A program made the translations under genes and the position numbers. Source: Planctomycetales bacterium (lineage in GTDB: Bacteria; Planctomycetota; SZUA-567). Taken from it: a DNA stretch of 32,836 nt. The notes beneath the pieces are model-generated. The model had not been told where the DNA came from, did no database searches, and saw only the letters and a program-made list of their open reading frames with translations. This document shows, one piece after another, positions 1 through 32,836 of the stretch. The stretch is taken from NCBI GenBank assembly GCA_025997475.1, contig BNUQ01000020.1, forward strand, positions 1 through 32,836, given 5' to 3'. The stretch's first letter is position 1, and the number at the start of each line of letters is the position of its first letter.

Positions 1-2
1 AG

Positions 3-194
3 CCGTTGACGGCGGCGGACAAGGAGCGCAACCGGCGGATTTCGCGGGAACGCATCGTGGTCGAGAACATCAACGCGGTGCTTAAAGTGTTCAAAATAAT
101 GGCGTATCCGTATCGCAATCACCGCCGCCGACACCGCTTGCGACTGTCATTGCTCTGCGGCATCATCAACTACGATTTAGCCCTAAAAACTTAA
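3..194 (+). CDS. IS5-type DDE transposase, C-terminal fragment
   Basis: Only the last ~63 residues lie in the window; the reading frame is open to the left edge, so the gene may be complete outside it. The stretch NRRISRERIVVENINAVLKVF followed by YRNHRRRHRLRLSLLCGIINYDL resembles the end of DDE_Tnp_4-type IS5-family transposases, where a conserved Glu in the 'VEN' segment is the third acidic catalytic residue and an Arg-rich 'YRNRRRRFGLR' segment follows. The TAA stop is at 192-194. Just 8 bp further is GAACAGGCCT (203-212), a near match to the terminal repeat of the 161-bp element at 23011-23171, so the insertion sequence probably ends there. The family call is from remembered motifs; the subgroup is inferred. 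Confidence 0.75.
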   Translation, partial: PLTAADKERNRRISRERIVVENINAVLKVFKIMAYPYRNHRRRHRLRLSLLCGIINYDLALKT

Positions 195-202
195 CGGTTA
201 TC

Positions 203-212
203 GAACAGGCCT
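203..212 (+). repeat. Probable right terminal inverted repeat of the IS
   Basis: GAACAGGCCT followed by ATT (213-215). It differs by one base from the GAACAGGTCT end of the 161-bp element at 23011-23171 and from solo copies at 7808 and 18437 (inverted). Its position directly downstream of a transposase stop codon is where an IS end is expected. ATT fits an ANT-type 3-bp target duplication, but the other IS end is outside the window. Confidence 0.5.
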
Positions 213-517
213 ATTCATTCCACCACGCTTATCGCCACGCTTTTGCGCAATACGGATGAAAAAAGTCGGTCAATACGCCGCGCCGCCCCGCCGCCACAAA
301 AACCGTCATTGGCGAATTTATTGGCGCCAATAAAATAAACTTTTGCGTTTTCGACCGTTTTTGCCAAAGAGCGAAAAGCAGACGCGCAAACCGTCTGGTA
401 TCAAGTTGCCTTTTCCTTGCGAAGCGGGAAAGGGCAAGATTGGGCGGCGGAGATTCCCGCCATTATCCGTTGGCGGAAACTCACCGGTGGCGGCGCCATT
501 ATGAAAGGAGTGGTCAA
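213..517. other. Intergenic region between IS end and Rpn-like gene
   Basis: About 300 bp without a convincing gene. It contains a perfect 16-bp palindrome, TTATTGGCGCCAATAA, at 318-333, which could be an operator-like site or a hairpin. The reading frame of the downstream gene is open from 440, but that part looks non-coding and has no ribosome binding site. I see no convincing -35/-10 pair. Confidence 0.4.
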
Positions 518-1384
518 GTGGAAGCCAAATTTATCAATCCTTACACCGATTTTGGGTTCAAGAAACTTTTCGGCGAAGAGGCGAGCAAGGATTTGTTGAT
601 TGATTTTCTCAACACGATTTTGCCCGCGTCCGACCGTATCAAGGAACTGCAACTCACCAATCCCGAAAATATGCCGGAATATCCCGACGGTCGGCGCGCC
701 GTGTTTGATATTCATTGTCGCAACGAGCGCGGCGAGGCGTTCATTGTCGAAATGCAAAAGGCATATCAGCACTATTTCAAAGACCGCGCGTTGTTTTATT
801 CGACGTTCCCGTTGCAACGGCAAGCGCCGCAAGGCAGTGAATGGGATTTCAAATTGCAGAAAGTTTATTTCGTGGCGGTGCTGGATTTTCTTTACGACGA
901 AGCCGAGGAGCGGCAGAAATTTTCGCGGCATATTCATCTGAAAGACCAAGACGGTGAGTTGTTTTCCGACAAGTTGGAATTTATTTTTTTGCAAATGCCG
1001 TTGTTCAACAAGGCGGAAAACGAGTTGACGAATCACAAAGATAAATGGCTGTATTTTCTGAAGAATTTGGCGCGGTTTGAAGATATTCCGGCGATATTGC
1101 GCGAGCCGATTTTTACGCGGGCGTTTGCGACGGCGAATTTAGCGGCGATGGATAGACGCGAGCGCGACGTTTACGACGCCTCGCTAAAAATTTATCGCGA
1201 TAATGTCAACGTGATAACCAGCGCGAAAGAAATATCTCGCGCGGAAGGACGGGTGGAAGGAATTGAAATCGGCGAAAAGAAAAAGCAATTGGAGATTGCC
1301 AAAAAGTTAAAAGCGCTGGGTTTATCGTCGGCACAGATTGCGCAAGGCACCGGCTTGACCGAAAGCGAAATCGCCGCACTGTAA
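518..1384 (+). CDS. Rpn-like PD-(D/E)XK nuclease family protein (PDDEXK_2)
   Basis: A 288-residue protein of the Rpn / 'PD-(D/E)XK nuclease family transposase' group. In E. coli, members are DNA endonucleases that promote RecA-independent recombination. It starts with the family's typical KFINPYTDFGFKKLFGE segment. The putative catalytic residues are D64 in VFDIHC and E78-x-Q80 in IVEMQ. The C-terminus has the usual charged 'AEGRVEGIEIGEKKKQLEIAKKLKALG' type helix and a short helix-turn-helix-like end (SSAQIAQGTGLTESEI). I chose the GTG at 518 because AAAGGAG lies 7 bp upstream (504-510); an upstream ATG at 440 is in frame but has no such site. An intrinsic terminator follows directly, so it is probably monocistronic. 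It sits beside an IS remnant, consistent with mobile-DNA surroundings. Confidence 0.88.
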   Translation: MEAKFINPYTDFGFKKLFGEEASKDLLIDFLNTILPASDRIKELQLTNPENMPEYPDGRRAVFDIHCRNERGEAFIVEMQKAYQHYFKDRALFYSTFPLQRQAPQGSEWDFKLQKVYFVAVLDFLYDEAEERQKFSRHIHLKDQDGELFSDKLEFIFLQMPLFNKAENELTNHKDKWLYFLKNLARFEDIPAILREPIFTRAFATANLAAMDRRERDVYDASLKIYRDNVNVITSAKEISRAEGRVEGIEIGEKKKQLEIAKKLKALGLSSAQIAQGTGLTESEIAAL

Positions 1385-1394
1385 ATTTGTCGCG

Positions 1395-1432
1395 AAAAAA
1401 GCCGCCCCGAACGACTGGGACGGCTTTTTTTT
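1395..1432 (+). terminator. Intrinsic terminator after Rpn-like gene
   Basis: GCCGCCCC (1401-1408) pairs with GGGACGGC (1417-1424) with one mismatch, around an 8-base loop, followed by eight T (1425-1432) and preceded by six A. The A-run on the left would also let it act on the minus strand, where the small membrane-protein gene at 1466 converges on it. Confidence 0.85.
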
Positions 1433-1465
1433 GGCGCTAAATTTATCTTGGCTTTGTCTAACGCA

Positions 1466-1696
1466 TCAACGTGGCGACGATGGCGGACTATAATGCGCCC
1501 GAAATTTAGGACAAAAGAAAGCCGAGAATTTTAAATATCGCGCGCGCTTCATTTTAGCACCGCCCGCAGATAGCGTCCGCGCCACGGCGATTAGGCGTCG
1601 GGGCGCGGCGTTTTTTTTCTTATCGTTGACTAAGATAATCGCGGTGATGATTGCCGCGAAAACACTGAAAATCAACATTGCGGTGCCGAAGGCCAT
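1466..1696 (-). CDS. Small single-pass membrane protein, paralogue of the 37-residue protein at 12940
   Basis: I do not recognise a named family. The ATG at 1696 is preceded by AAGGAGGA (1703-1710) with 6-bp spacing, one of the strongest ribosome binding sites in the window. The N-terminus MAFGTAMLIFSVFAAIITAI is one transmembrane helix followed by a positive NDKKK patch. The rest, to residue 76, is basic and of low coding character and may be a read-on tail after loss of an original stop. Pattern (G-x-x-[VM]-L-I-F-x-V-x-A then I-L-x-N), size and gene order match the second small protein of the pair at 12755-13053. Its partner here, at 1732-1880, is frameshifted. Confidence 0.6.
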   Translation of the reverse strand: MAFGTAMLIFSVFAAIITAIILVNDKKKNAAPRRLIAVARTLSAGGAKMKRARYLKFSAFFCPKFRAHYSPPSSPR

Positions 1697-1731
1697 CGTT
1701 AATCCTCCTTGTTTCCCGCGAGTAATAGACA

Positions 1732-1880
1732 TCACGCCGTGATGATAAACGCGCTGACCCAAGCCGCCGAATTGCCGCCGAACGCGCCGAGCAGAAACGC
1801 CCCCGCGCCGATTTTTTTCAAATAAATCGGCGAAGCGGCGTCGGCGGGACGACTAACCACGCGGTCAATTTTTGCGTCAT
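1732..1880 (-). pseudogene. Frameshifted small membrane protein, paralogue of the protein at 12755
   Basis: From the ATG at 1880, 2 bp after the stop of the upstream gene, the frame reads MTQKLTAWLV and then meets a stop at codon 21. If one extra G near 1852 and one extra A in the A7 run (T7 on the plus strand, 1812-1818) are removed, the translation continues as SSRRRRFADLFEK and then IGAGAFLLGAFGGNSA, ending at the TGA at 1732-1734. This aligns along its length with the intact 61-residue protein at 12755 (RRKRIADLFEK, then GAGALLLGIFGG). Two single-base changes could be real decay or assembly error; the A7 run is a typical place for either. Confidence 0.7.
1807..1831. other. Hairpin GCCGATTT/AAATCGGC inside the pseudogene
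   Basis: An 8-bp perfect inverted repeat (1807-1814 and 1824-1831) with a T/A-rich loop. It lacks a following T-run on either strand, so I do not call it a terminator. It coincides with the A7 run carrying the second frameshift. Confidence 0.35.
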
Positions 1881-1882
1881 CT

Positions 1883-4800
1883 TTATTCCGGGTCAATCAG
1901 GTGGTTATCGACGACGGCACCGCCGGTGCCGTTATTTTTGCGATAGACGAATTGCAGGAATTTTTTGGCGACGACCTCTTGTTTGCCGGTGTGGATAAGT
2001 CCGGCGGCGACGATGACGCGATAAAAGCGGTCGGTCGGCTCATAATAGAAAATCGGCGAACCGATGTCGTAATTGTCCCGCAAATAAGCGTCCGCGGCGT
2101 CGGCGTCGCCGGAAACCAAATAATCAAGTTTGGTAATCGGGGTAAAACCGCTCGCCTTCCAACTTTTATACGACGGATAGGAATGGATTTTCCCGTTGCC
2201 GTCTTTGGCGAGCAGTCCGAACAAATTGACGACGACCCGCTCAATCGCGGCGTTTTTAATCGCTTGCGGATTGATTTCGATGTCCATCGGGTAAGTACTG
2301 CCGATTGCCGGCTTCCACCGCGAAATATACGCGGGACGCATTACGAATTTTCGCTCGCCAAAACTTTGGTGTGAATAAGCAAAAAGAGCGTCGCTATACT
2401 TTGTTCCGCCGTTATTACTATGACTGATATTGCCGTTATTATCTTGGGTAATAATTTTCGCCGAGTGGCTGTTTTCATCCCATTCCAACAGCCGTAAAGC
2501 CGAAGAATATAACACGCTATTACTATTCTGGTCGGTAGTGTTGCGTTTCGGCGCATAAAAGGCCGAGACGATTTCCCCTTTGCTGTTGACTATACCATAG
2601 CGAGCGACCGCCTCGCCCGTTCCGGACGGACTCGTGGCGCGAGTGCCGTTTTCGCTCACGTAGGTCGTTGCGCCGCCCGCTTTGGTCGGACCGTTCAAGA
2701 TATGCGTCCATTTACCCCAGTTCCACCGCCAGAGGGAAGTGGTTTTCTTGGCGTCGTCACGGAACAGCGTGCCGTTTTTCGCGGGGTCGGTCGGGGCGTT
2801 CGCGTCTTTTAAGTTTGCGGTCTCGGCGTTGTATTCGGGGACATCGCCGACTTCCTCGCCGCTACGGGCAGCGCGTTTATCCCAGCGTCCCATACTGTGC
2901 TGATAAGGCGGAGCGGTCAGCACTTTAACTTTATTGACGGAAGTGGCTTCGGTCGTGGAACTGCTACCTTGATAATTGTTTCCGTCGCAATATATGACCG
3001 GACCACTAAGAAAGGAGCCGTGACCGTCATTCGCGGCTCCGGCGTAATACGGCGCGTAAGCGTCATTGGTTCGATACCATACCGGTTCGGCGTATGGCGT
3101 TCTCGCGTCATAACCTTGCACGTTAGAGCCGGAGCTACCACTAACCTGCGTATCGCCGTAGTTTTTATTCGCGAGGTAATCCCCCGGATTGGTGTTGAAA
3201 TACCAATCTTGAAAGGTCATTTCAGTCGCATACGGCACCCGAGCGCTCCACCCGAAAGTCGGATTTTTATAACGAACATCGTTAGAGTTAGTGTTGGGAA
3301 TTTTGCCGTTTATCCACATAATCGTGCCGTCCCAATCGCGGGCGACATTATCGACGACGTATCGCGACCACTCGGTTCCGCCGCTATAATTATTATTGGG
3401 CGTCCCCACCATATAGGTCTCGCTGAACCGGTCGCCGGTGCTTCCACCGCCGGACGCGGCGGAGTGAGTAGGAATGGTAAGCGACGAATATGATTTTAGC
3501 GTTCCGGCGGTAGCGGTGGTTTTGGTATTTGCTCCTTCCGGTTCAAAGATTTCCGTCGGCGTTTTATTTGCCGGTTGCGCGGTCAAAGTCCCCGCCAATG
3601 CCCGATATTTGCCGTCTTCCAACGCCCAAATGATGGTGCCTTCGTAAGGGTTGCGCGCGATGGACGAACGCGAAAGCGCCGGATGATGGTTGTCATAACC
3701 GACGCGCGGGTCATTATAAATTTGCTCGATAATCTTATCAATTTCAACGTTGTTGGTCGCTTTTCGTTCGAGCAAATGGTGGGTAACAATGTCAATGATT
3801 GCCGGCAATTCATTATGCGTCCGCAAGGTGTTGCCAAACGTCGCCATTCGCCCCCAATACCATATATCATTCTTGTCATAGTCGTTGCCGGTGCCGACAG
3901 TTACGTCTTTTTGAATGGACGGACGGACATAAGTGCCGGTGCCAGCAAACGAATTGGTGCGAACATCAATGTAGGTGTTGTCTTTTTTGAACGGGCTGTA
4001 GCCGTTCGCGACGTAACTATTGGTCGTGCCGCCGGCAAACGCCATTAAATCAAGATTATGCGTCTTGTCCCAGCCGTCCCACTTCACCACGCAACCGTCA
4101 AGTTTGCCGCTATATTTAAGCGGATACGCATAAAAATTAGCATATCCTTTTTCCGTAACCGTTTTGTTGGGGGTTTTAATGGACATATAAGTGAACGGCG
4201 TAATAAACAGGTCGCCGGTATCGTTAATAAAATCGCCGCTGTTATACATTCGCCGGTGGTCAAAAACAAACGCCAAGGTCTCGCCGGCGGTAAGGTCAAT
4301 CCGGTAAATCGCGCCGCCCTCGTAGTTCGCTTTCGCCTGCGCCGCCATTCGCGCTTTGGCGGTCGGACTGTTGAACAATTGCCAGCCAATCGCGGCGGCA
4401 ATCAGCCATTGCGGCGTGTTCGCGTTTAGCGGAATTTTCGCCGGACGCAGCGGCGTTTCCAATTCGCCGGTCGTGTCGTTCTTTTTCAGCAGATTTTTGT
4501 CGATGAAACTCACGGTGTTATACGGCATAGAGCCGGTGAAAACGCCGTAAGCGGCGGCAGTAGCGCCGCGCGCTTTGTTTAACAAATCAAAGTTGATGCC
4601 GATTTCGTTGAACGTGGCAAAATCGGTTCTTTTTTTGACATTTACATTGGCGTCGCCGGTTAAATACGGGGCGTCATCCGCCTCGATTTTGATTTTTTCA
4701 TTGACGCTGTAATTGTCGTTGCCTTGGTAGGTCGGGTAATTCATCACCTGCCGCGCCCCGTCCATCATATCAATCAGATATTTATCGTTGGCGTCTTTGG

Positions 4801-5755
4801 CGAGTTTCACCAAACGGGTGAACGGATAATACGGGCTGTCTTCGCCGATGGGATTATCCTCGCTCAAAATGCTCGCTTTCGCCGTCGCATCAATACGTTG
4901 ATAGGGCAAGCCGTTGCTGTCAAACTGAACATCGTTGATTTTATTGACGATGGTTTGACCGATGTCAATTTCACCATCCGCGCCGGTAACCGGAGCGTGA
5001 AGAACGATATGCTCCGCCGCTTGGGCAAAGTAATTTTCCCGGGTCCAGGCATTGGCAACGTCTTTGTCAACATTAATTAAATCGTCCAACGAAAATTCGT
5101 TTTCCAAATAAATCTCTTGGTTGCCGGTCGTCGCGTGGGCTAAATTCGCTTCGTTATATCCCGACCAAACGTCGGTGAAGAGCGGCACGATGTTTCTAAT
5201 CAGCGCGGCTTCGCCGTCGAATAAGCCGGGGAAAGGGTAATTTACGCCGTCGAATTTCCGCACCCAGTTCACCAAAAACGACGCGTCCAACGGCACCACA
5301 TACGCGCGGGTTTTCAACTCGTAAATGCTTTGCTCCGCCGTCGTCGGATTCATTTTTTGGTCAAGATAATTGCCGGTGGAATTTTTGTAGAAACCGGCGT
5401 CGTCGGGGCGGAAGCCGCTCTCGGCGTTGCCGGCGTCGGCAAATTCCTGCGGCGTAATAAAACCGTGCGCGCCGTCGAGGTCGTAAAGATTTTTACCGGC
5501 GGTGGCGCCTAATTGCAGGTCTAAATTTTTCATGGCTTGGGTGAAATCGCCGCCGTCGTCGTTCAGGCGATACACCGCGTCGGCTTTGACGCTTAACAAC
5601 GCCATTTTCAGCATATCGGTCTGGCGATACGACTTCGACGTGTCCGTGTGCCGCCGCGTCGTGCCGAGCAACGCCACGCTCAACATCAGCAACGCCACCG
5701 CCAACGCCACCGCCACAATCACCGCCACGCCGCGCTCGCTCTTCCGAATGTCCAT
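1883..5755 (-). CDS. Very large PilX-like prepilin / minor pseudopilin protein
   Basis: A 1290-residue protein with a type IV prepilin-style N-terminus: a short basic leader ending RKSERG, a likely prepilin-peptidase site between G9 and V10, then a hydrophobic helix (about residues 10-31, VAVIVAVALAVALLMLSVAL) followed by polar helical sequence. The glutamate normally at mature position 5 is absent, as in PilX/GspK-type proteins. The other ~1240 residues are Asn/Tyr/Gly/Thr-rich, look extracellular, and resemble no domain I can name; the family usually has only 150-350 residues. The start is supported by GGAGGG 6-7 bp upstream. It is followed after 2 bp by the small membrane-protein cassette. 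Likely role: a surface-exposed or secretion-associated pilin-like adhesin (inference). No pilus assembly genes are in the window. Confidence 0.65.
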   Translation of the reverse strand: MDIRKSERGVAVIVAVALAVALLMLSVALLGTTRRHTDTSKSYRQTDMLKMALLSVKADAVYRLNDDGGDFTQAMKNLDLQLGATAGKNLYDLDGAHGFITPQEFADAGNAESGFRPDDAGFYKNSTGNYLDQKMNPTTAEQSIYELKTRAYVVPLDASFLVNWVRKFDGVNYPFPGLFDGEAALIRNIVPLFTDVWSGYNEANLAHATTGNQEIYLENEFSLDDLINVDKDVANAWTRENYFAQAAEHIVLHAPVTGADGEIDIGQTIVNKINDVQFDSNGLPYQRIDATAKASILSEDNPIGEDSPYYPFTRLVKLAKDANDKYLIDMMDGARQVMNYPTYQGNDNYSVNEKIKIEADDAPYLTGDANVNVKKRTDFATFNEIGINFDLLNKARGATAAAYGVFTGSMPYNTVSFIDKNLLKKNDTTGELETPLRPAKIPLNANTPQWLIAAAIGWQLFNSPTAKARMAAQAKANYEGGAIYRIDLTAGETLAFVFDHRRMYNSGDFINDTGDLFITPFTYMSIKTPNKTVTEKGYANFYAYPLKYSGKLDGCVVKWDGWDKTHNLDLMAFAGGTTNSYVANGYSPFKKDNTYIDVRTNSFAGTGTYVRPSIQKDVTVGTGNDYDKNDIWYWGRMATFGNTLRTHNELPAIIDIVTHHLLERKATNNVEIDKIIEQIYNDPRVGYDNHHPALSRSSIARNPYEGTIIWALEDGKYRALAGTLTAQPANKTPTEIFEPEGANTKTTATAGTLKSYSSLTIPTHSAASGGGSTGDRFSETYMVGTPNNNYSGGTEWSRYVVDNVARDWDGTIMWINGKIPNTNSNDVRYKNPTFGWSARVPYATEMTFQDWYFNTNPGDYLANKNYGDTQVSGSSGSNVQGYDARTPYAEPVWYRTNDAYAPYYAGAANDGHGSFLSGPVIYCDGNNYQGSSSTTEATSVNKVKVLTAPPYQHSMGRWDKRAARSGEEVGDVPEYNAETANLKDANAPTDPAKNGTLFRDDAKKTTSLWRWNWGKWTHILNGPTKAGGATTYVSENGTRATSPSGTGEAVARYGIVNSKGEIVSAFYAPKRNTTDQNSNSVLYSSALRLLEWDENSHSAKIITQDNNGNISHSNNGGTKYSDALFAYSHQSFGERKFVMRPAYISRWKPAIGSTYPMDIEINPQAIKNAAIERVVVNLFGLLAKDGNGKIHSYPSYKSWKASGFTPITKLDYLVSGDADAADAYLRDNYDIGSPIFYYEPTDRFYRVIVAAGLIHTGKQEVVAKKFLQFVYRKNNGTGGAVVDNHLIDPE

Positions 5756-5848
5756 AATATCGCCCTCCGCCTAAAAATTTGGTGAGCCGCCGAGCATACG
5801 CCGCCGGCGGGAAAATGATAGTAAGCGGCTAATTTTCATTCCGGTTTT

Positions 5849-5870
5849 ATTCCCCTCCGTAGAGGGGAAT
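5849..5870. other. Perfect 9-bp hairpin directly after cmk
   Basis: ATTCCCCTC (5849-5857), loop CGTA, GAGGGGAAT (5862-5870), abutting the cmk stop codon. On the cmk strand the stem is followed by AAAACC rather than T residues, so it is not a standard intrinsic terminator. It may act as an mRNA 3'-end stabiliser. Confidence 0.5.
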
Positions 5871-6545
5871 TTATTCGACAATGGCAATCACGCGGTCAAT
5901 CACGGCGGCGGGCGACATTGCCGAGGTGTCGAGCAAAATGATTTTCCCCGCCTGCGCGAGGTCGAGCGCGTCTTTCAGCGGTCCGATGGAGAAGTCCGAC
6001 TCGTCTCGCGCCAAAATGTCCCGCAAAATTTCGTCGTAGTCGCCGCCGACGCCGCCAAAACCGCGCCGCGCCCAATCTTCCTGTCGGCGGCGGGCGCGGA
6101 CTTCCGGCGCGGCGGTCAAAAAAATCCGCCACCGCGCCGCCGGCAACACCACCGTCGTAATGTCGCGCCCCTCCATCACCGCCGGACGTTCCGCCGCCAT
6201 TTGCCGTTGCAACGCGACCAAATGCGCCCGCACGCCCGCCGCCCGCGCCGCGAATTTCGTGCGGTTCGTAACTTCCGGCGCGCGGATTGCCGCCGAAACA
6301 TTTTCGCCGTCGAGCATCAACGTCGCGCCGTTATCGACAAATTGCCACGTCGTTTTTTGGGTGAGCGCGGTCAGCGCGGCTTCGTCGGTCAGGTCGATTT
6401 TCAGCCGCAACGCCTTCCACGCGAGCGCCCGATACATCGCGCCGGTGTCGATATACGTAAATCGCAACCGCGCCGCCGCCGCTTGGGCGACGGTGCTTTT
6501 GCCGGAGCCCGCCGGACCGTCAATCGCCAACGCGGGAATTTGCAT
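5871..6545 (-). CDS. cmk: Cytidylate kinase
   Basis: A 224-residue, full-length bacterial CMP/dCMP kinase, which phosphorylates (d)CMP with ATP to supply CDP for RNA, DNA and phospholipid synthesis. The P-loop GPAGSGKS is at residues 10-17, followed by the family-typical IDTGAMYRALAWKAL. Later come EGRDITTVVLPAA (usually GRDIGTVV; here Thr replaces Gly), the Arg-rich lid with ARRRQED, and RDESDFSIGPLKDA, which matches the usual R-D..D..R..-PL.-A pattern except that the residue before GPL is Ile rather than Arg-Ala. AAAGGA lies 8-9 bp before the ATG. The gene is upstream of and on the same strand as the pilin-like gene, with 115 bp between, and 43 bp downstream of the FIST gene. Confidence 0.95.
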   Translation of the reverse strand: MQIPALAIDGPAGSGKSTVAQAAAARLRFTYIDTGAMYRALAWKALRLKIDLTDEAALTALTQKTTWQFVDNGATLMLDGENVSAAIRAPEVTNRTKFAARAAGVRAHLVALQRQMAAERPAVMEGRDITTVVLPAARWRIFLTAAPEVRARRRQEDWARRGFGGVGGDYDEILRDILARDESDFSIGPLKDALDLAQAGKIILLDTSAMSPAAVIDRVIAIVE

Positions 6546-6565
6546 CGGGTGGTCCTTTCGAAAAT

Positions 6566-6598
6566 TCTTAATTATGAATTGTTAATGGTTAATTGTCC
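6566..6598. repeat. Heptad-repeat arm, solo (cmk/FIST boundary)
   Basis: Between two minus-strand genes lies one AT-rich arm built of 7-bp units of the form AATTNNN: AATTCTT, AATTATG, AATTGTT, AATGGTT, then AATTG. It belongs to the intergenic element family described at 21253, 27168 and 30226, but here the core and second arm are missing. Confidence 0.65.
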
Positions 6599-7788
6599 GC
6601 AAACGCGCACGCGATTATCGTGAAATTATGGAAAGCGTTGACGAATTTGCCGTTGCGGTCTTTGACCGGACAAATTTCGCCGCCCGAACAGCCGACCGCG
6701 TAGCGCACCTCGTCGCCGTGCATTTGCCGGAGGTTGGCGTCGATTTGCTCAAATTCCCGCATATATTGGACGCCGAGCGCGAAGTTCCGCGCCACGCAAC
6801 AGAACATCAGCGTGTTGTTGATTTCGTCGGCGATTAGCCGGTCGCACATTTCTTGCGAGGATTCCAACACCGCGTTTTTGCTAATCGGCGCGAAAGAAAT
6901 TTGTTCGCCGACGGAAATTTTGCCGAGCATGTTCGCCCAGTTGGGATTTTCGCGCACCAAGCCGAACATACCGCGCACCACCTGCACGCCGTCGGCGCGG
7001 GTGACAAGCCCCGACATCGTTACCGCGTCGAAATTGCGCGGGTCGTTTAAGTCGTCGCCGACGACTTTGACCGACTGCAAAAAACGTCCGGCGGGCATAT
7101 TGTTGACGCTCCGAATTACCGAACCCGCCACCTCCGTAATCAGCGCCGGCTCGTGTATCGCGTATTTGGCGTAAGCCGCGCCGCTGGCGTAAAAACGCGG
7201 CTTGACGTTGCCGCCGACGCCGACCACCACGCTGGCGCCGCCGACCACTTCCCCGTTACACCAGACCCGATTTTCGTCCAACAGTCCGGCGAGATTCCAC
7301 GCCGCCGTGCCGAAGAGCGGCGTGCCGTCCGACAAGCGGTCTAATTCCTCCATCACGTCTTCGGTGCTGTAATTGCCGAGCGTGCAGGTGAGCGGAATGA
7401 GCAATTGCGGCGGCGCGGACAATTCGCCGCGTATCTGTCGATAGACGCGCTCGACTTCCGCCCGGCAGTCGTCCGCCGAGCGGTTTTTCAAGTCGGCGGT
7501 GCCGGCGGCGGCAAATTCCACGTCGTCGCCGGTGAGCAACAGGACGACTAACGGCGCTTCGCTTGGGGTGCCGTTGACCGCGGCGTAACTGGTCGTGCAT
7601 CCGCTCGTCGGAAACGGCAGTTTTTTGAGGATTGCGGCGAGGATGTCGAGGTAGTCGGTATGAAAAAACACCAACCCGTGCGCGTGTTTTTTCTGATTTT
7701 TCGGCAAGTCGAGTTGCGCCAGAATTTCCGCGGCGGCGGCGTCCGGGTCGTCAACGTTTTCCGTCAGCGCCGTATAGATTTTCAACAT
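6589..7788 (-). CDS. FIST domain signal-transduction protein
   Basis: A 399-residue protein with an N-terminal FIST_N region (about 30-215, including FPTSGCTTSYAAVNG and PLFGTAAWN) and a C-terminal FIST_C region (about 220-385, with LIADEINNTLMFCCVARNFALG and the near-terminal VGCSGGEICPV). FIST proteins are cytoplasmic small-ligand (possibly amino-acid) sensing modules, often beside or fused to signalling domains. There is no fused output domain here. I prefer the ATG at 7788 over the one at 7800 because GGAGG (7794-7798) lies 5 bp before it. The C-terminal end overlaps the solo heptad arm at 6566-6598. A solo IS-end-like 10-mer lies 20 bp upstream of the start. Confidence 0.8.
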   Translation of the reverse strand: MLKIYTALTENVDDPDAAAAEILAQLDLPKNQKKHAHGLVFFHTDYLDILAAILKKLPFPTSGCTTSYAAVNGTPSEAPLVVLLLTGDDVEFAAAGTADLKNRSADDCRAEVERVYRQIRGELSAPPQLLIPLTCTLGNYSTEDVMEELDRLSDGTPLFGTAAWNLAGLLDENRVWCNGEVVGGASVVVGVGGNVKPRFYASGAAYAKYAIHEPALITEVAGSVIRSVNNMPAGRFLQSVKVVGDDLNDPRNFDAVTMSGLVTRADGVQVVRGMFGLVRENPNWANMLGKISVGEQISFAPISKNAVLESSQEMCDRLIADEINNTLMFCCVARNFALGVQYMREFEQIDANLRQMHGDEVRYAVGCSGGEICPVKDRNGKFVNAFHNFTIIACAFADN

Positions 7789-7807
7789 AACATCCTCCAT
7801 ATTCGTC

Positions 7808-7820
7808 GAACAGGTCTAAT
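7808..7820 (+). repeat. Solo MITE/IS end, GAACAGGTCT + AAT
   Basis: An exact copy of the right end of the 161-bp element at 23011-23171, again followed by AAT, but with no matching left end: the FIST gene begins 20 bp away. It could be an excision or deletion remnant. Confidence 0.55.
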
Positions 7821-7823
7821 ATA

Positions 7824-7881
7824 AAAATTATGAATTACAGTCGCGCCGAAAACGCGGCAATTTTGTAAATTCGTAATTGTT
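7824..7881. repeat. Degenerate heptad-armed inverted repeat (FIST/dut divergent region)
   Basis: TTATGAATTAC (about 7829-7839) faces GTAAATTCGTAATTG (about 7866-7880), an imperfect inverted repeat of AATTNNN-style units, around a GC-rich centre. It lies between divergent genes and may overlap their promoters. The assignment to the repeat family is tentative, because the conserved core is not present. Confidence 0.4.
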
Positions 7882-8077
7882 TTCGTCTCGCCGCCCGTAA
7901 AAGCGTCGGTTTTTAACCCCCGCCGCGCAAAGTTCAAGGTTTGAGGCGCGGATTGCCGATAAATTATCCGTGCCAACCAAAACCGTTTTTTTTATAAGGG
8001 AAAAGAAGAAAGGGAAAAGCAACAAGCAAGTATCGCGCTTTTCCTGCTTCCCGCTTCTCTTTTTAAGGCGTAAGCAA

Positions 8078-8539
8078 ATGGGAAATATCGTGTTACTGAT
8101 TGAGCGGTTAGAAACCGCCACCGATTTACCGCTACCGGCATATCAAACCGCCGGCGCCGCCGGTATGGATTTAGTCGCGGCGAATCCCAAGCCCATCAAA
8201 CTTGGCATCGGCAAAGTCGCGCTGATTCCGACGGGTTTGAAAGTTGAAATTCCGCTCGGTTATGAAGCGCAAATCCGCCCGCGTTCCGGTTTGGCGTTGA
8301 AATACGGCATTTTTATCGTCAACAGTCCGGGGACGATTGACGCCGATTATCGCGGCGAAATCGGCGTCATTCTCGGCAATTTTTCCGACACCGAATTTAT
8401 CGTGAAGCGCGGCGACCGCGTCGCGCAAATGGTCGTCCAAGCCGTCGTCCACGCCGAAATTAAAGTCGTGCCGCAATTGTCGGCGACCGCGAGAGGGCTG
8501 GGCGGTTTCGGGTCAACGGGGTTAGAGCGAAGAGTTTAG
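8078..8539 (+). CDS. dut: dUTPase (deoxyuridine 5'-triphosphate nucleotidohydrolase)
   Basis: A 153-residue trimeric-type dUTPase, which hydrolyses dUTP to dUMP and PPi, keeping uracil out of DNA and feeding dTMP synthesis. All five motifs are visible: AAGMDLVA (1), PRSGLALKYGI (2), NSPGTIDADYRGEIGVIL with catalytic Asp (3), RGDRVAQMVV (4) and ARGLGGFGSTG, the Gly-rich C-terminal arm (5). I chose the ATG at 8078 because AAGGCG lies about 7 bp upstream and the family begins just before motif 1. The frame is open further upstream (from 7970), but that part is low-complexity Lys/Phe-rich and unlikely coding. The final codons (ERRV-stop) lie inside the left arm of the heptad element at 8531, so the element has supplied the gene's last residues. 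Confidence 0.95.
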   Translation: MGNIVLLIERLETATDLPLPAYQTAGAAGMDLVAANPKPIKLGIGKVALIPTGLKVEIPLGYEAQIRPRSGLALKYGIFIVNSPGTIDADYRGEIGVILGNFSDTEFIVKRGDRVAQMVVQAVVHAEIKVVPQLSATARGLGGFGSTGLERRV

Positions 8540-8616
8540 CGTTGAGAAAGTGGAGTTTTATCTTTAAAGACGCGCGAAGCGCATCCGCCGCTTAACTCTC
8601 AACTCTAAACTCTCAA
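8531..8616. repeat. Heptad-armed inverted element, GAGTTTA type (dut/ftsK)
   Basis: The left arm is AGAGTTTAGCGTTGAG (8531-8546). The core is TGGAGTTTTATCTTTAAAG with CGCGCGAAGCGC. The right arm is built of AACTCTC/AACTCTA 7-mers (about 8593-8616). The arms are complementary but use GAGTTTA/GAGTTGA units, unlike the AATTAAC units of other copies. The left arm contains the dut stop codon (8537-8539). Confidence 0.8.
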
Positions 8617-8637
8617 ATGAAAACGGGAGAGATGCAG

Positions 8638-11600
8638 ATGGAAAAGAAGGTCTTCAAATTTGTCGCGCCGGTGGTCAAGCCGGCGACGAATTATTTAACG
8701 GTTTTCTGGGGAATGTGGCTCGCGGGCTTGGGCGTTTTTCTGGCGCTGTCGTTCGCCAGCGTTGACTTGCGCTTAGAGCCGCTCCTTGCCGCCGAGCGGA
8801 GCATCACCGGTTTGGCGGGCGCGTGGGCGGCGTATTACGCGGTGCTGACGCTGGGCTATCCCGCCGCGTTCGTCGCCGCCGCGCTGATTTTCGCGTGGGG
8901 GGCGCTGGTGATGCGGCGCGGCGCGTTTTGGGAAACGTGGACGGCGGCGCTCGGCGGCGTCTTCATCGTCGGCGCGACGGCGGTTTTATGCGGCGATATG
9001 GTTGACGATTCGGTTTTCGGCGGCGGACTGCTGTATCGCGTCGTCGCGCCCTACGCCGCGTTTTACGCCGGTAAATCCGGCGTGCCGCTCGGCGCGGGTT
9101 TATTTTTATTTGTCGGCAGTTTGCTGGCGTTCGGCAACGCGCTGATTGCGGCGCTCGAAGTCGTCTGCCGCAAAATCGGCTGGACGTTGGCGGGCGGCAT
9201 TTACACCGCGGCGCGCTCGTTTAAGCACGGCGTCGAAGCGGCGAAACGGCAACCCGCCCCGGCGTTCAATGTCGCGCCGTCGGCGCGGGTCGGCGCGCCG
9301 CGGGTCGCCCCGCCGATAGCGACCGACCCGAAAAGGCGCGAGACCGGCGCGAGCGTCGGCGCGCGCGTAACGCGGTTGCGCGGTTTATGGCAAGACCGAG
9401 TAGTGCAAGCGGGCGCGGGGCAAGACCGCGCGGCGGAGGAAGCGCCGATTGTGGCGGCGGCGAAAGCCGTGTCCGGCGCGCTCGGTAAAATCGCGCAACG
9501 GTCGCGGCGGCTCGGCGCGTTCAGCCGCTTTATTTCGGGGCGAAAATCGGGAATAGCCAAAAAGCCGGACTTCGACCCCGCTTCGGAAACGGAGGATTTT
9601 GAATCGGAAGACCCGACGGCGAGCGCGTTCTTTTTTGACGACGAAGGGCGCGAGCCGGTCGCCGAAATGGCGGCGATTGCTCCGGCGTCCGACGCCACGC
9701 CCGAGTTGCCGATCGCGGAAATGGTCGAGGCGGAGAACGCGCCTAACGAAACGCCGACCACCGCCAATTTCCCGCAGGAATGGGAATTAGCCGATGAAAG
9801 CGCGGCGTTCATTGACGACGCGGCGGACGACGCGGCGACGGACTATGAGGCGGCGGACTATGAGGCGGCGGATTATGAGGCGGCGGATTATTACGCGCCG
9901 AACGTGGAAATTCCCGCGCGTCAAGCGGTCGCGGCGGACGAGTCCGCCGTGCGCGAAAATGAAATTGCCGCCGTCGGCGAAAACGAAGTTGAGAATGAAC
10001 GCGGCGGCGAAAACGCCGTTGCCAATGCCGCCAATACCGACGAAAGCGAAAATAACGAAATTGAAAATGAAGCGGCGAGCGACGCGGCAATGAGCGACGC
10101 GGCGATGAGCGCGTCGGAAAATGCGTCGGAAAATTTGCCGTTAGATGAGCCGTGCGGCGAGGAGGCGGGCGGCTCGGACGACGAAAATATCGCGGCGGCG
10201 AGCGCGGAGGATGAAAACGCGGAAAACGGCGAAGACGCGGCGGAAGATATCGGCGACGAAAACGCCGTCATCAGCGAAGAGACCGGTGAAACGGCGAACG
10301 AAGTCGCCGTCGAAGTAAATGAAATTACCGATGACGCGGCGGACGAAATTGCCGATGACGCGGCGAATAGCGCCTCAGGCGAGAATGAAATCGCGAACGC
10401 GGTCGCCGAAATCGCCGCGCCGGTGACGGCGGACGAGAATTTTTCCGTCGCGACGTTTGCGCCGCTCGCATCGATTGCGCCGGAAACGGCGGAAGTCGCG
10501 GAAGTCGCGGACTTGCCGGCAGTCGCGGACGAAAAAATTCTCGCGGTCAAGGTCGAAACGATTGACGAAATGCCGCGCGAAGAACGGGTCGCGCCGGTGG
10601 AGATTAACGCTTTTGTCGCTGAAATGTTCCGCCGCTCGCCGCTCTTACCGGCGCCGGTCGAGGAAACGGTCGAAGTGAATAATGAAGAAGCGCGCGATGA
10701 GGACGCGCGTTCCGAAGACGCGAATAGCGAAGCGGAAATCGGGAACGAAATTATGGACGGCGAAGCGGCGGACATTGCCGAAACGTCGGAGAATTTGTCC
10801 GCCGACGAAGACGAGGAGGCGGACGAGAGCGAAACGCCGGCGTCTGAAATATCGGCAAAATTGCCGGACGCATCCGAAGACGCCGCCGTTTCTTCCGCTT
10901 TTATTTCCGGTGAAAACGGCGAGAGCGCCGAAGCCGCCGTCGATGAAGATGCCGGCGAGAGCGGCGAAAACGTCGCCGACGAGAACGCCGCCGCGCCCGC
11001 GGAAACGGCGGCGGTGGCGACTTACAGAACGGCGTCGGTCGTGGTCGGCGCGCGGAAATTGGTCGCGGTGCAACGCTCGCCGGTGGTCGAGGTTTTAGCC
11101 GAGACCTTGCCGGAGAAAAACGCACTTCCGCCTTACGAATTGCCGGCGCTGGACTTGTTGGACGCGCCGCCGCCGCCGCTAAATATGGATGTCGCGCAGT
11201 TGGAGCGCCGCGCCACGCAACTGATTCGGACGTTAAATCATTTCAAGATTCAGGGCAACGTGGTCAGCGTCCAGCCCGGTCCGCGCATCACGCAATTTGA
11301 AATCAGCATCGCGGCGGGGATTCCGCTGAACAAAATTCGCAACCTCGCGGACAATATCGCGATGGATTTACAGGCGCTCAGCGTCCGCATTATCGCGCCG
11401 ATTCCGGGGCGCGACACGATTGGCATTGAAATTCCGAATCTCAAATCCGAGTTGGTTTGCCTGCGCGACATTGTCGATTTCACGTGGCGCGACGGACGGC
11501 GGCAGACCTTGCCGCTCTGCTTGGCGAAAGACGTCGCCGGCAATCCGATTGTCGCCGACCTCGCGAAAATGCCGCACCTGCTCATCGCCGGTTCGACCGG

Positions 11601-12675
11601 TAGCGGCAAGTCGGTCTGCATCAATTCGATTATTATGTCGTTCCTGATGTGCATGACGCCCGACGAATGCAAGTTGATAATGATTGACCCGAAAGTCGTC
11701 GAATTGTCGCGGTTTCACGATATTCCGCACCTGATGAGTCCGGTGATTACCGATATGCAAAAAGCGGTCGGCGTGCTGGAATGGGCGTGCCAAGAGATGG
11801 ACGAGCGCTACGAAAAATTGAGTATGGTCAGCGTCAACAATTTGGAAAAATTCAACGCGCTGACGGAAAACGAAATCGCCAACCGCGTGGCGCAACGCTA
11901 CGGCGAGGAAGAGTTGGAAAATTTCCCGCGCCGTCTGCCCTGCATCGTCATCATCATCGACGAACTCGCCGACCTGATGATGGTCGCGAAAAAAGAGGTC
12001 GAACACCACATCGCGCGTTTGGCGGCGAAGAGCCGTGCCGTCGGCATCCATTTGATTTTGGCGACGCAACGCCCGTCGGCGGACGTGATTACCGGTTTGA
12101 TTAAGGCGAATATGCCCAGCCGCATCGCGTTTCAGGTTTCGAGCAAATTGGACAGCCGGATTATCCTCGACCAGTCCGGCGCCGACGCGCTGTTGGGACA
12201 GGGCGATATGCTGTATTTGCCGCCCGGCACCGGCAAAGTGCAACGGGCGCAAGGCGTGTATGTCAGCGACGAAGAATTGTTCCGCGTGGTCGATTACTGC
12301 AAAGGTCAGCGCGCGCCGGAATACCACACGGCGTTGGAAGGACCGGTCATCGGCGGCAAACCGGCGGACGAAATCGATATGAGCGCGCTGGACGAATTGT
12401 TTTTTGAAAGCGGCGAAACCATCATCGAAGAGCAACGCGGTTCGGTGTCGTTGTTGCAACGCAAATTCGGCATCGGCTACGGACGCGCGGCGCGGATTAT
12501 CGACCAATTGGCGGAGTGCGGCGTGTTGGGCGCGTTTCGCGGTTCGGGCAAGGCGCGGGAAATCACGATGGAAATGGTCGCCTTTCAGGAAAAATTCGGC
12601 GAAGCCGACAAGACGGTGCATCTCGCCGGCTTGCGCCCCGACGAACGCGAACGGTCGGGCGGCTGGAACGAGTGA
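8638..12675 (+). CDS. ftsK: DNA translocase FtsK with very long acidic linker
   Basis: A 1345-residue septal DNA pump that segregates chromosome ends at division. The N-terminal ~210 residues contain about four membrane helices (VFWGMWLAGLGVFLALSF, a long Ala-rich pair, GGVFIVGATAVLCG, LGAGLFLFVGSLLAF). Residues ~210-830 form a low-complexity Ala/Glu/Asp/Asn-rich linker, with a tandem DYEAA pentad (four copies near 9841-9890). The motor follows: Walker A GSTGSGKS at 985-992, Walker B IVIIIDELAD around 1103-1111, and the LATQRPSADVITG segment. The C-terminal gamma winged helix (LLQRKFGIGYGRAARIIDQL) reads the polar KOPS-type sites. I chose the ATG at 8638 because GGGAG lies 8 bp upstream; the ATG at 8617 lacks one. 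E. coli FtsK is similar in size (1329) with a Pro/Gln linker; this one is strongly acidic. Confidence 0.95.
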   Translation: MEKKVFKFVAPVVKPATNYLTVFWGMWLAGLGVFLALSFASVDLRLEPLLAAERSITGLAGAWAAYYAVLTLGYPAAFVAAALIFAWGALVMRRGAFWETWTAALGGVFIVGATAVLCGDMVDDSVFGGGLLYRVVAPYAAFYAGKSGVPLGAGLFLFVGSLLAFGNALIAALEVVCRKIGWTLAGGIYTAARSFKHGVEAAKRQPAPAFNVAPSARVGAPRVAPPIATDPKRRETGASVGARVTRLRGLWQDRVVQAGAGQDRAAEEAPIVAAAKAVSGALGKIAQRSRRLGAFSRFISGRKSGIAKKPDFDPASETEDFESEDPTASAFFFDDEGREPVAEMAAIAPASDATPELPIAEMVEAENAPNETPTTANFPQEWELADESAAFIDDAADDAATDYEAADYEAADYEAADYYAPNVEIPARQAVAADESAVRENEIAAVGENEVENERGGENAVANAANTDESENNEIENEAASDAAMSDAAMSASENASENLPLDEPCGEEAGGSDDENIAAASAEDENAENGEDAAEDIGDENAVISEETGETANEVAVEVNEITDDAADEIADDAANSASGENEIANAVAEIAAPVTADENFSVATFAPLASIAPETAEVAEVADLPAVADEKILAVKVETIDEMPREERVAPVEINAFVAEMFRRSPLLPAPVEETVEVNNEEARDEDARSEDANSEAEIGNEIMDGEAADIAETSENLSADEDEEADESETPASEISAKLPDASEDAAVSSAFISGENGESAEAAVDEDAGESGENVADENAAAPAETAAVATYRTASVVVGARKLVAVQRSPVVEVLAETLPEKNALPPYELPALDLLDAPPPPLNMDVAQLERRATQLIRTLNHFKIQGNVVSVQPGPRITQFEISIAAGIPLNKIRNLADNIAMDLQALSVRIIAPIPGRDTIGIEIPNLKSELVCLRDIVDFTWRDGRRQTLPLCLAKDVAGNPIVADLAKMPHLLIAGSTGSGKSVCINSIIMSFLMCMTPDECKLIMIDPKVVELSRFHDIPHLMSPVITDMQKAVGVLEWACQEMDERYEKLSMVSVNNLEKFNALTENEIANRVAQRYGEEELENFPRRLPCIVIIIDELADLMMVAKKEVEHHIARLAAKSRAVGIHLILATQRPSADVITGLIKANMPSRIAFQVSSKLDSRIILDQSGADALLGQGDMLYLPPGTGKVQRAQGVYVSDEELFRVVDYCKGQRAPEYHTALEGPVIGGKPADEIDMSALDELFFESGETIIEEQRGSVSLLQRKFGIGYGRAARIIDQLAECGVLGAFRGSGKAREITMEMVAFQEKFGEADKTVHLAGLRPDERERSGGWNE

Positions 12676-12754
12676 GAAGTGCGAATGACGAAGGTATGAA
12701 ATGGCGGCGAAGGATGGCGGGCTTTTCCCATTACGAATTTAAGGAATAAAAATA

Positions 12755-12940
12755 ATGACGCTGAAGAGAACTATTGCGTGGTTCAATTGCAGACGTAAAA
12801 GAATCGCCGATTTATTTGAAAAAGTGGGCGCGGGAGCGCTTTTACTGGGAATTTTTGGCGGCGACTATTCTGCCTTGTTCGGTTCGTTATTTTTTGTGGC
12901 AGGATGTCTATCCATCGATGAACACGGGGAGGAAAAATAA
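12755..12940 (+). CDS. Small membrane protein, 61 residues (first of a pair)
   Basis: I recognise no named family. The N-terminus is basic (MTLKRTIAWFNCRRKRIADLFEK), followed by a hydrophobic hairpin-like region (GAGALLLGIFGG, then SALFGSLFFVAGCLS) and an acidic tail (IDEHGEEK), suggesting one or two membrane segments with the N-terminus inside. AAGGAA lies 8 bp before the ATG. Its TAA overlaps the next gene's ATG by one base (TAATG), so the two are translationally coupled. A frameshifted homologue with the same gene order lies at 1732-1880. A length of about 60 residues and a basic-hydrophobic-acidic layout is compatible with a membrane-protein modulator or a small toxin-like peptide; neither is shown. 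Confidence 0.75.
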   Translation: MTLKRTIAWFNCRRKRIADLFEKVGAGALLLGIFGGDYSALFGSLFFVAGCLSIDEHGEEK

Positions 12941-13053
12941 TGGACAACGGCTATGGAGTAGTGCTACTGATTTTCGGCGTTTTGGCGTTTGCGTTTTCAA
13001 TCCTCCTTAATCTCGCCACGAAAAAAACATCGGTGAAAGACGCCGGCGAATGA
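12940..13053 (+). CDS. Small single-pass membrane protein, 37 residues (second of a pair)
   Basis: The frame from the ATG at 12940 to the TGA at 13051-13053 gives a 37-residue peptide: MDNGYGVVLLIFGVLAFAFS, then ILLNLATKK and a short polar end. GGGGAGG (12927-12933, inside the previous gene) supplies a good ribosome binding site 6-7 bp upstream. It has one membrane helix followed by lysines (positive-inside rule: C-terminus cytoplasmic). It resembles the 76-residue protein at 1466-1696 in its first ~30 residues. Function unknown. Coupling with the upstream gene suggests the two products act together. Confidence 0.7.
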   Translation: MDNGYGVVLLIFGVLAFAFSILLNLATKKTSVKDAGE

Positions 13054-13060
13054 ACCGCAA

Positions 13061-13118
13061 AATTGCGAATTAAAAATTACGAACGAACACCGTAACTCGG
13101 AATTTTTAATTCGTCATC
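13061..13118. repeat. Short heptad-armed inverted repeat upstream of pdxA
   Basis: The left arm AATTGCG-AATTAAA-AATTACG (13061-13081) faces CGGAATTTTTAATTCG (about 13098-13113), with an ~18-bp spacer lacking the usual core. A run of eight C follows at 13123-13130, 27 bp before the pdxA start. Confidence 0.6.
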
Positions 13119-13156
13119 GTTACCCCCCCCACGTAAGCCGCCGCGCGAGAAGAAAA

Positions 13157-14398
13157 ATGCCAACCGCCCCCGCCGAGAAAAAGCGCATCGTGATTAGCAT
13201 CGGCGACCCGTCCGGCGTCGGACCGGAAGTCGTCGCCGCCGCGCTGTCGGCGGTGCGCGACCGCGCGCGGTTTCTGTTGGTCGGCAGTCATAAAATTTTT
13301 ACCCGCGCCGCGAAAATCGTCGGCTTGTCGCCCGCCGAGGTGAAACCGGTTGATTTCCCTTCGTTTAATAACGCAATGCAAATCTACGAACCGGCGCCGT
13401 GGAAAGGGGCGTTGCCGGTTTTCGGTCAGCCGAACGGCGCGACCGGCGCTTACAGTTTTCAGTGGGCGGAAGTCGCGGCGCGCCTCTGCACCAACGGCAC
13501 GGCGGACGCCGTGGTTACGGCGCCGATTTGCAAAGCGGCGTGGCACGCCGCCGGCAAAAATTACCCCGGACACACCGAACTGCTCGGCGCGATTGGCGAA
13601 AGCAACGAGCAACTGATGTTGTTGGCGACGCCGTTTGTCAACGGACAGGGTTTGCGCGTGGCGCTGGTTACCGCGCACACGCCGCTGGCGCAGGTGGCGG
13701 GGCAAATCAATCACGACAAAATCATTCACAGTTGCGTGGTGTTGCACAACGAATTGCAATCGCGGCTCGGCGTGTTTAATCCGCGCCTCGCGGTGCTGGG
13801 GTTAAATCCGCACGCCGGCGAAAACGGCGAAATCGGCGACGAAGAAGTCCGCGTCATCGCGCCGGCGGTCGCCGCGTTGCAACAGCACGGGCTGAATGTC
13901 GTCGGACCGTTGTCGGCGGACACGGCGTTTTTTCGGATGTGGCAGGAAAAAGCGTTCGACGCGATTTTGGCGATGTATCACGACCAAGGGTTGGCGCCGC
14001 TAAAAACGGTGGCGTTTTTCGGCGGTGTGAACATTACGCTGGGGCTGTCCATCGTCCGCACTTCGCCCGACCACGGCACGGCGTTTAATTTGGCGGGCAC
14101 CGGCGGCGCGAACGCCGAGTCGATGATTAACGCGATGGTCGTCGCGCTCGACATTCTCGAAACGGAAAAACGGGTGCGCCGCGCGCTCGCGAAAGACGGG
14201 CAGGCGAGCCGGCAAATCTTTGAGCGGGTTTTTCTGACGGCGCAAACGCTCGTGCCGGGCGTAACACCGGAAAATTTGTATCTGCTTTATCGGAGCGGCA
14301 AATTGGACGCGATATTGCCGGCGTTGGCGGCGGATTTGGGCTTCACGGAAGACGCCATTCGCCGAGCGTTCGCCGAAATGCTTCAACAGCAACGTTGA
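13157..14398 (+). CDS. pdxA: 4-hydroxythreonine-4-phosphate dehydrogenase PdxA, C-terminally extended
   Basis: A 413-residue enzyme of vitamin B6 (pyridoxal phosphate) synthesis; it oxidises 4-phosphohydroxy-L-threonine with NAD+, after which the product decarboxylates to 3-amino-1-hydroxyacetone phosphate. Family motifs seen: IVISIGDPSGVGPE at the N-terminus, TAPICKAAWHAAG...PGHTE, LVTAHTPL, GLNPHAGE, then GPLSADTAFF, MYHDQGLAPLK, GVNITLGLSIVRTSPDHGT. The divalent-metal histidines (in PGHTE/TAHTP, YHDQG and SPDHGT) are all kept. Standard PdxA ends about residue 335-340; here ~75 more residues follow (from about LETEKRVRRALAK), helical in character and of unknown role. The ribosome site is weak (GAGAAG). 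The family also includes PdxA2-like paralogues acting on other 4-phosphorylated acids, so the substrate is slightly uncertain. Confidence 0.92.
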   Translation: MPTAPAEKKRIVISIGDPSGVGPEVVAAALSAVRDRARFLLVGSHKIFTRAAKIVGLSPAEVKPVDFPSFNNAMQIYEPAPWKGALPVFGQPNGATGAYSFQWAEVAARLCTNGTADAVVTAPICKAAWHAAGKNYPGHTELLGAIGESNEQLMLLATPFVNGQGLRVALVTAHTPLAQVAGQINHDKIIHSCVVLHNELQSRLGVFNPRLAVLGLNPHAGENGEIGDEEVRVIAPAVAALQQHGLNVVGPLSADTAFFRMWQEKAFDAILAMYHDQGLAPLKTVAFFGGVNITLGLSIVRTSPDHGTAFNLAGTGGANAESMINAMVVALDILETEKRVRRALAKDGQASRQIFERVFLTAQTLVPGVTPENLYLLYRSGKLDAILPALAADLGFTEDAIRRAFAEMLQQQR

Positions 14399-14462
14399 GA
14401 GTTTAGAGTTTAGATAGCGGCAATGGAGTTTTTGATTTTCAAAACGCGCGAAGCGCGACCTT
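14397..14462. repeat. Heptad element, one arm plus core (after pdxA)
   Basis: GAGAGTTTAGAGTTTAGA (about 14398-14415), overlapping the end of the pdxA stop, leads into the core TGGAGTTTTTGATTTTC (14424-14440) and CGCGCGAAGCGCG (14445-14457). The second arm is absent; the convergent mntA-like gene begins shortly after. Confidence 0.75.
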
Positions 14463-14475
14463 GCGGTCGGACCTT

Positions 14476-14799
14476 TTAACGCGAAACCTCGCCGCCGCCC
14501 TCCGGCGAATAAATCACCTCATACCCGCGTTCAATCACCGCTCGAAATTCCTTTGATAGGTCGTGCCAATCCAGCACGTCCACCCGAAACGGCAAATCGG
14601 ATTCCGCAAACGCATACTTAACGTTTCCCCATTGCGCCGTCGTCATTTTCTCTTTGCCGCAAAGCGCCAAATCAAGGTCGGAATAAGTTTTCGGCGTCCG
14701 TTTATAGCGCGAGCCGAACGCCCGCGCCTCGCATTCCGGCGCGTGGGTTTTCAGTATCGTCAGAATAATGTCCATTTCGCTCGGCGACACGCAAATCAT
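14476..14799 (-). CDS. mntA: MNT-family nucleotidyltransferase (MntA-type antitoxin)
   Basis: A 107-residue minimal nucleotidyltransferase. The signature GSX10DXD is exact: G29-S30, ten residues, then D41-L42-D43 (GSRYKRTPKTYSDLDLAL). A further carboxylate for the catalytic triad is available at D74 (FRVDVLDW). In characterised type VII MntA/HepT systems, such proteins neutralise the HEPN toxin by transferring AMP to a Tyr in its RX4HXY motif. Its ATG overlaps the stop of the HEPN gene (ATGA, 14796-14799), so the two are co-translated, toxin first. The family call is firm; the antitoxin role follows from family knowledge and gene pairing. Confidence 0.87.
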   Translation of the reverse strand: MICVSPSEMDIILTILKTHAPECEARAFGSRYKRTPKTYSDLDLALCGKEKMTTAQWGNVKYAFAESDLPFRVDVLDWHDLSKEFRAVIERGYEVIYSPEGGGEVSR

Positions 14800-15221
14800 A
14801 GCCGTTGCTCCAATCGGGCTAAAAAATCTTGGGCGTAGGGCAAAAATTCACAGGCGGAAGCATACACGCTCGCCGCCGTTTCGCCGTCATAGGTGTGCGA
14901 CGTTTTGTTTCTATCGTCTTGAAAATTAAACCATGATTTAACCTCGGCAATCAGCCGGTTTTCCGCGGCATAGCGGTATAACTCGCGGCGCGTGATGCCG
15001 TCGGCAATGCCGGGGCTAAGGTTTATTTCCAGCCAGCGCTTCATAAATTTCCAACACAATTCGTAGGTAAATTCAAAACTCTGAATGACGCCGGCGCGAA
15101 TGACCTCACGCGTTCCGGCATCAAAACCTTCGCTTTGCGTCGATACCTTCACCGCGCGTTCCAACGCGGCGACGGCGTTTTTCAAATTAGTGAGGTCCAA
15201 AGTGTCCGGCGAACTATCCAT
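14796..15221 (-). CDS. hepT: HEPN-domain protein, HI0074/HepT type (toxin)
   Basis: A 141-residue all-helical protein related to HI0074 ('nucleotidyltransferase substrate-binding protein'). Typical segments are RAGVIQSFEFTYELCWKFMK (residues 42-61) and SWFNFQDDRNKTSHTYD. The latter contains the complete HEPN RNase motif RX4HXY: R104, H109, Y111. HEPN toxins of this type are RNases (some cleave tRNA), kept inactive by AMPylation of that Tyr by the partner. I chose the ATG at 15221, with GGAG 7-8 bp upstream, over an in-frame TTG at 15242. It lies 41 bp downstream of gatC on the same strand. Confidence 0.87.
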   Translation of the reverse strand: MDSSPDTLDLTNLKNAVAALERAVKVSTQSEGFDAGTREVIRAGVIQSFEFTYELCWKFMKRWLEINLSPGIADGITRRELYRYAAENRLIAEVKSWFNFQDDRNKTSHTYDGETAASVYASACEFLPYAQDFLARLEQRL

Positions 15222-15261
15222 TTTTATTCTCCGTTTCGGCAAAAAAAACCAACGCGCCGCG

Positions 15262-15552
15262 CTACTTTACCACCACCGGCACTTGGAAGAATTGGCTGTC
15301 GGTTTGCGGCGCGTTTTGCAGGGCTTGGGCGCGCGACAAAACGGTTCCCGCGCGGTCGGCGCGGCAGGTCGTTTCGTTCACCGTCGGCGGGCAGAACGGC
15401 TCGACGCCGGTTACGTCCGCCTCGGTCAGCGTGGCGACATAGTTGAGAATCCGCGCCAACTGTTCGCCGGATTTGGCGCGCTCGGCGGCGTCCATTTCGA
15501 GCCGCGCTAGCGTCGCGATTTTTTGGATTTCATCGGCATTGATAGCGCTCAT
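15262..15552 (-). CDS. gatC: Asp-tRNA(Asn)/Glu-tRNA(Gln) amidotransferase subunit C
   Basis: A 96-residue GatC, the small linker subunit that holds GatA and GatB together in the enzyme that amidates mischarged Glu-tRNA(Gln) or Asp-tRNA(Asn). Family features: the N-terminal DEIQKIATLARLEMDAAE helix, LARILNYVATLTEADVTGVEP, and the C-terminal end with ALQNAPQTDSQFFQVPVVVK. The ATG at 15552 follows GGGGGT by 7-8 bp; that site overlaps the last codons and stop of the upstream 938-residue protein (stop at 15558-15560), suggesting translational coupling. Neither gatA nor gatB is adjacent: the next gene downstream is the HEPN toxin. Confidence 0.93.
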   Translation of the reverse strand: MSAINADEIQKIATLARLEMDAAERAKSGEQLARILNYVATLTEADVTGVEPFCPPTVNETTCRADRAGTVLSRAQALQNAPQTDSQFFQVPVVVK

Positions 15553-15557
15553 TTTTT

Positions 15558-18374
15558 TTACCCCCATAAAAAATACGAAAAAATTACCGCTGTCGAGGCG
15601 ATGATGACCGCCGCCGCCGTCGCGTCAACATAGAGCCACCAATTCTTACGCCAATGCATCCGGCGGTCGGTGATTTGCCAAAGACGGAGCGCTTGGGTTT
15701 GCGCCGTTTGATAATAACGTTGCCACCGCGTTGCCGGCACGAGGACCGGCGTCGCCGGCGCGTTCTCGCCGAAAATTTTAGTTAAATTGTCATCCGTCTC
15801 GGCTGGCGGAACGCTTGCCTCATTCTCCTCGCCAACCGCGTCCGGCGCGGCGCTCTCGACCTCCGGCGGCTCAGCGACCGGCGTCTCGCTATCTTCGTCA
15901 ATCGGCTCGGCGCTATCGTTGCCGTCGGCTTCAATCTCGCCGTCCGTTTCATCGTCCCCCGCGCCGCCAAAACTGCTCGCCATCGCCCAGTCGGCGGCGG
16001 TCGCCGCTTCCGGCAGATTTTCGTCTTTTTCTTCTTTTATTTCCGCGTTGCCCAATAGTTGTTCCAATTCTTCGCGGCGTTGTTTTAGCGCGTCGCGCCC
16101 GTCGGCAAAGGCGTTGGCAAGACGCGCTCTTATCGCGGCGAACGGCTTGACGACGGCGTCTTTGACCCGCGAAAAAAAGTCGATTAACGCCGTCAGCGGC
16201 GCCGGCAGTTCGGCGGCGAAATCGCTTTCTTCCACCACAGGCGGCGGCGCTTCCTCCGCTTTCGGCTTCGGCGCGGGCGCGGCGTCCGCCGGCATCGACG
16301 TCAACCAATCGCCGCCGCCCCATTCGTCGTCGGCGGCGGGCGGCGGCAGTTCGTCAAAAATTTCGGGCGCGGCTTCTTTATTTTCAAGCGGCGACGTCTC
16401 GACGGAATCGTCGGTGGACTCGTCCGCGAGCGCGTCCGCGGACGAGTCCGCTTCGGCTGTAACGGCGGGCAAAACCTCGCTAACGATGGGAGCATCGTCG
16501 TTAAACCAATCGTTGCCGTTTTCGTCCGCGCTTACCGCCGCCATCCAATCGTCTTCCGGTCCGACATCGGGACGTGCAACGTCGGGACGCGCAACGTCGG
16601 GACGCGCGGCATCGAGAGACGCGGCGTCGAGAGGCGCGGCGCTCCGGTCCTCGGCGAACGACTCCGGTGCGCTGAAATCGTCCGGCGTTTCTTCGCGCGG
16701 AGGAGCGTCCGCGTCTTCGTCATTAAGAAAATCGACGCTCGCGGCGACCGGCGGCGCGTCCATTTCCGCCGGCGGCATTTGGTCGGTCCACGCATCGTCC
16801 GCGATGATTGCCGAGGAATTAACGATAGTTTTCCATTCGTCATCGGCGTCGGTTTTTCGCGGAGGGTTGGCAACGGTTTTCCATTCGTCGTCGGCGTTAG
16901 ATTCCGGCGGACGGTTGGCAACGGTTTGCCATTCGTCATCGGCGTTAGATTCCGGCGGACGGTTGGCAACGGTTTGCCATTCGTCATCGGCGTTAGATTC
17001 CGGCGGACGGTTACTAACGGTTTGCCATTCGTCGTCGGATTCTTGCGGACGGTTTTTAGTGGTTTGCCATTCGTCATCATCCGCGCGGCGGTTCGCCGTT
17101 CGCCGCGACGTTTCCGCGAGAACGTCGGTCGCGTCGAGCGGCGACACGGAACGTCGAGCGGCGAGAAGATTGTCGTTAAGGTCATCGCGGTAGTGCGGCG
17201 CGGCGGCGCCGGCGACGGCGGCAAAATCAACCGTATTTTCAATCGCCGTTTGACCGGCGATTGCCGCCGAACGCGCGGTAACTCCGTGGCTTAACGCGGC
17301 GAAGACGTCGTTGGCGGCGGCTAATTCGTTTTCGGGAATCAGCCAGTCGGAATTGTCATCGAAAGGCGCGGCGTCGAGACGCGCGTCGTCGAGATGCGCA
17401 ACGTCGAGAGGCGTATCGTCGAGAGGCACGGCGGCGAAAGGCGGCGCGTCAAGACGCGCGTCGTCGAGATGCGTATCGTCAAGAGGCGCGGCGGCGAAAG
17501 GCGCGGCGTCAAGACGCGCGTCGTCGAGATGCGCAACGTCGAGAGGCACGGCGGCGAAAGGCGGCGCGTCCGCTTCGTCGCCTAATGTATCGCGCCTTGG
17601 CGGCATCGGTTCGTCGCCGTCTTCTTGATACAGCGGTGGAAACGGAACGGCGCTAAAATTTCTGCCGCCGATTGGCGGTGCCGGTTTCACGGCGCGGTCA
17701 TCGGCGTCGGCGGCGTTTGCGTCGGCGGCGTTTGCGTCGGCGGTGTTTGCGTCGGCGTTACTGGTAACTGCGTTACTGGTATCTGCGTTACCGGTAACTG
17801 CGTTAATAGTTAATATATGCTTAAACCAGCCGACGACTTTTTTGACGAGCGACGGCGACGTTTCGGCGGCGGCGCGGGGCGCCAACGGCTCTTCTGCCGC
17901 CGATTCTACGGGCGATTCTTGAAGCGGTTCCGCGTCCGGCGCGGGAACGTCGATACGAGTATTTTCGTCATCAATACGATTTTCCGCGACGAGAACGTCG
18001 CCGGCACGAGTGTCGCCGGCACGAACGTTTTCATCCGGCGGGTCATCGACCTCTGGCGGCGGCGCGGCGGCGAGCAAAAAAGGGTCGTGCTCCTGTTCGT
18101 AAGCGGTCGAGAATTTATCCAATAACGCATCGTCCGCCGCGGCGACGAAAGACGCTCGCGGCGCGGGCGGGGCGGCGGGTGGAATGGCGGCGCGGGCGGC
18201 GGGCGGCGTTTTTTTTTCGGGCGCGGGGGAGGAATCTCCCTCGTCTTCGTCGTCCTCAAAATCAATGTCGGCGTCTTCCACGACTTGGTCAATCGGACGA
18301 TAGGCGTCCGCTCGCGGCGCGGGCGCCGCCGGCGGTTCGTCGTCGTCAAGTTGGGAAAAATTGAAGCCGGTCAT
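15558..18374 (-). CDS. Repetitive acidic, C-terminally anchored membrane protein
   Basis: A 938-residue protein I cannot assign to a family. It is Asp/Ala/Pro/Glu-rich and probably disordered. It has three repeat blocks. Around nt 17350-17570, a pentad array of the form [LF]DxAx (LDDAR, LDAAP, FAAAP, LDDTH). Around 16790-17085, about seven copies of an acidic-aromatic motif DDEW, several in 48-bp units (DDEWQTVANRPPESNA). Around 16563-16640, a second pentad block (PDVAR, LDAAR). More DxEW/DW motifs follow, then a mixed-charge helical region (FSRVKDAVVKPFAAIRARLA and EELEQLLGNAEIKEEKDE). It ends with basic RRMHWRKNWW, a final transmembrane helix (AAAVIIASTAVIFSYFL) and WG. The N-terminal bulk should therefore be cytoplasmic with a tail anchor. 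There is no Shine-Dalgarno before the ATG. It is coupled to gatC. Confidence 0.7.
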   Translation of the reverse strand: MTGFNFSQLDDDEPPAAPAPRADAYRPIDQVVEDADIDFEDDEDEGDSSPAPEKKTPPAARAAIPPAAPPAPRASFVAAADDALLDKFSTAYEQEHDPFLLAAAPPPEVDDPPDENVRAGDTRAGDVLVAENRIDDENTRIDVPAPDAEPLQESPVESAAEEPLAPRAAAETSPSLVKKVVGWFKHILTINAVTGNADTSNAVTSNADANTADANAADANAADADDRAVKPAPPIGGRNFSAVPFPPLYQEDGDEPMPPRRDTLGDEADAPPFAAVPLDVAHLDDARLDAAPFAAAPLDDTHLDDARLDAPPFAAVPLDDTPLDVAHLDDARLDAAPFDDNSDWLIPENELAAANDVFAALSHGVTARSAAIAGQTAIENTVDFAAVAGAAAPHYRDDLNDNLLAARRSVSPLDATDVLAETSRRTANRRADDDEWQTTKNRPQESDDEWQTVSNRPPESNADDEWQTVANRPPESNADDEWQTVANRPPESNADDEWKTVANPPRKTDADDEWKTIVNSSAIIADDAWTDQMPPAEMDAPPVAASVDFLNDEDADAPPREETPDDFSAPESFAEDRSAAPLDAASLDAARPDVARPDVARPDVGPEDDWMAAVSADENGNDWFNDDAPIVSEVLPAVTAEADSSADALADESTDDSVETSPLENKEAAPEIFDELPPPAADDEWGGGDWLTSMPADAAPAPKPKAEEAPPPVVEESDFAAELPAPLTALIDFFSRVKDAVVKPFAAIRARLANAFADGRDALKQRREELEQLLGNAEIKEEKDENLPEAATAADWAMASSFGGAGDDETDGEIEADGNDSAEPIDEDSETPVAEPPEVESAAPDAVGEENEASVPPAETDDNLTKIFGENAPATPVLVPATRWQRYYQTAQTQALRLWQITDRRMHWRKNWWLYVDATAAAVIIASTAVIFSYFLWG
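16563..16640 (-). repeat. 15-bp tandem repeats coding for xDxAR pentads
   Basis: Within the 938-residue gene, CGTCGGGACGCGCAA-type 15-mers recur, encoding PDVAR, PDVAR and then LDAAR/LDAAS pentads (sense strand is minus). Confidence 0.75.
16790..17085 (-). repeat. 48-bp tandem repeat coding for DDEW units
   Basis: Near-identical 48-bp units, for example two consecutive copies at about 16912-17007, each encoding DDEWQTVANRPPESNA; diverged units flank them (DDEWQTTKN, DDEWKTVAN, DDEWKTIVN, DDAWTD). High DNA identity of central units and divergence at the edges suggest recent expansion. Confidence 0.8.
17350..17570 (-). repeat. 15-bp tandem array coding for [LF]DxAx pentads
   Basis: About 14 pentads in register (LDVAH, LDDAR, LDAAP, FAAAP, LDDTH, LDDAR, LDAPP, FAAVP and so on), organised as a higher-order repeat of about 60 bp in the DNA. 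The L/F every fifth residue with Ala two before it recalls pentapeptide-repeat proteins (A[DN]LxX), but Asp follows rather than precedes the Leu, so a beta-helix fold is uncertain. Confidence 0.75.
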
Positions 18375-18436
18375 TGGCGTTGTTCGGTGTGGTCGTTTAA
18401 TTTAGAAAGAGAATTTATCGGGTCATCATTTTTATT

Positions 18437-18446
18437 AGACCTGTTC
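18437..18446 (-). repeat. Solo MITE/IS end AGACCTGTTC
   Basis: The inverted copy of GAACAGGTCT, with ATT outside (18434-18436, i.e. AAT on the other strand). It lies in the 104-bp gap between the 938-residue gene's start and the dus stop. No partner end is within reach. Confidence 0.55.
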
Positions 18447-18478
18447 GATTTATGATAATCAATCCGACAGTTTAGAAA

Positions 18479-19444
18479 CTATGGTTCCAACAGATGTAGC
18501 GCCTCGACCAGGTCGGCGCGCGAATGCAGATAATTCATTCGATTGCGAAATTCCTTCGCCGCGAACGCGCCGCGGCTGTATAACGCGCCGAGTTTCCGCG
18601 TTTGCCGGATTGCCCGTTCGTCGCCCAATAAATCCGCCAACAAATCGTAATGTTCAAGGAGCGCCGCCGTCATCGCCGCGCGGGTCGGCGCCGTCCATTC
18701 CTCGCCGCGCAATTCGGCTTGAATTTTCGCGAACACCCACGGCGCGCCCATACAGGCGCGTCCGACCATCACGCCGACGCAACCGGTGGCGAACATTTTT
18801 CGCGCCGTGTCGCCGTCGCGCACGTCGCCGTTGCCGATGACCGGCACCGCCGCCGCCGCGACGATTTCCGCGATTTTTTCATACCGCGCCGGATGCGAAT
18901 AGCGCTCGGCGGCGTGCCGCCCGTGCACCGTGATAAAATCGGCGCCGGCGGCGGCGGCGACTTTCGCCACTTCGACGCCGTTGTAATTTTGCTCGCTTAA
19001 ACCGACGCGGATTTTCACCGACACCGGCAGGGGCGTGGCGGCGCGCAGACGCTCGACGATGCGCCCGATGAGCGGCGGGTCTTCCATTAGTTTGGAACCG
19101 GCGCCGGCGGCGCGCACTTTTTTTACCGGACAGCCGCAATTGACGTCAATCGCGTCGGCGCCGGCGGCGGCGGCGATTTTCGCGGCTTCGGCGAACGCCG
19201 CCGGGTCGTTGCCCCAGAGTTGAAACGCGACTTTGCCCTCGGCGGGGACGCGCGCCAAATAGCGGTCTTGTTTCGGCGACTGCAACTGCGCGGCGCGGGC
19301 GCTAATCATTTCGGTAACGACCAAACCCGGATTGCCTAGACGCTTCGTCAACAGACGAAACGGCATCGACGAATAACCGGCGAGCGGGGCTTGAATTAAA
19401 TTATTCGCCAATTCTAACGAACGAAATTTGAGCGGCTGTAACAT
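18479..19444 (-). CDS. dus: tRNA-dihydrouridine synthase (DusB-like)
   Basis: A 321-residue FMN-dependent enzyme that reduces specific uridines in tRNA D-loops with NADPH. Motifs: NNLIQAPLAGYSSMPFR at the N-terminus (FMN phosphate/TIM-barrel start), VTEMISA, FQLWGNDP, AIDVNCGCPVKKV with the catalytic Cys at 105, GSKLMEDP, SVKIRVG, TVHGRHAAERYSHPARY, and PVIGNGDVRDG...GVMVGRACMGAPWVF. The C-terminal helical tRNA-binding part is present. The ATG at 19444 follows GAGAAG by about 4 bp; an in-frame ATG 33 bp upstream is less likely. DusB is the best guess; the exact U position modified cannot be told. Confidence 0.92.
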   Translation of the reverse strand: MLQPLKFRSLELANNLIQAPLAGYSSMPFRLLTKRLGNPGLVVTEMISARAAQLQSPKQDRYLARVPAEGKVAFQLWGNDPAAFAEAAKIAAAAGADAIDVNCGCPVKKVRAAGAGSKLMEDPPLIGRIVERLRAATPLPVSVKIRVGLSEQNYNGVEVAKVAAAAGADFITVHGRHAAERYSHPARYEKIAEIVAAAAVPVIGNGDVRDGDTARKMFATGCVGVMVGRACMGAPWVFAKIQAELRGEEWTAPTRAAMTAALLEHYDLLADLLGDERAIRQTRKLGALYSRGAFAAKEFRNRMNYLHSRADLVEALHLLEP

Positions 19445-19474
19445 TGGCTTCTCGTGCGAGTGGGCAGTTAAGAG

Positions 19475-19605
19475 CAATTAAAAATTAGAAATTAAAAATT
19501 ATGGGGTTTGATTTTCAAATTCGCTTCGCGCAATTTTCAATTTTCAACTTTCAACTTTCAACTTTCAACTTTCAACTTTTAACTTTTAACTTTTAACTTT
19601 TAACT
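19475..19605. repeat. Heptad-armed element with expanded arm, mixed heptads
   Basis: The left arm is AATTAAA/AATTAGA units (19477-19500). The core is GGGGTTTGATTTTCAAA (19503-19519) then TTCGCTTCGCGC (19520-19531). The right arm has four TTTCAAC units followed by four TTTTAAC units (about 19540-19603). The right arm has clearly grown by 7-bp steps with a single-base switch halfway. The outer flanks (GCAGTTA on the left, TAACTGC on the right) are also complementary. It lies between divergent dus and the zinc-ribbon gene; the rest of this ~310-bp gap (19606-19758) has no clear feature. Confidence 0.85.
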
Positions 19606-19758
19606 GCTCGCTTCCCACTAATTATGCCAAAAATGCGGCGGTAATGCTATCGCTGTTTGGCGTCGGTCTTTTTGATTGCCTTGCGCGGCGAAAAAAACAA
19701 AATTCGCCGACTTATGCTCGCGACGGCGGGCAACCGCCGCCTCGCTCACGTTTATCTT

Positions 19759-20676
19759 ATGGACGCCATCCGCTTGGTTTGCCCCGAATGCGACACCGTG
19801 CATCGGGTCAAAAATCTCACGCTCGGCAAGCCCTACCGCTGTAAACAATGCGGCGCGGGGCTGATTACGATGCAACCGGCGGCGCTGGTCTGTCCGGCTT
19901 GCGGCGCGACGCGCCCGCCGGCGTATTTAGAGGTCTCGCACTCCGCGACTTGCGGCGAATGCGCCGCCGCGCCGTTAATGGAAATTAAAATCGGCGAAAT
20001 TATTTATCGCCCTTCCGACCTAACCGCCGCCGCGGAAAAGACACCGGAAAATAACGCTCCCGCCGACCGCGAAACGCCGGAAAACATTACCTCGCCCGCG
20101 CCGCCGCCGCCGCCCGCGCCGGAAATCGTCGCGGAAAAACCGCTCGTCGCGCCGGCGGAGTTTTCGCGTCCCGCGCCGGCGTCCGAAAATTCGCCGCCAA
20201 AAATTTACGCCGCGCCGCCGCTCGCGCCGCGCACGCCGCCGCTCGCCGCCGCTAACGAAGCGTGGACGCAAACGGTGGCGAACGATTTGGCGGAAGTGAA
20301 AACGGCGTTGACGGCGCGGCGGTTGTCGGTGTTGGCGCGACCGGTTTTCGGCTGGATTTGTTTGGCGATTTTACTGTTGTTGTTCGGCTATGCGTTGGCG
20401 GTCAACAGCGCGCAGGAAATGCGGTTGCACGAAGCCGATAAACGCTTCAAAAATTTTGCGGCGCGCTCGCAAGAGGACTACAACGGGATGAAGGATTTGC
20501 TCGGCAAGCGCATCGACGATTTGGAGCGGGAACGCGCCGCGCTCCGCGCCGAAAAAGCCGCGGTGGAAAACGATTTGCGCGACTACTATCAACGTCTCGG
20601 CGAAGCCCAGCGCAAAATCAATCTGCTGAACAAAGCGTATTCGTTGGGCGTTGACCGCAGTGGCGGACCGGATTAA
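19759..20676 (+). CDS. Zinc-ribbon, proline-rich, single-pass membrane protein with coiled coil
   Basis: About 305 residues, no named family. Two zinc ribbons open the protein: CPEC...CKQC (from residue 8) and CPAC...CGEC (from about residue 44). Then come a Pro/Ala-rich linker (about 95-165), a segment WTQTVANDLAEVKTALTARR, a transmembrane helix (about 195-215, FGWICLAILLLLFGYALAV), and a C-terminal helix with coiled-coil heptads (DDLERERAALRAEKAAVEND and following). The start is uncertain: the frame is open from a TTG at 19657, but the ATG at 19759 places the first CxxC eight residues in, as in similar proteins; neither has a clear ribosome site. Cytoplasmic zinc-ribbon proteins with this layout are common in planctomycete-type genomes; the role is unknown. 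Confidence 0.7.
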   Translation: MDAIRLVCPECDTVHRVKNLTLGKPYRCKQCGAGLITMQPAALVCPACGATRPPAYLEVSHSATCGECAAAPLMEIKIGEIIYRPSDLTAAAEKTPENNAPADRETPENITSPAPPPPPAPEIVAEKPLVAPAEFSRPAPASENSPPKIYAAPPLAPRTPPLAAANEAWTQTVANDLAEVKTALTARRLSVLARPVFGWICLAILLLLFGYALAVNSAQEMRLHEADKRFKNFAARSQEDYNGMKDLLGKRIDDLERERAALRAEKAAVENDLRDYYQRLGEAQRKINLLNKAYSLGVDRSGGPD

Positions 20677-20680
20677 AGGG

Positions 20681-21036
20681 CAATTCACAATTAAGAATTG
20701 TGGAGTCGTTATCAAAAATGGCGCGAAGCGATGACAATCTAACTCCGCTAATCGTAATTAGAATGATTTTTCAAACGCTCTATTCAATTGCCACGCCCTT
20801 TAGGGCGTGGTCGGTGGTCAAGAGAAAAAGGGCTTTAGTTCCCCAAGGGAAAAAAGAATTTCGGCTAAAGCCGATGGAATAAAAACGCATTTTCCGCATT
20901 TTCTATTTTGGGCTAAAGCCCAATGTTTTAGGGGAAACGCTGACCACGCGCTAAAGCGCGTGGCAATTGAATAGAGCAACCGCATTGGGCAACAACTTAA
21001 TCCCAATCGCCAAAATTCTTAATTCTTAATTGTTAC
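20681..21036. repeat. Composite: heptad-armed element interrupted by a palindromic element
   Basis: The left arm AATTCAC-AATTAAG-AATTG (20682-20700) is followed by core-like TGGAGTCGTTATCAAAAA (20701-20718) and GGCGCGAAGCG. The complementary right arm, AATTCTT-AATTCTT-AATTGTT (about 21014-21034), is 300 bp away, beyond the palindromic element at 20778-20976. The simplest reading is that the palindromic element inserted into a heptad element. No protein gene is supported in this gap. Confidence 0.7.
20778..20976 (+). repeat. Palindromic intergenic element, copy 1
   Basis: The ends are inverted repeats: CTCTATTCAATTGCCACGC at the left (from 20778) and GCGTGGCAATTGAATAGAG at the right (to 20976), each carrying a small inner hairpin (CCACGCCCTTTAGGGCGTGG; CCACGCGCTAAAGCGCGTGG). 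Between them are further mini-palindromes: GGCTAAAGCC at about 20863 and GGGCTAAAGCCC at about 20910. The same parts recur at 22836 and, reversed, at 28690. Confidence 0.85.
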
Positions 21037-21061
21037 TCGTTCTCTCTGAAAGGACTAACTT

Positions 21062-21250
21062 ATGAATTATCGTTTATGGATGGCGGCGGGAGTCGCGGTG
21101 GCGGCGGGCGTCGGTTGCAACACGTCGATTAGCGACGCGCAACAGCCGATTCGCAACAATTCCACCGAAAACAATTACGCCAATCAAATGTCCGAAAGCA
21201 AAACCCGCGACGCCTTCGCGCCGCAACACGGCAACGCCGACCGACCGTAG
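21062..21250 (+). CDS. Small putative lipoprotein, 62 residues
   Basis: MNYRLWMAAGVAVAAGVGC is a short signal peptide with a lipobox-like end (AGVG-C19; the -3 Gly is unusual). The mature part (~44 residues) is polar, rich in Asn/Gln/Ser, with no Cys: NTSISDAQQPIRNNSTENNY and so on. AAAGGA lies 7-8 bp before the ATG. It resembles the many tiny lipid-anchored proteins of unknown role. A heptad element follows 2 bp after the stop. Confidence 0.65.
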   Translation: MNYRLWMAAGVAVAAGVGCNTSISDAQQPIRNNSTENNYANQMSESKTRDAFAPQHGNADRP

Positions 21251-21252
21251 AT

Positions 21253-21383
21253 GCAATTAACAATTAACAATTTACAATTAACAATCGTGGAGTTTGATGG
21301 TCAAAAATTCGCTTCGCGCGCGCTTGCGGATTTGCCCATAAAAATTCCTCAATTGTTAATTGTTAATTTTTAATTGTTAATTG
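21253..21383. repeat. Heptad-armed element, CAATTAA type (type example)
   Basis: The left arm is CAATTAA, CAATTAA, CAATTTA, CAATTAA, CAAT (21254-21285). The core is TGGAGTTTGATGGTCAAAAA (21288-21307) then TTCGCTTCGCGCGCGC and an A/T stretch ending AATTCCTC (to 21350). The right arm is (TTGTTAA)n with one TTTTTAA (about 21352-21383). The arms can form a ~33-bp imperfect stem. It sits between a lipoprotein gene and the aminotransferase ribosome site. Confidence 0.9.
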
Positions 21384-21430
21384 ATTTTTCCCCGCCGCCA
21401 AAAAACACCACCACTATTCGGGAGACGACT

Positions 21431-22723
21431 ATGCGTAGCAGTATTGTTCACGAGGGCGCGGTCAACATTAACTATGAAATTCGCCACATCGTCGAAGTCG
21501 GACAGCGGCTGATAAAAAGCGGACGGTCGATGACTTGGGAAAATATCGGCGACCCGATTCAGATGGGCGAAAAAGTCGCGCCGTGGATTCGCGCCGTCGT
21601 GCGCGACCTGCTCGAACAGGAAGTCGCGTGGGCGTATTGCCACAGCCGCGGGATTTTGGCAACGCGCGAATTTTTGGCGGGCGAGGTCAACAAGCGCGGC
21701 GGGGCGCAAGTAACCGCCGACGATATTTTATTCGTCAACGGCATCGCCGACGCGGTCGATAAAATCTACGACTTAATCCGTAAAGACGCGCGCGTGGTGA
21801 TGCCCAGCCCCAGTTATTCGACGCATCTGTCGAACGAGAGTAAGCGCGGCAGTTACGAAAACATCACCTTTCCGCTCGACCCGCAAAACGGCTGGCGCCC
21901 CGACCTCGACGAACTCCGCAATTTGGTCAAATACAATCCGCAAGTCGTCGCCATCGCGCTGGTCAATCCCGACAATCCGACGGGGATGGTCTATGCCGAG
22001 TCCGAGTTGCGCGAGATGGTGGCAATCGCGGCGAAATACGGACTGTTCATTATTTGCGACGAAATTTACACGCACCTGAATTTTACCGGGCGGGCGCGGC
22101 ATTTGAGCGAAATTATCGGCGACGTGCCGGCGATTGCCTTGCGCGGCATCAGCAAAGAATATCCGTGGCCCGGCGCGCGGTGCGGCTGGATTGAAATTCT
22201 GAACGCGCGGAAACATCCGGCGTTCGCCGAATATGTGAAAGCGCTCGGCACGGCGAAAATGTTGGAGGTCTGCGCGACGACGTTGCCGCAACTGTCGGTT
22301 CCGCTGGTCTTCGGCGACGCGCGTTATCCCGAACATTTACGGACGCGCGCCGCGAAATTCGCCGCGCGCGCCGAGGAAGTGGCGGAGATTTTCGGGGCGT
22401 TGCCCGAACTGCTTCTGCCCAAGCCGCAGGGCGCGTTTTATTATCCCATCGTCTTCAAAGACGGCGTGTTGAACGGACGCCAAACCTTGCCGATTGACCG
22501 CGCGCCGACGCGGGAAATTGTCGAGAGCATTGTGCAAGGCGTGGCTGACGACAAGCGGTTTGCCTATTACCTGATGGGGGCGGAGGGGATTTGCGTTACG
22601 CCGCTGTCGGGCTTCCACACGCCGTTGAACGGCTTCCGCCTGACGCTCCTGCGCGACGACGACGACCTGCGCCGCGCCACTTTCCGCCGCATCGCCGACG
22701 CGATTGCGCGGTATGTCAAATAA
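21431..22723 (+). CDS. PLP-dependent class I/II aminotransferase
   Basis: A 430-residue fold-type I aminotransferase that uses pyridoxal phosphate to move amino groups between amino and keto acids. Landmarks: NPDNPTGMV with the PLP-contact Asn at 179, ICDEIYTHLNF (the Asp contacting the PLP ring N), and the Schiff-base Lys at 242 in GISKEYPWPGARCGWIEI; the phosphate-binding Arg follows in WPGAR. The C-terminal small domain (ICVTPLSGF...NGFRLTLLRDD) contains the carboxylate-binding Arg. I chose the ATG at 21431 because GGGAG lies 6-7 bp upstream. It resembles alanine/aspartate-type enzymes; substrate unknown. A heptad arm starts at its stop codon. Confidence 0.9.
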   Translation: MRSSIVHEGAVNINYEIRHIVEVGQRLIKSGRSMTWENIGDPIQMGEKVAPWIRAVVRDLLEQEVAWAYCHSRGILATREFLAGEVNKRGGAQVTADDILFVNGIADAVDKIYDLIRKDARVVMPSPSYSTHLSNESKRGSYENITFPLDPQNGWRPDLDELRNLVKYNPQVVAIALVNPDNPTGMVYAESELREMVAIAAKYGLFIICDEIYTHLNFTGRARHLSEIIGDVPAIALRGISKEYPWPGARCGWIEILNARKHPAFAEYVKALGTAKMLEVCATTLPQLSVPLVFGDARYPEHLRTRAAKFAARAEEVAEIFGALPELLLPKPQGAFYYPIVFKDGVLNGRQTLPIDRAPTREIVESIVQGVADDKRFAYYLMGAEGICVTPLSGFHTPLNGFRLTLLRDDDDLRRATFRRIADAIARYVK

Positions 22724-22788
22724 TTACGAATTAAAAATTACGAATTAAGAGCGAAGCGAAGGTTAGTGGGCTTTCCAAATTTGTTGTT

Positions 22789-22812
22789 TCTCACGGAGGC
22801 GCGGCGGACACG
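22789..22812 (+). repeat. 24-bp companion sequence, copy A
   Basis: A 24-bp segment starting TCTCACGGAGGCG and ending GGCGGACACG. An exact reverse complement occurs at 28848-28871. In both places it lies about 23 bp outside the same end of a palindromic element, so it probably belongs to that element. Confidence 0.75.
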
Positions 22813-22835
22813 AAAAAATACGGATTGGAAATGTT

Positions 22836-23010
22836 ATATTCAATTGCCACGCGCTTTCGCGCGCGGTTGGCGTCTCTCTAAAAATTGGGCTTTAGCCCAA
22901 ACAAAAATTCGGCTAAAGCCGGTGAAATGAAACCACATTTTTTATTTTGGGCTAAAGCCCATTTCTTTTTTTGCCCGCTCACCACGCCTTAAAAGGCGTG
23001 GCAATTTAAT
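22836..23010 (+). repeat. Palindromic intergenic element, copy 2 (interrupted)
   Basis: Left end ATTCAATTGCCACGCGC (22838), inner GGGCTTTAGCCC and GGCTAAAGCCGG, then GGGCTAAAGCCC, and right end CCACGCCTTAAAAGGCGTGG followed by CAATTTAAT. The final AATAGAGC of the element resumes only at 23172, after the 161-bp insertion. Confidence 0.85.
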
Positions 23011-23171
23011 AGACCTGTTCTAAACCTACGAGTGAGCAAATTTTCGTGTCTAATTTTTCGTTTCGCAAGGAAAAATGACGAAGCAATACCGAGAGTATTG
23101 CAAGGAATTTTGACGCGGCGGAACGGAAAATTAGCCGAAAATTTGCCGCGAATTGGTTGTCGAACAGGTCT
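23011..23171. mobile_element. 161-bp MITE-like insertion with AAT target duplication
   Basis: The element starts AGACCTGTTC (23011-23020) and ends GAACAGGTCT (23162-23171), perfect 10-bp terminal inverted repeats. The similarity continues inward imperfectly: GCAAATTTTCG near the left end, CGAAAATTTGC near the right. It is flanked by AAT on both sides (23008-23010 and 23172-23174). Removing the element and one AAT restores the end of a palindromic element as seen in copy 1 (AATAGAGCAACCGC). It has no coding capacity. The terminal repeat differs by one base from the sequence 8 bp past the IS5-type transposase at the window start, so that element is the likely source of transposase. Confidence 0.88.
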
Positions 23172-23436
23172 AATAGAGCAACCGCGTTTGACAACAAGCG
23201 CTGATTAAACACCAAAATTCGTAATGGCTCTTTCTCCGACGGTGCGGTTATAGCCGGAGTTGGCTAAAAACCGCGCCGCCAAAGAAACCGTAGCGCGACT
23301 TGTAGTTTTTCCGCGCGTTTTGCAATTCAATTTTTTGGTAAAAAAGACAATTTTTGATTTTTATTTGCCAATGAAAAATATAGTCAAAGACCGCCGCCGC
23401 CCGCCGCACTGCAATCGTCGCCGGTCAAGATACCGC

Positions 23437-24879
23437 CTACACCTTAATCTGTTGCCCTAATTGCCTTTTGCCGTAGCGCCGTTTCAGCGGCGCGACGCAT
23501 TGTTTGACGAAGTCATCGACCTGCGCCGGCGCGCGCCCGACATACAGCGACGGGTCGGCGAGGCGGCGGAAATCGTGGGCAATCGCGGCGAACGCCGCGT
23601 CGTTTTGCAGGCGCGATAATAAATCGTTGTCGCGCCCGTGTTGCTTCACTTCCGCCGCCGCCGCTTGCGAATGTTCGCGGATTTTTTCGTGCAATTCCTG
23701 CCGGTCGCCGCCCGCTTTCACCGCCGCCATCAAGATATTTTCCGTCATCATAAACGGCAATTCCGCCGTTAAATTTCGCTCGATAATTTTCGGATAAACC
23801 ACCAAGCCGTTCGCGACGTTGGCGCAAAGTTCAAGGATTGCGTCGGCGGCGAGAAACGCCTCCGGCAAAGTTAAGCGGCGGTTGGCGGAGTCGTCGAGCG
23901 TCCGCTCCAACCATTGCGTCGCGTGCGTCGCGTAGGAGTTCGCCGGCAAACTCATCAGGAAGCGCGCGAGCGAGCAAATCCGTTCACTGCGCATCGGATT
24001 GCGTTTATACGCCATCGCCGAGGAGCCGATTTGACTTTTCTCGAACGGCTCTTCGATTTCTTTTTTGCCGGCGAGCAGGCGCAAATCGGTGGCGAATTTA
24101 TGGGCGCTTTCGCCGAGACCGGCAAGCGTGGCGAGAATTTGCGAGTCGAGTTTGCGCGTGTAGGTCTGACCGGTTACGGACAGCAATTTGGCGAAGCCGC
24201 ATTTTTTCAGCAGTGATTTATTCAGCGCGGCAATCTTTTTTTCGTCGCCGTTAAACAGTTCCATAAAACTCGCCTGCGTGCCGGTGGTGCCGGTCGCGCC
24301 GCGCAACGGCAATTCCGCGATGCGGCGTTCGATTTCGGCTAAATCCAGCGCCAAATCCTGCGCCCACAACGTCGCGCGTTTGCCGACGGTGGTCGGTTGC
24401 GCCGGTTGAAAATGGGTAAAACCGAGCGTCGGCAAAGCGCGGTGTTTTTGCGCAAAATCGGCGAGCGCGGCAAGCACGGCGGCGGTTTTCGCGGCAAGCA
24501 AGCGCAACGCTTCGCGCATAATTATCAGGTCGCCGTTGTCGGTAACGTAGCAACTGGTCGCGCCGAGGTGAATAATCGGCGCGGCGACCGGCGCGACCAA
24601 TCCGAACGCGTAAACGTGCGCCATTACGTCGTGGCGGACTTTTTTCTCGCGCTCGGCGATGACGTTCCAATCAATGTTGGCGATATTTTTTTTCAGCGCG
24701 GCGATTTGCGCGGGCGTGATTTTCAGCCCCTGTTCGCGCTCCGCCTCGGCGAGATAGACCCATAATTCGCGCCACGTTTCGGTGCGGCGGCGCATCGAAA
24801 ACAGCGCCGCCATCTCGCGCGAGGCGTAACGGGTGATTAACGGATTTTGGTAGAGGTCTTCTTCGGCGGCGGCGGTCAT
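23437..24879 (-). CDS. purB: Adenylosuccinate lyase
   Basis: A 480-residue lyase of the fumarase/aspartase superfamily acting twice in purine synthesis: SAICAR to AICAR, and adenylosuccinate to AMP, releasing fumarate each time. Motifs: NPLITRYASREM at the start, VRHDVMAHVYAF, HLGATSCYVTDN, TLGFTHFQPAQPTTVGKR with the general-acid His, and the signature loop GSSAMAYKRNPMRSE with catalytic Ser. C-terminal domain with YVGRAPAQVDDFV. AAAGGA lies 9-10 bp before the ATG. Monocistronic and divergent from the PpiD-like gene, with a heptad element in between. Length and motifs are those of the eukaryote-like/long purB class. Confidence 0.96.
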   Translation of the reverse strand: MTAAAEEDLYQNPLITRYASREMAALFSMRRRTETWRELWVYLAEAEREQGLKITPAQIAALKKNIANIDWNVIAEREKKVRHDVMAHVYAFGLVAPVAAPIIHLGATSCYVTDNGDLIIMREALRLLAAKTAAVLAALADFAQKHRALPTLGFTHFQPAQPTTVGKRATLWAQDLALDLAEIERRIAELPLRGATGTTGTQASFMELFNGDEKKIAALNKSLLKKCGFAKLLSVTGQTYTRKLDSQILATLAGLGESAHKFATDLRLLAGKKEIEEPFEKSQIGSSAMAYKRNPMRSERICSLARFLMSLPANSYATHATQWLERTLDDSANRRLTLPEAFLAADAILELCANVANGLVVYPKIIERNLTAELPFMMTENILMAAVKAGGDRQELHEKIREHSQAAAAEVKQHGRDNDLLSRLQNDAAFAAIAHDFRRLADPSLYVGRAPAQVDDFVKQCVAPLKRRYGKRQLGQQIKV

Positions 24880-24931
24880 AGGCGGGGTTCCTTTTTGGGG
24901 GATTGAGGTTAAGCGCTCTGAACGCAGTTTT

Positions 24932-25047
24932 TAGAGTTCAGAGTTTAGAGTTTAGAGTTTAGAGTTTAGCGGTGGAAGCGCTTCGCGCACTCTAAAAATT
25001 AAAACTCCACTCTCTCCACTCTAAACTCTAAACTCTCAACTCTAAAT
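24932..25047. repeat. Heptad-armed element, GAGTTTA type, core reversed (purB/ppiD)
   Basis: The left arm is GAGTTCA then four GAGTTTA (about 24935-24969). The core is on the minus strand: GCGGTGGAAGCGCTTCGCGC (24969-24988) and, reversed, TGGAGTTTTAATTTTTAGAG. The right arm has CTCTAAA, CTCTAAA, CTCTCAA and CTCTAAA units (25020-25047). The arms are complementary and made of a heptad shared with the elements at 8531 and 14397. It lies between divergent promoters. Confidence 0.88.
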
Positions 25048-25171
25048 ATGTCCGCCCAAACTTGCAACGACCGGCGGAGTGCGCATAATGACGCGCCCGT
25101 TTGGTCTTTTTCGCGCCAAAATCGGCGCCTGCGCCGTAAATCACTTCAACCCCTCACATAAGGAATTACTC

Positions 25172-27163
25172 GTGGCTCTGCAAAAATTCCGCGACCGGCA
25201 AAAACTCATCTATTGGGGCATTGCGATTGTCGTTATTCCTTCGTTTGTTTTGCTCGGTTTTTCCGGGCTGTTTATGGGCGACGGCGGGTCGCAAACCGTC
25301 GGCTCCGCTTTCGGCAAAAAACTTTCCTATAACGAATTCGACCAATTTCAACGCCGCCTGTTCGGCATCAATCACGGGCGTCCGTCGTATTTCGGCGCGC
25401 TGACTTTCAACCAACAGTTTCAGCCGATTACCAACGAAGGCGTTACCGCCTATCTGCTGTATGCGATGACCGCCGACGCCAAACGGCACGGGCTGGAAGT
25501 AACCGACGAGGAAGTCGGCACGTTCATTCGCGCCCAAGTCGGCTACGCCGGCAACGACGGCAAAGAATTTCAAGACCGGATTAAGCGCGCGCTCACCTCC
25601 CGCGCCGTGCCGCTCGACGACCTTTACAGTTATCAACTCGCCGTGCGCGAACATTTATTGGCGCGGAAATTTCTCGCGCTACTCGACAATTCGTTGGTTA
25701 TTCCCGCGCCGCTCGCCGAATTGCAAAACGCGCAGGAACATTCGACCTACACCGGCAAACGCGCCGTTGTAACTTTTGCCTCGCAACGCGAAGCCGCCGC
25801 CGCCGAAATCGCGCAACTCGACGATGCCGCGCTCACCGCCCGCGCCGCCGATTTTATCCGCTCGCATCAAACCGCCGCCAATCGCGCCCGCTATCCGTTT
25901 TTGTGGAATAAAAGCCGCTGGCAACTCGACTATGTTTTCGCGCCGTTTATTGTGTTAGGCAAAGAGCCGAATATCACCGACGCGCAAATCGCCGACTATT
26001 ACAACGCCAATAAAGAGCAATTCGCCGAGGCGCCCACCGCTGAAAATGCGGCAACGTCCACGCCCGCCGCGACCACGCCCGAAAAGACGTCGGCGACCGC
26101 GACGGATGCGGAAAAATTGCCGACCGCGACGGCGTATCAACCGCTTGCCGCCGTGCGCGAAAAAATTGTCGCCGAATTGCGTCAGCGGGCGCGGACGGCG
26201 CAGGCGCGCGAGGTTTTGCGCCGCGATTTTCGGGATTTTATCCGGCAACGCGACCGGACGGGCGAGCATACCGACATCGTAACGGTCGCCGAAATTAACG
26301 CCGACCCGCGCTTGCAAGAATTAGGGCTGAAAGCGGGCAACACCGGCGCGGCGCAAACCGCCGAAGAAATTTTTACCGCCGACAACGCGGATGAAAACCG
26401 GCGCGGCTTCGCGGTCGCGACGTTTATGCTCGATTATCTCGACCGGGAAATTACGCAAGCGTCCGACGCGGCGGCGACGCCGGAAGCGAAACAAAAAGCG
26501 GTCGCGGAAATTCTGTTGCCGTTCCAACGCGATTTTCGCGGGATGGCAATTCAGGGCGTTGACAATCAATCGCCGGTGGGCGGCGACAACGGCTTGCTTG
26601 AATATCGCGTCGTTGACTATCGCGCCGGCTCGGCGAAAGAATTGGTCGTGGACGGCGAGCGCGACGAGGCGTTGCTCGCGGCGGTGAAAGAGGCGCTGAT
26701 TGGCGAACTTGCGGAAAAGAAGGCGTTGGACGAAGCGGCGAGCATCGCCGCCGCGTGGCAAAAAAACGAGACCGACGATAAATATCCGCCGCAAACGCGC
26801 ACGGCGGCGCAACTCGACTCGGCGGCGTGGCGCGAATTGCCGAACTTGACCATCGGCGCGGTAACCGTGCCGCAGACGGTCGCGCAACCGGAGGCGGGTT
26901 ATGAAGTCGCGCAGTTGCTCGCGGTCAACATTCCGCCGGTCAACGACGCCGCGCCGGAAGTGGCGAATTTGCGCCGTTATGAAACGCAGGCGGGGCGGAG
27001 CAATCTGCGTTACGCGCCGGAAGTTATCCCGCAAATGAACGGTCTGATTCCGATTGGCGCGCGGGCGTTCAACTATTTCCAAGAAAATTTCACCAACGGT
27101 AATTTCACCTTCAAGCCGATTTTCCAGAGCGGCGCAGACGAGCATGAAGGACACAGCCACTAA
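25172..27163 (+). CDS. PpiD/SurA-like periplasmic folding factor
   Basis: About 663 residues. I chose the GTG at 25172 because AAGGA lies 7 bp upstream (25160-25164) and the product then begins with ALQKFRDRQKLIYW and a single N-terminal transmembrane anchor (residues ~12-34, LIYWGIAIVVIPSFVLLGFS); a start at 25079 would add 31 unlike residues. The region after the anchor (GKKLSYNEFDQFQRRLFG and onward) is the SurA_N/PpiD-type chaperone domain, which binds unfolded outer-membrane and secreted proteins. A Thr/Ala-rich insert follows (~290-330). The parvulin isomerase part is hard to recognise: only SPVGGDNGLLEYR (near 470) recalls its GG-D-G pattern. The C-terminus is His/Glu-rich (DEHEGHSH) and could bind metal. 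Best read as a PpiD-like chaperone with degenerate or no isomerase activity. Confidence 0.75.
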   Translation: MALQKFRDRQKLIYWGIAIVVIPSFVLLGFSGLFMGDGGSQTVGSAFGKKLSYNEFDQFQRRLFGINHGRPSYFGALTFNQQFQPITNEGVTAYLLYAMTADAKRHGLEVTDEEVGTFIRAQVGYAGNDGKEFQDRIKRALTSRAVPLDDLYSYQLAVREHLLARKFLALLDNSLVIPAPLAELQNAQEHSTYTGKRAVVTFASQREAAAAEIAQLDDAALTARAADFIRSHQTAANRARYPFLWNKSRWQLDYVFAPFIVLGKEPNITDAQIADYYNANKEQFAEAPTAENAATSTPAATTPEKTSATATDAEKLPTATAYQPLAAVREKIVAELRQRARTAQAREVLRRDFRDFIRQRDRTGEHTDIVTVAEINADPRLQELGLKAGNTGAAQTAEEIFTADNADENRRGFAVATFMLDYLDREITQASDAAATPEAKQKAVAEILLPFQRDFRGMAIQGVDNQSPVGGDNGLLEYRVVDYRAGSAKELVVDGERDEALLAAVKEALIGELAEKKALDEAASIAAAWQKNETDDKYPPQTRTAAQLDSAAWRELPNLTIGAVTVPQTVAQPEAGYEVAQLLAVNIPPVNDAAPEVANLRRYETQAGRSNLRYAPEVIPQMNGLIPIGARAFNYFQENFTNGNFTFKPIFQSGADEHEGHSH

Positions 27164-27167
27164 ACCC

Positions 27168-27288
27168 AATTAACAATTACCAATTAACAATTAACAATGG
27201 TGGAACTTAGTGGTCAAAATCGCTTCGCGTAATTCTGATAATTAAATCCTCAATTGTTAATTGCTAATTGTTAATTGTTAATTGCTCT
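27168..27288. repeat. Heptad-armed element, CAATTAA type (ppiD/EAL)
   Basis: The left arm is CAATTAA-CAATTAC-CAATTAA-CAATTAA-CAAT (27168-27199). The core is TGGAACTTAGTGGTCAAAA (27202-27220) and TCGCTTCGCG (27221-27230). The right arm is TTGTTAA units with one TTGCTAA (about 27254-27283). It begins 5 bp after the stop codon and ends 18 bp before the next start. Confidence 0.9.
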
Positions 27289-27305
27289 TAAAACGAGAGC
27301 CGCCG

Positions 27306-28529
27306 ATGAACATCGTCCCCGCCAACGTCCTTGCTTATTTTCAGCCAATCTTCGCGATTGACACCGGCGAGACCCACGCTTTCGAGGTTTTGGGGCGTTA
27401 TCAGACCGCCGGCGGGGTCATTTCGTTGGGACCGTTTTTTGAGGATAAAAATACGGCGGGCGCCGACGCGCTGACCGTTGACCGCCTGGTGCGGCGCGAC
27501 GCCTTGCGCCGTTACGCCGCCGCCGACAGCGAGGAATTTTTATTCATCAATTTGCGGCTCGGCTGGATTGCCCAGTTCGCCGACCGCCCCGAAGAAATGC
27601 CGACGCTGAAATGGGCGCAAGAATTAGGCGTGAACCCGCGAAAATTGGTGATTGAAATCACCGAAGAAGAATTTAACGCCGACATTCGCGAGTTCTCGGC
27701 GGTGCTCGCCTACTACAAACATCTCGGTTGTCGCGTCGCCATCGACGACTACGGCAAGGAGGCGAGCAACCTCGACCGCTTGGCGCGGTTGGAGCCGAGT
27801 TATCTCAAAATCAATATGGACTACATTCACCGGTGCGGCAATCTTTATTACCGCGAATATCTGCGCGCGCTAATTTCTTTCGCGAAACAGGTCGGCATCG
27901 AAGTCATTTGCGAAGGCGTGGAAACGGAGAAACAACTCGCCGCCTGCATCGCCGCCGGCGGACGCTATTATCAGGGTTATTTGCTGGCGCGACCGCAACC
28001 GGAGTTGCGCCGCGACGCGGTCAATCAAGAAATTTTTCGCGGCGTGTTCGACCGCACGATTGAGGATTTGCACGGCGCCGTTACGATGCGCAATGTCTTG
28101 CGGCGCGACTGGGAGCAACGGTTGCAGACCTATCTCGCGGCGCGGACTTTTGTCGCGCAAGACGACGCGGACGCTTATCTCGGCGCGTTGTGCCGGGATA
28201 TGATTGCCGACATCCGGCACGTCAAGCGAATGTATATTTGCGACCGGCGCGGCAAGCAATTGTCCTCGAATTTCGAGAACCACCGCGGGACGGTTACGGC
28301 GCTGGATTATCGCGAGCGCAACTGGGCGTGGCGCGGCTATTTTCAGGATTTCACCGAAATTTACGCGGCGGGCGGGCGCAACCACATCACCGGTTTTTAT
28401 ATCGACGCCACCTCGCAAGAAGAAATTTACACCTATATCCACGCGCTCGACGCGGAGACGTTTTTGTTCATCGACCTGCAAAATTACCTCAAATGGTTCG
28501 AGAAAAACGCGGCGGAGAAGGGCGATTAA
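27306..28529 (+). CDS. EAL-domain c-di-GMP phosphodiesterase-like protein with YkuI-type C-terminus
   Basis: A 407-residue cytoplasmic protein. The N-terminal EAL domain (about 10-245) would hydrolyse c-di-GMP to pGpG. The key metal and catalytic positions appear kept: E27 (motif reads EVL), N82, E117 in IEITEE, D147-D148 in IDDYG, K168 in YLKIN, E203 in CEGVE, and YYQGYLLARP. Loop 6 reads DDYGKEASN rather than the usual DDFGTGYSS, so activity could be altered. The C-terminal ~140 residues match the YkuI_C pattern: KRMYICDRRGKQLSSN, RNWAWRGYF, FLFIDLQNYL, a PAS-like sensor fold known from Bacillus YkuI, which is also about 407 residues. GAGAG lies 6-7 bp before the ATG. No diguanylate cyclase is nearby. 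Confidence 0.88.
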   Translation: MNIVPANVLAYFQPIFAIDTGETHAFEVLGRYQTAGGVISLGPFFEDKNTAGADALTVDRLVRRDALRRYAAADSEEFLFINLRLGWIAQFADRPEEMPTLKWAQELGVNPRKLVIEITEEEFNADIREFSAVLAYYKHLGCRVAIDDYGKEASNLDRLARLEPSYLKINMDYIHRCGNLYYREYLRALISFAKQVGIEVICEGVETEKQLAACIAAGGRYYQGYLLARPQPELRRDAVNQEIFRGVFDRTIEDLHGAVTMRNVLRRDWEQRLQTYLAARTFVAQDDADAYLGALCRDMIADIRHVKRMYICDRRGKQLSSNFENHRGTVTALDYRERNWAWRGYFQDFTEIYAAGGRNHITGFYIDATSQEEIYTYIHALDAETFLFIDLQNYLKWFEKNAAEKGD

Positions 28530-28689
28530 CAATTAACAATTAACAATTAACAATTAAGAATTAAGAATTAAGAATGATGTTACGCGATTTTGTCATCATC
28601 GACTCCGCTAAAAGTCCCGACCAGGGCAAGTCCCGACTGGGACGAAATAATGCATAATCGGCGGTGAAGCGAAGCGGCGTTGGCGGGCA

Positions 28690-28825
28690 AAAAAAGAAAC
28701 GGGCTTTAGCCCAAAATAAAAAATATGGTTTCATTCCACCGGCTTTAGCCGAAAGGTTGTTTGGGCTAAAGCCCTTTCTTCTTGACCGCCCACCACGCCC
28801 TGAAGGGCGTGGCAATTGAATAGAG
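28690..28825 (-). repeat. Palindromic intergenic element, copy 3 (reversed, truncated)
   Basis: GGGCTTTAGCCCAAAATAAA, ATGGTTTCATTCCACCGGC and TTTGGGCTAAAGCCC match the reverse complement of copy 2 closely. The end CCACGCCCTGAAGGGCGTGG with CAATTGAATAGAG (to 28825) is complete, but the opposite hairpin end is missing. Confidence 0.85.
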
Positions 28826-28847
28826 CCTTTCCCCATCGGTGCTTCTC

Positions 28848-28871
28848 CGTGTCCGCCGCGCCTCCGTGAGA
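28848..28871 (-). repeat. 24-bp companion sequence, copy B
   Basis: Exact reverse complement of 22789-22812, placed 22 bp outside the intact end of palindromic copy 3. Confidence 0.75.
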
Positions 28872-28887
28872 AAAAAAAATGTTCGGA

Positions 28888-28899
28888 AACAGGTCTAAT
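28888..28899 (+). repeat. Solo MITE/IS end, AACAGGTCT + AAT
   Basis: Nine bases of the 10-bp terminal repeat followed by AAT; the first base is A instead of G. No partner end seen. Confidence 0.45.
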
Positions 28900-28967
28900 T
28901 AAATTCCGAAAGTCGTAATTTTTAATTGTTAATTGTTAATTGCTCTTGCCCGCAAAGGAGAAAACGG

Positions 28968-30224
28968 ATGCCCGCTTACATTGAAAATATCTCGGTGTTG
29001 GAGGAATTGATTTGGCGCAAAGTCCACGAAACGCCGGCGATTGACGCCTACACCAACCTTTACGATTTGCGCTTCGGGGGCAACGGCTTCGTCTGGGGCT
29101 TGGATAATTTGCTGACCAGCGACCAACTGGTCGCCGAATTTTTCCGCAACGCGCCGCGTCCCGCGTCCGAACGGCTGACCCACGCCGGTTTTACCGCGCT
29201 CGATAAAGCGGCGCAAGCCGATTTGGTTTGGGAGTATTTGTTTCGCCGGCGCTCGCCGCTCAGCGAAGCGGCGCGCGGCGTCCTGACGACGCTCGGACTG
29301 CTCAACCTCGACCCGAACCGGCGCGACCTTGCCGCGTATCGCGAGACGTTTTCGCATTATGAATTACAGCCCCACTTGCGGCGCGTTCTGAAAATCGCCA
29401 ACCTCAAAGCCGTTGTGATGAACAACGACCCGCTCGGCGACACCGAGCGCGAGGTCTGGAATCACGACACGTCGCGCACCGAGCCGTTTTTGGCGTCGCT
29501 CGGTTTGGACGGATTGTTGAGTTGGGAAATGAGCCAGCCGATTCTGCAAAATCAGGGCTTCGCGGTCGAGCGCGAACTCGAAAAAGAATCCTACGACGGC
29601 GTGATTAAATTCCTCGAACATTGGTTGCAAAAAACCAACGCGGTTTATTTTTCGCTGTCGGTCAACGGCGGTTTCGATTTATTCGCGAAAAAGAACAGCA
29701 CGATGCGCCTAATGCGCAAATGTATTTTGCCGTTCTGCGAGCGCCACCGCGTGCCGCTGGCGTTGGTGATTGGCGCGCAATACGACAGCGACAGCATCGG
29801 CGCGGCGGCGGACGCCGCGGCGCTGGTTTCGGTGGAAGAACTCTGCGCGAGTTTTCCCGACAATAAATTTTTGGTCGCGGCGTTGTCGAGCCACAATCAA
29901 CGTTTGCTCTGCGGCGTGGCGCATCGCTTCACCAATTTGATGCCGTTCGGGAGCGCGTGGAACACGCCGAGCGTGATGCAAGGCACGATGAAAATCGGCT
30001 TGGAATTATTGGGCGACAGTTTCATTCCGCATTACAGCGGCGCGGCGGTGCTGGAACAACTGCTCTACCGCTGGGCGCACGCGCGCTGGACGCTCGGCAA
30101 AACGTTGCAACAACAATATCTCGACCTGCACCGCACCGGCTGGCGCGTAACCGAAGAAGAAATCAGCCGCGACGTTCACAATATGTTGCAGGGGAATTTT
30201 TTGCGATTTATCGACAGCGAATAA
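28968..30224 (+). CDS. Uronate-isomerase-like protein lacking the catalytic residues
   Basis: A 418-residue member of the glucuronate/uronate isomerase (UxaC) branch of the amidohydrolase superfamily, judged by many remembered landmarks: WGLDNLLTSDQLVAEFFR, VVMNNDPLGD, CERHRVPLALVIGAQ, SFPDNKFLVAALSSHNQ, FTNLMPFG, LELLGDSFIPHYSGAAVLEQ, YRWAHARWTLGKTL, and GWRVTEEEISRDVHNMLQGNF. True family members have HxH after the first strand, and HSDAR near the end with a catalytic Asp and Arg. Here these read Y28-T-N30 and Y356-S-G358-A-A360. The metal-binding and catalytic side chains are thus gone while the fold-defining sequence is intact, so it is probably not an isomerase. AAAGGAG lies 7 bp before the ATG. 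No uronate-catabolism gene is nearby. Confidence 0.75.
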   Translation: MPAYIENISVLEELIWRKVHETPAIDAYTNLYDLRFGGNGFVWGLDNLLTSDQLVAEFFRNAPRPASERLTHAGFTALDKAAQADLVWEYLFRRRSPLSEAARGVLTTLGLLNLDPNRRDLAAYRETFSHYELQPHLRRVLKIANLKAVVMNNDPLGDTEREVWNHDTSRTEPFLASLGLDGLLSWEMSQPILQNQGFAVERELEKESYDGVIKFLEHWLQKTNAVYFSLSVNGGFDLFAKKNSTMRLMRKCILPFCERHRVPLALVIGAQYDSDSIGAAADAAALVSVEELCASFPDNKFLVAALSSHNQRLLCGVAHRFTNLMPFGSAWNTPSVMQGTMKIGLELLGDSFIPHYSGAAVLEQLLYRWAHARWTLGKTLQQQYLDLHRTGWRVTEEEISRDVHNMLQGNFLRFIDSE

Positions 30225-30225
30225 A

Positions 30226-30337
30226 ACAATTAACAATTAACAATTGTGGAGTTTGATTTTCAAAATCGCTTCGCGCATTTTGATAAATAGTTCCTTAAAA
30301 ATAATTGTAAATTGTAAATTGTTAATTGTTAATTGCT
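30226..30337. repeat. Heptad-armed element, CAATTAA type (UxaC-like/DUF362)
   Basis: The left arm is CAATTAA-CAATTAA-CAATTG (30228-30246). The core is the cleanest in the window: TGGAGTTTGATTTTCAAAA (30247-30265) then TCGCTTCGCGC (30266-30276) and ATTTTGATAAATAGTTCC. The right arm is TTGTAAA, TTGTAAA, TTGTTAA, TTGTTAA, TTG (about 30305-30335). It starts right after the upstream stop codon. Confidence 0.9.
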
Positions 30338-30366
30338 CTTTCAAAACCCTTAACGGAGGAATCACG

Positions 30367-31479
30367 ATGAAAAAAGCACCGGTCTATTTCACGGATATGC
30401 GATGCGGCATGGGCGACAGTTTGCTGACCAAATTGGCGCGGCTCATCAAAAAAGCCGGCATCGGCGACATCAACTTTCAACACCAATACACCGCCATTAA
30501 AATCCATTTCGGCGAGCCGGGCAATCTGTCGTTTTTGCGCCCGAACTTCGCCAAAGTCGTCGCCGATTACGTCCGCGACAAAGGCGGCTTGCCGTTTTTG
30601 ACCGACTGCAACACGCTTTACGTCGGACGGCGCAACAACGCCGTCGCGCACCTCGCCGCCGCGACCGAAAACGGCTACTCGCCGCTGACCACTGGTTGCG
30701 AAAACATCATCGCCGACGGCTTGCGCGGCACCGACGACCTTGAAGTGCCGGTGCGTAACGGCGAATACTGTAAAACCGCGCGCATCGGGCGCGCCGTAAT
30801 GGACGCCGACATTTTCATTTCCCTCAGCCATTTCAAGGGACACGAATGCACCGGCTTCGGCGGCGCGCTGAAAAATATCGGTATGGGTTGCGGCAGTCGC
30901 GCCGGCAAAATGGCGATGCATCACCAAGGCAAGCCGCACGTCGTCGCCGCGAAGTGCGTCGGTTGCGGGCGATGCGCCAAAGAGTGCAACGAAAACGCCA
31001 TCGTCGTAACCGCGAAAAAAGCGTCCATCAACCACGCCCAATGCGTCGGATGCGGGCGGTGCATCGGCGCGTGCAATTTGCACGCGATTGAGCCGGCGGG
31101 CGACGGCACGAACGCGACGCTGAACTGCAAAATCGCGGAATACGCGCAGGCGGTGTTGGACGGGCGCCCGCATTTTCACATCAGCATTGTCAATCAAGTG
31201 TCGCCGTTTTGCGATTGCCACGGCGAGAACGACGCGGCGGTTATTCCCGACATCGGGATGTTCGCGAGTTTCGACCCGGTGGCGTTGGACAAGGCGTGCA
31301 TCGACGCGGCGAACGCCGCGCCGGAAATTAAGACGAGCATTTTGTCCGAGCGCGACGCCGCCAAGACCGGCGACCATTTCACCAAAATCCACCCGACGAC
31401 GGACTGGCGCAGTCAAATCACGCACGCGGGAAAAATCGGTCTCGGCACCGGCGATTACGAATTGAAAACGGTGAAATAA
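30367..31479 (+). CDS. DUF362 protein with two [4Fe-4S] ferredoxin motifs
   Basis: A 370-residue cytoplasmic iron-sulfur protein. The N-terminal DUF362 part includes KIHFGEPGNLSFLRP, GGLPFLTDCNTLYVGRRNN, and ADIFISLSHFKGHECTGFGG, then LKNIGMGCGSRAGK. A bacterial ferredoxin insert follows with two complete CxxCxxCxxxC motifs, CVGCGRCAKEC from residue 197 and CVGCGRCIGAC from residue 226, each able to hold a [4Fe-4S] cluster. The DUF362 fold resumes with FCDCHGENDAAVIPDIGMFAS and FDPVALDKACIDAAN. No established reaction; the architecture suggests electron transfer linked to an unknown substrate. GGAGGA lies 5-6 bp before the ATG. Confidence 0.9.
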   Translation: MKKAPVYFTDMRCGMGDSLLTKLARLIKKAGIGDINFQHQYTAIKIHFGEPGNLSFLRPNFAKVVADYVRDKGGLPFLTDCNTLYVGRRNNAVAHLAAATENGYSPLTTGCENIIADGLRGTDDLEVPVRNGEYCKTARIGRAVMDADIFISLSHFKGHECTGFGGALKNIGMGCGSRAGKMAMHHQGKPHVVAAKCVGCGRCAKECNENAIVVTAKKASINHAQCVGCGRCIGACNLHAIEPAGDGTNATLNCKIAEYAQAVLDGRPHFHISIVNQVSPFCDCHGENDAAVIPDIGMFASFDPVALDKACIDAANAAPEIKTSILSERDAAKTGDHFTKIHPTTDWRSQITHAGKIGLGTGDYELKTVK

Positions 31480-31575
31480 GAGTTGGTCGCCGGTATTTTT
31501 TAGTCGGCAGTTGCGGTTTTTCACCGGCAAATCCGCAAGTGTGCGCGGAGCGAATTTTTGACCGCCAAACTAACA

Positions 31576-31602
31576 AGGGGCGTAGCGAACGGCTACGCCC
31601 CT
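31576..31602. terminator. Hairpin between convergent genes
   Basis: AGGGGCGTAGC (31576-31586), loop GAACG, GCTACGCCCCT (31592-31602): a perfect 11-bp stem between the convergent DUF362 and amidase genes. T-tracts are weak on both sides (CGTTTAGG on the plus strand), so termination, probably bidirectional, is likely but not certain. Confidence 0.55.
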
Positions 31603-31687
31603 CGTTTAGGTCGTGTTCCCTTCACCGGTCTTCTCCCCGCCGAAAGCGCATATAAACCGCGTGGCAGATTCGTTTCGCGTATGATAA

Positions 31688-31722
31688 TTACTCCACCATT
31701 CTTAATTATGAATGGTTAATTG
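31688..31722. repeat. Heptad arm plus reversed core, next to amidase stop
   Basis: On the minus strand, leaving the amidase gene: AATTAACC-ATTCATAATTAAG, then GGTGGAGTAATTATC and ACGCGAAACG, an arm followed by a diverged core. The far arm is not visible. Confidence 0.55.
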
Positions 31723-31726
31723 CCGT

Positions 31727-32422
31727 TCAGGAGCGTTTGATTTGGTCGCGAATGGTTTGCACATACGCATACAAATTTTTGCCCGGACAAGCCGTGCTTC
31801 GCAGTTCGCGGTGCGCGAAAATTTGATTCGGCGGAATGCGGTAGCCCTTCGACAAGGCGCGGCTTAATTTGCCCAAGGCGTTTAATTGCGCTTGCGTCGG
31901 TTGTTGCAACTCAAAATTGCCGAGGCACATAATGCCGATATTGTGGCTGTTGTTGCTTTTGACGTGCGCGCCCTGATAGCGCAAATCGCGTCCCTGCCAA
32001 ATCAAGCCCTGCCGGTCGATGATGAAATGATAGCCGATGTCGCCCGCGTCCATCGATTGGCAATGCGCCTTTTGGATGCCGCGCAAGGACGCCGCCACCG
32101 CCGTCGGATTGCCGTCGTTGTTCGGCTTCGGATTGCCCTCGTGGTGAATCGTGATGCGGTTGCAACCGTTCATCGTCGTCATTTTTCCCGCGAGCGGCTC
32201 GTTGGCGTGCCACTGTTTGCGCGACACCGCGCTGATGGCTTGCGCCGTCGGCTCCGGCAAAACTAACGCGCCGCCCTGACCGAGAAGCGGCGCCGGCGGT
32301 TGCGGCGACAGCGAATTAACCGCTTCGGTTACGGAAACCGCTTTTTTGTCCGCCCGTCCGCAACCCAAAATGACCGCCGCCGAGCCGGCGGCAAGATATT
32401 TCATAAAATCGCGCCGTTCCAT
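31727..32422 (-). CDS. N-acetylmuramoyl-L-alanine amidase (Amidase_2/PGRP type), Tat-exported
   Basis: A 231-residue peptidoglycan hydrolase predicted to cut the bond between MurNAc and the stem peptide L-Ala. The N-terminus MERRDFMKYLAAGSAAVILG has a twin-arginine motif (ERRDFMK) and ends in a lipobox-like ILGC21, so it is likely a Tat-exported lipoprotein. After a Pro-rich linker the domain starts at about residue 67 (SRKQWHANEP). Zinc ligands: H93 in TIHHEGN, and the His and Cys of FAHRELRSTACPG near the end. YHFIIDRQGLIWQGRDLRYQGAH and NIGIMCLGNF are typical of the family. The ATG at 32422 has AAAGGAG 7 bp upstream. Confidence 0.9.
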   Translation of the reverse strand: MERRDFMKYLAAGSAAVILGCGRADKKAVSVTEAVNSLSPQPPAPLLGQGGALVLPEPTAQAISAVSRKQWHANEPLAGKMTTMNGCNRITIHHEGNPKPNNDGNPTAVAASLRGIQKAHCQSMDAGDIGYHFIIDRQGLIWQGRDLRYQGAHVKSNNSHNIGIMCLGNFELQQPTQAQLNALGKLSRALSKGYRIPPNQIFAHRELRSTACPGKNLYAYVQTIRDQIKRS

Positions 32423-32633
32423 TACGCACTCCTTTGATGAGACCCGCCGCAACTCGGCGCCGCCTCCTATATCGGCAAAACCGGTCGAACCGGCGCGTCT
32501 TTTTATGCTTATAGTTGCCGCGTCTGCCCTCAATTGCCGATTTACGCGAAATCATTTTGCTTTTTATCCGCGGACAAGCAAATGGGGGAGGGGGCGGTGA
32601 GCAGTGAGCAGTTTTCGGCGGTAATTTATTGCC
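32423..32633. other. Region upstream of amidase, no gene found
   Basis: No supported gene. The minus strand contains an AT-rich stretch (ACTATAAGCATAAAAA near 32500-32517) that could hold the amidase promoter, but I see no well-spaced -35. A doubled 7-mer (AGTGAGC-AGTGAGC, about 32597-32611) precedes the 76-bp repeats. Confidence 0.4.
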
Positions 32634-32836
32634 GCCGATTGCAACGCGCGAAGCGCGGCAAACGTTCAATAGCCCGCCGTTTTAACGGCGGGAAAACGGT
32701 GGACAGTGAGCCGATTGCAACGCGCGAAGCGCGGCAAACGTTCAATAGCCCGCCGTTTTAACGGCGGGAAAACGGTGGACAGTGAGCCGATTGCAACGCG
32801 CGAAGCGCGGCAAACGTTCAATAGCCCGCCGTTTTA
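32634..32836. repeat. 76-bp tandem repeat array, continuing past the window
   Basis: Units start with GCCGATTGCAACG at 32634, 32710 and 32786; the last is cut by the window end. Units look identical. Each carries two hairpins: CGCGCGAAGCGCG, and the near-perfect palindrome CCCGCCGTTTTAACGGCGGG, followed by GTGGACAGTGAG. There is no variable spacer, so it is not a CRISPR array. The first hairpin resembles the core of the heptad-armed elements. Confidence 0.92.

What the first reader, a model, noticed from the sequence alone, without database searches (positions are those of the whole stretch)
21253..30337. Family of intergenic elements with complementary heptad-repeat arms whose sequence changes but whose core does not
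Seen directly: at about a dozen gene boundaries (8531, 14397, 19475, 20681, 21253, 24932, 27168, 28530, 30226; weaker at 6566, 7824, 13061, 22722, 31688) there is a left arm of 7-bp tandem units, a core of about TGGAGTTTGATTTTCAAA plus TCGCTTCGCGC, and often a right arm complementary to the left. The heptad differs between loci (AATTAAC, AATTACG/AATTAAA, GAGTTTA, TTTCAAC/TTTTAAC), yet within most elements the arms match each other. Arms covarying while the core stays fixed is what selection for a stem, or templated copying of one arm into the other, would give. Heptamer tandem repeats are known from cyanobacteria (STRR), but as far as I recall not as paired arms around a common core.
Basis: partly seen in the sequence, partly recalled or inferred. 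Interest (0 to 1): 0.78.

Follow-up and report, generated by a model that had tools for sequence, protein, structure and literature searches.

The report
Heptad-armed intergenic hairpins with flipping cores
A planctomycete genus carries several hundred small hairpin elements between its genes, each with matching arms of repeated 7-letter units around a shared core; the element appears to spread as one piece, its core often ends up turned around, and similar hairpins with other 7-letter units occur elsewhere in the phylum.

Summary
The core occurs 241 times in the window's genome (1 in the backward control) and 347 times in a sister species (2). In 2.36 Mb sampled from both genomes there are 434 heptad hairpins, 4 with their midpoint inside a called gene. 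Neighbouring heptad arrays converge 206 times and diverge once. Own arms pair better than swapped arms.

Arms match mainly because arms and core are inherited together: core type predicts arm type in the sister genome, and 40 of 434 elements have a near-identical same-genome copy elsewhere. Orthologous type-A elements with common-descent cores show no concerted arm change (n=9, p=0.60); core stems do not covary. Template switching probably acts: 7 of 22 common-descent cores lie inverted in the sister species.

Hairpins abut stop codons (median 2 nt) but are about as common in divergent as in other intergenic regions, against a terminator role. Heptad hairpins of the same AGTT-first polarity occur in 25 further genomes of 392 in the phylum, the opposite polarity in one other. 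I read them as a MITE/REPIN-like element of new build; mobilising enzyme unknown.

The parts
8531..8624 (+). Type-C hairpin (GAGTTNA heptads); core from 8551; an orthologous element is in the sister species (locus L071)
14394..14460 (+). GTTTAGA left arm (14394-14414) and type-C-like core; no right arm
19476..19605 (+). Chimeric element: AATTAAA left arm, type-A core at 19502, non-matching CAACTTT right array
   Evidence: z -1.4
20682..21035 (.). Interrupted element: short AATT left arm, core to about 20755, right arm at 21014-21035 behind other palindromes
21254..21383 (+). Complete type-A hairpin with the longer core (TTCGCTTCGCGCGCGCTTGCGGATTTGCC)
22722..22748 (.). Solo AATTACG/AATTAAA array, no core
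24930..25046 (-). Complete type-C hairpin, core in reverse orientation (core start 25009 on minus strand)
27167..27284 (+). Complete type-A hairpin with diverged core
28525..28942 (.). Left arm 28525-28575 and right arm 28916-28942 of a heptad hairpin whose interior is occupied by other repeats (GATGTTACGCG... onwards)
30225..30335 (+). Complete type-A hairpin with the exact consensus core at 30247

Best explanation
These are miniature, non-coding, palindromic elements (94-130 bp for the complete copies in the window): a heptad array (3-6 units in nearly all type-A arms), a core of mostly 40-65 bp, then the complementary heptads. They spread within the genome as whole units, as several subfamilies that differ in arms and core together, and persist only between genes. 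At most sites they are then inherited vertically. The arms match because both were copied with the element from a subfamily source; occasional DNA-polymerase template switching between the arms re-homogenises them and inverts the core. Decay by loss of one arm leaves solo heptad arrays. Shown: copy number, polarity, near-identical dispersed copies, core inversion, intergenic confinement, conservation of sites. Inferred: replicative mobility and its enzyme, and template switching as the cause of inversion.
For: 241 and 347 cores in two species of one genus. Same-genome copies at least 90% identical over the whole element, away from the locus, for 40 of 434 elements (299 of 434 at >=80%); in the 12 pairs printed the flanks look unrelated beyond a few bases, and one pair shares the same non-matching arms. 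Core similarity predicts arm type in the sister genome: 0.766 of three nearest neighbours against 0.511 (maximum 0.632 of 2000 permutations; 87 elements); in the window's genome 0.749 against 0.705, not significant (57 elements). Cores inverted in 7 of 22 orthologous pairs of common descent. Arrays converge 206 times against 1 divergent. 4 of 434 hairpins inside genes. Of 257 orthologous intergenic regions heptads are in both species in 143, neither in 72, one in 42 (odds ratio 23.4). A left-arm-only remnant opposite an intact sister copy (C38:13576).
Against: No target duplication was evident by eye; only 10 of 163 mapped sites lack heptads in the sister, so few clean empty sites exist and gain cannot be polarised against loss. 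No partner transposase is established: I looked at 15 of the 31 larger arm-flanked intervals and saw no obvious transposase among the translated starts of called genes (no family search run), but my gene caller found nothing in five of them, and one of those five (C10:25361-26054) does hold a Y1 transposase. I read that one as a separate insertion in a right arm, since GTTACGCG ends and other palindromes lie between; a link is not excluded. The conservation of sites (77% of heptad-bearing intergenic regions shared) is more than a restless parasite would show and leaves room for a function.
Confidence: 0.6

Rival explanations
1. RNA hairpins kept by selection, acting as terminators, 3'-end stabilisers or processing signals at gene ends; arms covary because the stem is needed.
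For: Hairpins start a median of 2 nt from an adjacent stop codon; in co-directional pairs the stop is the closer gene end in 279 of 323. Strong predicted folds for 5 of 6 window elements. Heptad sites conserved between species (143 of 185 heptad-bearing regions).
Against: Divergent regions, which hold no 3' ends, carry heptads as often: 136 of 214, against 675 of 1155 co-directional and 101 of 195 convergent; detected hairpins 47 of 214, 314 of 1155 and 46 of 195. Core orientation is close to random relative to co-directional neighbours (A 71 with, 81 against; C 42 with, 52 against). No own-half advantage in core pairing; no concerted arm change in type-A common-descent pairs. The terminator scan of window 19000-32000 did not exceed shuffles (35 against 32.1).
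Confidence: 0.2
2. In-place rewriting: one arm is repeatedly copied into the other by quasipalindrome template switching, and this rather than inheritance with the element is the main reason why arms match.
For: 7 of 22 common-descent cores inverted. Two short-loop pairs (C1:81477, C12:11195) share a similar loop while both arms differ between species, AAGTT against GAGTT. Type-C pairs show some concert (n=13, p=0.043). In-register unit identity from the outer end slightly exceeds order-shuffled arms (103 of 5000 as high).
Against: Type A, nine pairs: p=0.60. The type-C value rests largely on those two short-loop pairs; one of them (C12:11195) lies below the score cut and was added by hand, and the loop of the other recurs at another locus (C10:20239), so common descent is uncertain. 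The register effect vanishes when arms are aligned from the core end (4967 of 5000 shuffles as high). Non-matching arms persist in both species (C34:14418) and occur in dispersed copies.
Confidence: 0.25
3. Heptad arms are written by a telomerase-like or defence reverse transcriptase (DRT10 type) from an RNA template.
For: The two species use different heptad dialects. DRT10 makes tandem-repeat DNA (PMC12632851, abstract and outline seen).
Against: No RVT_1 match in the window's genome (84.6% complete) and one match just over the cut-off in the sister (30.1 against 29.6 bits).
Confidence: 0.03

Closest known systems
MITEs (miniature inverted-repeat transposable elements; definition recalled)
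   Same: Short, non-coding, inverted ends, many intergenic copies with apparently unrelated flanks.
   Different: Inverted ends are tandem heptad arrays of variable unit number; no target duplication or autonomous partner established.
REPINs / REP doublets with RAYT transposases (PMC3116915, abstract seen; PMC3733652, passages seen)
   Same: Two inverted halves with a spacer forming an extragenic hairpin; GTAG REPs often supply the stop codon of a flanking ORF (PMC3733652).
   Different: Halves are direct heptad arrays rather than tagged REP palindromes; the three Y1/RAYT-like genes found sit amid other palindromes.
TAACTGA heptad arrays of Beggiatoaceae, cyanobacteria and Bacteroidetes (PMC4679880: abstract, section 10 and passages read)
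   Same: Intergenic tandem heptads, often mixed with related heptads; CAGTTAT-type units also occur in other planctomycetes found here.
   Different: Described as direct arrays, with one inverted set of 170; here 410 of 701 arrays are in convergent pairs. In 300 kb of two cyanobacterial plasmids I saw 13 arrays with one or two possible pairs by eye.
GGGNATC heptads of Xanthomonas and Nostoc (PMC4692102, passages read)
   Same: Intergenic heptad tandem repeats.
   Different: The passages read treat them as G-quadruplex arrays, not paired arms.
Template switching at quasipalindromes (PMC8604942 and PMC8794818, passages read)
   Same: Predicts arm homogenisation and spacer inversion, the second seen clearly here.
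   Different: A mutational process, not an element; the inverted spacers here are 40-55 bp, against 2-5 bp of substitution in the yeast study.

Membership tests
MITE | Terminal inverted repeats | tested here: met
   206 convergent against 1 divergent neighbouring array pairs
MITE | Many non-coding copies with unrelated flanks | tested here: met
   434 hairpins; 40 with >=90% identical same-genome copies elsewhere; flanks judged by eye in 12 pairs
MITE | Target-site duplication | tested here: inconclusive
   None evident by eye in the empty sites printed, but few are clean and no statistical test was made
MITE | Autonomous partner with the same ends | tested here: inconclusive
   15 of 31 larger arm-flanked intervals looked at; no obvious transposase among called genes, but one interval holds the Y1 transposase, read as a separate insertion; whole genome not searched
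REPIN/REP | Built from short REP palindromes tagged GTAG or CGTC | tested here: not met
   Arms are direct heptads such as AATTNNN, (A/G)AGTTNA, CAGTGNN, GGGAAAA; TAGTTGG arms contain the letters GTAG but are not palindromes
REPIN/REP | Associated RAYT gene beside cognate copies | tested here: inconclusive
   Y1_Tnp 2 in G000, 1 in G013, each amid other palindromes; one (L126) lies between heptad arrays
Heptad tandem arrays (TAACTGA type) | Intergenic direct arrays of 7-bp units | tested here: met
   732 period-7 arrays with GC below 0.6 in 1.58 Mb; heptad pairs 0.068 per kb in coding sequence
Heptad tandem arrays (TAACTGA type) | Arrays unpaired | tested here: not met
   410 of 701 arrays are in convergent pairs
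Programmed invertible switches | Dedicated recombinase and a functional consequence of orientation | not tested
   Inversion seen; orientation close to random relative to genes; no recombinase search made

The most novel reading that the evidence does not exclude
Heptad hairpins are an unrecognised, phylum-wide class of bacterial intergenic element with a strict grammar (N-A-R-T-K-N-N units on the 5' arm of either strand, complement on the 3' arm) and interchangeable cores, mobilised by one kind of enzyme that reads the heptad arm; the unpaired heptad arrays described in cyanobacteria, Beggiatoaceae and Bacteroidetes are solo arms left over from it.
Probability: 0.2. Interest if true: 0.85.

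Novelty: new variant of a known kind. Interest (0 to 1): 0.62.

Why it matters
Heptad repeats have been noted in several bacterial phyla without an agreed origin (PMC4679880, PMC4692102, passages). Here they are the arms of a hairpin element with strict polarity, and similar hairpins occur in 25 further genomes of the phylum, which gives that question an anatomy that can be tested. About a third of common-descent cores (7 of 22) are inverted between sister species, so these genomes may offer many parallel natural records of template switching between inverted repeats. Heptads are also very common in the intergenic DNA (143 of 257 orthologous regions hold them in both species), so promoter, terminator or small-RNA annotation in this genus must reckon with them.

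Tried and rejected
Tried without result: Rfam match in the window (none at the gathering score); reverse-transcriptase origin (unsupported); cyanobacterial plasmids as further cases of paired arms (13 arrays, one or two possible pairs); autonomous copies flanked by arms (15 of 31 intervals); target duplications (by eye).

Corrected on the way: an early junction count (core in both 4, one side 35, neither 56 of 95 junctions) suggested very high turnover. It counted only alignment gaps and a strict core. The class-free hairpin detector (both 46, one-sided 52 of 257) and the lenient heptad test (both 143, one-sided 42 of 257) show that most sites are shared; by eye about half of the 16 short 'empty' sites hold elements the detector missed. 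The idea that co-occupancy without common descent means replacement in place was dropped: 20.0 jointly occupied regions are expected by chance with the strict detector. RNAalifold on all type-A cores gave no structure (which ended in an error); one search used the fold of the consensus instead. The tool's backward control also matched (for example G098 29+22, G300 14+11), as did that (for example G029 14+21); by its form it is itself an inverted heptad pair of other units, so I compared with the opposite-polarity search and did not examine those matches. The listing was cut in the output, so I read only part of its 108 core places.
Full report
What is there. The window is contig C20 of a 2.39-Mb, 84.6%-complete genome. 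Its closest named relative found is a Planctomycetota MAG, Hs463_bin132 (PdxA 96% identical), which by identical match places is the held sister species G013. That this MAG series is from termite guts is my recollection, not from a call. The core TGGAGTTTGATTTTCAAA (up to 3 mismatches) occurs 241 times in the window's genome against 1 backward control, and 347 times in G013 against 2. A stricter core pattern is absent from the 14 other genomes searched in the family, and the type-A and type-C hairpin patterns occur in 2 of 18 genomes of the order, both in this genus.

Anatomy. In 1.58 Mb of both genomes there are 732 period-7 arrays with GC below 0.6; the commonest units are AATTAAC, AATTAAA, GAGTTGA, GAGTTTA, AAGTTGA and AATTAAG; 701 contain AATT or AGT, and most of the other 31 are of the AAAAGGG kind. 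I sum the units up as N-A-R-T-K-N-N; that is my reading, not a computed fit. Among neighbouring arrays within 150 bp, 206 pairs are convergent, 1 divergent, 16 in the same direction and 7 involve an array of undecided direction. The spacer peaks at 40-60 bp; 160 of 205 convergent pairs hold a loose GGAGTTT-like core (8-mer, one mismatch, either strand, so perhaps a tenth by chance). Arms of type A mostly have 4-5 units, with a weak outer consensus AAAGAGC and nothing conserved beyond (113 elements). Core lineages occur with different arms: type-A arms also carry type-C-like cores, and many TAGTTGG hairpins lie concentrically inside AATTACG arms (by eye). A class-free detector found 207 and 227 hairpins in 1.22 and 1.14 Mb, against 3 and 8 direct-orientation pairs under similar thresholds.

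Arms against swapped arms. Own arms score 17.9, swapped 11.2 (90 elements); type A alone 17.3 against 14.6. By units, 109 type-A elements share 45% of NNN triplets in register from the outer end against 26% for swapped partners (maximum 36% in 5000); with unit order shuffled within the same element it is 42%, and 103 of 5000 such shuffles reach the observed value. Aligned from the core end there is no register effect. So own arms share composition, with little position-by-position matching.

Why the arms match. In G013, elements with similar cores have similar arms (0.766 against 0.511; 87 elements with clear AAA or AAC arms), and the core consensus differs between AAA-armed and AAC-armed elements. 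In G000 this was not significant (0.749 against 0.705; 57 elements). 23 of the 167 elements in that call had mixed or AAG arms and were left out. 40 of 434 elements have a same-genome copy at least 90% identical over the whole element; in the 12 pairs printed the flanks look unrelated beyond a few bases. Arms thus travel with the element. The species differ in dialect: 35 of 101 type-C hairpins in G000 have mostly AAGTT units on both arms, 1 of 82 in G013, as expected if different subfamilies expanded.

Orthologous comparison. Among 385 reciprocal-best orthologues (median 95.6% identity) there are 257 orthologous intergenic regions. A lenient heptad test finds heptads in both species in 143, neither in 72 and one in 42. 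Where each species has one class, the class is the same in 98 of 116 (52.3 expected) and different in 18. Of 163 hairpins whose flanks map to the sister, 153 meet heptads there. Of 40 same-class element pairs in jointly occupied regions (a few elements appear twice), 22 have cores of common descent by a score and rank rule (at most 5 of 81-122 others score as well): 15 in the same orientation and 7 inverted (5 of type C, 2 of type A; five of the seven are the best match of all). By that rule about one of the remaining pairs could qualify by chance. Arms in such pairs change independently for type A (n=9, p=0.60) and weakly together for type C (n=13, p=0.043, resting on two short-loop pairs, one of them below the cut). 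Over all jointly occupied pairs the change is concerted (A n=19, p=0.0006; C n=20, p=0.004), as whole-element differences would give.

Place and possible role. 4 of 434 hairpins have their midpoint in a called gene (own simple gene caller; count). From an adjacent stop codon the median distance is 2 nt, from an adjacent start 33; in 30 of 47 convergent cases both stops lie within 15 nt. Stop-codon usage beside elements is close to the genome's. Heptads occur in 675 of 1155 co-directional, 101 of 195 convergent and 136 of 214 divergent regions, so presence does not follow gene ends. Cores point with co-directional neighbours 71 and 42 times, against them 81 and 52 times (types A, C). Core pairing shows no covariation: 0.770 own against 0.773 swapped halves (A, 187 distinct rows), 0.841 against 0.840 (C, 121 rows); cells changed on both sides, 92 against 87.1 and 40 against 35.9, also lie within the swapped range. 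I conclude that hairpins sit where insertions do least harm, in short spaces between stop and next start, rather than serving as terminators; a secondary RNA role is not excluded.

Beyond the genus. The generic pattern AGTT heptads, 20-50 bp, AACT heptads matches in 27 of 392 genomes of the phylum (22 of 267 genera); 25 lie outside this genus with 145 matches (overlapping registers and both strands counted; my sum of the table), with other heptads and unrelated loops. The opposite polarity matches in 3 of 392: 5 matches in the two genus members and 1 in G266, which is not one of the 25. Of ten such loci that could be read in the printed orientation (13 tried), six lie 3-24 nt from a stop by a simple ORF finder, and two appear inside an ORF.

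Comparison with the known. See the membership table. The nearest kinds are MITEs and REPINs. The tagged-palindrome criterion of REPs was tested and not met; MITE criteria of inverted ends and dispersed copies are met, while target duplication and partner are open. I found no description of heptad arrays as paired arms around a core in the open PMC library (listings capped, few papers opened). Hence a new variant of a known kind.

Noticed in passing
window 23008-23175; G000 C2:24320-24482, C2:32990-33153, C8:10912-11077: A second miniature element of about 165 bp with ends TAGACCTGTTCGA...TCGAACAGGTCTA, present/absent between the two species with clean-looking empty sites; ends also at window 7809, 18437, 28888.
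   Followed up: partly
window 28579; G000 C1:113705-114037; L126 about 850-2000: Elements with ends GTTACGCG...CGCGTAAC lie inside heptad arrays with the same heptad direction on both sides, as if heptad arrays were their target; one holds a Y1 (RAYT-like) transposase with CCCCACGC palindromes.
   Followed up: no
G013 C101 opposite G000 C1:106843 and C1:112146: Elements built of CACGAATTA and CACAGAGGCACAGAG short repeats in inverted halves, present in one species only; repeats of this look are, from recollection, common in other phyla.
   Followed up: no
G000 C2:49150, G013 C23:7531, C5:7505: Hairpins nested concentrically: an outer heptad type on both arms and a different inner type, the sister having a different interior at the same site.
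   Followed up: partly
window 440-1384: PD-(D/E)XK nuclease family transposase gene (PF12784, E 4.5e-71).
   Followed up: no
window 32634-32836: Perfect 76-bp tandem repeat of 2.7 copies running to the contig end.
   Followed up: no
window 15558-18374: 938-codon reading frame without Pfam match, holding 15-, 48- and 60-bp tandem repeats.
   Followed up: no
window 19540-19568, 21257-21380, 27170-27281, 28526-28575, 30237-30332: Heptad arms read as TTAACA-17-AACAAT and the like, so a sigma-70 consensus scan scores promoters there (21 found in 19000-32000 against 7.1 in shuffles; 16 of the 21 overlap elements by my reading).
   Followed up: no
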